Source of the DNA: Aphrocallistes beatrix | Lineage: Eukaryota > Porifera > Hexactinellida > Sceptrulophora > Aphrocallistidae | Direction of reading: 5' to 3' | DNA: 64,000 bases | Assembly (NCBI GenBank): GCA_963281255.1 | Contig: OY725498.1 | Coordinates: 4,402,001 to 4,466,000 of the forward strand | Part shown: one piece after another, positions 1-64,000 of the stretch | Layout: each line of letters begins with the position of its first letter | How positions within the stretch are numbered: position 1 is the stretch's first letter | Notes under the pieces: model-generated | What the model was told of the DNA's origin: nothing | Seen by the model: the letters and a program-made list of their open reading frames with translations, nothing else | Databases searched by the model: none | Position numbers and translations under genes: made by a program

Positions 1-2834
1 TCCATAATATCCACAGGAAATATAACTATCATGATTTCCGCCCCTCCACTAACCACTCAATCTACCACTTCACTAACCACTCAATCTACCACTTCACTAA
101 CCACTCAACCGATACCAGTTGAATCTGATTACGTGCCAATAATCGCCGGGGCTCTTATCGCCATCCTTTTCATCATTGTTGTGATTCTGGTCGTATTATT
201 AATACTAATAATAATCTGCAGAAGTAGATCGAAGAAAAGGGCTAAAGAGAACCTACCAGACATTCTACTCAGGAGAGACAAAAGAAAAAGAACTAGAAGC
301 ACTGCAAGTGAAAAACAACTCGTCACTCCAACTGCTAGCTTAGGATTGGATATTACTTATATTCATGACAACAAGAATTTCCAGGAAGACACACCGGCAA
401 CCACTACGTTTAGAGGATCAGGCTATCAAGAGACAGGATTAAACGGGGCTGAACCTTTGTACGAAGACTTTGCCTTTGAGAAGTACAACATTCCACTCGC
501 GATATTCCCACAGAAAGTACTCGAGTACCATTTAGCAAACAATGCAGAATTTGACAGGCAATATTCAACTTTCAGAAAAACTTTCATACATGATGTTAGT
601 ACTGGTTCGCATATAAACAACAAACCGAAGAATCGATTTGCTAATATCATCCCTTATGAACATTCTAGAGTTAGATTGACTTTCACAGGAGAACATAGCT
701 CAGATTACATCAACGCGTGCTACGTAGATGGCTACCACCGTAAACAAACTTATATCGCATCTCAAGGACCAATGCCACATACTTTAATCGACTTCTGGAG
801 AATGATATGGGAGAAAAATATCGACCATATTGTTGCACTCACAAAGGTAATGGAGGCTGCAAAGCGAAAATGTGAACAGTATTGGCCAGAAAATGAGACG
901 GACATGTGTGAATTCGACATGATTCAAGTGACTTTAAAGAAGTGTGAGAGGTATACCTCGTATGATATAAGGATGATGGAGATAACACATGCAGAATATT
1001 CTGAAGCACGTACGGTGATTCAGTTCCACTACACAGTATGGCCAGACCATGGAGTTCCCATTTTCTCGAGTTCCCTTATTTCGTTCATCAACCATACGAA
1101 AGAATATAACGATCCTAAAACGGCCCGAACACCCATGCTTGTCCACTGTAGTGCAGGAGTTGGTCGCACGGGGACTTTCATAGTTCTTGACTATTTCATG
1201 GAACATCTCAAGGAGGATATTGACAAAATCAACATATATAGGCTTGTTGCTCAGCTCAGGGAGAACAGGTGTCTCATGGTTCAAACAAAGGATCAATACA
1301 TCTTCATTCACGATGCTCTCCTCGATATCATCTGTTGTAAAGATACATTCATTGCTGACCACGAATTCCAAGCCTATCTTGATAGCGCTATGATTCGCAG
1401 TCTGGAATCAATGTCGACACCTTTCGAAGACCAGTACGAGTTAATAATGAAGACAAGTCGTATCGTTGATGAGAGGGACATAGCTGAAGCTTCTGACGTC
1501 GCTAACATTATGAAAAATAGGTTCCCGAATTTCGTTCCGTTTGACTCACACCGTGTCACAGTAATCCCGGATCAAGATGGCGATAAAGATTACATCAACG
1601 CGAGCTTCGTTCATAGCTACCAAAAGCATAAGGGTTTTATAGCAGCACAAGGTCCCCTTGAACACACTATATACGACTTTTGGAAAATGGTCACTAAATA
1701 TCGTATCCAGATCATCCTAATGCTGTCGGATCTGAGTGAAGGAGGGCATGAGATGTGTGCTAAGTACTGGCCAGAGGAGGGACAAGAGATGATGGTGCAA
1801 TACCTGATAATCACCTGTGAAAAAGAAGAGGTTTTTGATGAATACATTCGAAGGAAGCTTGTGGTATCGACTCAACAGGTAGATTATTATTTTAAAGTAC
1901 TTCTAGTGTACGATCTTATTTCCATTCGTAAACTGCATATCCGCAGGCATTGAATAAAAAAGGACATTCTTTTACGTTATTGAAAATACTTAAGTATTGG
2001 ACCTTTTGCACGTGTTCGACACAATAGCTAATGTCTTAATGTATAGTTCTATATGTACATATATTAATTTATCGTTCTCGTTTGACACCTTTTTGTAGAG
2101 ATAAATCGCGCTTCGCTTGCTTGCGCTGCACAGCTGGCGGACACTTTGTGTCCGCCAGTTTAAAATTTCAACCTTCCTTTTATAACCTAAAATGACTGAA
2201 TTATAGTAAAAAACTGAAAATTCTAATTATAAAAAAAGGTGACAATGACGTCATATTTCCATGATGAGTCGACATTTTGGTCTGAGGTCAGAACTTAGTG
2301 GAGCCATAGCCAAAAGACTCTCACATGCCAAAAGTCAGCTTTCTGTGCCTGGCAGTTTCTTCAATCAATTCGTTACATATATATGCACATTAATCGAGTT
2401 TTAATAGTAAGGATACGTGATTACTGTATATTTCACAATTTAATAACCATTTCTTCTAGGGTGGCATCAACCAAAGCATCCAGCAAATCCAGTTTAGAAA
2501 GTGGCACTACAATGAACTGCCTAACGTGAAAGAACTGATGCTACTCTACCACCAATTCACACAGGTGCAGCGAGCAGTGAAGTCCAAAGAAATATCTGCA
2601 ATACTCGTACATTGTGACAATGGCTCCACACGAACAGGGTCATTCATCGCTTGCATTAACGCCATACAACAACTGGAGCTGGAACGAAGGGTGGATGTAT
2701 TCCAGATCGTGAGGAACCTGCGTAATTCTAGGCCTTGTATGGTCCCTAGTCTCGATCTGTACATTCTCTGCTTCAAACTGGTCGCCTGCTATATCCAATC
2801 GTACGAGGAGAAAGCTTACGCAAATTTCATGTAA
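1..2834 (+). CDS. Receptor-type protein tyrosine phosphatase, 3' part (TM, D1, D2)
   Basis: C-terminal part of a single-pass receptor PTP; the frame is open to the window edge, so most of the ectodomain lies outside. Exon 1 ends at 1878 (CAG|GTAGAT, phase 0) and joins an exon at about 2460-2834. Numbering from Met at 31: Thr/Ser-rich juxtamembrane repeat (TTQSTTSL) at 8-27, membrane helix about 37-63, then basic residues. D1 (about 200-435) has the KNRF start, WPDHG loop, VHCSAGVGRTGTF P-loop (Cys about 373) and QTKDQY Q-loop, so it should be active. D2 begins near 497. Its P-loop is HCDNGSTRTG instead of HCSAG.GRTG and the WPD region reads WHYNELP, so D2 looks catalytically dead, as in many RPTPs. 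The subfamily cannot be assigned without the ectodomain. The intron is largely filled by a dispersed repeat. Confidence 0.9.
2096..2413 (+). repeat. Dispersed repeat, copy 1 (inside RPTP intron)
   Basis: This stretch is found again, reverse-complemented, at about 23679-24234. Shared blocks include CGCGCTTCGCTTGCTTGCGC, the palindrome GGCGGACACTTTGTGTCCGCC, a TGACGTCAT-containing block, ATGATGAGTCGACATTTT, TTCTTCAATCAATTCGTTA and the end ATTAATCGAGTTTTAATAGT. The copy here lacks about 230 bp from the middle. No protein-coding capacity is evident, so it is probably a non-autonomous mobile element. Class unknown. Confidence 0.7.
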
Positions 2835-3777
2835 AAAAACATTCCACAGTTGAATTATATAAGTGTTTATTTTAGATTTAGCGATGTATGTATATATACT
2901 ATATACTGTATTTAGTCACATCTACTCCTAGAATCGTACCACCTAACTGCATGCACATCTTCTACAGTATATTTCGCTCTTTTTACTATGTAGAATATGA
3001 CCCACTGTGTTGTATATTTATTTCTCCCTATTCTCTATGTATTCTTGTTTATTAAATATAATTTGATCAAATAAGGGTGAACGAGTACATTGAATAGAAC
3101 CAATTAAATATACAGTAGAACTCGGCTAGTACGTACCCGGATAATACGTTCTTCGGTTTAGTAAGTACTCATTTCTCTGATACCAAAATCCATCTATAAT
3201 ATAGATTTATATGTAGTACAAACTCGGCTAGTACGTACTTACGGATAGTACGTACTAATAATTCCTTCCCGAAGGGGTACGTCTTATCCGAGTTCTACTG
3301 TATATTTAATGCAGCCCCAAGAACTAAGGAATGTCCTTATGGCATGGAAGGAATGGTACAGCCGTGTGTGTCATCTTATGAAATTTAATATCCCGATTCT
3401 TGCTAAATTTAGTTTGTTAGATCCCTCTATGGTCTGTACTTAATAAATATAGTTTTTAAAAGTATAGATATATATATGAGTATTTTCACACCTTTAGTTT
3501 ATAGACAACATATTTCTACACATCGGTAGGTGTTTTGGGTTTACTAACAATATGTACTATCGAAATGCACCGAATTCTGTACGTAAACTCTCAGTAACAT
3601 ACATTATTATATAATAAATATATAATCAATTGTAAAAGTAGTTCCAATAATCTGTAATGAAATCAGCAACATAAAAGTGATGTACTTTACTCTACCAATC
3701 ATTACAAACTCGAAACATGGTGAAGGGCCTATAAACAGCTCCGATAATGAACCAATATTAAACAAACGAGTTAGAAT
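2835..3777. other. Intergenic region between convergent RPTP and CRIM1-like genes
   Basis: AT-rich 3' flanks of two convergent genes. It holds one inverted-repeat element (3113-3300), annotated separately; no other coding signal was seen. Confidence 0.6.
3113..3300. mobile_element. Pogo/Tigger-like MITE (CAGTAGAACTCGG ends)
   Basis: A 188-bp element with inverted ends CAGTAGAACTCGG / CCGAGTTCTACTG, flanked on both sides by TA. The motif CTCGGCTAGTACGTA recurs inside, in direct and inverted form. TA duplication plus CAGT-starting ends is the pogo/Tigger pattern. No transposase, so non-autonomous. Confidence 0.7.
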
Positions 3778-6700
3778 CTATACAGGGCAGCTTCTATCAG
3801 CTGTGTTTGGACCGAATTTGGTGTTGGAAGAGCGTTTGGTGTGAAACTCAACATAGCGTACAGGTGGACTAAGTTGACTCCCCCTGTTCACTGTGCCGAG
3901 ATTCAATTCAACTGATGAGGGAGTTGTACAGCGTTTCTTTTGCCATGGAAGCGCACCATCTCTATGCATTTTCTTCAGCGTGTATGCAGATACAACTACC
4001 ATTATCATTATTATGATGATCAGGATGGTGGAGAATGCTCCGGTGATTGAGTATAGAATCAACATGTTAGTACTGAAATGTCCGTTGTTAGTGACGGTAG
4101 CTGGATTCTGTAGCTCAGGAAGGGTTAGAACCTTCTTGAGAGAGAAGAAGGTAGGATTGTGGATCGATTGAAGGAGTGCGGCTGTTTCTTGCTGTGATTT
4201 GAATACGTGGTACTGGTTATTTTCCCTCAATTCTGAAACCGTCATTACAAAATAGTTTCTAAAAGGGGGAATATATATATATGAATAGCTTTAGAACTAA
4301 TTATCAGTCCCTTGAGTCTCCTTGCATATAAATTATAAGATTGAAAACGGTCGAGACTCAAGAGTTTTTATCCGAACGCTATGCAAGCTATGGAATAATT
4401 TCAATTTCATGTAACTTTGTTAGTTAACCAGAATTTTAAGAGCGAACAATTGAAGTGCTGCATTAGAAAGACTTACATTCCGTCCTTGTAATCGCCGTAA
4501 GTATACAATTGTACAGCGCTGCTGTCTCCATTGGAAATCAGTTTGTATTCGAGATAAGAGCATATAATGGCAAGGTTCAGTTCTCCTGTGGTGTTGAACA
4601 TGTACACGACTCCAAATTCATTGAGCCAGCTGGGTAGGTTATCTAAACCGATGTTTTCTAAAGCGCTACACGCTCTGCTGATTTTAGGGTTACAAGGTCC
4701 TATTGCGCACTCCAGTTCGTTAGAAGTACATTTACAGTTTTGGCAAGCTTCATTCTCAAATGTTCTCCCCATATCATCTAATAGTTGTGTCCGTATGACA
4801 CTGCCTTCATAGGTTAGATCTCCGTTCTTCAATTCACATGCGTCTAACGTTATTTCTATGGGATTAGGGTGTATAAAATCTTTGTAATTGTATCGAATCT
4901 TTTCTAGGGGAATTTAAAACTAACCATCATTACAGCTAGGACAGCACTGCCCAGGATGAATGGTGGATACTTTACATATCAATCTCGGACAGCTGAGCTC
5001 AGTACAGATGGTGACGCCGTTCCCGTGGCATGTACAGCTCTGACATCCATCCTCCCATTCAGCTCCCACCGGGACTTGCGTCATATTTCCGGTGAGACAG
5101 AACTCCGTGAGTTGTATGGAAGTGGTGACTGAACTCACAGTCGATGTCTCTGTGGGTGTTCCAGGATCTCTGCAGTCAGGACAGCACTCTCTTTCCCGGT
5201 AGAATTGCTGCGTGGCCGGACACTCGAGGGGTGGGCAGCTGTTCTGAATGCAAACCGTACGTCCTCGGAGACAAATACAGCTGTGGCACGCGTCTGGAAA
5301 CCATCTCTCATTTTTAAAGTGGACAATTCCGCGATGGAGACAGGTTTCATTATAAGCTAGAATAATTAATAAATGTTTTCAACTCTTTTGTGTCTATTTT
5401 TCAAGTTTTTTTCTAACATTATAATTTACCTGGTAGACAGTATTTTTGGTCGCAGCAGTTTCCTGGTTCGCCTGTGCCCAAACTCTGAGTCACACTGCTG
5501 AATCCATCCGGGCAGGATATTTCGTCACATTCCATGCATTCGCAAGTCTGTGTTTCTTCATTCCAAATGGAATCTTCAGTGCACATTAAGTTGGTTGGCG
5601 GTTCTAAATTATAAATTGCTACATAAATGATGGAGATTATCTACTTTGTCATATCTATGAGGTACTGTGTAGTTCTATTACTCAATACTAATTAAATGTT
5701 ACTTGATAAAAGAAGTTTTATTGAATCAATTTTTATCAATTTGCATTTGTTTAGCATCACACAAATAACTCATCATCCTTTTCTCTTTGATCATTATTTT
5801 CCTAAAATTAATGATATATATGTTCAAACGTAATCGAGCTGTTAAACTTTTAGGTGCTCGATTATCAAGATAGTCTCAGAGGAATACACATGATGATCAA
5901 GTATGCGATAGATTTCGTTCTAACAGATGTCAATTACTCTGAATTTTCTGATATATCAGTCGCTAGGTTTCTAAAAAGCCACTTAAGATAAATAAAACAT
6001 ACTTTATTTTAGCATTAGCATACCTAGCTTCTAATAATTACGTTTACCATGAAAAAAATGACAAGACATGGAAGCCAATGTTCTAGGCTCAATTTTAAAA
6101 GTTCTCGTTGATATCAATTGATTGGATGATAGAGACATGATCGGATTCATGGAAATAACGAAAAATAAAAGATTTTTTTGTTGAACTTTGAAACTCGTAG
6201 AGATAGATAGCTACATTTGAGATACTAAAATTCTATGAAAGAAATACAAGGCTTTGCATTTATCGATCAAAAAAAAAGAGAATGATATTTCAAAAAAATT
6301 TCAGCCTTATAAATGTTTATTATTCCATTTTTATATAATCTATTCAAATTAAGCATTTTTATATAATCTATTCAAATTAAGCTTTATCAAAATTCAGAAA
6401 CATCCTAAAATATTTATGGTACTCTCGAGGGAAGTTAATCTTATCTTAAATAAGTATCATACATTCCCAGCATTTGAACTGACAAGGAATTAATGGATGT
6501 TTCTAACTCACGAACTTTTGTGCAAGTATTTCCTTAGGTTTGTATGAGGATTCTTAAAAAGTTGAACAATGCGAGTTACAAGGAGTAAGAAAATTGGCGT
6601 CAAACGAGAGCTAGAAGATTTGGAAGGAAGCCAAGAGGAGAAGTCTCAGACGAAAAAACAAAAAATCACACCAGATTGTGTCTCGCATAAATTAGTCATG

Positions 6701-9294
6701 AATCCAAAGAAAATATGCATATTTTCACCTGAGACACTCGGGAAAACGGAGTTCGCGGAAAATAACACGCTCGGATCCATTATCCAGCTACCACACCCTA
6801 AATCTCGAGAATCAGTTCCTTTCCTACTCACAAGAGATATGAAACAAATTTGTGAATTAAAAATGTACAATAAACCCTACACTACCGTCCTAATGCCGGA
6901 TAAAATTATCAGTAAACCCTGCATCTATATGATCACACCTTTCGATCCGATTTTCTTTCTGATTTCTTTGTTGGAAAAGGAAAAATCTGAAAATTTTTGT
7001 ATTCTACGACAAATTTTGTTCGACAGCGAATTCAATGATCTGTCCAAGTTACGAACTATTCTGAGTGAAGAAGTTGTTCAATTGGTATGTGACACGAAAA
7101 TCTACGAAGACGAAATCGTATGCAAGTTCAACAAAGAGAAAGCGCTGTCTCTCCTTGAAAAAAAGGTGAGAAAAGTCGCGGAAAAGCTCCCAAGTTTAAA
7201 GTCGTTTCAATCTTCTTACGAATCTATGGTATCAACAAGTGAGGGTGCATTGAAGTACGGGATCAGTTTAGTGATTGAATATCTGAGCAACGATCTAGCT
7301 GACAGCCTAGCAACGCAATTAGGGTTTAGTAATTACAGTCAAATAATAATGGAATGTGAACGTGAAGTGAGGAAGTTGGAAGTAACAGGCGAGAGTGAAG
7401 TGGTTAAGGAAACTAGCAAGAAAGGCGGACGGAAAAAGCAATCTCGAGCTAAGAAAATTCTAGAAAAAACTGACAAGACTGGAATGAAAAGTCTATCAAC
7501 TTTCTTCACCAAACAATAATAATAATACTAATATATTGCGTAGGTTATTATCAGATTTTTTTGTTTATCAATAATACTATAATTATATTATAGAATTAAA
7601 CTCATCACTTACCGACGATTTTTATGCATCTGTAAGAATCACAACAGGCTCCAGATAACTGAGCTGGCATTACCAACACAGCCAATTCATCTTCGTTACA
7701 ACTAGGTTGAGTACAGGTCGACCGCTTGCACACGCATTTCCCAGGAGTTAGACAACAGTTGTTTATCCTTCCTGGTCTATAAAACTCTCCCTCATCGCAT
7801 CCTAGTATCTGCTCTTCAGTACAGACTACGTTGCTACATCCAAGTTGATCTGGTACAACTTCTAGATCGGAAGATTGGGGTCATAGTTGAAACATAATAC
7901 TCCGAAACAGCACTTTAAACGATGACTAGATACTTAATATGATACACAATAGCACCATTAATAGTTTGTTATTGTAACTACATTATTTATCTTGCACCCG
8001 ATCAAGTATCTGAATTCAGTGTTGAAACATACACTGAATTACCCTCAGGGTATGAAGGTTAATGGCTTTACACATTAATTTCCAAACAAAACGCTTCTAA
8101 TGGTCCTTGCATGTTATCAATTCTTTCCATATTAGATATACAATATAGAAGCTATATAATGAACCATTTGATTACCTTGACAAATTCCATCATCTGACCA
8201 TGGGTTGCTTCTAATACAAACGAATGACTTGTCACATCTCCCATTTCCGGAGCCACAAGTTTCTCCTTCAAGCTTTGGACATACCTAAATTAAGATAATA
8301 ATATCCTAACAACTGGCAGAGACAAAAATATTTGAAGTAATCGCCAGATTCTAGTCTCAAGTTTACACATCGGAATATCTAGAACCTCACATGTTAAGCT
8401 GTGAATAATTAAAATAATTTCAATTCGTATGGAAGTTAAATTTGTCATAGACGAGGCCATATGTTTGTAGTACAGTGCTAATGTACTTGATAAAACCTTT
8501 GTGCAAGAGCAAAGTCGCAGGGAATCCTTTTTTCTTAGAAGACTTCCTTCAAGATTTTAATGACCGAAATGAGTTGCTATAGAGTTCAATTTATTCGTTG
8601 TCGTGAAGTAGCTCACACAAAGGTGAAACTTTTAAATTTACTTCTAGAGTTGTTGATGGATGAATGAAAAAAAAGACGCAACATTACAATGGCAAAAAGC
8701 ATGCTTGATAAGCATGTAAGTCTATAACCTTAGAAATTTGTCTCATGGGTGAAGAAGCACTCGGAAATTCTATTAATTTGAAATATATGGTGGATGGGAG
8801 AATTATATATTTCAAAGTAATGATTGAAATGCAAAATCTATATTAATCTATTTCTTTTTGGCTATTAAAATGTCTAAAATCATTTAATTTTGAAACGTAC
8901 TGATATAGTAACTATTAAACTTTATGTAATTCGAGATATTATATTATTTGATGCAACTGGCTGTATGTAGTAAGATTAATAATTATTAAAATTAATTATG
9001 AAAGCAAGTTATTTTGCAATTGACCTGAAAAAAACGAATTCTGAGTTAGATAACAGAATAAACTATTTAAACATTTAAAAATAAACTGATATTGAACATT
9101 AAATGAAGATAGTTTAATGTTAAACTCACTGTACAGCAGTTGCATTCATCCAATACTTTCCTTGTATGGCTACAAGACGAATCGATGGGGGGACAGTTCT
9201 CCTTATCACACACGGGACAGTTCACAGCTCCTTGAACACGGCCGATACTGTACAGAGACAGAACGATAAACAGAGTAGCAATACAACGCATCAT
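3778..9294 (-). CDS. CRIM1-like VWC/IGFBP single-pass membrane protein
   Basis: Seven exons joined by eye, all GT-AG and phase-consistent: 9294-9130, 8284-8176, 7858-7613, 5603-5430, 5356-4925, 4855-4477, 4258-3778, giving about 661 aa. Exon 1 encodes a signal peptide (LFIVLSLYSIGRVQG) and the start of an IGFBP N-terminal domain (cysteine-rich, ending CNCCT); exon 2 completes it (VCPKLEGETCGSG, WSDDGICQ). Exons 3-6 hold cysteine-rich von Willebrand C-type modules: two clear tandem VWCs in exon 5 (CCPDC, CCPSC) and more divergent ones in exons 3, 4 and 6. Exon 7 gives a helix at about 567-595 and a roughly 65-residue cytosolic tail. Signal-IGFBP-VWC array-TM-short tail is the CRIM1 plan (BMP-binding, cell surface), though shorter than vertebrate CRIM1 (about 1,036 aa). 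A TATA-rich stretch lies about 55-70 bp upstream of the ATG. RNASEH2B is nested in the exon 3-4 intron. Orthology is inferred from architecture only. Confidence 0.75.
6326..6381 (+). repeat. Perfect 28-bp tandem duplication
   Basis: The unit CATTTTTATATAATCTATTC followed by AAATTAAG occurs twice in a row without mismatch. It lies in the CRIM1-like intron, about 190 bp upstream of RNASEH2B. It looks like a recent slippage duplication; no function is evident. Confidence 0.85.
6569..7519 (+). CDS. RNASEH2B: Ribonuclease H2 subunit B
   Basis: Intronless 316-aa ORF, close to the family length (about 310). RNASEH2B is a non-catalytic subunit of the trimeric nuclear RNase H2 that removes ribonucleotides from DNA. 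The N-terminus is basic (KKQK). The central part has the triple-barrel-like region and the segment ITPFDPIFFLISLLEK, matching the conserved PFDPLFLLLPYL-type stretch of the family. A helical region and a lysine-rich tail follow. The C-terminus, TGMKSLSTFF, closely resembles the RNASEH2B PCNA-interacting (PIP) box, which tethers the complex to replication foci. The ATG at 6569 is the first in frame. The gene is nested in an intron of the CRIM1-like gene on the opposite strand. Confidence 0.88.
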   Translation: MRVTRSKKIGVKRELEDLEGSQEEKSQTKKQKITPDCVSHKLVMNPKKICIFSPETLGKTEFAENNTLGSIIQLPHPKSRESVPFLLTRDMKQICELKMYNKPYTTVLMPDKIISKPCIYMITPFDPIFFLISLLEKEKSENFCILRQILFDSEFNDLSKLRTILSEEVVQLVCDTKIYEDEIVCKFNKEKALSLLEKKVRKVAEKLPSLKSFQSSYESMVSTSEGALKYGISLVIEYLSNDLADSLATQLGFSNYSQIIMECEREVRKLEVTGESEVVKETSKKGGRKKQSRAKKILEKTDKTGMKSLSTFFTKQ

Positions 9295-9872
9295 GATGTG
9301 TGGTATAATTATATTTGATTTGAGCGTAAATACATGTCATGTACAGTTAGTTATATATATATATACTCAGTGCAGCATCAGGTTGTAAACTAGGGATGGT
9401 GAACTACCTACGTATTTCTACTTAGAAAAATGATTGCAGAATTAATATGAAAAATTCTACATTATGTCAGATAATCAGGATATTTTTAGATTAAATTTTT
9501 TATTAAAGTCGTATTGCTACTATGAATTTGTGCTATATCAATTCTCAAACTGGATTCTCTAGCACTAGTGTAATTAAATATGAATGGATAATTAAACCCA
9601 CAATTAGAATGGAGGTTGTAAAAGGAAAGTGTCTATGGAACCAAACAATGTAGGTTTTGCATCTAAAATTTCCTATTTCAACCACTGAAATGCTTGTACG
9701 TAATCATTCAATCAATTACTAGTAATATTCTTATAAATTGAGTTATAATTAATTTTAGCCTTAAAGAGACAATTAAAAATGATTAAGGGAGATTAATGTA
9801 AAAATTCGTAGAAAACAAATTAATATAAAAAGTATTTGTTCAAGGGATTTGAATTAGCAGACAGATGTCCTA
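9295..9872. other. Intergenic, CRIM1-like promoter side
   Basis: AT-rich spacer between the 5' end of the CRIM1-like gene and the 3' end of the pseudokinesin gene. A TATATATATATA run at about 9354-9365 may include the CRIM1-like TATA box. Nothing else is recognisable. Confidence 0.4.
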
Positions 9873-12800
9873 CTACTGTATTTGGCAGGTTTTACTGCGA
9901 TTATCTTGTAGTTTCATCACCCCTTTAACTTCGTCAACCTCTGTCACTTCCAACAACTTGATAACCTCTTGAGATAACCTTGCATTCGCCTTGGCATACT
10001 GTAAAGAACTAAGTCCGTTATTATCTACAGATATAACAGGTGCATTATGCCGTACTAACATTATGACAGTCTCGTCTACACCTTTTTTACACGCAGCGTG
10101 CAATGGAGACCTGCCTTGATTATCTCCATCTTGTATATTGTAATGCCTCCGACACGATTTCGTGTTGAGTAGCAGTGCCAGATATTCTGGTGCAGACTGT
10201 ATCGCTGCTACATGTAATGGTGTTGATAAATCAGCGTTCGTTTGTCCAGCCAATTGGGGGAATGCTTTTATGAGTGGAGCAATACAATTGAATGAGTGGA
10301 TGTATATGGCGAATGAGAGGTAACCAAGTCCGTTTGAATCCAGAACAGATAACGTCGGATTGTGTCTCAACAGCATTTCTACATGCGCACTGAACTGATT
10401 CTTGATAGCATAGTGCAATGGAGTGAAACCACGCCTATCAATCCTATCTAACACTCCAGGTTTAACTTTACGCAGCAACTTTTGTATGCAGACAGTTGCT
10501 TCAAGTTTACAAGCAAGATGGAATGCATTCGTACCTGTCTTGTCGAAATGTGTGACGTCAGCATTGTGACTGAGTAGCATGGACATGAATGAGATATGAC
10601 CGTGCTCGACAGCTACGAGTAGAGGTGATGTATGGGAACTATCGATGTGATTCACATTCGCGTGTGAATTTATCAATTCCTGACCGACACGACCTTGATC
10701 ACTAGCCGCTGCATAGAATAAACCAGTACGCTTCTTCTCATCTTCAAAATTGACACCAAATGACATGACTAGATTCCTTAGAACGCCCGTTCTGCAACCA
10801 TCTCGACAGTTCTCAAATAATGGATGCAATTCGAACTTATTCGTATTGATCTCGACATATTTCTCTGTCAAATTTCCAACTAATACTGTATTTTGTCGCT
10901 GAATAATATTAATGACTTCGTTATTCCCCTCAACTTGTTGCTCAATAATATCTTGTTCAGTCGCGGATTTTCTCACGTCAATGTCACGTGTCTGAAACAT
11001 TTCAGATAGCGGCCCCTGACTTGCATTCATAGAATTAGCTTCATTATTCCTGACTTCTGAATTCCACAAAAACCTTTTCGTGTTTCCCTTCCCCCCAGAA
11101 GATGCAGAATTGGAAAGAGATCCATTTCCCTGTTTACTACTCACAGCACTACTCCCACTTCGATTCAAATTCTCAAAATGTGCATTTAAACTTTTCTCGT
11201 TATTACTAGCCTGATTCAATATTACATTTTGCTCCGCTATTAGTTGATGGTAGATCATATCATCATTAGCTACCCCTGCCTCAATTCCTAATGCCGAAAA
11301 AGTTTCATTCTTGTCTACACTAGGACTCGCGCTCGCATCAAAAAACTCAGTATTAGCTGTATGTAGGACCTTCCTAGCTTCAGACATTAGTCGTCTGATT
11401 TCGTCAGACCCCAGTAAGCCTGTGCACGGCTGAGATCTCCGTGCGTAGTAGAACAAACTCTCAGCACCTGCGAACACGAGAGAACCTTCAGAGTGGATGA
11501 GTGCATCTTGATCTAACAGCCATTGACCGAACACTTCGGCTTCAGACCAATTTGGGATTCCATGCACGTTGTTCAGTAACCATGAAGTGATCGCGTGGCC
11601 GGTGAATACACCCCCTAGGTCTCTACGCTGGAGCACCTCCTTACTGCCACGGGCTTGATGCGAGCGAGGAGCGCCTCTTACTGGATCCTGAAGCATAAAG
11701 GTGACAACTTCCGCGATTTGACCATCACCTACAAAATAAGTCATAAATACATGCTAATGGCCTACTAGTAATATAACACAGACCTTGATTCCCATCTATT
11801 TGACCTAATAAAGGTGAAGTCACTTCTAAACGCTTCTCAGTGCCTCCTTTGTCATTTGAAAAGAAAGGCAACTGCATGGTATTCCTCATAGGCTTGTTAA
11901 TTCCTTCCTCTTCCTTACAAATAATATGAACTTGTTCTGCATTGGCATGTCGCAAATCCGATTTTGGAAAGTGTAGAGATAAAGGAATAGTTACATTTGC
12001 GTCATCTTTAAGATCTGCTTTCAAGAGTCCATGCGATTCGACATCGTAAGGAGAATCTGTTAGAGGCATGGGGCAACCTTTTGTGTTGGTTTTATCCAGC
12101 TGTGAGATACCAGGGGACATATCAGGATTACTTAGTGAATTGTTAGTTTTAGAATAATTTATTTCTGATTTATTGTCGATGGAGATAAATTGTTTTACTT
12201 TTGATGTTGCTTCACTTGCCTGTACATCTGTTTGTCTATTTGATTGTGCATGATTATGTGAATGTGGTCCTTGATCTGATTTTTCTATAGGATGTCCACT
12301 TGGTCTAGTTCCATTACCATCAGAGTCATCAATCAGAAATTCCTGCAGTTCAAATTCCAAATCTGTTACGTTCTTCTGCCCGAATTCAATTTTCACTCCA
12401 TCCCCTCCATCGCTTGCAATAGGAGACACAATACGCAAGTCTTGGTCACCTGATTTTTCTCTACGTCTAATGGGTCTGTCCGGATCAGACTTAACCTCAT
12501 TGCCTATACCGGGCGGAGCAATTTCAATGATGGCATGTACTGGCAAAACGTTTTGTTGTGCTCGATTAGATCTTGCTTCAATCTGAATAGTTGAGTTGTC
12601 TAATGGACTAGCAGCAGCTGATTTATTGCCTAACCCATTGTTCATTTTGCTTTCATAAGCATTTGTTTGAGTAGAAATATTTGTATCATGTGTTGGCGGT
12701 TCATTAGCTATGATTATTTCAGGCTGTTCACTCCTATTCCTACTTTTCTCTAAGGTAAGCTTTTCCTCCTCGGAAAGAAACTCTTCTTCTGTTCCTGGAT

Positions 12801-15243
12801 TCTTGGGCAAGTTTCTTGAAACCTGATTGAACTTGATATCTTGAGATCTTACGAGAGGTTCTTCACCCGAAATTTGTTGCTGCTGAAATGTTTTAATGAC
12901 ATCATCACTATTTTCCTGCTTATTAATAACTTTATAGTCCGATTTTTGAATAGTTTTCTCATTATTGCATTGAGTTGCTACAATTTCGGATGAATTTTTA
13001 TCGCTCTTACTTGACATTTTTGACGTCATATCAGTTTTATCATCACAATCTGGATTAAAATTCGCGGTTTTTCTCACCTCATCAGGTTTATCTCCTAATA
13101 TGACAGTTCTCTTCTCTAATGGAGTTTGAGATGTGGATTCGATCGGTTCATTTGGAGTTGTATTTTCAAAATTAATATTAACTGAATTATTCATCTTAAA
13201 ATTAAGTGCTATTTTTTGCGAATCACTTCCGGTTTCAACAATCTCGTCACGATTGTGTGAAATTTCGTGTGTGTTATCATCAGAAACATCAATTTCATAA
13301 TCAAATCCCTCACTCTCCAACCCATCCGTATACTCCCTCACTGCTAGTTCCAATGCTACTGCAGCCTGTTTGATCGAATCTTCGCCTACGCCATCGTCCG
13401 TATCCATTTCATCAGCAGTTACAGCTTCAGAAACCTAAACGATTTAATTTTTTAACGGGTTTTTTTTCAATATACATACGATGGTATTCGATTTTTCATT
13501 GTTTGAAACCTTACTCCACTATCTTATAGACTGTAAGAATGTTCTCTTCTCACAAATGAAGATGAAACATTTAGATAAAAAAAGTGCAGAAAATAATCGG
13601 AACAGTCTAATGGAAATATATACTTATAGGGATGTCTAAGAGTTCTACGACGGTGTAAACTCTAAGTTTAACTATTCAGGTGTAGATTTTGGTTTATCAC
13701 GTAGTTAACTCGCATAATTATACATTGATATTTGAACAACAGATAAATGTTTCATAGTATGTCTTCAGGAAGATCTATGTATGTGATCAGTTTTACACTT
13801 AACGCCATGTGGCTTATATAAATGGAACCTCTAAAATATACACTACACGTATTCCCAATTTTTTGCTATCTAATCTAGTTATGCATTGCATTTAATAAAA
13901 AATATTTGTATATGTAATAAATATTGCATATATAGTAGTTCTGGAAAGTTGAGAGGTTATCTACATGATTTTATGAATGAGTTTAAAACTTCATAACTTC
14001 TGACCTAACTCTTAAATACAATTACTAATTCTATGTTAAAACTTACGTTTAAAGTGTCTACTGGAGCAGATGAATCTATTTCATGCAAATAAATATTCAT
14101 CAGAGCCTTTTCAGCGAAAACTTTACGATTCGGGCAGTTGAACACTAAAGAGGATTGATTAGCGATCTGAAGAATCTGATTATTTTCATTATTCTTTTCA
14201 CTCTCAAACTCAGCGAGTTCATAGCTGTCTGGTAGATAAGATATAAAACAGGTTTTACAAGCTCCACCGATTCCATCTCTTAACAATTCACATAATGGCT
14301 CTTCGTCATCCGAATCAATATCAATCGTTAATGAGGTAACCTTGTCCAAAAACGCGAGGAGAGGTTTAAAAGTTTTCGTTGTTACCTGAGTTGCAGTTAC
14401 AACATCAAGGGCATTGGCAGTATGTACTAGGTTATCTTTCAGATAGTCAGTCGACAATATGACAAATGTCAATTCACCCCCTATCGGTGCAAACGAGGCA
14501 GAAAAACCAAGGAAACCGACATTCACACAGATGAACTCATGATAGCCGAAACTAGATAAGTTTACTGAAGCTCCACTAGTTTGAGAAAGGTCAGTGGAAA
14601 ATTGTGCATGATTCTTATCAATCAGGGTCTTAAGATGTTCCAAGTCAATCAAACGTGTTTTAACGAGTCTTTGCTGTCTGCCATTGTTCTCTCGGTAGAG
14701 ATAAGAAGCGGGGTCTAAGCCACTACACAAGTCAACCAAATGTCCACCTTCAATGGAGAGTGCATAGTGCGAGAAAAGAACCTGGAAGTATTGGGTGTGT
14801 TTATATTTTGACCGGTAAATGCATTTCAAAATCTGGTCAATCGATTTGAAGAGGAGATCAAAAGGTGTTACTTTTTGTAGCTGAACATGTGAACTTTGCA
14901 GGAAAATGATCATGCCATGGTATCCGACCAGAGTTGACTCTACAAACGAACGTACATTGTGCCAATAGAACGAAGCTGTTTCAGGGTCAAAGATACTCTT
15001 TGAGATTTTGTAAGAATATAAATTCATTTTACTCTGTGATTGTATTGAAACTGTGTTAGCAAGAGAACTGTCAACACAGATACGATATGAATTTTCCTCT
15101 TCAGTAGTTGATTGGAAGTTTTTCAATAATTTCTGCTTCAGATTAGGATGAATAATTACTATCGAGTTTATCGGACTAACTGCTTCGTTATTAAGTTCTC
15201 TCAGTGCCATCTTTTCTAGTCTATTTACACTGAAATATTGCAT
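9873..15243 (-). CDS. Pseudokinesin-DEP-ankyrin repeat protein (about 1,567 aa)
   Basis: Three exons joined by eye: 15243-14047 (phase 0, AAC|GTAAGT), 13434-11784 (phase 1), 11728-9873. Residues 1-400 follow the order of a kinesin motor: FDPETASFYWHNVRSFVEST, VGYHGMIIFLQ (where the P-loop follows), a VTPFDLLFKSI helix, and CELLRDGIGGACKTCFI, matching LTxLLxDSLGGNxxTxxI. The nucleotide-binding signatures are gone: no GQTGSGKT, no SSRSH, no DLAGSE. Residues 400-950 are polar and acidic and look disordered. A DEP domain follows at about 975-1050 (GVFTGHAITSWLLNNV, AEVFGQWLLDQDALI), then a Ser/Asn-rich linker and about seven ankyrin repeats at about 1280-1550 (GFTPLHYAIKN, STPLHVAAI, RSPLHAACKKG). 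It is probably a cytoplasmic scaffold. I know of no family with this combination. Start could instead be Met12. Confidence 0.72.
13435..14046 (-). other. Intron 1 of the pseudokinesin-DEP-ankyrin gene
   Basis: A 612-bp AT-rich intron with GTAAGT donor and TTTAG acceptor (minus strand). No embedded gene or repeat was noticed. Confidence 0.7.
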
Positions 15244-16263
15244 AATTAAATGTTACTCCCGAAAAATTAAAGAAATGCCACATCAACTAACGATATTTTT
15301 GCACTAACTGGATAATTTTCAGAGAAATATTTAATTATTTCGAAACTCCTCCTTCAAACATGTAATGAATTTTTTAAATACTTTGATTGTGTACGTAGAA
15401 AACAGAGATATTGCATTTTAGAAATTAGTATGTAAGGTATTATTAAAATGTAATTTAGCAAGAATTAATAAATGAAATTCTTGTAATGCAAATCAGTGAA
15501 GTCGACGATTCGATTATTGTAATTGCAGTTATCGGTTAACAATAGGCTGTCATCGGTAAATTGAAGGAATAGCAAAATTAGCTTGAATTAATCTAAATTT
15601 TCCATGAAAAGTACCTACCATCTACCAGATTGAATTTGGGGGAAGAAATATTAATGGAATTTTCTAGATAATGTGCAATGACTTTACATTCCGAATTCGT
15701 TTATTCTCGCAAAGTAGAGCTTAAATTATTCGTGCGTTTTGGACAAAATATAATTCTTCAATCGAACAGACTGATAGTAGTATTACAACATTATGCTGTT
15801 TTTGAAAACAATATGTGAAGCCAAAAAAGTGTACGAAAATCGTTTTAAGTCTTTTTACAAATCGGCTGCCGAAAGATATTGGTTTTTGTGTGATATTGTG
15901 TCATGTATACATGTAGAAATTTGGGATACATATGTCCCTGTATTTTCAACTGTGTGGAATTTCAAATATGCTATTTCAAAGGCAATTAACCAAACGAATT
16001 TATGAGGGGGAGACTTCAAAATAAACCACCCACCGAGACACATTCCGAGATTAATTATCAATATTTTTCGATCGCCGTCATTCCATAATCATGTGTTTTG
16101 AATAGTTAGGACTTAATCTGCATTAATTAAATTATTTGAAGAAAAACGAATACATTCCTTGTAAAACTCCCATAAATTTACCACTCAACTATCTATTAGC
16201 CACACTTGTAAATTTGATAAATCCACATTACAACCATTCGAATAGATCCAGCAACTCAATCGA
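15244..16263. other. Divergent intergenic region, pseudokinesin / ANP32
   Basis: About 1 kb of AT-rich DNA between two divergently transcribed genes; presumably holds both promoters. Short ORFs at 15793-16061 overlap on opposite strands and resemble nothing. No repeat was recognised. Confidence 0.5.
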
Positions 16264-17109
16264 ATGGCTGAAGGAACCAGTGATGATAAACAACCGAAAA
16301 CATTCGAGGAATATTTGAAATGCGCAAAGAAAGTGAAAAGACCGCGAGAAAACGAAGCTAAATCTGCAAAACGCGCTCTTGTAACTGCCAAATACCATGC
16401 CAGCCTCACAGAACTCTCACTGGAAGGACGTAGCATGAAATCACTGGAAAACTTTCCAACTCTCCTCGAGCTGAGTGATTTGAATCTGTCTGATAATGCC
16501 CTGGAAGGAGATCTCGACAATTTGATTGAAAATACCCCAAAGTTGGTCACACTTGACCTCTCTTGGAACAAATTCTCCGATGTCAAGAGTCTCACTCCGC
16601 TAACTAAGCTAACTAAATTGGAACAGCTTGCGGTTTTTGAATGTCCACTGACAGCTAATGAGAATTACCGCACTGAAATCTACGAACTCTTGCCCAACCT
16701 AAAATATCTAGATGGATTCGATAGGAATAACAATGAAATAAAAAAGAACACTTCAAATGGAAAAACGGATGTAGCAGTTCCTTCGAATTCACAAGAGGAC
16801 CATGACGTTTCGAATGAGGATGGAAATGACACAAAAATATATAAAAAATTTCTGGAAGAACAATTAAGTAATGATGACGAATCAAATGATGAAGAATTCG
16901 ATCCAGACAAGATAGAATCTGACGAAAACGGAAGTAGTTCTCAGTCGACGAGTGGAGCTGACACGGATGACAATGAGGACACTTCTTCTGAGGTGTCAAA
17001 CCCCCAGGGGGATGATTCCGATTCAGATGAAGACTCCGGTACACATGAACCAACATCAAAGCGTACACGAATCGAAGAGACCAAAAGTGATGAGAAAGAT
17101 GCACAATAA
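16264..17109 (+). CDS. Acidic leucine-rich nuclear phosphoprotein 32 (ANP32) family
   Basis: Intronless ORF of 281 aa. Leucine-rich repeats span about residues 45-145 (LTELSLEGRSMKSLENFPTL, LSDLNLSDNALEGDL, LVTLDLSWNKFSDV), followed by the LRR cap with LPNLKYLDGFD, the ANP32 signature. The tail from about 180 is rich in Asp, Glu and Ser and ends with a basic motif SKRTRIEE, corresponding to the KRKR nuclear signal of ANP32. The family acts as nuclear histone chaperones and phosphatase 2A inhibitors. Slightly longer than human ANP32A (249 aa) because of an N-terminal basic extension (KKVKRPRENEAKSAKR), which is unusual. ATG context is tcgaATGGC. Confidence 0.85.
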   Translation: MAEGTSDDKQPKTFEEYLKCAKKVKRPRENEAKSAKRALVTAKYHASLTELSLEGRSMKSLENFPTLLELSDLNLSDNALEGDLDNLIENTPKLVTLDLSWNKFSDVKSLTPLTKLTKLEQLAVFECPLTANENYRTEIYELLPNLKYLDGFDRNNNEIKKNTSNGKTDVAVPSNSQEDHDVSNEDGNDTKIYKKFLEEQLSNDDESNDEEFDPDKIESDENGSSSQSTSGADTDDNEDTSSEVSNPQGDDSDSDEDSGTHEPTSKRTRIEETKSDEKDAQ

Positions 17110-17336
17110 TTATAGTAATTACCACTTAGCTAACTTAGTACTGCACAGAATTACTATTTTCTTCTTGAATTAACTAACTTGACAAGCATTCGATAGTTTA
17201 GAATCTTTAGGTGATATTAGATACAATTATTGTAACTTGAGAGTTCAATTGGTTATGTGCAAGAGTGGGCATAATGATAAAAGATAGAAATACACATGTG
17301 ACATTGAATGGGGAGTTAATTTGATTGTTGAATAGA

Positions 17337-18599
17337 ATGGCGAAGTTCTATACTAATCTACCAACGTTTGAAAGCGCTTTTAGCGAAAACGTAACCATAA
17401 TCGAAAATGGTATTGAGAAAAGGTATAGTGAGATACAAGCGACAGTTGATGCGAGCAAACAGAATATTCTCCAAAAGTTGAGGAGACTAGCAGAAATGGA
17501 GGGAACTGAGAAGAATTACAAAAGACCTGATGAGGCGTTGAAATTAGGATTTGATGAGAGTATATTCGATCACCTACACTCGTGTGTTAACATCCAGCTC
17601 AGCAAGGAATTTCGTAAATCTTGTTCTCTCGAATATGATGAAACTCCCCCCGAAGCAATCGTACCACAATCTAGATCGAAAGATAGCCTCGATATTCCAA
17701 GTTTGGAAATGAAGAGATCGTATTCGCCTCTCCCAGAGTTCGACCTCTCTCCTTCACCAATAACGCCGACACACTATAAGAAGAATACCCTCCCAGCAAT
17801 CGTAAGCATTTCGAAAGGAAAATCCGATGAGAATGTAGAGCACGCCTACGGGATAGCAGTCCACGCGACTACTGGAGACATCTATATAGCAGACTCAGGG
17901 AACGGAGCTATAAAAGTGTTCGATCCGAAAGGAGAATTCAAACTCAAATTCGGCAGTGAAGCCTGTAAGCCATATGGCATCGCGGTTCTTAACGAGTTAG
18001 TTTACATTACCAACTGGGGCATTGACAGCTTCCAAGTCTACGATTGTGAAGGAACTCTCGTCAGAAAAGAAGCCAACTCCACCCTTAACAAGCCACGCGG
18101 AATCACTGTTGATGACTTTGGAAATGCGTATGTATGCTCGACTGGGAACAACAGAGTTGTCTTTGTGAACAAGGAAGGTCACGATTTCGCAATTTTCGCG
18201 GCAAAACACACATTTCGTGAGCCGCGCGACGTTAAGATACACAAAGAGCGTATTGCGATATTAGACGATGATAACCCATCTCTACACTTTTTCACACCTC
18301 AAGGGGAACACCAGACATCCATCGTCGCGAACTTCATTCAAATAGTCTCTCCATTCGCTCACGCTTACATCTACGACCCAGGCTTCTTCGATATGAAAAG
18401 TGATGGAACTATCTTCGTATCGGACCGACAAAGGCATTATATTAAAATCTACTCCCCAGAAGGGAAATATGTGACCAGAATCGGGAAAGAAGGGGACAAT
18501 ATTGGTACTTTCAGGGATCCAGAGGGTGTGGCGATTGGACCGGATGGGAAACTGTACACTGTTTGCAACAGAAAGAAGAACATGTTGCAAATTTTTTAA
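17337..18599 (+). CDS. Coiled-coil NHL-repeat protein
   Basis: The first ATG gives 420 aa; upstream in-frame codons are TTG only. Residues about 1-75 are helical and probably coiled coil; about 75-165 is a low-complexity linker. From about 165 to the C-terminus runs an NHL-type beta-propeller, with units such as AYGIAVHATTGDIYIADSGN, KPRGITVDDFGNAYVCSTGN and DPEGVAIGPDGKLYTVCNRK. No RING or B-box is present. Animal NHL propellers of this type (TRIM2/TRIM71/BRAT-like) bind RNA or protein partners. Two relatives occur in this window (59634-60875 and the more divergent 48024-49037), so the family appears expanded. Function unknown. Confidence 0.8.
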   Translation: MAKFYTNLPTFESAFSENVTIIENGIEKRYSEIQATVDASKQNILQKLRRLAEMEGTEKNYKRPDEALKLGFDESIFDHLHSCVNIQLSKEFRKSCSLEYDETPPEAIVPQSRSKDSLDIPSLEMKRSYSPLPEFDLSPSPITPTHYKKNTLPAIVSISKGKSDENVEHAYGIAVHATTGDIYIADSGNGAIKVFDPKGEFKLKFGSEACKPYGIAVLNELVYITNWGIDSFQVYDCEGTLVRKEANSTLNKPRGITVDDFGNAYVCSTGNNRVVFVNKEGHDFAIFAAKHTFREPRDVKIHKERIAILDDDNPSLHFFTPQGEHQTSIVANFIQIVSPFAHAYIYDPGFFDMKSDGTIFVSDRQRHYIKIYSPEGKYVTRIGKEGDNIGTFRDPEGVAIGPDGKLYTVCNRKKNMLQIF

Positions 18600-19174
18600 C
18601 TGAGTGCTATAATAGGATGTAGTCTAGTATAGGAATATTAGGACATAGTGATGATATAGCTAATCCTTTTGAGAGATGTTTCAATTCTCCCACGATACTG
18701 GGTCAGATCCTTTAGGGGAGGTGCCCTATAGAATGAAGTGTACTACAGTGAAAACCTGTCTATAACGCCCACCCAAGGGAGTGGCCACAATGGCCGTTAT
18801 GTACAGGTGACCGCTAAAGTTTCACTGTACTCAAATCTATAATATCCTGAAGGACAAGGAACAAATAAGTTGCTAGTAATCCGATTGGTATTTTATCTTA
18901 ATCCCTAGTTCGAAGACATAAATAATAAGAAAATAGCAGAGAGAACAAATATACAATGAATATCAACACACAGTAGTATACACATTTAATTATGGCAACA
19001 CCCATCACTCTGTTATATTATATACAAGTTCATAATAATGCGTAGAATGAATGTTAATGTGGGATCTACTAACAGTACTTAACTTTCATATTAGAAATGG
19101 ATAAACTAGACCGTTACTTGGCGAGGTAAAAGTTAATAGATTTATATTGGTAAGCTATTCTCGGGGAATGTACA
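18600..19174. other. Intergenic between convergent NHL and PIP4K2 genes
   Basis: 3' flanks of two convergent genes, with one short inverted-repeat element (18746-18827). No other features were seen. Confidence 0.5.
18746..18827. mobile_element. Short pogo-like MITE (CAGTGAAA ends)
   Basis: An 82-bp element flanked by TA on both sides. Ends CAGTGAAAAC and GTTTCACTG are inverted; inside, CCTGTCTATAACG and CGTTATGTACAGG are also inverted. Same layout as the other CAGT-ended elements in the window. Confidence 0.55.
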
Positions 19175-20692
19175 CTATTTTTGAGCAGGACTGCCCACTG
19201 TGAAACATTTATCGATGAACTCCAGGAAACGTCTCGCGTACTGTTCAGGGTTTACAGTTGAGATTTGTGTGCTGGTTTTGTGCTTGACAGTTTTAGCTGC
19301 ATGCGCGGTTTTTTTCTTGGTCCCATAACGAGTGAGGATATCCACTATCCCCATGAAGTAGAGCTCTCCCTGGGGGTTGGGGGGATTTGAGGATTGATTT
19401 GATGAATTTTTCGAGAGAACTTCCTCAACCTTTGAGATAACTTCATCAGTTTCTGGAACCACAGGAGATGTTGGAGACACAGCATCAGGATCTGTGGGTT
19501 GAGGGCTTATTTGTTCTGGCGTAGGCTCCTCCACCTTGAGTTTACTTAAGTCAGGCACGTAAGGGAGACAGAATACATCCACTGACTTGTCAACAACAGG
19601 CCAGAAACCTCCATTTTCTGCTCCCTCTGCATCTTTTGAATTTTCAGCTATAAACGGCTTCGGTTTCGGTTGAACAGTTTGAATGCTTTCGTTCTCTTTG
19701 ATGGAGGTAAGTTGTGAGGGAAGAAAGGTGACTTCTGTGCCAGGAGCAGGTGGATTCGCTTCCGGGCCTAAACCATCATCACCTGATGAGTTGTCCTCCA
19801 CAACGTCAGAGGGAACCTCGTCATCGAATTCAGAACCGCTCAGAATATCGTGTACACCAACCAATAGACTGTAATCCATCAAATTCTGTGAAACTAGAAA
19901 CCGAACATCTTCCTTCAGAGTGTCAATCAAATACGATTTCGCCTCAGGTGTCACGTTCAACTTGTCGTAGTGTGAAAGGAAGTCGAGATCTTTTAGAGTT
20001 GGATTCGTTTTCAATCTTTCTTTCGGACTAGCTACGCGGTCAACAGTAGAACCTTTGAGATCATACATTCGATGCATCTGCAGTTGAACAGAGAAAACAT
20101 TCCGCATCACTATCCAATAGCTCTCTTTATTGTCCACAGTTATTCTGTACATCCCCATGTAATGTGGTAGCAAGGTTTTGCATTCGCATGCTACAATATG
20201 CATATGGTAGTTCGGCAAGATTTGGTGTACTAGCGCGATTTCGTCACTCGTGTGTGATTTTAAAATAAAACGACCGTCGAATGTACGGTAGAAATTGGCG
20301 CCTGATCTACCCGGGGAACCAATAAGAACAGGTGGCATTGAGGTTAACGTGTTCATATAGTCAATTTCATCCACTCCGAAACGTTCTCTGATATTCCTGA
20401 ACACCAATGGACAATATTCCTTGAACTTAAAATGTCCTGGAAGGTTTTCCTTGTTGTAATATTTATGCTCGATTTGGATTTTTGAAAATGCTCGGAAGTC
20501 CTGGTCTAAAAGCATTGGTGGTTGCTGCACTGTCATGAGCTGGGTGCACGAGTAGGTGATGCCCCAGGTGAACACGCTGATGAAAGGATCATTCGTGCGG
20601 AAGACTCGTTTCTTAGGGTAGTAGACCCCGCGGCGCTTGCTTTTGGAAAATTTAGTTGCAGTCGCCATCTCTCGTGTGCTAACAATTTCCAA
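19175..20692 (-). CDS. PIP4K2: Phosphatidylinositol 5-phosphate 4-kinase type 2
   Basis: Intronless ORF of 505 aa from the first Met; Met9 (at 20668) begins MATATKFSKSK and fits family N-termini better. PIP4K2 makes PI(4,5)P2 from PI5P in the cytosol, nucleus and endomembranes. Visible landmarks: NDPFISVFTWGITYSCTQL, HFKFKEYCPLVFRNIRERFG, the glycine loop SPGRSGANF, the ATP-binding Lys in RFILKSHTSDE, YDLKGSTVDR, and the catalytic MDYSLLVGVHDI. The C-terminal lobe has the specificity/activation segment LTRYGTKKKTAHAAKTVKHK and STVNPEQYARRFLEFI, closer to type II (PI5P 4-kinase) than type I enzymes. An insert of about 150 residues between the two conserved parts is acidic and Pro/Ser-rich, longer than in vertebrates. 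Confidence 0.92.
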   Translation of the reverse strand: MEIVSTREMATATKFSKSKRRGVYYPKKRVFRTNDPFISVFTWGITYSCTQLMTVQQPPMLLDQDFRAFSKIQIEHKYYNKENLPGHFKFKEYCPLVFRNIRERFGVDEIDYMNTLTSMPPVLIGSPGRSGANFYRTFDGRFILKSHTSDEIALVHQILPNYHMHIVACECKTLLPHYMGMYRITVDNKESYWIVMRNVFSVQLQMHRMYDLKGSTVDRVASPKERLKTNPTLKDLDFLSHYDKLNVTPEAKSYLIDTLKEDVRFLVSQNLMDYSLLVGVHDILSGSEFDDEVPSDVVEDNSSGDDGLGPEANPPAPGTEVTFLPSQLTSIKENESIQTVQPKPKPFIAENSKDAEGAENGGFWPVVDKSVDVFCLPYVPDLSKLKVEEPTPEQISPQPTDPDAVSPTSPVVPETDEVISKVEEVLSKNSSNQSSNPPNPQGELYFMGIVDILTRYGTKKKTAHAAKTVKHKTSTQISTVNPEQYARRFLEFIDKCFTVGSPAQK

Positions 20693-21031
20693 AGTAGAGA
20701 TATATATGTAATTATTAGAAGTATAAACTCATATAGGTGTACCATCAGATCAAATATCCACACAGTAAGACTTAAGTCCTGAACTACACCATAATGTAAT
20801 AAGGGAGGTTAAGGTTCGTCTAATTTTTAGCTTTTTTTCCTTCATACTTACAACTTACAGTTTCGAAAACATATTCTCAGAAAATCGGATTTTTCTAAGA
20901 CAGAGATAGCTAATAGGAACATTATTATTTAGTTAACTTATATACTATACGTATACATGAAGTATATCTGGAGTAATGGTGATTATTTGATCACAAAATC
21001 GTATTAATAATGATGTTTATCGCTACATCTA
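20693..21031. other. Intergenic PIP4K2 upstream / NDUFA1 downstream
   Basis: About 340 bp of AT-rich spacer between two genes on the minus strand; no recognisable element. Confidence 0.4.
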
Positions 21032-21229
21032 TCAACACAGCCATTTAGTTCCTCTCAAATGCCCAGTGAGTCTATGATCTCGAGCCATCATATAGTAGTC
21101 CCAATCATCGCAGTTTAAACGTCGATTCTTCCCATCGTTTAACCTTCTCTGCGTCCATCTGATTCCGTAGCCATTGCAACATAACATCAGAAACATTACT
21201 CCGAAAGCTGGAAATGCTTCCATCCACAT
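21032..21229 (-). CDS. NDUFA1: NADH dehydrogenase 1 alpha subcomplex subunit 1 (MWFE)
   Basis: A 65-aa ORF, close to the family size (about 70). It begins MWMEAFPAFGVMFLMLCCNG: the MW-E-P start and single N-terminal helix are typical of the MWFE subunit (human starts MWFEILPGLSVM). It continues with an NDGKNRR-type motif and DYYMMARDHRLTGHLRG, matching the W-LMERDRRISG block. NDUFA1 is an accessory subunit of the membrane arm of mitochondrial complex I, needed for its assembly. The stop follows KWLC. It diverges from the orphan gene at 21753. Confidence 0.85.
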   Translation of the reverse strand: MWMEAFPAFGVMFLMLCCNGYGIRWTQRRLNDGKNRRLNCDDWDYYMMARDHRLTGHLRGTKWLC

Positions 21230-21680
21230 CTCGGAATCTAATTCAGATTTAAATGAGTAATAATTAATTAAACTTGACGTAGACTTTTCCTGAAATTGCA
21301 GTTCGTTTTAGTAATAGATTTGCACAATTATGTTGAGCAATTGTAACAAATGAAGTGACATTACGAAATCAAATATGAACAAATATTATGTCGCGTAATA
21401 CACCGTTTTACCTTATAAAGACGTTTCTGTGAATCTGTGAAAGCTCAAAGATGTGCGTAGGAAATTTTGTGAGCTATTAGGTTTGTCGATTACGAATTCA
21501 GTGGTATTTTTAGATCCAAGGCAATTCTACATTAAAAAGGAGGTGGAAAGACTACGGTAGATTTAGGGACTTTTAGAGTAATTCTATAGCTTGTATCGAG
21601 ATAATAAATACTTTCACCATCACTATCCTCTGTATTAGACAATTAGTAGAGCCGAGATTATTAATTTGGGTAACTTATTA

Positions 21681-21690
21681 TATATAAAAA
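21681..21690 (+). promoter_or_regulatory. Candidate TATA box of the orphan gene
   Basis: TATATAAAAA lies 63-72 bp upstream of the ATG at 21753, a plausible spacing for a TATA box plus short leader. Inferred from sequence only. Confidence 0.4.
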
Positions 21691-21752
21691 GATACTTTGA
21701 GAAATTAACCTTTACTGTTTATTAGCCACCAACAAATCTACGAACGGGCACC

Positions 21753-22337
21753 ATGTTTTGGGACAGGAAAATGCGAAGGACGGACGACACGACGAAGAGT
21801 CACTTCATGACTTACTTCAAAGACTCCGGTTACTGTTCGGCTCCAGATAACGCTACCCTCTACATGGCTAAACTAATGAAAATAATGGCAGATGACATTG
21901 AGAAAATGACCAACATTCCTCAACTCAAGGACGGTCGTGGCTACATAGCTCATGGGTTCTCGTTTAAACAGCATGGTTTCCAGCCGCTAGGGTTTAAGTA
22001 TGAGAATCGGATGGTCAGTTTGTATCTTAAAATCTACTCAGACCATAGGGGTTCTGAACAACCAAGCGAATTCATGGAAGACGATGAATACAGTAAAAAC
22101 CGACTTTACTTCAACATTGAAGTGATCCGAGATAAATACGAATGGACGCACAAGTTGTCAGGACATTGGTACATGGATCGAGAGACCATGTACTCACCTC
22201 TCCATGAAACAAAGTGGGGACTTTTATCTGACATACCGACTGGTGATAAGACCGTGTGGACCGAAGGACTAGACAAGTGCTATAAAGGGGAATGGACACG
22301 TTTGCCTGTACGTCCGAACCAAAAGCGATTCATATAG
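21753..22337 (+). CDS. Uncharacterised 194-aa protein
   Basis: Intronless ORF starting in a good context (caccATGTT). The protein is rich in aromatic and charged residues, with no signal peptide, membrane helix, cysteine cluster or low complexity. Segments such as GYIAHGFSFKQHGFQPLGFK, YLKIYSDHRG and KLSGHWYMDRETMYSPLHET look like a small folded domain. I do not recognise the family. A TATA-like box upstream and the absence of repeats support a real gene. It could be lineage-specific. Confidence 0.55.
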   Translation: MFWDRKMRRTDDTTKSHFMTYFKDSGYCSAPDNATLYMAKLMKIMADDIEKMTNIPQLKDGRGYIAHGFSFKQHGFQPLGFKYENRMVSLYLKIYSDHRGSEQPSEFMEDDEYSKNRLYFNIEVIRDKYEWTHKLSGHWYMDRETMYSPLHETKWGLLSDIPTGDKTVWTEGLDKCYKGEWTRLPVRPNQKRFI

Positions 22338-22728
22338 TCAGGAACAGTCTTAAGTGCTCCATAGCTTGTTTGCATATGTGTTTATGTCTATCATAATTAA
22401 TTAATGGAACTTAGCTTCATAAACCAATATATATTTTCATTTAAATAGCTGGAATTATAAGGGAAATCAATCATATCAAAGCGAAATATTCAGAATCAAA
22501 TTTAAAAGTACGTATAAATATTTTGGCAGCTAACAATTTGATAATCAAATTCCTTAATTCTCGGATGTTGATCAATTATGTATTATAGTATGTGATAAAT
22601 ATTATCAAAAAAAGAATAAATAATGACAAAACAAATGACAACACTGACAACGAGTTAACAACATACTCATTTCAAAGTTCAGAATACTGGACTACATACC
22701 AATATATAAATCCAATAACCTTGAGAGA
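22338..22728. other. Intergenic between convergent orphan and isomerase genes
   Basis: About 390 bp of very AT-rich DNA holding the 3' flanks of two convergent genes; no other feature recognised. Confidence 0.4.
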
Positions 22729-23668
22729 TCAAAGTTTAGACAATCTATTAAAGTTAATCTCTTCACTTATAGAATCGTCAGCTTCTGCCTTAATTACACT
22801 ATCGAATATAGACCGCTTAATCTCTCCCAGATTCTCTCTGTCCAACTTATTCTTCGCTAAGAGTCGTTTCGCTGCTCCCTGGGCTTTCATACACAAACCT
22901 TCAAAGCTTGAAGTCTATATAGAATGCAGTATATAATACAGGACTAGTGAGAAATAATATCTAGAACAGTGGTCTTCAAACTGTTTCCAAGCGTACCCTC
23001 TGTTTTTGAACTTTCTGTGTACCCCTAACAGTTAACTCATGCTATTATTAATAATATGTTGAGATATAACATTGATATTTCGCGGAATCAATGAGTGCCG
23101 GCATACCCCAGTTTGAATACCACTGATCTAGGAGGTTAGTTAGTACCTCTTGCACTAATCCATGTTTTAAAGCTTCCTCTGCAGTGAAAGGTAAACTCAG
23201 AATGGCGATTGACTGAGTTGAGTTAGGAATCCTACGTCTTATCAGCTCATTCAGAACTTCCAGTCCGAAATGAATGCCTAATTTTGCTTCAGGGAAACAT
23301 AAGTATCCCCTGTCCTCACGCATAATACGATAGTCATGACAAACGGCCAAAAACGCCCCTGCTCCATATGCATGCCCATTAACAGCTGCGATGGTTGGCA
23401 TTGGAAAGGTCAGAACACGGACGAAAAAGCTAAATACGTATTTCATGCTTTTCTTGACTTCAGGAATTTTCCTTAATTTTTCAAGGTCTAGACCTTGGCT
23501 GTAGTTCTTGCCATAGCCAATACTGATCATGCAAGTTACTTCAGAGTTCGCTTCTATCTCGTCTAAGCACTTGTGCATTGCCGTCACAGTTTCCACGTTA
23601 AATAGATTTTTGCCATCGTCAAGATGCCAAAAGGCAATGTTTTCGAGAAATTCAACATAGAAAGGCAT
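22729..23668 (-). CDS. Peroxisomal enoyl-CoA hydratase/delta-isomerase family protein
   Basis: Two exons joined by eye: 23668-23147 (174 codons, GAG|GTACTA) and 22914-22729 (TATAG|ACTTCA, phase 0), giving 235 aa. The crotonase fold is shown by GYGKNYSQGLDLEKL (oxyanion-hole region 1) and AAVNGHAYGAGAFLAVCHDY (region 2), then YLCFPEAKLGIHF. The closest pattern I know is the monofunctional peroxisomal delta3,delta2-enoyl-CoA isomerases that act on unsaturated fatty acids. The second exon ends in -SKL, a canonical peroxisomal targeting signal, which independently supports the splice model. Without splicing the frame runs on for 33 codons into a hAT-like MITE and loses SKL. An in-frame ORF extends 60 codons upstream into a repeat; Met at 23668 is preferred because the family homology starts there. 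Confidence 0.8.
22967..23125. mobile_element. hAT-type MITE in the isomerase intron
   Basis: A 159-bp element with 17-bp inverted ends CAGTGGTCTTCAAACTG / CAGTTTGAATACCACTG, flanked by an 8-bp target duplication (ATCTAGAA / ATCTAGGA, one mismatch). The CAGTGGT start and 8-bp duplication are hallmarks of hAT transposons. There is no coding capacity. It sits wholly within the 232-bp intron, which would be about 65 bp without it. Confidence 0.85.
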
Positions 23669-23678
23669 GCGAGCTATA

Positions 23679-24234
23679 ATCCTTACTATTAAAACTCGAT
23701 TAATGTGTATATATGTGTGTATATATATATATATAACGAATTGATTGAAGAAACTGCCGGGCGGAGAAAGCTGATTTTTGGCATGTGGGAGTTTTTTGGC
23801 GATGGCTCGAGTAAGTTCTGAGCTCAGACGAAAATGTCGACTCATCATGAAATTATGACGTCATTGTAACATTTTTAAAAGTTAAGCAACACAGTTATTC
23901 GAGCATAACTCAGCCATTATAGGAGATAGAAGGTTGAAATTTTAATAGAATCTGTATACAAGTACTAACATACCTCACATATGATGCTACTATCATCAAA
24001 AATGATGACTCATCACTTTGTTATGACGTCATCATTACTCATCAAAATTTTATAAAATTGATAAATTTGGTGATTTTTCGTTCGATATCGATTATAACAG
24101 TAGGACAGACGTATTTAGAGATGTTATCCCCCTAATAATTAACCAATGTGACCCCAGGCGACCGAAGGGAGCCTCCGGCGGACACAAAGTGTCCGCCAGC
24201 CGCGCAGCGCAAGCAAGCGAAGCGCGCTTGTATT
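23679..24234 (-). repeat. Dispersed repeat, copy 2 (longer)
   Basis: Reverse-complement relative of the 2096-2413 copy, about 556 bp. It contains an AT/GT dinucleotide run (about 23710-23737), two TGACGTCA-type motifs, and the GC-rich palindrome GGCGGACACAAAGTGTCCGCC near 24177-24197 followed by a CGCGCAGCGCAAGCAAGCG block. One edge lies only about 11 bp upstream of the isomerase start codon, so that gene's promoter or leader probably derives from the repeat. Confidence 0.7.
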
Positions 24235-24259
24235 ATTATAATCATAATAGTATTAATTA

Positions 24260-24385
24260 AGACTGCCAAAGCGTCATGATCCTTAAAAATTACCAATTTT
24301 GGACAAATTATGGCGAAATCTGAGAAAACGCTTAATTTACACATGAAATGTTGAAAATATTCGTATTAAAAATAGCCGGCAGTCT
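24260..24385. mobile_element. AGACTGCC-ended MITE, copy 1
   Basis: A 126-bp sequence with inverted ends AGACTGCC / GGCAGTCT. Its interior (GGACAAATTATGGCGAAATC, GTTGAAAATATTCGTATTAA) recurs at 25595-25722 and, reversed, at 29176-29312. Non-coding; family unknown. Confidence 0.6.
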
Positions 24386-24645
24386 ACTAAAGGCATTTTT
24401 CCCCATTTCCCGTCATGATGTTTTTCGATGGACTTATGTATACAAATCCCATCGGATATTTTTGCCTCGTTTTTAAAAAAATTCAGCCTCAATTTTGACA
24501 ATTCGGCCTCATTCAATCAGCCCGTTTTAGGAAATAATAAGAATACGTATTGGTACATAAATCGTGATTAAGTAATTGATTGGAAAATCAATAAATAATT
24601 GCACACAAAACTAATTCTAATACAACTACCAATGACCAAATAAGT

Positions 24646-25314
24646 CTAGCTTTTAACAGTCGCATACTTTGCCTTTCCAGTCTCGTTAATGACACATATA
24701 TGCGGGAGATCTCTGAAAAACTCGTTGTAGTCCAAACCATAACCAACGACAAATTTATCTGGGACTTCGAAGCCGATGAACTCTGGCATGTACTCTGTTT
24801 TCCGCGCTGGATTACGCTTGATGAGGAGAGTCGCTACTTTAACTGAGGCAGGCTCAAACTTTGCGATGTGTGATCTTAGTTTGTGTATGGTAGCACCTGT
24901 ATCAATGATATCCTCAACAATCAGGACATGTTTACCTTTCACGCGGGAGAAATCATCATTCCCAATCACCTTAACTTCACCAGAGCTCCCGTCATCAACG
25001 TAACTCTTCATGCGAATAAAATCAATATCCAATTGCAAACTTTTGTGTTTGTAAACACAGTTTAAAGATTGGATTTTCCCAAGGATGTCTGAGTAGAATT
25101 GGTAGGCACCTTTTAGCGTGCATAACGTGATCAATGGCCCTGAAAGTTGACTCAGTATTTCAAAAGCGAGTTTCTCAGCTCGATCTATGATGAGACCATG
25201 GGGAATCATGACATTGGAAAGATCTTCCGAGTAATGCGTTGGGATTAAGAAGGTTTCCAATGGATAGGATTGTGTGTCTGATATGGAAATGTAGGAACAC
25301 TTCGCTGTTGCCAT
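24646..25314 (-). CDS. HPRT1: Hypoxanthine-guanine phosphoribosyltransferase
   Basis: Intronless ORF of 222 aa (human 218). HPRT salvages hypoxanthine and guanine to IMP and GMP using PRPP in the cytosol. Visible signatures: FLIPTHYSEDLSNVMIPHGL at the N-terminus, LCTLKGAYQFYSDI (pyrophosphate loop), LDIDFIRMKSYVDD (flexible loop), the PRPP motif VLIVEDIIDTGAT, and the purine-binding KFVVGYGLDYNEFFRDLPHI. All key residues are present (acidic pair in VEDIIDTG, Lys in LLIKRNPARK). ATG at 25314 is the first. Confidence 0.95.
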   Translation of the reverse strand: MATAKCSYISISDTQSYPLETFLIPTHYSEDLSNVMIPHGLIIDRAEKLAFEILSQLSGPLITLCTLKGAYQFYSDILGKIQSLNCVYKHKSLQLDIDFIRMKSYVDDGSSGEVKVIGNDDFSRVKGKHVLIVEDIIDTGATIHKLRSHIAKFEPASVKVATLLIKRNPARKTEYMPEFIGFEVPDKFVVGYGLDYNEFFRDLPHICVINETGKAKYATVKS

Positions 25315-26400
25315 AATTAACTATTGTTTACGCTCAAAACTTAAAAGTGAATATAAATTTAATTTATAAAAAGTTCCTAGGAAAAGGAAAGGCCTCATGC
25401 GATAATAAACGGTTTCTAATACAATCGGGATCGCACTTGTATCCAAATAATGGAAGCATTAGACAACTATAAATCTACGATCAACAGTTTGGAACCAAAT
25501 ACCGATATCTCGTTTAAGAATACCGAATTACTTCACTCTGACTTAGCTAATAATAAATTCATTTTTAAGTTTATTTGATAATTAATCCCGTATAATTAAA
25601 AAAACGATCGTTAGAATCATTAGAACAATTTTCAGGACAAATCTTTGCGAAATTCTGAAGAAAAACGTTTAATTTAGCCCTCAAATATTGAAAATATTTA
25701 TCCTAAAAATATCTGACAGTCTTCGGTTAATTGATGTATTCAAATTTTAGAATTATTCAAAACGTAATTTTGAATCAGTTGCAGAAAATGATTTTCCAAT
25801 TAGTTAAGCCAGTAGAACAGTATATTGTTCACCAAACTATGCTTTTATTGAAAAATGATAGGCTACGTATCTTCATCTTGTAATTGGAAATATAAAAATG
25901 GAATTGAAGGATACATCTCTGCGACTGTAAATTTGTAAGAGAGCTACAATCGTGTATTTCCAAAAAAGATAAAGGTTACCGATTATACGACATGAAACTA
26001 ATTATTGAAACAAGATCACGCGTTTATATTTCAAACAGAGTCAGAAATACAATTCCACTGCTAAAATTAATTAAGGCTGGCACACTAATCACAAGTTGAA
26101 CGTATTCCATTATCATCTCCTGTAAGATCAAACTATAATTACTTCTTATCTGAGAATAGTACACGTGGCATATGATACAGAGCAATATCAAGTATCAACT
26201 GAGCAATCTCTACACATGGCGTCAACAACACTCGTGCAGGAATTTGAAATGTGATCAATTAAACTTTATACCTTATCATCGATCATAAATCTAAAAATAG
26301 TTTTGTATTATTAGATGGCGCCTTAGATTATGATAAATAGACCAATGTATTTCTTTGTATTTAATTATTACAACTTCCCAACTTTAAAACTCCAAACTCC
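25315..26400. other. Divergent intergenic region, HPRT / ferritin
   Basis: About 1.1 kb of AT-rich DNA containing one AGACTGCC MITE (25595-25722). Promoters of both genes are presumably here; no clear core element was identified. Confidence 0.45.
25595..25722. mobile_element. AGACTGCC-ended MITE, copy 2
   Basis: Diverged relative of 24260-24385 in the same orientation: GGACAAATCTTTGCGAAATT, ATTGAAAATATTTATCCTAA and the end GACAGTCT are shared. The left end is degraded. Confidence 0.5.
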
Positions 26401-26402
26401 TA

Positions 26403-26438
26403 GCGAATCGTGCAGTAGCAGTGCCTACTCAGATTTTA
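26403..26438 (+). promoter_or_regulatory. Iron-responsive element in ferritin 5' UTR
   Basis: Canonical IRE: hexaloop CAGTGC (26419-26424) on a perfect 5-bp upper stem AGTAG/CTACT, an unpaired bulge C at 26413, and a lower stem pairing GAATCGTG with CAGATTTT apart from one bulged G. It lies about 45-80 nt upstream of the ferritin ATG, the expected place for IRP-controlled translational repression at low iron. Confidence 0.9.
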
Positions 26439-26483
26439 AGGATATTTTTCTCAAATTTCTTAATTACTGAAACTTAAAAAAAC

Positions 26484-27002
26484 ATGTCGTCAAGCATCGT
26501 ACGTCAGAACTTCGCAGAGGAAGCTGAGGGGGGGATCAACAAACAGATCAACTTGGAACTCTATGCCTTCTACAACTACCTGTCCATGGCCTACTACTTC
26601 GATAGGCATGACGTAGCGCTGAAGGGATTCCATGATTTCTTCAAGAAGCGAGCGGATGAGGAATTGGACCATGCGAAGAAATTCATGGAATACCAAAACA
26701 AGCGTGGAGGTACAATCGTTCTGGCTCCGATCCAGAAACCGACTAAAGACAGCTGGGGCTCCAGCCTCGAAGCGATGGAAGCATCGCTTAAACTGGAGAA
26801 GACTGTCAACCAGTCCCTACTTGACCTACACACCATTGCGACTACAGCAGCCGACGCACAAATGACGGACTTTATCGAGTCCAACTACCTTGAGGAACAA
26901 GTGGAGGATATCAAGCTGTTGGGGGAACATATCACCAATCTCAAGCGTGTGGGACCCGGTCTTGGGGAGTACATGTTTGACAAGGAGACCCTCAAAGACT
27001 AG
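26484..27002 (+). CDS. Ferritin heavy chain-type subunit (cytosolic)
   Basis: Intronless ORF of 172 aa. It forms the 24-subunit iron-storage shell and oxidises Fe(II). All H-type ferroxidase ligands can be placed: Glu27 in INLELYAFYNYLSM, Glu62 and His65 in EELDHAKKF, Glu107 in KLEKTVNQSL and Gln141 in LEEQVEDIK. The Tyr34 equivalent is also present. No signal peptide, so cytosolic. A 5' UTR iron-responsive element (26403-26438) shows post-transcriptional control by iron. Codons are more G/C-ending than in neighbouring genes, fitting high expression. AATAAA at 27114-27119 is a likely polyadenylation signal. Confidence 0.97.
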   Translation: MSSSIVRQNFAEEAEGGINKQINLELYAFYNYLSMAYYFDRHDVALKGFHDFFKKRADEELDHAKKFMEYQNKRGGTIVLAPIQKPTKDSWGSSLEAMEASLKLEKTVNQSLLDLHTIATTAADAQMTDFIESNYLEEQVEDIKLLGEHITNLKRVGPGLGEYMFDKETLKD

Positions 27003-27113
27003 ACCCAACCTCAACGTTCGGTCTCAAGAAAGTCTGTGTGTTTTTAGGCTTTTAGAAACTATTAACAGGCATTAGGTCTGTTATTGTACTGTATGGTGTA
27101 CTGTGTATAATCA

Positions 27114-27119
27114 AATAAA
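27114..27119 (+). terminator. Ferritin polyadenylation signal
   Basis: AATAAA about 112 nt after the ferritin stop codon, in an otherwise AT-rich 3' flank. Confidence 0.5.
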
Positions 27120-27296
27120 CACAAGTAGAGAACTGTAAACCTTATATCTAATTCATTTCGGGGTATGATAAATTATTTTAATTTCATAGTAGCATTAAGG
27201 AATTAGAGGCATTTAGAGTTCTAAATGGAGAACGGAAATTTGTAATATTCTCCTATGCTATAACGTTAAAATTAATGCGTGTAAAAAATTAAACTA

Positions 27297-27451
27297 CAGT
27301 GGAATTCGCTTATTAGCAACTCGGATTTTGCTCACAAAATGGTTGCTAATATGCGAAGTTGCTAAAAAGGGAACATACTTAATACAGAAAAACTTTGTTG
27401 CTAATGGATCAATATTGCGATAGGGGAGTTGCTAATAAGCGAACTCCACTG
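27297..27451. mobile_element. Pogo-like MITE (CAGTGGAATTCGCTTATTAGC ends)
   Basis: A 155-bp element between TA dinucleotides, with inverted ends CAGTGGAATTCGCTTATTAG / CTAATAAGCGAACTCCACTG. The word GTTGCTAAT or its complement recurs several times inside. Between ferritin and the next gene; the rest of 27120-27607 is featureless. Confidence 0.75.
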
Positions 27452-27607
27452 TATTGCTATTATGAGAGTATCTTTGGTGAGCTGTATAACAGCTGGCTAA
27501 CACATATGAATATTCATTCTATGAAATGGATTCTTGTCCAGATGTAGGGTATATACATTGGACTGTAACAATATTAACAAGTGAAAGGGTAGCATTAAAA
27601 TGTCCTC

Positions 27608-28156
27608 CTAGCTAGAATGTACAAGTTTCAACGTTTGATCTTCCTCACACAATCTCTCTAGATTCTGCCTGATAGTCTGCAACTCAATGCTTCTCTGTTC
27701 CAACAAACTATCCGCGGATATTAATCCCTTTAGCTCAGTCATTGCCTTACTAATTTCTCTATCGAGCTCATCAATTGAATAATTTTGATCAGAATTGGGT
27801 TCATATTTCGCTTGAAAAGTTCGGTGCCCAGCATCCTCGACATTATCTAATATCCTCGGCGATTCTTCACACAACATCTCACTACAAGCCTTCACCAGGT
27901 CACTTTCAACTAATTCCGCGAAATCGTTATCTTTTAACACACGCTTCAAAACCTTGGCGATATCCTGTGATGCGTTCTCAAAGAATGAAATGTAGGTAGG
28001 GACTAGTGTGTTGTAGAAGTTTGTGAAGTCAAGGCCTAATACGAGACTGGTGCAGAGAGTTCTTGAGAACGTTTCTTCATCAGATGGTTCCTCCCCTTCA
28101 AACTTCAATTTCTTGTTTGGAGTTGATAAAGTCATTGTTTTTGCGAATTTAAACAA
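27608..28156 (-). CDS. Small coiled-coil protein, possibly kinetochore Nnf1/PMF1-like
   Basis: Intronless ORF of 182 aa, first Met at 28156, with a second at residue 8. The protein is acidic and helical. Residues about 30-105 form an amphipathic helical region (FYNTLVPTYISFFENASQDI, DFAELVESDLVKACSEML) and 125-175 a probable coiled coil ending QTIRQNLERLCEE. The size and two-part helical layout resemble the MIS12-complex subunit PMF1/Nnf1, but no diagnostic motif is seen, so that is only a suggestion. Confidence 0.5.
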   Translation of the reverse strand: MFKFAKTMTLSTPNKKLKFEGEEPSDEETFSRTLCTSLVLGLDFTNFYNTLVPTYISFFENASQDIAKVLKRVLKDNDFAELVESDLVKACSEMLCEESPRILDNVEDAGHRTFQAKYEPNSDQNYSIDELDREISKAMTELKGLISADSLLEQRSIELQTIRQNLERLCEEDQTLKLVHSS

Positions 28157-28233
28157 TTGCTAAGAATTTAAAAATTTCGCATTTAAATTATAACTTAGTT
28201 TTTCCATTAATAAGGCAAGTCAAAATTCACTTA

Positions 28234-28403
28234 CATCCAGGGTCGCTTATTATGAACATTCGTTTATTATGAACTAACTTCCTGGTCCCAATTTCATTTT
28301 TTAGATAGGATTCGTATTGAATCAAGTGAGCTTAATATGAAGTATCTCTATTATAAACAGATTTTTTGGTCCCCTGGTGGTTCATAATAAGCGACCCTGA
28401 CTG
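28234..28403. mobile_element. Pogo-like MITE (CAGTCAGGGTCGC ends)
   Basis: A 170-bp element with a 20-bp near-perfect inverted repeat CAGGGTCGCTTATTATGAAC (28238-28257 and 28380-28399). The right end adds ACTG then TA; the left end has a slightly damaged CATC after TA. Further TATTATGAAC/TTCATAATA words lie inside. It is in the spacer between the coiled-coil gene and aspartate aminotransferase. Confidence 0.7.
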
Positions 28404-28640
28404 TATTTTTAAACCATTCATAAAATCGGAAAAATATAAGAGAATTTCGAATGTTCAGATATAATCGGTGTGATCGGTTATTTTCATTCAGATTTGCACG
28501 ACTATAACACTGATAGCACATTTCAATATCACAATATACAGTATACCATTCAGTTCAATTTAGTGATATTTTCTATAACAAAATAAATATACGCTATAAC
28601 ACACATACACATTAGCTATCCTAAAATTCGTACTTACTTA

Positions 28641-30392
28641 TCAACCTTCATTTACTACTTTAGCGATACAACTCACGACGTAATCGATATTGTTATTAGA
28701 GAGAGATACCATCGAAATGCGACCGTCTTTAGTCATGAAAATCGCGTGTTCCTCCTTCAATCGCTCTACCTGATTAGTTTCGAGGCCGGAATAGCAGAAC
28801 ATACCGATTTGTTGGGTAACATGTGTCCATTTCTTTGTAGTATTTGACTCGAGACCTTTTCTAAGCGCTGCACGCATGTCCTGTATTCGACCTGACATGA
28901 TCTTCAACTCTCCAAGCCATTCCTGGTACAGATCCTTGTTACGCCACACCTCTACAGCCAGCCTCGCACCATGGATGGGAGGGTTGGAGTAGGTCGGGCG
29001 GATTAAAATCTTGAGTTGTGACAGTACGCGCTCCTTTTCTTCCTATAGAATACATGCATAAATAAACCTACAAAAAGTGATTAATTTCTGTCACCTTTCA
29101 GAATAACTGTTTATAGCAATTATGGGCTCTTTCCATTTATCAATTAATTCAGATAATTAGATTAATTAAAAACGAAGATGCCAGTTATTTTCGAGACGAA
29201 TATTTTAAACATTTTAAGATTTACGATGTAAATTAAGCTTATTTTCTCATAATTTCGCCATAATTAGTCCTAAAAAAGTAGTCAATGGTAATTAGCAACG
29301 ATCGTTACGTCTCAGTATCCATTAAAATTCTGCCTCTATCCCTGATAACACATCTTCAGAGGTAGACACACACCGTTGAAGCAGTGACAATGTGCAGTGC
29401 TCCAGTCCTCTCTCCATACAAGCCCAAGTTCTTGGCGCAGGACTGAGTTACGATTGGCTGCAGTCCTTCCTCCACGAAGTGCCGGACAGAGAATGCGTCT
29501 TTGTCCAGGTCCCCTGTGGCGAATCCTTGGTACGCCATGTCGATAAACGGAAGATGAGCTTTCTCTTTCAACACCTTTTATACAGATAAAATAAAAATAA
29601 AAATAAAATAAAATAAAAAAGACTTTCAGAAACCTAGAAATTTCAAACTCTCACTTTAGCTATTTCCTTCCACTGCTGCTCATCCGGGTCTACCCCAGTA
29701 GGATTGTGAGCCGAGGCGTGTAAGAGGACGGTGGAACCAGAAGGTAGTGATTTCAGGTCTGATAGCATCCCCTCCAGATTGAGTCCGCATGTCTGCTTGT
29801 CGTAGTAAGTGTACGGTTTAGACTCAAGCCTCGCGGCTTTGAACACCTGAGCATGGTTACCCCAGGTCTGATTGGAATGATAGACGGTCTAATGTTGAGA
29901 ATAAAAATAATTAAAGAACCTAAACAGCTGGCGTATAGTTACAGTTACCTTATGAGGATAGAACTTGGCAATAAACGCAGCACTCAAACTCAGCGATCCT
30001 GTCCCAGACAGAGATTGTGTGGTAGCTACTCTCTCATCTCTCAGAGCTTTAGAATTCGGTCCAAAAGTGAGTTTAGCTGCTTCAGCACAGAAATCAGCAA
30101 ACCCCGTAATGCCCGCATACTCCTTATCCAAATCTCGTTCCAATATGATCCTCTCTGCTTTCTTAATACAATTCAGTACATATGGCTTTCCGTGTTCATC
30201 CCTATACGCCCCCATGGCTAGATTGACCTTATTTGGATGTGTGGAACGTTTGAATGCTTCTACCAGGCCGAAGATATTGTCAGGTGGTCCCATCTCTACA
30301 TTCTCCCAAAAGTGGCATTGTCCTGCGACGTTATGGTGCAGGAGGGTTTGAATGGGACGATATAATGGTAGGCGTAAGATGGTGGTGAGCAT
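28641..30392 (-). CDS. GOT2: Aspartate aminotransferase, mitochondrial
   Basis: Four exons joined by eye, all phase 0: 30392-29949, 29888-29655, 29574-29374, 29042-28641; 426 aa (human 430). PLP enzyme interconverting aspartate/2-oxoglutarate and oxaloacetate/glutamate, part of the malate-aspartate shuttle. The N-terminus (MLTTILRLPLYRPIQTLLHH) is a matrix presequence. Landmarks: VNLAMGAYRDEHGKPYVL, SLSGTGSL, HASAHNPTGVDPDEQQW, IDMAYQGFATGDLDKDA, the PLP-binding Lys in QSCAKNLGLYGER, and KILIRPTYSNPP. The matrix isozyme is favoured over the cytosolic one because of the presequence and the WENVEMGPPD start. A GTAAGT donor on the minus strand near 30480 and TATTAG just before the ATG suggest a short 5' UTR intron. 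Confidence 0.93.
29176..29312. mobile_element. AGACTGCC-family MITE, copy 3 (inverted)
   Basis: Reverse-oriented relative of 24260-24385 inside the third GOT2 intron: CGAATATTTTAAACATTTT, TGTAAATTAAGCTTATTTTC and ATTTCGCCATAATTAGTCC match the complement of copy 1. Ends are degraded. Confidence 0.5.
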
Positions 30393-31223
30393 GATGTGCT
30401 AATATTATAAGTGACAATGTGTAAAAGGACTATACCAAATCTTCATGGGGGGTGTGATTGAGGAATAATCGGAACTTACCGACCCATGCCCGCCAATAAT
30501 CGCGAAATCTCACATTTAAAGAAAGGTTATTATGATAATAGATGCGCTACTAGCCGCGTGTGATGATGAAAAACTGCGTTTAAAAAATACAGTCGAAATC
30601 GTTTCCCGATTTCGATTCCGACTGTATAGTACTCAAGGTTTTGAATCTTACTCTCAAAGCGTTCGTGATCAAGTGCGAAGAATGATAAACTCTACTCTGA
30701 CACCATGGATAAGTCAACCAAGTTAGCTTTAATAATCAATACTACTACACACTTCGTTTTGACATCATCATTCATTCATAACGATGTTTCATTTAACTTA
30801 GGATGCCTGGGGATGTCTATCTATCATACATACCAACTTGAGCCATGATAAAAGCGGGACGCAGCGTTGAATTTCGCGGGACATGGCGGGACGCAATAGA
30901 AAAGTATTATACATAGTATCAAAAAAAGCGGGACATAATGGGGAAATTTCAAGTAAAAACGGGACACTCATGAAATTAGCTCATTAGAAGAGTGAAAAAA
31001 GCGGGACGTCCCGCCAAAAACGGGACAGTTGGCATGTATGATCTATGTATACTTAAATAGTAAAAACCCTAAGTTAATTTCTGGTTTAATGTAATGGCGT
31101 TTTGAACAAGAATTCGCAGCATTTAAAAAGTGGAAATTTTAAGCCAAGTTAGCTACTCTACAAATTACAGATTCGAATGATTTTAATGAAATTTTAAAGA
31201 ATAAGACAAGTGAAATTAAACTA
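30393..31223. other. Intergenic region upstream of GOT2
   Basis: Contains the presumed GOT2 promoter, a 64-codon ORF at 30532-30726 that I do not recognise, and the CGGGAC-rich MITE (30825-31040). Confidence 0.45.
30825..31040. mobile_element. CGGGAC-rich MITE with 6-bp target duplication
   Basis: A 216-bp element with inverted ends CATACATACCAACT / AGTTGGCATGTATG, flanked by identical ATCTAT hexamers. CGGGAC or GCGGGAC occurs seven times in direct orientation, plus one inverted GTCCCGCC. Non-coding. Superfamily not assigned. Confidence 0.7.
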
Positions 31224-33176
31224 TCAAATACAATCTGAAAGTATGATAGCAATTCTCTCAATAATATCAGAATACTCTAAATTATTTGAAGTTGTAAGAC
31301 CATTTTTCAGAGCATTGATTTCATTTCTTTTCCCTTCTTTGTGAAATCTGTTCAACATCCTATCGATGACTTTCACACTAATTTTGCTGTCGTTTTTAAG
31401 AGCATATTCCACGAATGAAATCGCTTTTTGATAATTCCAAGTCTTGATACAACAGTCAATTATTCTTTCAATTAAATGAACTGGAATTGTTTGTCCGTGG
31501 TAATATTCTTTAATGTGGGGCCAAACTTTAGTGTAGATAAATTCGCATTCATCTTCCAAGTGTTTGATTGCAGCTGTAGAAATTAAAAGAGCAAAAATTT
31601 CTTCTTTGCCTAATGTCTGACTATCAGCTATCCGAGTATATTTCTGTTTCATCTTCCCAAAATCTTTCGCCCGTGAAAATGCAAACATTATGGAAGAGTG
31701 GATATCCATTGGAACCTCAGTGTCATGATTTTGGTATATTTTATCTAATCGTGTGTCGAAGAATTCAACAGATTTCAAGAATGATTTCTTCTCTTCTGCT
31801 GTACGAATATGAGGGGTCAATCTCCTCAGAAGGTCGGCTACATGTTTTGGAGTCAGCATAGCATTCATTTTGACGGCAACTGTAATTAATGAGTAGAGCA
31901 TATTGCAATATATATTATTGGGAATCCTATCTTGAGGGGTGTAGTGCTGTGTCCAGTTTGTCAATTCTTCTAAAATTTCGTCATTTTTTTCAAGTGCAAC
32001 GAGAAAAGCGAGTTCGCGAGATAGAAATGTATCAAGGGATTCAGAAATATCCACCATTCGGGAATGAAGATATCCTATAAATAGGCTAGCAGAGGGGAAC
32101 AGAACATTCTGTTTAATATCAGACTTTATATCACGATTAATAAAAATTGTTGGATCTTCATTGAGTGATTTCAAATCATTTGAAGCAGAGCGCACCCGAA
32201 CTAGGGACTGTAGATGGAGAAGATTCCCGAAATATTTTCCTTTATCTTTGATATGCACATTTTGTGCTTTGCAATAGAAAAGATAGAATAGTTTTAAGGC
32301 TAAGTTGATGTTATTCTTTTCTAAACAAATTTGGTAGAAATTCACTCTTTCGGATGGTCCAAATCTTACAGAAAAGGATTTATCGGCAGAATCATTGATG
32401 CCGGTGAATTCGATTCTAGACTCCATATCGTTAATCAAATCACGTATTTGGTCTAGATAATCGTCCTCCTCAGAATCCCTATAAGCAGTCATGAATAATC
32501 GTAAAAACATCAATTTTAGGCGTGTGAAGTATGGTCTGGTTGGTTCCCCAATAGCGGATCTGACAGCATCTCTATCGTGCAGCAGTCTCTGCTTGAGCTG
32601 ACGAGCTGCGTCATCATAATGTTCAAGCTTAATAATTATTTCAAGTAAGTACAGTTGAAGAGTATTGTTGGATTTGATCAGGGTTAAAAAATCAATTTCA
32701 TCTTGTATGTATGGGGAAATGAGTTCTAGTTCACTGTTCATCCCTACGATAGCTTGTAGCACAGAAATTAGAGAGTCCTTTCCCTGTATGCGCTTTATGG
32801 AGTCACAGATTCGTTCGAGTTTTTCCACATCCCAGTAGTAGACAGTGTCTATTCGAAAAAAACGGTGGTTTGGATCCCAATCCGATAACACAGCATCAAT
32901 TTCTTCGTCAGTAGAACTTAGATCAATTAAGAATGAATATATGTTGGAACTCAGGGGAAAACGGTGTGCCTTTTTGAACTCAACAATCGGTTGCATAATC
33001 TGTTCAAGTGGTAAATTCTTATTTTTCGCTTCAACTATTTCATTGAACAGCGAATTTTGAAGTGTTAGGTTATGACTAGGTGTAGATGAGGTTTCAGTTT
33101 GAATATTTTTCGAAATATGGAGGAGTGTGACCCGGTATAAAGGAGGGATCACAGGTCTTATTAATAACCGAAGCAT
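31224..33176 (-). CDS. Mitochondrial helical-repeat (PPR-like) protein
   Basis: Intronless ORF of 650 aa. The first about 30 residues (MLRLLIRPVIPPLYRVTLLH) are basic and hydrophobic without acidic residues, like a matrix presequence. The rest is alpha-helical with loosely repeated helix pairs of about 35 residues (INLALKLFYLFYC, YCNMLYSLITVAVKM, FALLISTAAIKHLEDECEFI, WNYQKAISFVEYALKNDSK), as in pentatricopeptide repeat proteins. Length and layout fit animal mitochondrial PPR proteins such as PTCD3 (mS39, small mitoribosomal subunit), but no specific signature confirms this. RNA binding in mitochondria is the likely role. Confidence 0.55.
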   Translation of the reverse strand: MLRLLIRPVIPPLYRVTLLHISKNIQTETSSTPSHNLTLQNSLFNEIVEAKNKNLPLEQIMQPIVEFKKAHRFPLSSNIYSFLIDLSSTDEEIDAVLSDWDPNHRFFRIDTVYYWDVEKLERICDSIKRIQGKDSLISVLQAIVGMNSELELISPYIQDEIDFLTLIKSNNTLQLYLLEIIIKLEHYDDAARQLKQRLLHDRDAVRSAIGEPTRPYFTRLKLMFLRLFMTAYRDSEEDDYLDQIRDLINDMESRIEFTGINDSADKSFSVRFGPSERVNFYQICLEKNNINLALKLFYLFYCKAQNVHIKDKGKYFGNLLHLQSLVRVRSASNDLKSLNEDPTIFINRDIKSDIKQNVLFPSASLFIGYLHSRMVDISESLDTFLSRELAFLVALEKNDEILEELTNWTQHYTPQDRIPNNIYCNMLYSLITVAVKMNAMLTPKHVADLLRRLTPHIRTAEEKKSFLKSVEFFDTRLDKIYQNHDTEVPMDIHSSIMFAFSRAKDFGKMKQKYTRIADSQTLGKEEIFALLISTAAIKHLEDECEFIYTKVWPHIKEYYHGQTIPVHLIERIIDCCIKTWNYQKAISFVEYALKNDSKISVKVIDRMLNRFHKEGKRNEINALKNGLTTSNNLEYSDIIERIAIILSDCI

Positions 33177-33292
33177 TTTGAAATGTCAAGCTAGTAAACG
33201 CTAAAATATCGATTTGAAGAGAACATTGTGAGTTGATCAATTCATATATTTATTATTTAATAGGGATAAATGCATTAAAAATTAGGAATTAA

Positions 33293-33399
33293 TTATATGT
33301 CGACTGCCGATATACCAGGGATTTAAAAAACTTTGATCAGCCAAATCTGATTTCTGTCGGCCAAAAAACTCATAAGTATTATTGGCGGCCGACATATAA
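33293..33399. mobile_element. Short inverted-repeat element (TTATATGTCGRCYGCC ends)
   Basis: A 107-bp sequence whose 20-bp ends TTATATGTCGACTGCCGATA and the complement of TATTGGCGGCCGACATATAA match at 17 positions. Internal CGGCC words. It lies between the PPR-like gene and CaMKII; the rest of 33177-33569 is AT-rich and featureless. Confidence 0.55.
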
Positions 33400-33569
33400 G
33401 TAATTCTAAATAAATATTCATGAAGTATATAAAAATAAATATATAATTATAATTTTTTCAGAATTCGTTTTTTACGAATAAGAATTGGGTTTATATGAAT
33501 ATATAAGATTGGACTCTAAAGTCAATTGTAACATAAAATATCTAAATTTTTAAGTGAAGACTGTTCGTA

Positions 33570-34620
33570 CTAAGAGGTGTGAAAATGGACACATTTCCAT
33601 TTCCAGTCAAAATTCTTCCACACACGAGTTTCAGGTATCTCAACTGCTGCATACTTTGAATCAGATCCAAGATAGGCGATTATTTTTGTGTAGAAAATAC
33701 ACGCACCATTCGTTCCAATCATATGTACGATCGGATTAGTGATAGACACACGAGGTTGCCTATATTCACGAGTTTCCAATTGGGGACTGTAGGTAGTGCA
33801 GTCTGGATCAGACAACTCCTGATAGAGTTCATTATTACGGTACACCATTGCTTCACTAATTCGCTCGGTAATTGCAATTATATCTACAGTGAAATCTGAT
33901 TCATAGTGCCTGAGGTTATCTGTCTGCAGAGGCTGAAGCTTATTGATTTGAGATGTTTTAGGGGAAATATCCATGGGCTTTTTGTGATTTGTAGGACACC
34001 CATCTTCTTCAAATAGTTCTTGTATGGGGTTAAGTTCAGTTGCACGTGTATTCATCCCCTGTCCTTCCTTCAATAGCATTTTGAATCTGTTTGACATCAT
34101 TACTGTATGCCCAATCACTTTCCATTTCCGTCTTGCTTTACTAAATTCTATTAGATCAATGATTGTTTGTTGCCTGTGAAGTTTCGAGGTGACAGTTTCG
34201 CGTTTCGCGATCCAATTTTGCCTAAGAGCCTGCTTGGCAGTGATACGATTTCGAGGATCAAACTCTAGCATTCGATCTATGAGAGCTTTAGCGCTATCTG
34301 TGACGTCATTCCATTGTGAATCCGAGAAATCATAACTCGCATTCGTTATCATAGATTGGAGAACTTGTGGGTTGTCATCCCAGAAAGGTGGAAATCCAAC
34401 TAAGATCACATATAGAATGACCCCACACGACCATATGTCAACTGGTTTGGAGTAGGGCCTATGGAGTAATATCTCAGGTGAGATATAGCATGGTGTGCCG
34501 GCCCAGTCATGATACTCTGGATCTTCGCCTTTCACCTCTTTAGCTAAACCAAAGTCTGCGAGCTTAACATGTTTCTCGTCTCCGTTGGCGGTTAGAAGAA
34601 GATTCTCCGGCTTGATATCC
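33570..34620 (-). CDS. CAMK2: CaMKII terminal exon, cassette A (intact DFG)
   Basis: 349 codons plus stop. C-lobe features: [21 protein letters not shown] (Mg-binding Asp present), [31 protein letters not shown]. The autoregulatory segment reads [20 protein letters not shown]; Thr in HRQQT is the Thr286 autophosphorylation position and the following basic amphipathic stretch binds calmodulin. The linker is longer than in cassette B. The C-terminal part ([20 protein letters not shown] to [10 protein letters not shown]) is the hub domain that forms the dodecamer. Expected to be an active, calmodulin-switched kinase. Confidence 0.9.
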
Positions 34621-37600
34621 CTAAGAGCAAATAACCAAGTGGAGATATCGTATATAGTGATGCCTACAATTCTACACATTATATTTTTCACAACTTCCTT
34701 TTAAAATCGGATATATATCAATATGCAATACAGAGGTTCAGGGCAGATGTTACAATAATGCTTAACTCCACCACTGCTATACACGTATTCACCTGACGTT
34801 TGGATCTGTGAATCTAGAACAATAGCTATATGCATTTTCAACTTTTTGTCAGTGTAAGGACTTGATCTTGGTTTAGAGCTTACTTGACCAATAAAACATA
34901 ATTATTAACAAGCTAACTAAAATTACATTTCAAGATCAATATATTTATCAAAGTGAATAATATGCTTTATTTCCATCTACAAAATAAATACAATATACGA
35001 ATAGGGAGACATTTAGTTCTGAAATAAGTGTATAAAGGGATAATTCTAAATTTGCTAAACAATTGAAGAATGGAGATGCACACATTTCCAACTGCCTTCA
35101 ATGCTTTCCCATAAACGAGTTTCTACAAACTGATGAGTGACATGCTTACTCTCTTTAGTAATAAACTGAATAAGTTTGGTATAGGAAACGCATGCCACAT
35201 TATCACCGAATTTTCTCACATTCGGACTGGCAATAGTTACTTGTACATTATCGGAATAAATGGGCTTATCTGGTTCAATTTTAGTGCAGTGAGGTGCAGA
35301 GAGAGAATTGATAACATTTGTGTTATTGGTGATCACAGCTTCAGATAATTGTGTAGTGACAGTAACCATCTCACTGTAAAAAGTACTTTCCTTTGAGAAA
35401 TCAGGTTTGCTCAAGTTAGCTGTACAAATGGTTGGGCTTCTAACCTTCTCATTCAAAATCATGTTGAATCGCTGAGTGCACAATGCACTGATAATGGCGC
35501 TTTTGAGTTTCCGACGTGCGTTGAATTGACTCAAACCTTGGATGGTACTCTGTCGGTGGATGTTGGAAGCATATTTTCCAGGGTCTTGAATCCAAGGAAC
35601 TTTCAGCGCCTCTCGCGCTGTCATGCGTTTCTCTGGATTAATATGAATCATTCGAGTGATCAACGATTTAGTGTCATCTGCAATGGCATCCCATTCGGGA
35701 GAATAGAACTCGTATTTCCCTGTAGCTATGAGATTAGAAAGCTTTTTTTCATCGTCATCCCAAAAAGGAGGATATCCTACCATTAAAATGTATAGGATTA
35801 CTCCACATGCCCACATGTCCACTGGTTTCCCGTATTTTTCTTTTTTAATTATTTCAGGCGAGAAGTAACCGAGGGTGCCTGCCATCTTATGCTCGCCAGG
35901 ATTGTCGTCTTGTACTCTCAGGGCTAAGCCGAAATTCGCTAGTTTGATATTCGCTTTGGGATCAGTGCTTGTTAAGAGCAAATTCTCAGGCTTGATGTCC
36001 CTATCAGAAAATAATCAAAATGCAAGAACAAAAACGAGCCTCTTCAATTGAGAAATGAAATGCTATCGAAATATGAAGTAACATACAAGGCATAGTTATA
36101 ACAACAAATCGTTAAACAATGTTCAAAGTTATTCTGAAATCAGTGTATACATAATTCAATTGAACACAGAAAGGATACAAATTTGCACCAAAACAATTCA
36201 GTACTTTATGTCAGAGTGGGCAAGTAGGCTACCATAGGAAACCACGAGGCTCCACAGGATTCAATTTTACGAAATGATTGATAAGACTCGGTTTAGGATT
36301 AATATAGATATCGCTACAAAAGTATGTTTTAGAACCTAGTGCAATCTTGCGACATTAGTAGTGAAACCATTCGAAAACTTGTCTGCAAGATTCGCTTTGA
36401 TTTTGTACCTCTGGGGTTTTTCGCAAATGAATGTTAATATTATTCTGGCACAGCTAAAATTTAAATTCAAGAAATGCGATAATATTGATTTCGAGATAAT
36501 AGACAGAAATGTTGTGTATGTAAAGTGAACATGAAAAAACCTTAAAACTATTAATATAGATTTTAATCAAACTAATTACTTTATCATTTGGCATCTCAGC
36601 TGACAATGAACACGATGTTAACTTCCCACAAAAACATATCTGGAGATCAAAACGTTATCAGTGCAGCAATTCTAAATTGAAGAATTTCCAACTGATTGAA
36701 TTTAATATTCCCATGACAATAACTATAAATTATTACTTCTCGCATCTGTGTCAATTGTGATACAAAATCTGAAATATAATAGGTAAATTATGTGGTAACG
36801 TGGGTTGTATGGACAAGGATTTCGTAAGAAATATGGTTTGAGAACACAGTACGAACAAAACTTTGGTAGCATGGAAGGTTGCTCTTAGAATGCAACATCA
36901 AAGTATCACTCATAAGGCAACCAAAACTAGCACATCTGACATGGACAAATATTAGTAGAGAAATTGATTCAAATTCGAAGTCAATGATCTTGATAGAGAG
37001 CACATGTGATTGTAAAGGTCATCTTCATTTGATTAAGAGTTGATGACCAGGTCATTTAGTTGTGATTCGTTGAATATATGAAATAGTTTTAAAACTCCAA
37101 TGCAGCTAATGCAAGTTAAACTAGAATTAGATTCTAGAGATCGTCACGCATGCAAATTCAATAAATTTGATTATTAGGAGAAACAAGGATCATTTGGAAT
37201 GTAAACACTCGCAATGTGTAGTTATATGTTTTGTGACACGAATTGTTCCACACATCTTTCGCTAGGAAAAACCAATCTATTTCCCCAATACGATTCTAAA
37301 AAAGTATATTTGTAGTAGTTCTTAATTTTATTATACAAGCGCGGTTCGAAATGCCGTGATATTTCAAATGTTTATAAAAAAAGTGTGCAAAACATGCAAT
37401 TTTCATATTCCTAAGATTTGCCAGTTCGACAATCAATTCAGACAAAGAAAAACAAATTCTAGAGCATTTTAATATATAAGATAAAATCTAAAAATGATAA
37501 AACAGTTGTTAGTACAATTAAAAATTATCGCTGTCAATTAATTAAGTTAGTAATAAAGATTCTACAAGAGAGGACATTAACACACATAAAGAATTTGCAA

Positions 37601-40600
37601 TATAATGTTATAACTCTGTTTACGTGAAACATAGGAGGTATTTTCTACTTCTATAAAAATCTACCACATTGAGATATTACACTTGTTGAAATATAATCAT
37701 AAAATGTCCTATGATAACATCGGGATATTACAGCATGTTAATTAGTACCCTTCGGCTGGCGTTGGTTTTTTTCTATTTATAGTAAAGACCCAAACTTGTA
37801 TGGCTTCCCCGCCTAAAATAGCTTGAATCGGAAATGACGCAACAAAACACCTCGCAAAGCGCGGGATTTATTAAATCATTTCTGAAACTGTATCGTTGCG
37901 TTAGGTAATTTCCGGTTTAACCCATTTTGGGAGGGGAAGTCATATATTTCTATAAATAGATTTTACCGCATGCATTACTGGCCTGGTGGGCAAACTAGTC
38001 TGTTTCCCTCGTGTTACATTGTACGTGAGGAGTGTGAAGTACTTAGTATACATTTTACCTGGCAAAGGGAGATGAAGCAATGCTGTTCATGACTGATAAG
38101 AAGTTAAATGTGTAGGATTCAAGTTGCTTGCATAACGCTAGTATTGTATAATAACCAATTAAAAAGTGCTCTGAGACCCAAATCTGAACAAAATGAAGAG
38201 AAATTAATTGTAATAATTGAACTATTTAGCGCTACATTATACATTATGAACGTAATATTTTGGGTGTAGAATAGCACTATCTGCAATTTATGCCTGCATC
38301 ACGGTATCTTTAACAAGACCTCGAATATCATCTGATTCTTCAGCATTAAATAATTTCAACTTAATTTGTGGAGAATAAATGCAATATGAACAGAATGGAC
38401 ACCTGCTCATTTTGGTGGATTTTGAGGGCATTTTTTTATCTATTTAGGGATTCAATTATTCGGATCAAATACAAGACTACGTAAACACTGCACTGTATAA
38501 ATTCCTCTACAACCTGTTCTAGTTCCAACACATGGATTCAACGAAAAAGGAGTCTCATTGAAGAGTTGGTTACTACAGGTGACTTTACGTATTCTAGATG
38601 CAACATTTCGGTTTGTTTGACAAGAAAAGGATAATTAGATTCTTGTTAGAAGATTCTGTAAACTGTCCCAGATATCTCATGAATGAATCGACAAGGAGAC
38701 ACAGTATTATATTAAAATGACAAAGAAATTAATCTAGAAATCTTAATCAATACTTGGCCAATAGGATCGAATTAACATAAATTAACTGATGCACATGTCA
38801 ACGCGATGGTTGAAATTACATATTACGGATAGGATCGATCGATCTTATTTCATTGTGCAATGCAATCTAAGCCAATCCCTCCCACTAATCATATCATGAT
38901 ATAGATACTTTCTGAAAAGATCATCCGATCCGGGAATTGTGTACTAGTACAGTTTAAGAATGGAGTTAAAATCACCTTTTAAGGCGAGGATGCTTCAATA
39001 CTTCTTTCTAGAACTGAAAGTTTTATCAGCACTGAGACCAAATCTTAACCATAAATATATTAAATATATTAAATCATTAAGAACTTAATAAAGGATTCAA
39101 CTTATAGTAATCATGACAACACTTGGCAGTAATAGACACGAAGACCTACTGCTGAAGCTGAAGTGTGCAGTCGAAATCGTTTTTGACCCGTTTTTTGCTA
39201 GGCCTCTGTAAACATTGTTTATTAGTAGTATTGACTCCATTACAGAATACTCGGGTTTTTGTCCGTCGGTTTCTTTGTCGCCTAGGCTATGAAATTAATT
39301 GACAAAAGTAAACTACTCCGACTGCATTATGCTATATAATTGACACTAAGACTTCCTCTCACGTGCAAAATATGTATTGAAAATATGACAAGCTTAAACC
39401 ATTGATACCAAAAGTTTTTTATTCCGCAAACGTATCAAGTTAGAAAGCAAAGAAAACTGTACTAATAAAGGGTAGTTCTATAACATGTGGATGTGAAAAC
39501 GTAATAAGAACTTTTAGTTTCTACTAAATTATTAGTATTAGAATTTTCTAGTTTACAAGTACTTTGGTCAGCTGAATCAGTGTTCTGATTATCACAACTT
39601 ATTCTGTGGGTTGAAATTTAACAAAATATTTGGCTCAATTAATCAAATTAATTACTATATATTACCAGCTGGTACCTGCTATTATAATCATTTGATATGT
39701 TGCAAAGGGTACAAATCTTTGCAACTCATGATAATACTGTGAATCTATGACTAAGTTTGCAGAAAAATATGAAAAGAGAGCTCAAGAATGTTGGACTTAA
39801 ATTCCATTTGTTTACGTATTCAATTCGCTTAATAGTTCAAGGTGTCTAAAAGGTGCCAATAAACATATATATCCGCATAATCGGGACAACCGCTTAATTG
39901 GGAGAAGTCTCCAGGAACGGAATGGTTCCTATACATAGAAGCTAATACTAAATTTCATCGGTTAATTGGGAACTCCGCTTAATCGGGACAAAATAACCGA
40001 GATCAAAGTGTCCCGATTAAGTGGAGTCACCTGTACGTAAAATACTGTGTTTTTAATAAACAAAAGCAAATCTAATCAACCGACTCTGGACATCGGAGAT
40101 CTTAACTCTCTCTAGTAAACACGAGCCGAACTAATGGAGAGAAATCAATTCGACAGGAAGAGTCATACTAAGGCTGCTAATGTAAAACTATCAAACGAGA
40201 ATTCTTGAATTTGCACAGATTCCCTTTAAATAGCATTACTATTCGCGCTAATTCGAATATTATAAGAATGATTCATCTAAATAACACGAATTTCGGATAA
40301 AAGGTGAATGTATGCGTAAAAAGAGAAATATTTAAGCAATGCCTTCCAATGCAAAAAGGAATTTCGTTCCTGAATAAAATTACATAATAACGTGATCGAT
40401 AAATTAAATAGAGAATGATTAGAATCCTAACAGTGGATTTAGATGGAATCGTAAACAAAACGTTCAAGATAGGAATAAGTAACTGGCTTCAAACATCTGA
40501 CAAAAAATCTTTAGATCATGGAGAAAACTGCGAAAAATGCATCTGTCAAATATATCTTGCCATAGCTTGACACTATTGTTTACACAGATTTTCTTGACAG

Positions 40601-43600
40601 CTAAAAATCGAATTCTCATAACAGCACATCAGCGGGACAAGAAACAGGAGAACGCGTCAGATTTCTAACAGAGATGTAAATTTAAAAGAAAGCCTTTGAA
40701 ATTCTTATCTGGAAATGAGTGCAGACGACTTGGTTGTGTATCTGTGTCGAGATGATAAAATAAATCGCTTCGTGCTCTGATGCAACTCACACCCGACTGT
40801 TCGTATAAATGATTATGAGTCGAAAAATTGCGGTTGATGGGAATTCAAAAAATGTTTGATACTAATGATTATCATATATGTTTAATAATTTCAAATTATC
40901 GGATGGAGAATGGAGAGAGATAACTATGCAAATACTAAAACTAGACTTCTATAGACTATTTTGACGAGCACAAATATTTTAATATAATATTGCTATCAAA
41001 ACGAACGTGGTTTCTAAAATCATCCACAATTTGATTTACGTATATAAGGGAAACCGTGTACGAGTATATATATTTATGAGATGATTCATCCCGACAGAGG
41101 AATTTGTTGTAATAATCAAAAAAATTCCTTATGATTATTTCACAGGTGTTTTAAATTCAGAATAAATCATAATTATTAGAACTTGAGGGACGTAAAAGAT
41201 TGACATTTTTAAGCGATGATAATTGACTCATCTTTGACTGATACGATTTTCGTAGTATGACAAGCATAAGATCATATCATTTCTTGGATCTAAAGATGTA
41301 ATGATTCCAGTACGTATTTCAAAATAATTAGGTCACTTTTTAATTTGAATATTATTTCAATGAGATTAGAGTAAATGCACTAAACTACTCAATCAAGTTT
41401 GGGCCGGGTCGCTAGGTCAGACATTACAGATTCCTAATCGAATCAGCTGTTTAGGTAATTATCTCGAGATTCAGTTTATTTATTGTAAATATAAGTATCG
41501 CCTTTTCTCTAGATTAAGAAATTTTTATCCATTTTAAATCGACTCCGCTTAATAAAAAAAGAATAATACTCACACATAGAAGCTAATACAAAATATTTTC
41601 GGTTAATAGGGTTCTCCGCTTAATAGGGCCAAAATGTCCTCTGACCGATGTGATCCTATTAAGCGGAGTCGCTTATATTTATATTTACATAGGTACATAT
41701 ATCCTCTCTCGTAAAGTCTGCATTCATTCTTTTGTACCCTCCTAACTAAGGGATTATCTGGGAGCGAGAGACGCTCCTTTAGGCGTATGATTTTAGGCCT
41801 GAAAGGGTTTAGGAGCGAGGAAATTCAGACTATTATCCCTATATCATAATGCTATTCACCGATTTAGGTGTAAATTTATGGATCTAAGATGGAGGAGCGT
41901 ATCTCTGGAGGGCTGTATAAGACCCTGCTTCTACCCCTTAACCATTATTCTCAGGTTTGGACATACAAAGTATGTTCTTTCCTAGCGACCCATCCCATTA
42001 AAGTAAGATTTATTTGATTGTGATTTTTATTTTTGATGATCTTTCAGAAGCGAAATAGTTGAATCAGATAAAATATTAAAATGAAATATATACATGAACC
42101 AAATTCGTATAAAATTATTATTTTTACTTAATATGCTTGTAGAGAGAAATCTTGTGAGAAAACATGACTTGTTCTATCTACAGCAGTTGCAAATCCTTGA
42201 CAACTTTCATACATCGCTTCTGTTTGTGATCGCATGTTGTATATCTCTTCTTTAATTTTTGAAATGTTTGTAAGCGTTTCAGTTGATTTCTTTTCAATTC
42301 CCTGTCTCTTCGCATCTGTTTCCTTCCAGAATCTCTGGACATCTTCATCTTCTTCGCTGCCAGGGACTAGAACACAATCTTCGTAGAAAAAGAACTGATC
42401 AACATTAATTTGAATTGGCATCTCTTCTTCTCGTGTGTCCTTCAATTTCTTTTCAATAAATTTTTGTGCCAAAAAAGGGATGAAAGTCAATGAGGCTCTC
42501 TGCTTGATAGCTTTACCAACTCGAGACATGTTGTTATAATATTCAGATGATGTTTTAATAGTTTTAAGTTTTGAGTTTAAATCTAGCACTACTAGAATCC
42601 TTTATATAGTTTTTTTTCTGCAGCCATTCTACGCCATCATTTGGCTGAAGCCAGGCTAGTTAGTATACAGTGTAGCTGTCTGTACGTGATATTGCATCAC
42701 GATCAGTGTTATGGATAACTAGTAGATTATATGGGGTTGGACGTCATTTAAACTCACTATCAGATGTGGATTTCCCACCCCTTTACGACATAGTAAAGGG
42801 GTGGATAGACGCTAGTTCCAATGATGGTAGCTACGCAATATTAATCATGGAAATGTCCCAAAGAAATATTGTTCGTCAATAGATGAAAGAATTGATTCGA
42901 TATGAATTGGTTGTTGAGTGGAAGGCAGACATTTTAAAAAGTAAATATTACTTGAGTTTAAATCTAATTTGGTGAAATCCTTGCAGTTTCTTAGTTATCT
43001 GGAGTTCATCAAAAAGATTACACCGAACTGAAGAAATGTGATTGAGATCAGATTTTTAGGAAACATCAGCATTCGGAAGTTTCTCATAAAGCCACTGATA
43101 TATCATTGAAAAAGTAGCACACATACACACTTGCTGACACATATGTTGACTAGATACAGGTGTGGTTTATAATTTAAGGAGAACTTGAAGTGATAAGATT
43201 TTTGGACTGCAGCTGCATCAACTACAAAGTCTCAGAGCATGTCTCAATAACTATGTACATTACTCACATATATGATATGACCTCCTGGTCTAAGAAGAAA
43301 TCATTTCGCAACACATTCAGAAAGTTTTACCTTAATTTATTAGAGCAATATAACGTTTTTTCAAATATATTGCAGAGAGGATTCAAATCATTTTATCACA
43401 GATTTGAGAACCACAGTGTTCCCACTCAGAAAGATACTTTTTAATTGGAATTATCAGTAGACTGAGAGTGGGAAATAAAGATATATTAGTTACGAATTCA
43501 CCGTAGAAACACGATTACGCTCGTATATTAATGTCTCAAGTTGTCTAACCAATAAGGATATGACTAAATCTCGGCATTGTTCTGAAATTAAAACTTGCAG

Positions 43601-46600
43601 AGGAATATTGAACTGGTGAGAAGACAAATAATACCTGAACTTTTGGTGCTAATAAGTACACAAATTGAAAAGTTTCAATGAAATGACCACACTAACAAGT
43701 TAATTATTGGAATAGATTTGTAGGAAAATCTACCCCAAAACACCCTACAGTTTTAAAATATATTTATGCTCTAAAATGGCAGTAAATACCTTAAATCATC
43801 ACTGAAAACCACTTGGAATTTTAATGGCAGAGTACATTCTTCATATAATACCACATATGTTAGATCTAAAACTACCAATCGTATGTAAATGCACAACCTT
43901 TGGGTCAACATAAATGCAATGAACTATTTCAAAGCCAGCCCAAGCGTCATCTGATTTCGTCAATGATAAGAAGCAGGTTAAGTTTTCCATTTTGAACAAG
44001 TCAAATAGTTCCAATACGTCTTAACGGTTCCTATGTAATTATAGGCCAGTTCTGTTATCAGGTGACGAATACTTACAAAATAAAATTCCATAAATTACAA
44101 ATATTTTAAAAAGAATTTTGATTTCAATCTAGCTCAATTGCAATTCGCAACAGAAGACTAAGATGAAGTTGTCATTGATTATTAGGAGACAAAAAAAGTG
44201 GCACAATTAAGGCCAGGATATTAATCCTATAAATCCATTAAACAGTTGATACATTTAGAAGAATAAGGATGATTGAGATTGAGAGGCAAGACAAGTTTTA
44301 AGTGAAAGACAATTAAAAAATTGTGTTTCCAAATCGTAGAGCTTCCTTCCAAAATTAGAAGCGTTATATTACACATACATCCATATATACACATGAATAT
44401 ATTATGTTAAAACACTTCCAAATACACAGGTATTTGAATTCATTATAAGAAATGGAATGCAAGGTAATAATTGATAAAAGCATCCCTTGGTTAATCTCGT
44501 CTACTCAGTTCTGGGCTGTACATATATAGAGGCTAATCAATTGAATAATTGAGGCCATATGGAAGCGGGTTTAATACATGTAGAAAGAATGAGGGTTGTT
44601 ACAGGTGGCTATTTCTGATAAAACACAACTATGTCTGAGAAACAATTATATAGAAAGTTTCTGTAGTGTTAGATCAGAATTCCAAGTTGTTACTTTGGTC
44701 GATTAAGATGCAAAGTTTTATGTTAATTCTCATTCTTTTCATATCAAACTAGAATTGAATGCAGGTGGCTAATAAAAGTCGGGAATTTAAGGTATGGGAT
44801 TGGATGTTATTTATTTATTCAGGCAATCAAAAACTATTCATAGTAACCGGATGCTAATATTACTTCCTGGTTGTATGAAATCTGAAATATAGCCTTTTCA
44901 TATATGTTTAAGAATATATTATTTTGTTATTCATTTCGTAAGAGAAAAATAAATTGATCAATTCTACGTCAAACACAAGAAATTAGTCAACATTTCACAA
45001 ATTTGTTCCTCTTGCCCCCTGCAGGCAGGTTGAGGTACGACACTATGGTGGTACCAATCTGACGACCTAAACTCTGTACCAATCAAGTTCTCAAATTCAT
45101 GAGCTACGTTTTATGGCCGAAAATTGTGGAGGAACCCTGAAATTATTTATACAATCACTACTATACATGTTTTGAACCACAAAAAGATACTATGAATTGA
45201 TTTAACATTGCAACTAAATAACCTCTGAATAAATTAGAAAAATAGCGATAGAAATCCATAATAATTGCTACAAAAGAGAGCTCATCGATCGCGGGCTAAA
45301 ATGCAACATCAACATCCTAATTAACCAAACTAAAGAGTAGCTTGAGTTGTTTTCAAGATGTTGCAACATGCACTGCTACACACATACAGGGATTAAATAA
45401 GCAGTAAGAGAGGAAGGAATTATAAATAAATCACGATAGGGAGGTGAGATGTAGAAGAGTGGGAGTTCATATCGATGAGAAAATACTTTACCATTTCCTT
45501 AAACTTTGTAACTTGGACATCGAATTCAGGTGGTTTAACAGCTATTGATGAGTCAGAATGTTTCTAACCACGCCCGAAGTGAACATAAAACATCATTTGT
45601 GAACATAATATGATGCATTTGTGTAATGTATGCAAACATAGAGTGAAGAAAGAATAATACTATCTGTTTAAGTAATATTTCTCTCTACACCCCACAAAGA
45701 GCAAAGTCCATAGCTTGCAATGGATAGCTCATTCAGTCTAACTCTAACGCAGTCTCTAATCATTCACTGTACGTAGGCAAATTAAATAAATATTAATCAA
45801 TTCGCTGAATGATACCATATTGAGGTGAGAGATAAACATAGTTGTGACTAACAAAGTTGGAAAGTACAATTGTGTATATGTGTTAGGGTAGTTTGTAGAA
45901 AAAATGTATTGGGAAAAAGAAAATACAGTCGACTCCGCTTAATAGGGCCACATCGGTCAGAGGACATTTTGCCCCGATTAAGCGGAGGGCCCTATTAACC
46001 GAAAATATTTTGTATTAGCTTCTATGTGTGTGAGAGCTATTCCGGTCCTGCCAAAAGTGGCCCGATTAAGCGGCTGACCCGATTAAACAGTGGCCCTATT
46101 AAGCGGAGTCGACTGTATTGGGAAATACAAATATTTTGGAAGTACATTTTTGGAAAAATTATCTGGGAAAAAAGTTACATTTTGAAAAACAGCCATATAA
46201 TATTCCTGACTGTACTATAGAGAAGTGGCACAAGATAACTATAGCCATACCTGTGAATTATATTGTTGTCATGGCAATACGCTACTGCTTCCAAGATCTG
46301 CTGGATGCACCGGCTAGCTTCTGACTCAGAATAGTACTCTCGTTTTACGATATCATCAAAGAGCTCGCCTCCAGTGACCAGATCGAATATCATATAATAC
46401 TGCATGTCATCTTGAAATGTGTTGTGGAGACGGACAATATTGGGATGCTATAGAGAAAGTTTTGACTAAAATCAATTAACGAAACTGATACACTATTTCA
46501 TCAGAACGCACTGTGACGAAATGGACGTAATTAGTTAATTATCTCAAATGAAATGCTTGTGCAAGGTCAATTTGCCATTCAGTACTATGACAAGGTTTTC

Positions 46601-46996
46601 AACAGATTAGATGCATTTTTTTCTGAAGACTAATGAAAATTTGATTAAGCGTTATGGTAGTAGAGAAGTAGAATTACAATACAATTAGATTAGAAGGGTT
46701 AGATCATGATTCAAATGAAAAGATCGGAACAATTTCGTATATTATCGGGATTGATTGTTAATATGTTAAAGAGAAGCCAAGTTTACCTGAAGCTGTGAGC
46801 AGATCTTAGTCTCGTTCTCAATTCGAGCATTGAGAACGCGTGAACGTATTATCTTAACTGCAAATTCTTCCTTTGTCTTTTTGTTCCGACATCTTTTCAC
46901 AATTCCAAATGTTCCTTGGCCAAGTGTCTCCAAAGTCTCAAATTGATCGAGAAACCCAGTTTGTGGTCCTGTAGTTTTCGTTGTCTTCGCTGCCAT
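33570..46996 (-). CDS. CAMK2: Calcium/calmodulin-dependent protein kinase II, with alternative terminal exons
   Basis: One locus inferred from splice compatibility. Exon 1 (46996-46787, 70 codons) and exon 2 (46447-46251, ending phase 2 at CAC AG|GTATGG) encode the kinase N-lobe through the HR of the catalytic loop. Two downstream exons each start with G GAC/GAT ATC AAG CC(T/G) after a TAG acceptor, completing [11 protein letters not shown], and run without further introns to a stop: cassette B (36000-35055) and cassette A (34620-33570). Joining gives kinases of about 450 aa (B) or 485 aa (A), both with kinase, regulatory segment and association (hub) domain, the CaMKII plan (human alpha is 478). 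Neither cassette has its own N-lobe: only about 430 bp separates them. The intron between exon 2 and cassette B is about 10.2 kb and holds a nested gene. Upstream noncoding exons may exist. Confidence 0.85.
34621..35054 (-). other. Spacer between CaMKII cassettes
   Basis: 434 bp with no kinase N-lobe coding. An AATAAA signal on the minus strand (34971-34966) lies 84 nt past the cassette B stop, which would end B transcripts before cassette A. Confidence 0.6.
35055..36000 (-). CDS. CAMK2: CaMKII terminal exon, cassette B (NFG variant)
   Basis: 314 codons plus stop, parallel to cassette A but clearly diverged. It keeps DIKPENLLL and [20 protein letters not shown], but the DFG motif reads KLANFGLAL: the Mg-coordinating Asp is Asn (codon AAT). 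The activation-loop end is [11 protein letters not shown]. The regulatory segment [20 protein letters not shown] keeps the Thr286 position and calmodulin site; the inhibitory Thr305/306 positions appear as Ser/Ala (SAIISALC). The hub domain is intact ([17 protein letters not shown] to WKCVHLHSS). It is probably catalytically weak or dead yet able to bind calmodulin and co-assemble; this is inference. Confidence 0.88.
37773..37959. mobile_element. Inverted-repeat element (CTATTTATAG ends)
   Basis: A 187-bp sequence with long imperfect inverted ends: CTATTTATAG at both termini, then TGGCTTCCCCGCCTAAAAT versus TGACTTCCCCTCCCAAAAT, then CGGAAATGACGCAAC versus CGGAAATTACCTAACGCAAC. It is a MITE-like foldback in the CaMKII intron. 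Target duplication not clear. Confidence 0.6.
39864..40033. mobile_element. Pogo-like MITE, CGCTTAATCGGG family (diverged)
   Basis: Contains several CGCTTAATCGGGAC-type words in both orientations and the family core ACATAGAAGCTAATAC followed by ATCGGTTAATTGGG. The right end GTGGAGTCACCTG precedes TA; the left end is degraded. Confidence 0.6.
41395..41998. repeat. Possible larger inverted-repeat element with nested MITE
   Basis: GGGCCGGGTCGCTAGG near 41401 and the complement GGGATGGGTCGCTAGG ending near 41990 could be element termini about 600 bp apart. A pogo-like MITE (41536-41674) lies inside. A hairpin GGAGCGAGAGACGCTCC occurs at 41772-41788. Boundaries and target duplication are uncertain. 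Confidence 0.3.
41536..41674. mobile_element. Pogo-like MITE, CGCTTAATAGGG family
   Basis: Ends ATCGACTCCGCTTAATA and TATTAAGCGGAGTCGCTTA are inverted. The interior has CACACATAGAAGCTAATACA, TATTTTCGGTTAATAGGG and CTCCGCTTAATAGGGCC, shared with the copies at 45926 and 49678. The terminal CAGT is lost at both ends. Confidence 0.65.
42128..42529 (-). CDS. Uncharacterised 133-aa protein nested in the CaMKII intron
   Basis: The ORF is open for 20 further codons upstream but without ATG; the first ATG gives 133 aa beginning [20 protein letters not shown]. The N-terminus is basic and amphipathic; the middle has [20 protein letters not shown] and an acidic stretch ([14 protein letters not shown]); the C-terminal half is helical, probably coiled coil ([20 protein letters not shown]). 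Strong hydrophobic/charged patterning in an otherwise stop-rich intron suggests a real gene, same strand as CaMKII. I do not recognise the family; a cryptic exon is the alternative. Confidence 0.5.
   Translation of the reverse strand: MSRVGKAIKQRASLTFIPFLAQKFIEKKLKDTREEEMPIQINVDQFFFYEDCVLVPGSEEDEDVQRFWKETDAKRQGIEKKSTETLTNISKIKEEIYNMRSQTEAMYESCQGFATAVDRTSHVFSQDFSLQAY
45926..46115. mobile_element. Pogo-like MITE, CGCTTAATAGGG family (best-preserved copy)
   Basis: A 190-bp element flanked by TA, with perfect inverted ends CAGTCGACTCCGCTTAATAG extending to GGGCCAC. Inside are more GATTAAGCGG words in both orientations and the family core (complement of ACACATAGAAGCTAATACAA). It lies about 135 bp from the CaMKII exon 2 donor. 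Confidence 0.85.
46251..46996 (-). CDS. CAMK2: CaMKII exons 1-2 (shared kinase N-lobe)
   Basis: Exon 1 (46996-46787) begins [12 protein letters not shown], then [15 protein letters not shown] (glycine loop) and [13 protein letters not shown] (ATP-anchoring Lys). The alpha-C region ([14 protein letters not shown]) is about four residues shorter than in vertebrate CaMKII. Exon 2 (46447-46251) encodes [51 protein letters not shown] and stops inside the catalytic-loop HRD. The 339-bp intron between them has no notable content. In-frame codons upstream of the Met exist but lack another ATG. Confidence 0.88.
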
Positions 46997-48023
46997 CCTT
47001 ATGCTTGAATCACTAGTATTCCCTACGTCCAATGATACAAACACATTTCAAGCGATTGAAATAGATGTTTTCGAAGAATATTTTAATTAAAAAGTTCGAA
47101 AATGTAGAACATTCTTTTCACAAAAAGATAGCGACAACAGTTGATATAATTTATTTTCAAAAAATATTTGGAACTGTGTCTTTTAGTTTTATGCAATGTC
47201 TGTTTGAACCGAAACAGATGAAATTCCAAAAATCTGTTTTAAATTCATTATATTCACCTAATTCTACTCCGAGACATTACCTGTATTTTACTCATTCATT
47301 AATGACTATGCAATTAATGAATAATCTCGGAAATTACATTTAGTCCAGTTCTAGCTCAGTCTTGGAATGTCAGTTGATTAATAATCTACTTTATAGCAAG
47401 CTAGCATTTAGTCCGCATTTTCTATAAAAGAAATTTAACTACATACATATATTGACTGCTCTTGTAAGTGTGAATAAAATGAAGAATGTGTTGTCTGTTC
47501 ATGAGACAGGGAGGTAGTCAAAACAATCGCATCAAATCCTTGTATGGATAGATACATAATGTATTATTGGCATATCCTGTAGCTTCATCTATCAATGCAA
47601 CTATACTCGTAAGAACTGGAAAGTTTTACCAGACAAGTTGACATACTTTCAATTGGACAGGTTGCAAAAATTAAGATTTGGGCTACGCATCTGAAATACA
47701 TACTTCTTTCTACCAATTTTGCTGAGGATAACAGTTTTGCTGATGATAACAGTTTTGAACATTAATATTTTATTTATTTGCTTGAAAATTTCCGAGTGCG
47801 GAAAAATGTGGTTAAATGCGGTTAGTGGTTCTACGGAACCATAAAATCCTAAAAATTCTCCTTACCACGATGCCAACACTATAATCAAATTTTGGTAAAC
47901 CTTGACATTATTCTGGTTTGACCCAAGACAAACACTATTTATAATTCGCGATATTAACATGGTTTATACTTACATATACATTTAAAAATATCCTTTGTTA
48001 TTATAGAACTGAAAAATCCTACT
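46997..48023. other. Intergenic region upstream of CaMKII
   Basis: AT-rich; presumably CaMKII promoter and the 3' flank of the next gene. A short near-perfect 18-bp tandem duplication (GCTGAKGATAACAGTTTT twice) lies at about 47719-47754. A 92-codon ORF at 47065-47343 has no visible homology. Confidence 0.45.
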
Positions 48024-49037
48024 TCAGTGAAATTGACTTCTCATGTCAATTCGAATTACTTTCGAATCAATCAATACAAACACGTTACCCTCTTCATCAG
48101 TCGACATCCCTTGTTGAAGAAAACAATTATTTGCAACTAATAGTTCTGACTCCACAACTTCTACCAAAAGCCCATCCCAACTGTAAACCTCCAGCAGTCC
48201 ATTAGAACATTTCGAAACGTATAACTCCTCACGTATCGGGTGAATGCAGAAGAAATAGAGTTGTTCTTTAAGATCATACCATTGTTCACAGCTGGGTGAA
48301 GTTAGACATGAGCCCAAACCCAGGCTAATGAGAGATAGAGTGACACCAATGTCGAACTTGTCAACCATAACTATACGATGATACCCTGGCTGTAAAGCGA
48401 TGAAGAGTTCATATGTGCTCGATTTCACGTCTCGTGGTTTCACAAGCCTTCCATTACACACGAAATAGTTTTGGAAAGGTGTACTACAGTACACTGCGTC
48501 AGAGCGAGGATCGCATAAGAAGAGAGCCAACTCGTGGTCAGCTTTATCCAATAGAACACCCATTGGATCTTTGATTTTGTTTACTTTTCCATTAATTTTA
48601 AACTCATTTAACATTGTAATAAGAAATCCATCTAATGTAAATATTTGGAGAAACCCAGCGGAAGCATCCAATGTAGTAACAATGACAAAATTCTCGAAAA
48701 TACTGATCCCAGAACCTAGACAAATTATTTGGTTCCCTAGTCTAGAAAAGTCTAACACATGCTCCCCTGTTCGTGAGAACACCTGTGCACCCCATTCATT
48801 TGTAATGTAGACGTGGGAGTTAGCTTGAGAGACTGCTAAACTGCAGCCCTCTTCAAAAATACCCACGAATAACTCGTCAACTTTCCGTTCCATTCGGATA
48901 TTGATTGAACACACTAGAGTACCTAATTTGAGGCATGAAAATGAAGAATCTAAAGTAGAACATTTCAGAAGGTATTCAATGATATGAATGATAAAACCTG
49001 TCCAGCACAGCCACCAAAGGGACTGACAAAAAGTCAT
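48024..49037 (-). CDS. Divergent NHL-type beta-propeller protein
   Basis: ORF of 337 aa from the first Met or 289 aa from Met49 (MERKVDELFVGIFEEG), where propeller similarity begins. Repeating strands with a blade-like pattern are visible: SLAVSQANSHVYITNEWGAQ, DPMGVLLDKADHELALFLCD, KPRDVKSSTYELFIALQPGY and GMSTDEEGNVFVLIDSKVIR. This matches NHL repeats in spacing but is far more diverged than the other two NHL genes here, and it lacks their coiled-coil N-terminus. The first 48 residues are hydrophobic and Cys-rich; they may be a membrane anchor or upstream non-coding frame. Function unknown. Confidence 0.6.
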   Translation of the reverse strand: MTFCQSLWWLCWTGFIIHIIEYLLKCSTLDSSFSCLKLGTLVCSINIRMERKVDELFVGIFEEGCSLAVSQANSHVYITNEWGAQVFSRTGEHVLDFSRLGNQIICLGSGISIFENFVIVTTLDASAGFLQIFTLDGFLITMLNEFKINGKVNKIKDPMGVLLDKADHELALFLCDPRSDAVYCSTPFQNYFVCNGRLVKPRDVKSSTYELFIALQPGYHRIVMVDKFDIGVTLSLISLGLGSCLTSPSCEQWYDLKEQLYFFCIHPIREELYVSKCSNGLLEVYSWDGLLVEVVESELLVANNCFLQQGMSTDEEGNVFVLIDSKVIRIDMRSQFH

Positions 49038-49069
49038 TTACATACAAACGGCCTTTACTTAAACGTTTA

Positions 49070-49471
49070 CAGTGGAACCTCCGTAATCCGACACCTCTGT
49101 AATCCGACATTTCTCTAAACCGACATTATTTCTGTTCACGGATCGTTATTCTATAGAAAACAACCTCTATAATCCGACACCTCGCTATTCCGGAATCCGA
49201 CAATTTAATGATTTTCCAGTAATGCAATTTCGACCTGTATAATCCGACAATTTTTTCGTCTATCAAAAAATGTCGGATTATGAAGGGGTTATTTTACCTC
49301 TTTGATCAGACAAATTATCCGTCTGTCAAATATTGTCGGATTGTAGATGTTATTTTACCTCTATAATCCGACATTTTGCTGATTTTCACAAATGTCGGAT
49401 TATGGAGGTTATTCGATAATCCGACATTTTTCTCGTCTCCTATTGAATGTCGGATTATGGAGGTTCCACTG
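49070..49471. mobile_element. Pogo-like MITE with dense AATCCGACA array
   Basis: A 402-bp element flanked by TA, with inverted ends CAGTGGAACCTCCGTAATCC / GGATTATGGAGGTTCCACTG. The word AATCCGACA or its complement TGTCGGATT recurs about a dozen times, in direct orientation in the left half and mostly inverted in the right half. No ORF with transposase features. It is upstream of the propeller gene. Confidence 0.8.
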
Positions 49472-49677
49472 TATTATAATTGGAAGGTTGATGGTGGGAC
49501 TTTTTATGGTTGCCATTGTATCAGGTTCAATTGTACGTATATTGCATATACTGTATATAAAAATGTTAGTGAGAAGAGAACTAACAGATTTCAACAATGA
49601 AATTTCCTTGAATCAATACATAAATTGAGTATTAATGATAAAACATTTTAGATTACCAAGGAACTAAAAAGATAATA

Positions 49678-49795
49678 CAGTAGACTCCGCTTTATAAGAC
49701 CACCGCTTAATCGGACCACTTTTAGCAGGACCGGAATAGTTCTCACACATAGAAGCTAATACATAATATTTTCGGTTAATTAGGATTCTCGACTG
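49678..49795. mobile_element. Pogo-like MITE, CGCTTAAT family (deleted copy)
   Basis: Left end CAGTAGACTCCGCTT follows TA; the interior shares GCAGGACCGGAATAGTTCTC, CACACATAGAAGCTAATAC and TATTTTCGGTTAAT with the 45926 and 41536 copies. The right side is truncated at TCTCGACTG. It lies in the 49038-49988 spacer, otherwise AT-rich and featureless. Confidence 0.6.
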
Positions 49796-49988
49796 TGAAT
49801 ACCTTAAGGCTGAATACACTATTTCTAACCGTAATTAATTAACTGCATAATAACATGGGCAATCAACTTTACACAAAAACCAATTAAGTAGAAATAAAAT
49901 GAGATCAAACAGTTCAAATTTACAAATAAGCTACAAAATATACTAGCAAGTATGTACATTGTCTATAATCTCTACGAACCAGGGATAA

Positions 49989-52900
49989 TCACTTTTTCAC
50001 TTGCTTTCCATACAGCTTCTTGTTGATTAAGAAAATTAATAGATTCACATTCACTTTCACCTGACTACCGATTTTACACACTGCCACCCCGTCAAATTGT
50101 AGCTGTAGGAGATCTTGAATAACTAGGTCAGTTTTCTCGACGAGATTACCGAGAAATTTCGCGTGCACTTCAAACTTAGACATGTCAACTTGGCGAATCT
50201 CAATATTTATACTTCGATACTGGAAACGCTGGATACCCTCAATCTCGAGTATGACGCCTTTGTCGTAGAGTTTCTGAGCGGTGTATTTGATGGTTTTAGG
50301 CTTAAAATCCGCACCTGTACCCCCGGTCGCAATCTTGCCAGCTCCCTTGCTGCCTCTCAGCGCTTTGGCCCTAGCCATATTTTCGAGCGCGGAATTGATA
50401 TACTGCTGGTAGAAATCGTACTGCTCATCATGGAATTTCTCTTTCTCTTCGAGTTGCTTAAGTGTGCCGTTCAGTCGTTTCTTTTCAACACGTCGCTGCT
50501 TACGATGCCGGGCTTGGTTCGTGATATCTTTCGCAATAGCGTTTATAATTTCCTGATAGTGGTCCTGTTTCGAAACGAGTCCTTCTTCCTCTAGAATATC
50601 CAAATTCCGTTTTATCTTATTCTTTACTGTATCGATATTCGGGTTCGTGGTGTGTAGTGCGGTAGTGTAGCGATGGATCATAAACGCATCGCCATGTCCC
50701 TTCTGTATCTGCTGCTGGATCATTTCGTCGAATTCCTTTCGAATGGCTTCAGTGGGTGGAGTGTCCAATACCTCAGTCAGTGTTTCCCCTCCCTGGATAC
50801 GTAGCAGGTCAACGCACATTCCTTTCGTCTGCACGAAGATAGCTCTAGAATCTGTTGGCTCGTTAATATCGAACTGATCGTGTTTACTAGAGAGAGTTAG
50901 GGCGATTTCAGTCTCGCAGGCCTCTTGCCAATTCTCCTTCGCCTCTTCAGTTGAACTCGCAGTAAGCTCAGCGATATCTCCGACCAGATTCCGGATGTGT
51001 GAATCTGCGCCTAAGTCAGCGAGAACCTCATGAATAGGATCTGCAAGATCGGGAATGATAGTAGTGGCATGCTCCAGAAGAAGTTTGTGTGTGGAGACGA
51101 TGTCTTTGGCAGATAAGCGGACAATCGGTTTAGAGATCTGAACAAGATCCGTGAATTCATCGAACCCGAATTTCTCCTCAGGCGTTTGCACAGTTGAGAG
51201 TTTCAACATGTACACCTTGAATATCTGGTACTTCTCTTGTATGAACGGGTTTAACCCCTCGAGTGGATTGTTCTTGGGCACAGTCTTGTTGGTAGCAATA
51301 TTTTGAAGTACTCTTGAAATGCTAGAGACGTTTTTTCGTTGTTCCACTGTTAACTGTCCTGCACCCTTAGAAGGGTCTAACTCGATCAGTCCATAACTCT
51401 CGGGATTCACAATGATAGGGTTGATGTAACGGTAATACACGAGGTTAGAGAGAGTTTTCACAACCTCATCTTCGCTAACTGCAGGGAATTGTTTGATTAA
51501 ACACTTGCGTACAATCATAGCGATGTACCGTATGCCATATGGAATCTTGTTGATATTCTCAGTTATCACTGTCACAAGCTCAGTCACCAATGGTTTGATC
51601 GCCTCGGCTATAACTGACATTTTTTCCTGTACCTCAGGGTGCTCGATAGCCTTTTCATTGGTAACCTCGTAAGGTAGTGAGGTTGCAGTGCCTGTTTGTG
51701 ATTCCATTAGGTTCACCATCTGTTTGTAGATATCGACTGGTGTAAGGTAGAATCGTGTGGGAGAGTTGATCATTACGTTAACGAGAGGGCGTAGCAACTC
51801 TTTGAAATGGTTGTGTGCACCCCCTCTGCTCTCACGTGTAAACTTTATGAGTATCTTGACGGCTATACTGTTCATGGTACTGATATCTTGTATCTGTATC
51901 ACTTTAACGTCTATTTCAGCGTGCAGTGCTACCTGAATCATTTTCATGAAAAGGTACATTTCACGTGGATTTGTCCCGTAATTGTAGAGAGCGAGCACTA
52001 CATTGTCCAGGAATTCATTCTTCTTGGTGACACCCAGAAGGTAGAGCACTTTAGCGATGTAGTTTGGGTTTGTTTGGAGTAGATAGAATAAATGTTGGTA
52101 GGCATCAAGTAGCTTCCGAGAGGAGGCAGTGAAATTCTTGATTCCATGACGGTTAGATCGCTTGGCTAAAGCTTGGTCGCGACGTTTCTGTACTTTGCTC
52201 GTGGTGTTAATGACATCTTTCAGAGTGATTTGGTTCCGAATTAAAAGCCCAATTTTTATATCCAGATTGGTGAGATCAACTTCTTGGTGCTTTAGATGCT
52301 GCATTTTGGAAGTGAGATCGCCTCGGAGTGAGTTGACTGTCAATTCTTCAGCGATGTCTGCATCACTCTGATCTAGCAGCTTCAGGAACTTGTTGAGTGA
52401 AGCCACTGGAGGATTCTTCTCAGCGACTAGAGTCTGGTAATTCTCTTTGGCCTTAATTCCTCTCCAAAATGCTTGTACGCGGATAATAGACGCCACACCA
52501 TCTTCGAAATGTTTCCTCCTAAGGTAGAGATGGTGTCTGGCTATCCATCCCCTCACAAACCTCTGGATGTGTAGAACAGAATCAGTACTGTTCTCAAAAA
52601 GAATCTGACGGTCTCTGATATGTTTCCTCACGAGGTGACCCTTAACATGGGCTTGCACGATTTGAATACGCTCTTCATTATCTTTATAGTATTGCAATTT
52701 GGCTTGTGTCCGTTTTCGCACATGATATCCTCTTATAAGCGACTGTAATTTAATGATCTGAGGTTCGTTCGTTTGGAAGAGCATCCATCTGGAGTGGTCA
52801 GCTGTCACTCTTGTCACGACTTCTTGTATCTCTTCCTTATTCAAGTACGAACTCAACGCGTCGAGGGGTGGAGCCGGTTTTACCCATGTGACTATCTCGG

Positions 52901-55055
52901 ATTGGGTGTTGTACCAGAAAGTATGTGACTGTTTGCTCTTTAAAACGAGGCATTTCCCTTCTGGAGGAGTAGACGCTTGTTTCTGCTTGAAACTTTCCAC
53001 TAAATGTTGGTGATAATCTTCAGCACAGCTGTCAGAGATAGACAGGAGGTATGAGTGAGGGTTTTGCAATTGGACGATGAGAATGGAAGCTTTTCGTTCA
53101 TTATCTAATGACTTATTTATAACACAAATGACCTGTCCATGTGACCTCGCTTCTTGATGCTGTTGATTCGCTTTACGCACGCAATCCTGGATCTGTTCCA
53201 AGGTCAGAGGGACCCCGGGAGTGGACTTAGCTTGCAAGGTGAGGACTCGGAGATAGAGAGGAGCTAAGTGCTCTTCATGCTCGAAATCCTCAATGAAATC
53301 ATCCTCGCAACCTCGTTTCAATAGCTCCTGAAGGTTCTCCTGATGCTGCGTTGAGATGGTGCTAGAGACGGATCGGACCAGTTCTTGCATCTGATTCTCA
53401 CGCTCAATCTCATGATTCATAATCTCAATACAACTCTGTATCTCTTCGTGTGTGAGCTTTTCCTCACCTTTCTGTGACTTTATTTGCTCTAAAGCAGCGC
53501 TATACAACTCTACATTGGCTGCGATTATACCAGTCAATGACGCATCAGGATCCAAAAGGTTCACTAACACCTGGGAACTTTCTTGCTCCCCAATCGCTTG
53601 GTTTATCCGCGAAATCGCCTGAAGTTTCTTCTCATCGCAACTCGCTTCCTCGTTCATCTCCAACAGAATCTGGTGGATCTCTTCCTCACTCAATACTTCT
53701 CCTTCAGCTTTCGCAGTGAGCGCAGTTTGAAGGCCTCTCATATAATACTCGTTATAGTCAGGAACAAGCTCGTGAAACTCAAACAGTTCCCATTGCAACG
53801 CATCTAACAATGCAGTCACATCTCCATCAGCTGTAGCCTGGTTGACTGCTGATATTGCTGCGTCATGATCACGGCTTTCATCAGCTATGTTATTCGCGAT
53901 TACGATCAGTTTGTCTATCTCTTCAAATGTGAGATCTTCCATACCTTCTTGGTCGTATTTCTCTCTGCGAGATCGTGTGAGTATGTCCATGTACCAGACC
54001 ATGTTTTCCTGCTTAACGCTTGAGAACGAGGAACCAGTCAGTATTTCCATCAGAGACACGTCTTTACCTTGTCTCACTGCGTTATTAACCGCTTCTGCGG
54101 TTTCTCTCTCCTTGTAATCTTTCTCGGCGCAGTCGGCACTATAGTTCACCGACTCCACACTGTCCTGGATCTCCTCACGAGTGAGGTTATAGTCGTATGC
54201 ATCGAGTGTGCTTATTTCCACGCCTTTATCCAGACCACAAGCTCGCTTTTTCTTGTCTTTTATATCGAAAAGACTCGCTTGATACGTCTCAGATAGTTCT
54301 TCTCGCAGCCAGTCGGTTACCTGTACGGCTGGATTCCTGAGGGCAGAGATCGTCTCAGCTATCTCTTGCTTGTCAATGGCTTCGTTCACAGCCATAATAG
54401 CCGCATGAATCGCAGCTTCATCCTGTGTCAGATGGTCAGTTAGGATTCCATTAATCTTGCCGAATGCGGGCATCTTAATGTTATACTTATCAAGCTCTTT
54501 CGTCATTATGGAAATTTCTTCCTCAGTGAATTCCGCCTTATCGACTAGATCCTCTATGACGGGACCTTTTCCGAGTTTGTTGAGGTAGAGGGAGAGTGCG
54601 TGTAGGCAGTACACGACACGAGGCATGTTCTTGCGGTCGTACAAGTCTGTGGTTGTGGGGTAGAATATTTTGGGTAGGCCCATCTTTTTCATTGAGTTGA
54701 CCCAGAAGTTGATATTGTCAGTGTGTCGGAACTCGAGGCCTCTCTCCTGATATCGTTCCTGAAAGAGATCGTATATTTTCGTGAGTGGAACCATGTCAGG
54801 TGACATGAAGTTGGCTAATTTCGCGAGGAAAACTCCGTTTCTAAGCGCTTCTTCTAATTCAGTGCTAGCTGGTAACTCTTCCTTGATGCAGGCTTCGATC
54901 CATTGTTTGGTTTCCTCTAAATGGCAGAGGTATTCGTAGGCAATCTTGCGTTTCCGCATCTGATCCATCATGGCACCGCTTCGCTTTCGAGCGACTTGAG
55001 GCGGCTTAGGCGCCTTGCTTGGCGGGCTTGCATCCAGATGATTCGATGTAGCCAT
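49989..55055 (-). CDS. IQGAP: IQ motif-containing GTPase-activating protein (IQGAP)
   Basis: A single uninterrupted ORF of 1,688 aa (human IQGAP1 is 1,657). Scaffold binding actin, calmodulin and Cdc42/Rac at the cell cortex. Domains in order: calponin-homology domain about 40-155 (KQWIEACIKEELP, GVFLAKLANFM, DNINFWVNSM); IQGAP internal repeats about 200-690 built on AINxAI-like helices; a WW-like motif about 700-730 (HTFWYNTQSEIVTWVKP); four IQ motifs about 770-875 (IKLQSLIRGYHVRKR, IQIVQAHVKGHLVRK, LHIQRFVRGWIARH, IRVQAFWRGIKAK); RasGAP-related domain about 1035-1300 (VYYRYINPIIVNPESYGL); RasGAP C-terminal domain about 1580-1688. All family domains are present. Absence of introns across 5 kb is striking, since animal IQGAP genes usually have many; the gene nevertheless looks intact and functional. 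Confidence 0.96.
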   Translation of the reverse strand: MATSNHLDASPPSKAPKPPQVARKRSGAMMDQMRKRKIAYEYLCHLEETKQWIEACIKEELPASTELEEALRNGVFLAKLANFMSPDMVPLTKIYDLFQERYQERGLEFRHTDNINFWVNSMKKMGLPKIFYPTTTDLYDRKNMPRVVYCLHALSLYLNKLGKGPVIEDLVDKAEFTEEEISIMTKELDKYNIKMPAFGKINGILTDHLTQDEAAIHAAIMAVNEAIDKQEIAETISALRNPAVQVTDWLREELSETYQASLFDIKDKKKRACGLDKGVEISTLDAYDYNLTREEIQDSVESVNYSADCAEKDYKERETAEAVNNAVRQGKDVSLMEILTGSSFSSVKQENMVWYMDILTRSRREKYDQEGMEDLTFEEIDKLIVIANNIADESRDHDAAISAVNQATADGDVTALLDALQWELFEFHELVPDYNEYYMRGLQTALTAKAEGEVLSEEEIHQILLEMNEEASCDEKKLQAISRINQAIGEQESSQVLVNLLDPDASLTGIIAANVELYSAALEQIKSQKGEEKLTHEEIQSCIEIMNHEIERENQMQELVRSVSSTISTQHQENLQELLKRGCEDDFIEDFEHEEHLAPLYLRVLTLQAKSTPGVPLTLEQIQDCVRKANQQHQEARSHGQVICVINKSLDNERKASILIVQLQNPHSYLLSISDSCAEDYHQHLVESFKQKQASTPPEGKCLVLKSKQSHTFWYNTQSEIVTWVKPAPPLDALSSYLNKEEIQEVVTRVTADHSRWMLFQTNEPQIIKLQSLIRGYHVRKRTQAKLQYYKDNEERIQIVQAHVKGHLVRKHIRDRQILFENSTDSVLHIQRFVRGWIARHHLYLRRKHFEDGVASIIRVQAFWRGIKAKENYQTLVAEKNPPVASLNKFLKLLDQSDADIAEELTVNSLRGDLTSKMQHLKHQEVDLTNLDIKIGLLIRNQITLKDVINTTSKVQKRRDQALAKRSNRHGIKNFTASSRKLLDAYQHLFYLLQTNPNYIAKVLYLLGVTKKNEFLDNVVLALYNYGTNPREMYLFMKMIQVALHAEIDVKVIQIQDISTMNSIAVKILIKFTRESRGGAHNHFKELLRPLVNVMINSPTRFYLTPVDIYKQMVNLMESQTGTATSLPYEVTNEKAIEHPEVQEKMSVIAEAIKPLVTELVTVITENINKIPYGIRYIAMIVRKCLIKQFPAVSEDEVVKTLSNLVYYRYINPIIVNPESYGLIELDPSKGAGQLTVEQRKNVSSISRVLQNIATNKTVPKNNPLEGLNPFIQEKYQIFKVYMLKLSTVQTPEEKFGFDEFTDLVQISKPIVRLSAKDIVSTHKLLLEHATTIIPDLADPIHEVLADLGADSHIRNLVGDIAELTASSTEEAKENWQEACETEIALTLSSKHDQFDINEPTDSRAIFVQTKGMCVDLLRIQGGETLTEVLDTPPTEAIRKEFDEMIQQQIQKGHGDAFMIHRYTTALHTTNPNIDTVKNKIKRNLDILEEEGLVSKQDHYQEIINAIAKDITNQARHRKQRRVEKKRLNGTLKQLEEKEKFHDEQYDFYQQYINSALENMARAKALRGSKGAGKIATGGTGADFKPKTIKYTAQKLYDKGVILEIEGIQRFQYRSINIEIRQVDMSKFEVHAKFLGNLVEKTDLVIQDLLQLQFDGVAVCKIGSQVKVNVNLLIFLINKKLYGKQVKK

Positions 55056-55529
55056 ATTTTATGTTAAAATAAGGCCAATTTGACTATATAGCTATGACTG
55101 CTAATAGTTAGACTGTAGAGTAGAGCTAAGACTATTGTTTGCACCAAAGTTCTAAAATTTCATGAATCGTAGTTAGTTACTTATTCAGGATTGATGGGGG
55201 CTGGTTTTGTACGTAGAAAAATGTGATTTCGAATCAGAGGAGTGATCCTATACACTTATGGCTTAATTATGCCTATTTATAGCATTAAGAGTACCAAGCT
55301 TAAAATAGTATACATGAGCTGTACAACAATGAAATTCTGGGAAAATGGTTTACTTGAAATACATATATATTACTATAATGATGATTGACGATAGCCAAAA
55401 TATTGGAATGGCACAATCCATAAAAATGGACTTTCGCAGAGTACAATATTAGCAGTCGTTCTTTTTGCTGATCAGGCAATATAAATGCAGTACCATAGAA
55501 AAATACAAATTCTAATTAGGAATCAGGAA
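55056..55529. other. Intergenic IQGAP upstream / TRMT11 downstream
   Basis: 474 bp of AT-rich DNA between two minus-strand genes. IQGAP promoter presumably lies here; no repeat or core element is evident. Confidence 0.4.
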
Positions 55530-57282
55530 TCAGATAGCATGCTTACTATTAGTAGAATTTGGAGTGAAATATTTAGTTCGAAATGTATTCACTTTGGCAG
55601 CTTTATCCGTTGATAACTGCTTCGTTTTCGTAAGCAGAACACCTGGTTCTTCATCTAACTCACCACTCTTCTCCATACAAACTAAAAATCTCTTCGCATT
55701 ACCACAAAAAACCTGGCTTCCATGCGTGATGTACTTTAAGGAAGGAGGTACGCAAGAAAGGAGTGCGTCCAAGTTAGCCTCATCGCCCAGCATACAAGGA
55801 AAACAGAACACCAGCCGACCTCCTACCACCAGATGATGTGCCGAAAACCGCATGAGGTCTAGATACAACTCAGTCAGTGGGTATTGATGGAATTTGTACC
55901 ATGTTTTGTTGTTTATTTCTGATAAACTACTGTTACTTTCTGGGATAGGCTCTGTTTCTTTTATTTTCATCTTTTTCGCACCTTCCCTAATCCCGTAAGG
56001 AGGATCTGTTACGATGGTGTCACACTGAAACCCATTCGTCCATACGCTCTTACCTGAACAAAAGGGAACTAATGGCCTTAGGAACTACAGTTAAAACCGG
56101 TTTTCTCACACCGGGTTATCTTTACTTATCAGTTTTTTCTTACTATTTCAAAATATTTACAGTGTAAAAAAATCCAAATCTATATTAATTTCCATCGGGT
56201 TTTTTCTTACTGTTTGAACCTGTAAGGAAATTGTAGAAAAAACCGGTTTCAACTGTATCATAAATAATGAGATAAAACCTGAATAATTATGTGGTAAAAC
56301 ACTTCAATTAAAACTCACCTGCGTCGGCAGCTACCAGATCCAGGTAGAACCCTCCCAGTCCATACTTCTCCAGGTTACGCTTAAGACACTCGTCAGGATT
56401 CCTCTTCTCTTGCCCACTCCGCGTTGACTTGCTCCATCCGTGCAGGATTTTCCTATCTATGTCCGATCCCATCACGTAAGCCCCGAAATGAGCACACGCG
56501 ACTAGAATCGATCCAGTACCGACAAACGGATCGAACACAACATCCCCCTTCCGTACGTGGCCTAGATTAGCCATTAAGAAGCAGATCTCTGGAGGCATCG
56601 ATGTATTCCCGATGAAATAGCGATGTTCTAGTGAGTATTTCGTTAACAATTTTCGCTGCCCTTCAGATAGAAGCGTACCAAAGTATATTTTCGTCGGATT
56701 ATCAGATACAAGCTTTGAGTCACTATTATAGTCTTCGATTATTTGTAGAGTCAAGATTGGATCATCGAGATTAACTTTCCCTCTCAACTCTAAGAATTCC
56801 AGTTTGTCAATTACACTTTTCGTGTAATCTCGACTCAACTTCTTCCCAAAAGCTGAGACACGAATCGCGTAAGAGTATTTGTCACCAGATAAATATGATC
56901 TGATTTCAGGATGGAGACTGGTGTTTAAATTCGCGAACAAATCTTCATATGAGTCTGCTTGGTACAAAATTTCGATTAAATAACGGATTGAAATACTTCT
57001 CTGCGAAAATTCATAGGCTCTAGATCTTGACTCCATCTCAGTTAAAAGGTAAGGACTTTGTTTCGAGAATTCATTTGGGTTAAAAGTAATTTTCGCATCC
57101 AAAAGTTCAGTTAAGGAATATACTTCTTGGAGTTTACAGTCAATTTGTGTTTGAGCGAATACTAATAGAACTTTACCACTGAATGGTAAGTCTTTCCATC
57201 CGTTATCCAAAGTGCTAACTTCCGCAGAATCCTCTCTACTAACCGAAGATGACCCTTCAGTTAAAGGGCACTTTTCTGCCAT
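55530..57282 (-). CDS. TRMT11: tRNA (guanine(10)-N2)-methyltransferase, TRM11 type
   Basis: Two exons: 57282-56319 (phase 1, GCA G|GTGAGT) and 56053-55530 (CAG|GTAAG), giving 495 aa. With TRMT112 this enzyme makes m2G10 in cytosolic tRNAs. The N-terminal THUMP-like region is followed by KIYFGTLLSEGQRKLLTKYS and HRYFIGNTSMPPEICFLMAN; the SAM site is VVFDPFVGTGSILVACAHFG, with GSDIDRKILHGWSK. The catalytic DPPYGIRE motif is at the start of exon 2, so splicing is needed to complete the enzyme. The second half of exon 2 (HHLVVGGRLVFCFPCMLGDE) matches the family. An N-terminal extension of about 35 residues is polar. The 265-bp intron contains a MITE. The ATG is about 146 bp from the divergent NCKX start. 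Confidence 0.92.
56088..56255. mobile_element. Pogo-like MITE (CAGTTRAAACCGG ends) in TRMT11 intron
   Basis: A 168-bp element flanked by TA, with inverted ends CAGTTAAAACCGGTTTTCTC and the complement of GAAAAAACCGGTTTCAACTG. Internal repeats of ATTTCC/TTTTTTCTTACT words. It occupies most of the intron. Confidence 0.75.
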
Positions 57283-57428
57283 TCATATACTAGGAATTAG
57301 ATAGATGTAATTTTTAAAAATGTGACCAATGAATTTCGAGTTTCGAGTATGCATAAACTAACATCTGGAGATGACAAATATTCTAATTTATAACGAATTT
57401 TCTATGAAAATCATGTAAGTTTAATATT
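57283..57428. promoter_or_regulatory. Shared divergent upstream region, TRMT11 / NCKX
   Basis: Only 146 bp separates two divergent start codons, so both genes must be driven from this stretch or from within each other's leaders. It is AT-rich, with no clear TATA or CpG signal. Confidence 0.5.
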
Positions 57429-59342
57429 ATGAAAATTCCGAAATTATTCTTCTTCATTTGTGCACTCGGCGTTGCAATTCTCAGCACAGTTTATAGTAAC
57501 AACACCGCAACACCCACGGAAGCCGTTCTCTATACGAACCACACAAATACCACGCACCATGAGGGGAGCAGACCCTTTTGGGAGGAATGTAATTTCGAAT
57601 CAGGGAGATTAGGCCCACTCTTCACCATGATATACCTCTTCCTAATCATAATTGTATTCGTTGGCCTGGCTTTAGTTTGTGATGATTACTTCGTGCCTTC
57701 GTTAGAAGCACTCTCTAACATGCTCAATCTGTCTGAAGATGTTGCAGGGGCAACTTTCATGGCGGCTGGATCATCTGCACCGGAATTATTCACCTCTCTA
57801 GCTGCGACCGGTGTCACCAGTGATGTGGGTATCGGTACTATAGTGGGAAGTGCGGTTTTTAACATTTTAATTATAATATCGCTAAGCGCTTTGTTTTCCG
57901 GGCAGAAGAAAGCGATGCAACTTGACTGGAAACCTTTGGTAAGAGACAGTATTTTCTATGCATTCTCAATTATAATATTCATAATCTTCTCATGGGATGG
58001 ATTTTTCGCAATATACGAAGCTATCATAATGCTGCTACTCTATGCTGCTTATATAACCATCATGTTCTTCAACAAATGGTTGATGCTAGGAATGGAATGG
58101 TGCGCAAATGTGATAGCAGAAGTGCCCAAGTTTTGTCCATGTTTTAGGAAGTCACGAAATGTTGTAGACCCCGAAGGCCCAGTAGACACGGAGGAACATC
58201 AGGAACGTGTACAAGCTGTGTTGAATAACGTGACAAAAGTCGGTAATTCCGTAGCTATTCAAATGAAGATGAGTAGTACTTCTATTAGCGAGTCAATGAA
58301 AGAATTTAGAACGAAATCCAGCAACAAGCGTCGGTTTACACATCATTCGACCAATCTTTTCCACTCACACGAGAACAGAGCTGTGATAAGGAGACACGGT
58401 TCACACACGAGTATCATACAGAATGGAAGAGAGCACAAAACAGATTCCAAAACCGATATGAAACACATACACGGTAATGTCAATGATGTATCCCACACAG
58501 AAACACCTGCCAGCATACATATGGATGTGATCAGTGTAAAGGTAGCTGGAGATGTAGTGGTACCACAATCTCCACTTGAAGTTATCACAAACGAAAATGC
58601 AAGCATCGCTTCTATTGAAATTCGAGATAGCGAATCAGATGATGATTTGGAGTCACTCCCACCGATTATCGAAGGGCCACCGAGTTGGAAAGAGGCAAAG
58701 GAGGAAGGAATAAAAGGATATTTCATGTTCGCTCTAAGATGGGTTATCTACATTCCTTCACTTCCTTTCTCTGCAATATACGCCTGGACGATTCCGAACT
58801 CTCACTACCATAGGGAATGGTACATGGTGTTGGGCGGCTTCATTATGTCAATAGTTTGGATTGGAATATTGAGTTTTATAACGGTGATTCTGGTGGGAAG
58901 ATCTGGATGCATTCTCAACATAAACCATTTCACGATGGGGCTGATAATAGTCGCGAGTGGCACTAGCATTCCTGATGCATTGAGCTCACTCCTCGTGGCG
59001 AGAGATGGGTATGGAGATATGGCGATTTCTAACGCGATAGGATCCAACATTTTCGATTTAGATTTGGGATTGGGACTTCCGTTCTTAATTGGAATCCTCC
59101 TAAACCGACTACAACCGATCGAACTCTACACACTCCCGGAAGGGGTCACAAATCTTTCCGTGCTGCCGCATCCGAAATTCGGATTCATCCTCTTATTGAT
59201 TCTCCTCATAATCGTGATATCCTTTGCAGCGACCAAATTCAAACTGAGGAAAGTGCTCGGTGTTATGTTCATGGGGATGTACTTACTATTCGTAGCGTAC
59301 GCAATGATACAAGAGTTCGTTTGCAACGGAATTCTCTGTTAA
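57429..59342 (+). CDS. SLC24A: K+-dependent Na+/Ca2+ exchanger (NCKX, SLC24 family)
   Basis: Intronless ORF of 637 aa. It exports Ca2+ with K+ in exchange for Na+ at the plasma membrane. A signal peptide (FFFICALGVAILSTVYS) precedes a short glycosylated N-terminus (several NxT). Alpha-1 repeat about 105-150: ATFMAAGSSAPELFTSLAAT and GTIVGSAVFNILII. A cytosolic loop follows at about 230-425, Ser/His-rich. Alpha-2 repeat about 503-550: IIVASGTSIPDALSSLLVAR and ISNAIGSNIFDLDLGLGLPF. The Glu and Asp ligands (APE, PDA) are present. The Asp in SNIFD corresponds to the residue that confers K+ dependence in vertebrate NCKX, so K+ coupling is expected. Eleven or so membrane helices are evident. The C-terminus ends in a helix plus CNGILC. 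Confidence 0.94.
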   Translation: MKIPKLFFFICALGVAILSTVYSNNTATPTEAVLYTNHTNTTHHEGSRPFWEECNFESGRLGPLFTMIYLFLIIIVFVGLALVCDDYFVPSLEALSNMLNLSEDVAGATFMAAGSSAPELFTSLAATGVTSDVGIGTIVGSAVFNILIIISLSALFSGQKKAMQLDWKPLVRDSIFYAFSIIIFIIFSWDGFFAIYEAIIMLLLYAAYITIMFFNKWLMLGMEWCANVIAEVPKFCPCFRKSRNVVDPEGPVDTEEHQERVQAVLNNVTKVGNSVAIQMKMSSTSISESMKEFRTKSSNKRRFTHHSTNLFHSHENRAVIRRHGSHTSIIQNGREHKTDSKTDMKHIHGNVNDVSHTETPASIHMDVISVKVAGDVVVPQSPLEVITNENASIASIEIRDSESDDDLESLPPIIEGPPSWKEAKEEGIKGYFMFALRWVIYIPSLPFSAIYAWTIPNSHYHREWYMVLGGFIMSIVWIGILSFITVILVGRSGCILNINHFTMGLIIVASGTSIPDALSSLLVARDGYGDMAISNAIGSNIFDLDLGLGLPFLIGILLNRLQPIELYTLPEGVTNLSVLPHPKFGFILLLILLIIVISFAATKFKLRKVLGVMFMGMYLLFVAYAMIQEFVCNGILC

Positions 59343-59633
59343 CGCAACCAATTCAGACGCGAAAATCAAATACTTTTAGAATGATTTACACTTATCGTTA
59401 TGGCTTGTACTTATATCGCTTATTGCTGCCTATGTTAAACAATATTATTTGGATCATATAAATAAATAAAGGAACCTACTAGTACAATGTGAAAATAGAA
59501 ATATCACTAGAAAAGAATAATAATAATAGGTAGGAGCTAGAAAATATTTCTAGGGGGTAATAATAATTCAAAGTATTACTGCTAACTTAGTCAGGATTGG
59601 AATGTAAGTGAGAAAAGGGAGAATATATGAAAT
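59343..59633. other. Intergenic between convergent NCKX and NHL genes
   Basis: About 290 bp of AT-rich 3' flanks with an AATAAATAAA stretch at 59460-59469 that could serve as the NCKX polyadenylation signal. Confidence 0.4.
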
Positions 59634-60875
59634 TTAGAAAAGGAGAAGAGAAGGTTTTTGACAGACAAGTACAATCCTCCCTTTTTTATCTATCGTAAAA
59701 CCCATCGGCGATTTGATAGAAGTATCTTCTATCTGAGAGAGAAAGTTACCTTCTCTGTCAAATATGAGAATCATGTTTTTATATCTGTCAGAAATGAAGA
59801 ACTTTCCAGCTACGTCAATACAGAATCCGTATGGATCATTCAAATGGTTGCCAATGGCGGTTGACATGTTCTGTAACACCTGTGTGTACTTGTAGGTGAA
59901 TGAGAAGAGGAATGGAGTATTTTCAGTTAGCACGTGTATGTGCTGAGTAGTTAGTTTAATGTCGCGTGGAGCACTCACTGCGAATTGAGATTCGTAGGTG
60001 AGATATTTCGAGAGGATTTGCACACGATTATTTGCACGGTCACACACGTAAATATTCCCATTCAACTGGCTAACTGCAATACCGAAAGGACGATTAAACT
60101 CCAAATTGCCATTACCTTTACTTCCAATCTGCCTGATGAACTCGCCGTTCAAATCGTACAATAGCAAATATCCCGCATTATATTGACTGACGAATAATCT
60201 ACCGTTCGCGATGGCGATATAAAGAGGAAGCTGCATTTTTCCAGCACCAGCTCCATCCCCAAACTTGTAGAGGTATTTGCCTTTACTCGTAAACACCTGT
60301 ACTCTGTCGTTACATTGATCTGCAACATAAATATGACCATTCTTGTAATCAATGGATACTCCCAAGGGCAGTTTAAACTGTCCTTCTCCAGTACCTCGTG
60401 TGCCGGTATTTACAACCGGTCTTACTTTGCCGGTATAATCAACTACTGGTGTATCGCACATCCCATAAACGCCTGTAGTATTCAATGTACCCAGTTTACG
60501 AATGCTGTCTAACACATCGGCATCCAAATCTAGAATCAAATGTTTGCTATCCGTCTTAGAATCGAATTCCTCCCTCTTCTCACTTATTTTTCCAACTAAG
60601 GAACCTTGAAGCTCTTTAAGATTCTCTGATTGGATATTCTCTTGAGTTTGTTTCAACCATCCCTCCAACTCTAAAATCGACTGTCTCTGCTTCTCTCTCT
60701 CCTTTCTATGAGCAGTGCTTATCTCTTCTAGCTGCTGGAGAAGTTCTCTCTCCCTCTCTCTCAAGCAAGCAATCAGCTCACGGAATCGGGTCTCGATTTC
60801 TACTTTTATCCGAACTATTTCTGTCTCAAATTCTGTGTCTGGATTGCTCACGTGCTTCGGAGTTGCCATATACAA
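59634..60875 (-). CDS. Coiled-coil NHL-repeat protein
   Basis: Intronless ORF of 413 aa, start Met1 or Met3. Residues about 15-115 form a strong coiled coil (IACLRERERELLQQLEEIST), like the B-box-associated coiled coil of TRIM proteins but without RING or B-box. From about 150 an NHL propeller with well-kept blades follows: LPLGVSIDYKNGHIYVADQC, NRPFGIAVSQLNGNIYVCDR, DPYGFCIDVAGKFFISDRYK, SPMGFTIDKKGRIVLVCQKP. Same architecture as 17337-18599, so these are paralogues. Possible RNA-binding or adaptor role. Confidence 0.82.
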   Translation of the reverse strand: MYMATPKHVSNPDTEFETEIVRIKVEIETRFRELIACLRERERELLQQLEEISTAHRKEREKQRQSILELEGWLKQTQENIQSENLKELQGSLVGKISEKREEFDSKTDSKHLILDLDADVLDSIRKLGTLNTTGVYGMCDTPVVDYTGKVRPVVNTGTRGTGEGQFKLPLGVSIDYKNGHIYVADQCNDRVQVFTSKGKYLYKFGDGAGAGKMQLPLYIAIANGRLFVSQYNAGYLLLYDLNGEFIRQIGSKGNGNLEFNRPFGIAVSQLNGNIYVCDRANNRVQILSKYLTYESQFAVSAPRDIKLTTQHIHVLTENTPFLFSFTYKYTQVLQNMSTAIGNHLNDPYGFCIDVAGKFFISDRYKNMILIFDREGNFLSQIEDTSIKSPMGFTIDKKGRIVLVCQKPSLLLF

Positions 60876-61280
60876 ATGAGTTTAATTGGAATATCTCTAA
60901 ATTAAATATATTTCAAGAGAACTATAACTTTCCAGTCCCATTCAATCTTTCCGAATTACAAAATAACATTCAATGACAAGCAATGAAAAAAATGAAATAA
61001 AAACGGTTTTTTTACATAAGTATATGCATAATGACATATAGTGTAATGTTTGTCTTTAAAACTGAGAATTATTTTTCAGTTAACATCGTCCGTTAGAAAA
61101 TATATGGCTAAAATAACACAATCTAAAACTAAACAATCACGCATATAAAAATATAAATATATACGTGCATACACTGTAAAAAGGTTAGATAGATCATATG
61201 CAACTAAAAGCAAGGCTTGAGGGGTTGAATAAAACAAAAGTATAAAAATCCAGGTGTAAAATTTCGCAATTATCAGTTCG
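60876..61280. other. Intergenic between NHL and repeat-protein genes
   Basis: 405 bp of AT-rich DNA with TTTTTTACATAAGTATATG and AT-dinucleotide runs; no feature recognised. Confidence 0.4.
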
Positions 61281-63938
61281 CTATGATAGCCAATCCAAAT
61301 CGTCATCAGAATCTCCGAAGAGGGAGCTTTTAGGATCCTGGGGTTGGACAGAAGATGAATTCGGAGCAGACTTTTCGTCCTCAACTTCGTTTGTATTTCT
61401 TTTCATAGACGCAAACATGTCACTTTCAGAATCACTAGAATTGTCCAATAATGGATTGGTCTTCTCCAAATCTTTATTCGCAGCATTCTCCAATGAATCT
61501 TTATCTACAGGAGTTCCTAATGGGTCTTCAACTACATTGTTTTCCAATGGGTTCTTATCTGTCGAATTCTCTAAAGGATCTCTATCTACCGTCGTCCCTA
61601 ATGGATCTTTAACTATAGGGTCGTTCAATTGCGTCTCAATTGGCGGTGAAATCTGCATGGGCAATGATTTATCAAACAATTCATTCTCTCCATCAGAAGT
61701 CTTGTCCTGGTTTGAAAAGTGTCTCTCTAACAGGTCGGGAGAGAAATTTCCGGTCATAGGGAGCTCTCCTCCATCAGGTGCGTCCATGCCCATGGGAGGG
61801 GGCGTGGAGGAGTGGGAGAGGAAGTTTGTATAACGGCTGGTGTCCGGAGGGGGCGAGTGGACAGGGCTGAGCGGTGGAGGGGAACGAGTGGTGCTGGGGA
61901 CAGTTGCTTCGTACACCTGTATTGCATCGGAGATATCCGGCTGTGTGGATGCAGTGGCAGTGTTGGTAATGGGAGGGGTTGAAGGCGGGATTGGAGGAGG
62001 AGATGGAGATTGGTTTGTGCGAGTTTGGAAGGGAACAGGAGAAGTAGAAGGTGAGAGATCTAGTGTCTGTGTAGGTTGGATGTTATCCGGCGACTGACTC
62101 GGTGTGTCGAATGTCGGAGACTGAGATGAGTTCGTAGAGGAAGAACGGAGTGAGTCGATTGTTACGGGCACTACCGTGTTACAGATTCCGGTGTCCACTA
62201 AATCGCTGGAGACTTGGGAACGTTCTACGCTGTTTTCATCATCTAAGGAAACAAATGTATCTAGCGTTTTTGTGTCTGGAATCTGGGGAGTCAGTGGCTC
62301 AGGCGAAGTGTCCGTGTATGGTTGAGAGGGAGGAATTTGAGATAAGGGAGGGTGTTCGGTGGGAGGTGCTGTCTCTAGAGTGGGCGACTCAGGCATGGAC
62401 GTTTGAGGAGGTGAGTGGGACAACATTGGTGATTGTGTTCTTGGAGTGCTAGGATCAGGAGATTCAACCTGCATAGCTGTCGACTGGTTTGTAGGAGATT
62501 CTGACTGCAAAATCGGGGAGTGACGTAGCGGAGGCGAAGTCTGCAGAATGGCTGAGTTAGGTGTAGGAGAATCCACCCTTGGAGACGAGTTAGGTGTAGG
62601 GGAATCCACCCTTGGAGACGAGTTAGGTGTAGGGGAATCCACCCTTAGAGACGAGTTAGGTGTAGTGGAATCCACCCTTAGGGGAGAGTTAGGTGTAGGA
62701 GAATCCACCCTTAGGGGAGAGTTAGGTGTAGGAGAATCCACCCTTAGGGGAGAGTTAGGTGTAGGGGAATCCACCCTTAGAGGAGAGTTAGGTGTAGGAG
62801 AATCCACCCTTAAGGGAGAGTTAGGTGTAGGAGAATCCACCCTTAGGGGAGAGTTAGGTGTAGGAGAATCCACCCTTAGGGGAGAGTTAGGTGTAGGAGA
62901 ATCCACCCTTAGGGGAGAGTTAGGTGTAGGAGAATCCACCCTTAGGGGAGAGTTAGGTGTAGGAGAATCCACCCTTAGGGGAGAGTTAGGTGTAGGAGAA
63001 TCCACCCTTAGGGGAGAGTTAGATGTTGGAGAATCCACCCTTAGGGGAGAGTTAGGTGTAGGAGAATCCACCCTTAGGGGAGAGTTAGGTGTAGGGGAAT
63101 CCACCCTTAGAGGAGAGTTAGGTGTAGGAGAATCCACCCTTAAGGGAGAGTTAGGTGTAGGAGAATCCACCCTTAGGGGAGAGTTAGGTGTAGGAGAATC
63201 CACCCTTAGGGGAGAGTTAGGTGTAGGGGAATCCACCCTTAGAGGAGAGTTAGGTGTAGGAGAATCCACCCTTAAGGGAGAGTTAGGTGTAGGAGAATCC
63301 ACCCTTAGGGGAGAGTTAGGTGTAGGAGAATCCACCCTTAGGGGAGAGTTAGGTGTAGGAGAATCCACCCTTAGGGGAGAGTTAGGTGTAGGAGAATCCA
63401 CCCTTAGGGGAGAGTTAGGTGTAGGAGAATCCACCCTTAGGGGAGAGTTAGATGTTGGAGAATCCACCCTTAGGGGAGAGTTAGGTGTAGGAGAATCCAC
63501 CCTTAGGGGAGAGTTAGGTATAGGAGAATTCACCCTTAGGGGAGAGTTAGGTGTAAGGGAATCCACTCTTGAAGGATGTTCATTCGAACCTGTTAGAACG
63601 TGTGTGGTGGGTTGAGGAGATAGGGATGAGAGGTGTAATTGAGGTAAACCTGCTAATTAAATTGTTCGCATACATAATGGCGTGGCTGAGATGTACAATA
63701 AATGAATAAAACTTCAGAAGTTACCTGGATACACCTGCTCAATAGAATCTTCAGATGGAGTGCCTGATGCAGTGGAATCTAAATCCGGGTTTAGAGCACG
63801 CATAGTCTCAACCTTAATGGCAGCTTTCACCAATTCCTGCACTTGTCCACCTAAAAAGTGTTGAGATTTTAAAAGATTTCGAATGCAGTTGAAATCGGGT
63901 TTTTTGTCATCAATCTTTGCATAAATTGTTTTATTCAT
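61281..63938 (-). CDS. Ser/Pro-rich protein with 11-residue tandem repeats
   Basis: Two exons: 63938-63725 (phase 1, CCA G|GTAACT) and 63649-61281, giving about 860 aa. Residues 1-72 form a small helical domain (CIRNLLKSQHFLGGQVQELV). Exon 2 continues into about 31 tandem copies of DSPTPNSPLRV, each with SP or TP motifs that would suit proline-directed kinases, then a disordered Pro/Ser/Thr-rich region. Near the C-terminus a second, looser repeat occurs (DPLENSTDKNPLENNVVEDP), and the end SSLFGDSDDDLDWLS is acidic with a hydrophobic tip, possibly a binding motif. I do not recognise the family; the N-terminal domain and C-terminal tip are where homology should be sought. Exon 1 start Met at 63938 is the first ATG in the open frame. 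Confidence 0.7.
62543..63566. repeat. 33-bp coding minisatellite, about 31 units
   Basis: The unit GGAGAATCCACCCTTAGGGG followed by AGAGTTAGGTGTA (plus strand) repeats head-to-tail. Variants form higher-order patterns: the pair 'GGGGAATCC...AGAGG' then 'AAGGG' appears three times (near 62764, 63093, 63225), and the GATGTTGG variant occurs twice, 13 units apart. Unit length is a multiple of three, so both strands stay open. Confidence 0.95.
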
Positions 63939-64000
63939 AGTAATTTCAATAGTAATTTCATCGGATTTTTAGTCGCCTAGAAAGTGTAATCAAATGGACA

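Follow-up and report, generated by a model that had tools for sequence, protein, structure and literature searches.

At lola, shared 5' exons are joined to many 3' exons. A comparable arrangement is described for mod(mdg4), where one out of several 3' exons is attached to the common 5' exons (PMC12692577, in excerpt), and swaps between homologous exons are ancient and well seen at the protein level (PMC4465641, in excerpt). For CaMKII, whose holoenzymes are 12-mers, excerpts of PMC5882894 place alternative splicing mainly in the linker and describe it as uncommon in the other domains. The claim of an earlier note on this DNA that vertebrate isoforms differ in the linker is mostly right, with exceptions in two natural non-standard subunits, the kinase-free alphaKAP and the hub-deleted CaMKII-betaH (same excerpts). 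AlphaKAP arises through an alternative promoter and betaH through an internal splice site, and neither has a duplicated C-terminal half or a change in DFG. The MAGUK protein CASK has a CaMK-type kinase domain that keeps the Gly loop and the Lys and lacks the metal-binding Asp, yet phosphorylates without cations (PMC4718504, in excerpt). In glass sponges, feeding arrests are coordinated by action potentials that pass through syncytial tissue and are suggested to be calcium driven (PMC10280926, in excerpt), and the control of CaMKII in these animals bears on calcium signalling without nerves.

Here we describe a CaMKII locus of the glass sponge Aphrocallistes beatrix, located in a 64-kb window (the whole stretch of DNA analysed), in which two N-lobe exons are followed by two homologous terminal exons, referred to as cassettes A and B. 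Similar to human CaMK2A and CaMK2B, the predicted proteins consist of a kinase domain, an RQxT autoinhibitory segment, a basic calmodulin segment, a linker and a hub, and their identity to human CaMK2A is 54% in the N-lobe and 52-55% in the C-lobe. Unlike in human CaMKII, everything from the C-lobe to the hub lies in one exon, this exon is present twice and one copy reads NFG; the hub is also 18-19 residues shorter and the start of alpha-C is shorter by 4 residues. The locus departs from mod(mdg4) and from the known homologous swaps in that the swap point lies inside the catalytic domain, at the HRD loop, and an active-site metal ligand is exchanged, and it departs from CASK in that A keeps KPEN, a CaMKII regulatory segment and a hub. 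Shared 5' exons with alternative 3' exons, homologous swaps and kinase-free or hub-cut CaMKII subunits are known; what would be new is the exchange from the catalytic loop onward with DFG altered. Among the papers listed by searches of open-licence PMC text, none describes a last-exon choice that exchanges all from the catalytic loop and alters DFG, and none gives an account of the CaMKII of Hexactinellida.

Structure of the locus

Table 1. Coordinates of the CaMKII locus in the window, of its paralogues and of other kinases with Asn at the DFG Asp position
Feature	Position	Strand	Content
Exon 1	46996-46787	minus	70 codons; start codon, Gly loop GQGTFG, FAVK Lys, alpha-C Glu; Pfam Pkinase positions 1-56
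Exon 2	46447-46251	minus	remaining N-lobe up to NNIIH, plus AG; Pkinase positions 57-122
Large intron, exon 2 to cassette A	46250-36001	minus	holds inverted-repeat elements and a 134-aa ORF
Cassette A, terminal exon	36000-35055	minus	C-lobe carrying NFG, then regulatory segment, a short linker and a shortened hub up to the stop
NFG Asn codon AAT (cassette A)	35936-35934	minus	position of the DFG Asp
AATAAA after cassette A	34971-34966	minus	begins 84 nt past the A stop
Cassette B, terminal exon	34620-33570	minus	C-lobe with DFG, regulatory segment with one more residue, longer linker, shortened hub, stop
DFG Asp codon GAC (cassette B)	34556-34554	minus	
AATAAA nearest to cassette B	33254-33249	minus	begins 316 nt past the B stop
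CaMKII paralogue C3	C3:6835213-6836625		
CaMKII paralogue C11	C11:4514845-4516152		
CaMKII paralogue C19	C19:3233869-3236164		
Kinase L072	C11:2775752-2776633		NFN
Kinase L123	C7:4719714-4720574		NFG

Exon 1 ends in phase 0 after CSQLQ (donor TCAG/gtaaac) and exon 2 stops in phase 2 within the Arg of HRD (donor ACAG/gtatgg). The acceptors read ctgatag/GGACAT for cassette A and gctcttag/GGATAT for cassette B, and both cassettes open with G, then GAC or GAT, then ATC AAG, which restores HRDIKPEN at both joins. Coordinates, phases and motifs thus agree with the earlier note, which had described N-lobe exons ending in phase 2 inside HRD and two exons resuming at the same codon. Its other observations of this kind are borne out as well, since the roughly 430 bp that it placed between the cassettes are 434 nt from the A stop to the first base of B, the proximal cassette does carry NFG, and an AATAAA does lie 84 nt behind A. 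When spliced in silico, exons 1, 2 and A give 450 residues and exons 1, 2 and B give 485, both open to the stop, and the Pkinase profile runs without a gap over the joins, continuing from exons 1 and 2 into positions 123-263 in each cassette (E 2e-34 for A, 1e-36 for B). Given that stops make up 6.9% of codons in the local introns, a frame without a stop has a probability of about 2e-10 for A and about 1e-11 for B, and these probabilities together with the homology rule out chance ORFs. The locus has the structure of homologous alternative last exons, with homologous 3' exons and same-phase acceptors behind one donor, each with its own stop. An AATAAA lies close behind cassette A, the one nearest to cassette B is more distant (Table 1), and a TATAAA variant follows cassette B at 33495. 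By pyrimidine content, the acceptors of A and B fall in the top 8.3% of the AGs of the window and the acceptor of exon 2 in the top 30.5%; as support for splicing, the acceptor strength of A and B is only suggestive.

A tblastn search of the window with the N-lobe and with both full proteins found no second N-lobe in its 64 kb: the N-lobe matches are exons 1 and 2 only, the C-lobe matches are A and B only, and all other matches are weak (E of at least 0.87). A separate N-lobe for cassette B was accordingly rejected for the window; the earlier note had held that the distal cassette cannot have one. In the genome-wide N-lobe search (best 150 of 157 candidates scored), two complete genes, on C3 (E 1.2e-33) and C11 (4.7e-33), come next after this locus; ordinary kinases and the C19 gene, matched in separate exons (2.6e-20), rank below them. 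The corresponding C-lobe search (best 150 of 179 candidates scored) gave at least 35 matches at E <= 1e-12, which fall on A, B, the loci of the three paralogues and further kinases, and members of the hub family were located at five sites of the genome, cassettes A and B being two of them. Neither search pointed to additional cassettes outside the locus. Among prokaryote genomes, 18 pattern matches were obtained and none codes for a relative; the pattern search of viral contigs gave no match, and for structural RNA the window has no Rfam match at the gathering score.

Kinase domain

Both predicted proteins have a CaMK-type Ser/Thr kinase domain, with Pkinase spread over exon 1, exon 2 and each cassette, and their best relatives among solved structures are CaMKII chains (E 3.1e-125 for A, 9.3e-118 for B). 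Among the catalytic landmarks checked against human CaMKII, a single one is changed in A, where the DFG Asp is replaced by Asn, and the Gly loop, VAIK Lys, alpha-C Glu, HRD, KPEN, SPE, DxW and RQxT Thr are retained. The activation segment of A is also altered, with GTPG changed to GTLG and WFGF lost. B retains the catalytic landmarks checked, including KPEN, DFG, SPE and DxW. With its altered DFG, A lacks a catalytic residue that is otherwise conserved, which is one mark of a pseudokinase, but its standing as a pseudokinase remains uncertain. The earlier note had opposed an active kinase to a probable pseudokinase; the missing Asp in A speaks for this, whereas A keeps all other catalytic landmarks checked, B is more diverged and CASK provides a precedent. 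Because CASK is active without this Asp, its loss in A is no proof of inactivity, and we would infer an active B and a dead A only with reserve.

For the frequency of this change in the genome, we compared 128 of 130 kinase matches (two N-lobe pieces were dropped) together with A, B and the C19 paralogue, one row having no residue at this position. By automatic alignment, Asn is rare at the position of the DFG Asp, occurring in 3 of 130 kinase sequences, A included, and the other two are listed in Table 1. Some of the 130 kinase matches lie side by side in clusters, each match in one open frame, at C4:5539647-5575404 (7 matches), C16:1920658-1939429 (3) and C20:1230636-1298473 (8).

Regulatory segment and hub

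In both cassettes the kinase is followed by an RQxT site (HRQST in A) and a basic segment that is predicted to bind calmodulin, and the segment of B has one extra residue (FSKARRKW vs FNARRKL). The CaMKII_AD profile recognises the hub in A (E 4.1e-17) and in B (E 5.1e-16) through its second half only, covering positions 64-125 of 128 in A and 59-125 in B. Apart from a weak SnoaL_3 overlap in A, no Pfam family other than the kinase and the CaMKII hub matches the cassettes with an E of 0.001 or below. The span from MTAFEP to TTILNP measures 35 residues in human CaMKII, 34 in the C19 paralogue, 25 in C3 and 16-17 in A, B and C11, and it is over this span that the hubs of A and B fall short of the human one. 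This span is the part that forms the helices before the central strands. Of the earlier description of both cassettes as complete with hub, the presence of a hub in each stands, and its completeness does not. The C11 paralogue has a hub shortened in the same way as A and B.

CaMKII-betaH, a natural hub deletion of 26 residues in mammals, is impaired in holoenzyme formation, and a figure legend of the same source reports FRET of such variants with the CaMKII-alpha hub (PMC5882894, in excerpt). Since both hubs are 18-19 residues short, ordinary holoenzyme entry of A and B is doubtful, and the proposal that the A subunit can enter the holoenzyme is weakened by the short hubs and by the betaH precedent to something possible that should not be assumed. 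The assemblies would probably be smaller, or dependent on full-hub subunits such as the C19 paralogue.

Divergence of the two cassettes

The two cassettes are identical at 45% of residues in the C-lobe and regulatory segment (80/176) and at 36% in the linker and hub (49/136). Codon positions 1, 2 and 3 are identical in 57, 71 and 38% of the 176 C-lobe and regulatory codons and in 52, 64 and 33% of the 136 linker and hub codons. Where the first two bases of a codon agree, the fourfold-degenerate sites of A and B are the same in 14 of 54 cases (26%), where 25% corresponds to unbiased random bases with the composition taken as even. Fourfold sites close to random together with constrained first and second positions imply that selection kept both cassettes, and A and B are old paralogues. 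An unselected cassette would hardly stay open for so long, which suggests that both probably do something.

The first in-frame internal Met is codon 39 in A and codon 90 in B, and the codons ahead of it are conserved between the cassettes (20/38 residues for A, 49/89 for B). Because conserved codons ahead of the first Met need an upstream start, splicing to the shared N-lobe is favoured, and exon 2 offers such a start in the right phase for both cassettes. The frame of cassette B also runs unspliced to an in-frame Met upstream of its acceptor, from which an N-lobe-free product may be made. Of 78 residues invariant in four other CaMKIIs, B has lost 23 and A 15, so that B is the more diverged cassette overall, which counts against a simple view of B as working and A as decayed; in the linker and hub, B keeps 13 of 15 invariant columns.

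Origin of the cassettes and relationship to the paralogues

In a tree calculated from HRD onward for six sequences (A, B, the three paralogues C3, C11 and C19, and human CaMK2A), A and B are joined with bootstrap/SH-aLRT values of 84/85 under the mixture model and 90/90 under LG+G4, which we take as moderate support for the clade. Trees in which A or B was forced together with C11, C19 or C3 are not rejected (six tests, p-AU 0.099-0.185); forcing A with human CaMK2A is rejected (p-AU 0.033) and forcing B with it is not (0.077). A tree with distant kinases as outgroup was set aside, as six of its seven inner branches were open and long branches met. In the linker and hub, neither cassette exceeds 31% identity to any other sequence compared, which leaves the value between A and B as the highest. 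Because of this hub identity, the adjacency of the cassettes and their equal phase, a tandem duplication of the terminal exon is the best account of A and B. The stretches before the two acceptors share as best match 18 bases at 94% (E 6e-4 in a comparison of 500 by 435 bases), and this similarity was not counted as evidence of shared origin.

The C19 paralogue has an intron at the same point, in phase 2 within HR/D, and we conclude from this shared position that the HR/D intron has long been present in this genome. The paralogues on C11 and C3 each consist of a single open frame. In the C-lobe and regulatory segment, identity to human is 60-65% for the three paralogues, 55% for A and 52% for B. 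Across this genome (100.5 Mb, 28 contigs) we found no CaMKII of high conservation, the three loci other than ours staying within this range.

Proposed alternative last exons and other explanations

We think it probable that the locus is one CaMKII gene with homologous alternative last exons, which encodes a catalytic and a Mg-impaired subunit. The earlier note had likewise proposed one gene with a choice of exon; the single N-lobe and the two homologous C-terminal exons long kept by selection support this part, whereas the use of either junction is something that we infer. A large terminal exon with C-lobe, regulatory segment, linker and hub would have been duplicated in tandem long ago. Transcription ending at the AATAAA at 34971 would lead to exon 2 being joined to A, and read-through past this signal would allow it to be joined to B, with both junctions presumably in use. 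The B product would be a calmodulin-gated kinase, and the A product would have a crippled Mg-ATP coordination while still binding calmodulin and carrying the autophosphorylation Thr. A would perhaps bind nucleotide and transfer phosphate poorly or not at all, and it might act as a regulatory, competing or scaffold subunit. What speaks against alternative last exons is that B has no close AATAAA, that the acceptors are only suggestive and that the clade of A and B has moderate support.

The short gap from the A stop to B, with the AATAAA of A inside it, also has an operon-like appearance, and A alone could be spliced to exons 1 and 2 while B forms a separate downstream unit, free of an N-lobe and bearing a hub like alphaKAP, that is expressed through its own promoter, through the upstream Met that its frame reaches unspliced, or through a leader trans-spliced at its acceptor. 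Another glass sponge, Aphrocallistes vastus, is reported to have a spliced leader (PMC10282587, in excerpt), and among the products of CaMKII, alphaKAP is known to lack the kinase (PMC5882894, in excerpt). However, KPEN, DFG, SPE and DxW, all kept by B, matter for catalysis only with an N-lobe, the acceptor of B completes the HRD codon in the correct phase, and conservation extends over the 89 codons that precede its first internal Met, and we hold a separate B unit to be unlikely. With no N-lobe of its own found in the window and with more drift than A, B could also be taken for a relic, one cassette being the second member of an ancient tandem gene pair, which lost its 5' exons and is functionless now. 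Yet frames of 314 and 349 codons have stayed open, with the first and second positions constrained, while the fourfold sites came close to random, and B has retained 13 of the 15 invariant linker and hub columns, which makes decay of this kind very unlikely.

An Asp-to-Asn change at DFG usually abolishes phosphotransfer, and A has the KPEN Asn, which CASK lacks, so that the change is not common to A and CASK. Both points weigh against a version of the alternative-last-exon reading, and one compatible with it, in which A is a Mg-independent or weak kinase like CASK and the gene makes two active enzymes that differ in cofactor need and calmodulin affinity. We regard this as rather unlikely, although A has the Gly loop, the Lys, the alpha-C Glu, HRD, KPEN, SPE and DxW, is slightly closer to human CaMKII than B in the C-lobe and regulatory segment (97/176 vs 91/176), and CASK phosphorylates without cations despite its missing Asp (PMC4718504, in excerpt). 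AAT is one base away from GAT, and the Asn could in principle be an assembly error or an allele, or could be recoded to Asp by A-to-I RNA editing (AAT to IAT). The further changes nearby in A (GTPG to GTLG and the loss of WFGF) fit real divergence, and ADAR disfavours a 5' G, the base that precedes this A; we consider an artefact, an allele or editing to be most improbable.

If the locus does work through alternative last exons, it would represent a new way to control CaMKII, in which the C-lobe, regulatory segment and hub are exchanged behind one N-lobe, including the metal-binding Asp. It would also mean that a pseudokinase-like subunit has come from exon choice and not from a separate gene, and has been kept for a very long time (14/54 at fourfold sites), and that two enzymes differ only from the catalytic loop onward. 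More tentatively, and as a possibility that we would not call likely, the choice of polyadenylation site might determine how many catalytic subunits are made for each Mg-impaired decoy (or Mg-independent) subunit. The two kinds would have the same N-lobe, and their reduced hubs would assemble otherwise than in the classical ring; such a ratio could be a built-in dial on calcium signalling without neurons, in a lineage with calcium-type impulses through syncytia.

Other features of the window and genome

Short elements with inverted ends like GACTCCGCTTAATNGGG are found in the window at 39860-40040, 41540-41670 and 45925-46110, and also in L026 at about 6009-6165. When up to 3 mismatches are allowed, such ends occur 9 times in the window, vs 0.28 expected, and a stretch similar to these elements occurs in the C19 CaMKII locus too. 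They are probably a small non-autonomous DNA transposon. An intronless ORF of 134 aa (42532-42128, minus strand), for which no Pfam family was found above the cut-off, lies nested within the large intron of the CaMKII gene, on the strand of that gene. Beside the CaMKII locus, the window contains a single open frame for an IQGAP-like protein (1689 residues) with CH, IQ, RasGAP and RasGAP_C (49989-55058, minus strand), and an open frame of 791 residues with a long tandem array of the 11-residue unit SPTPNSPLRVD (61281-63656, minus strand). With its long single-exon open frames and an ORF nested in a large intron, the window resembles the pattern of Aphrocallistes vastus, which has many single-exon genes, nested genes, a genome of 80 Mb and a spliced leader (PMC10282587, in excerpt).

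Contig C28 (17,996 bases) carries COX1. Compared with animal COX1, TGA in this gene fits Trp, AGA Ser, ATA Ile and AAA Lys, and the contig also has what we take to be an atp9-like ORF. AGR read as Ser together with a mitochondrial atp9 is typical of glass sponges, and the contig thus points to such a sponge. Hexactinellida use a distinct mitochondrial code (PMC10695373, in excerpt).
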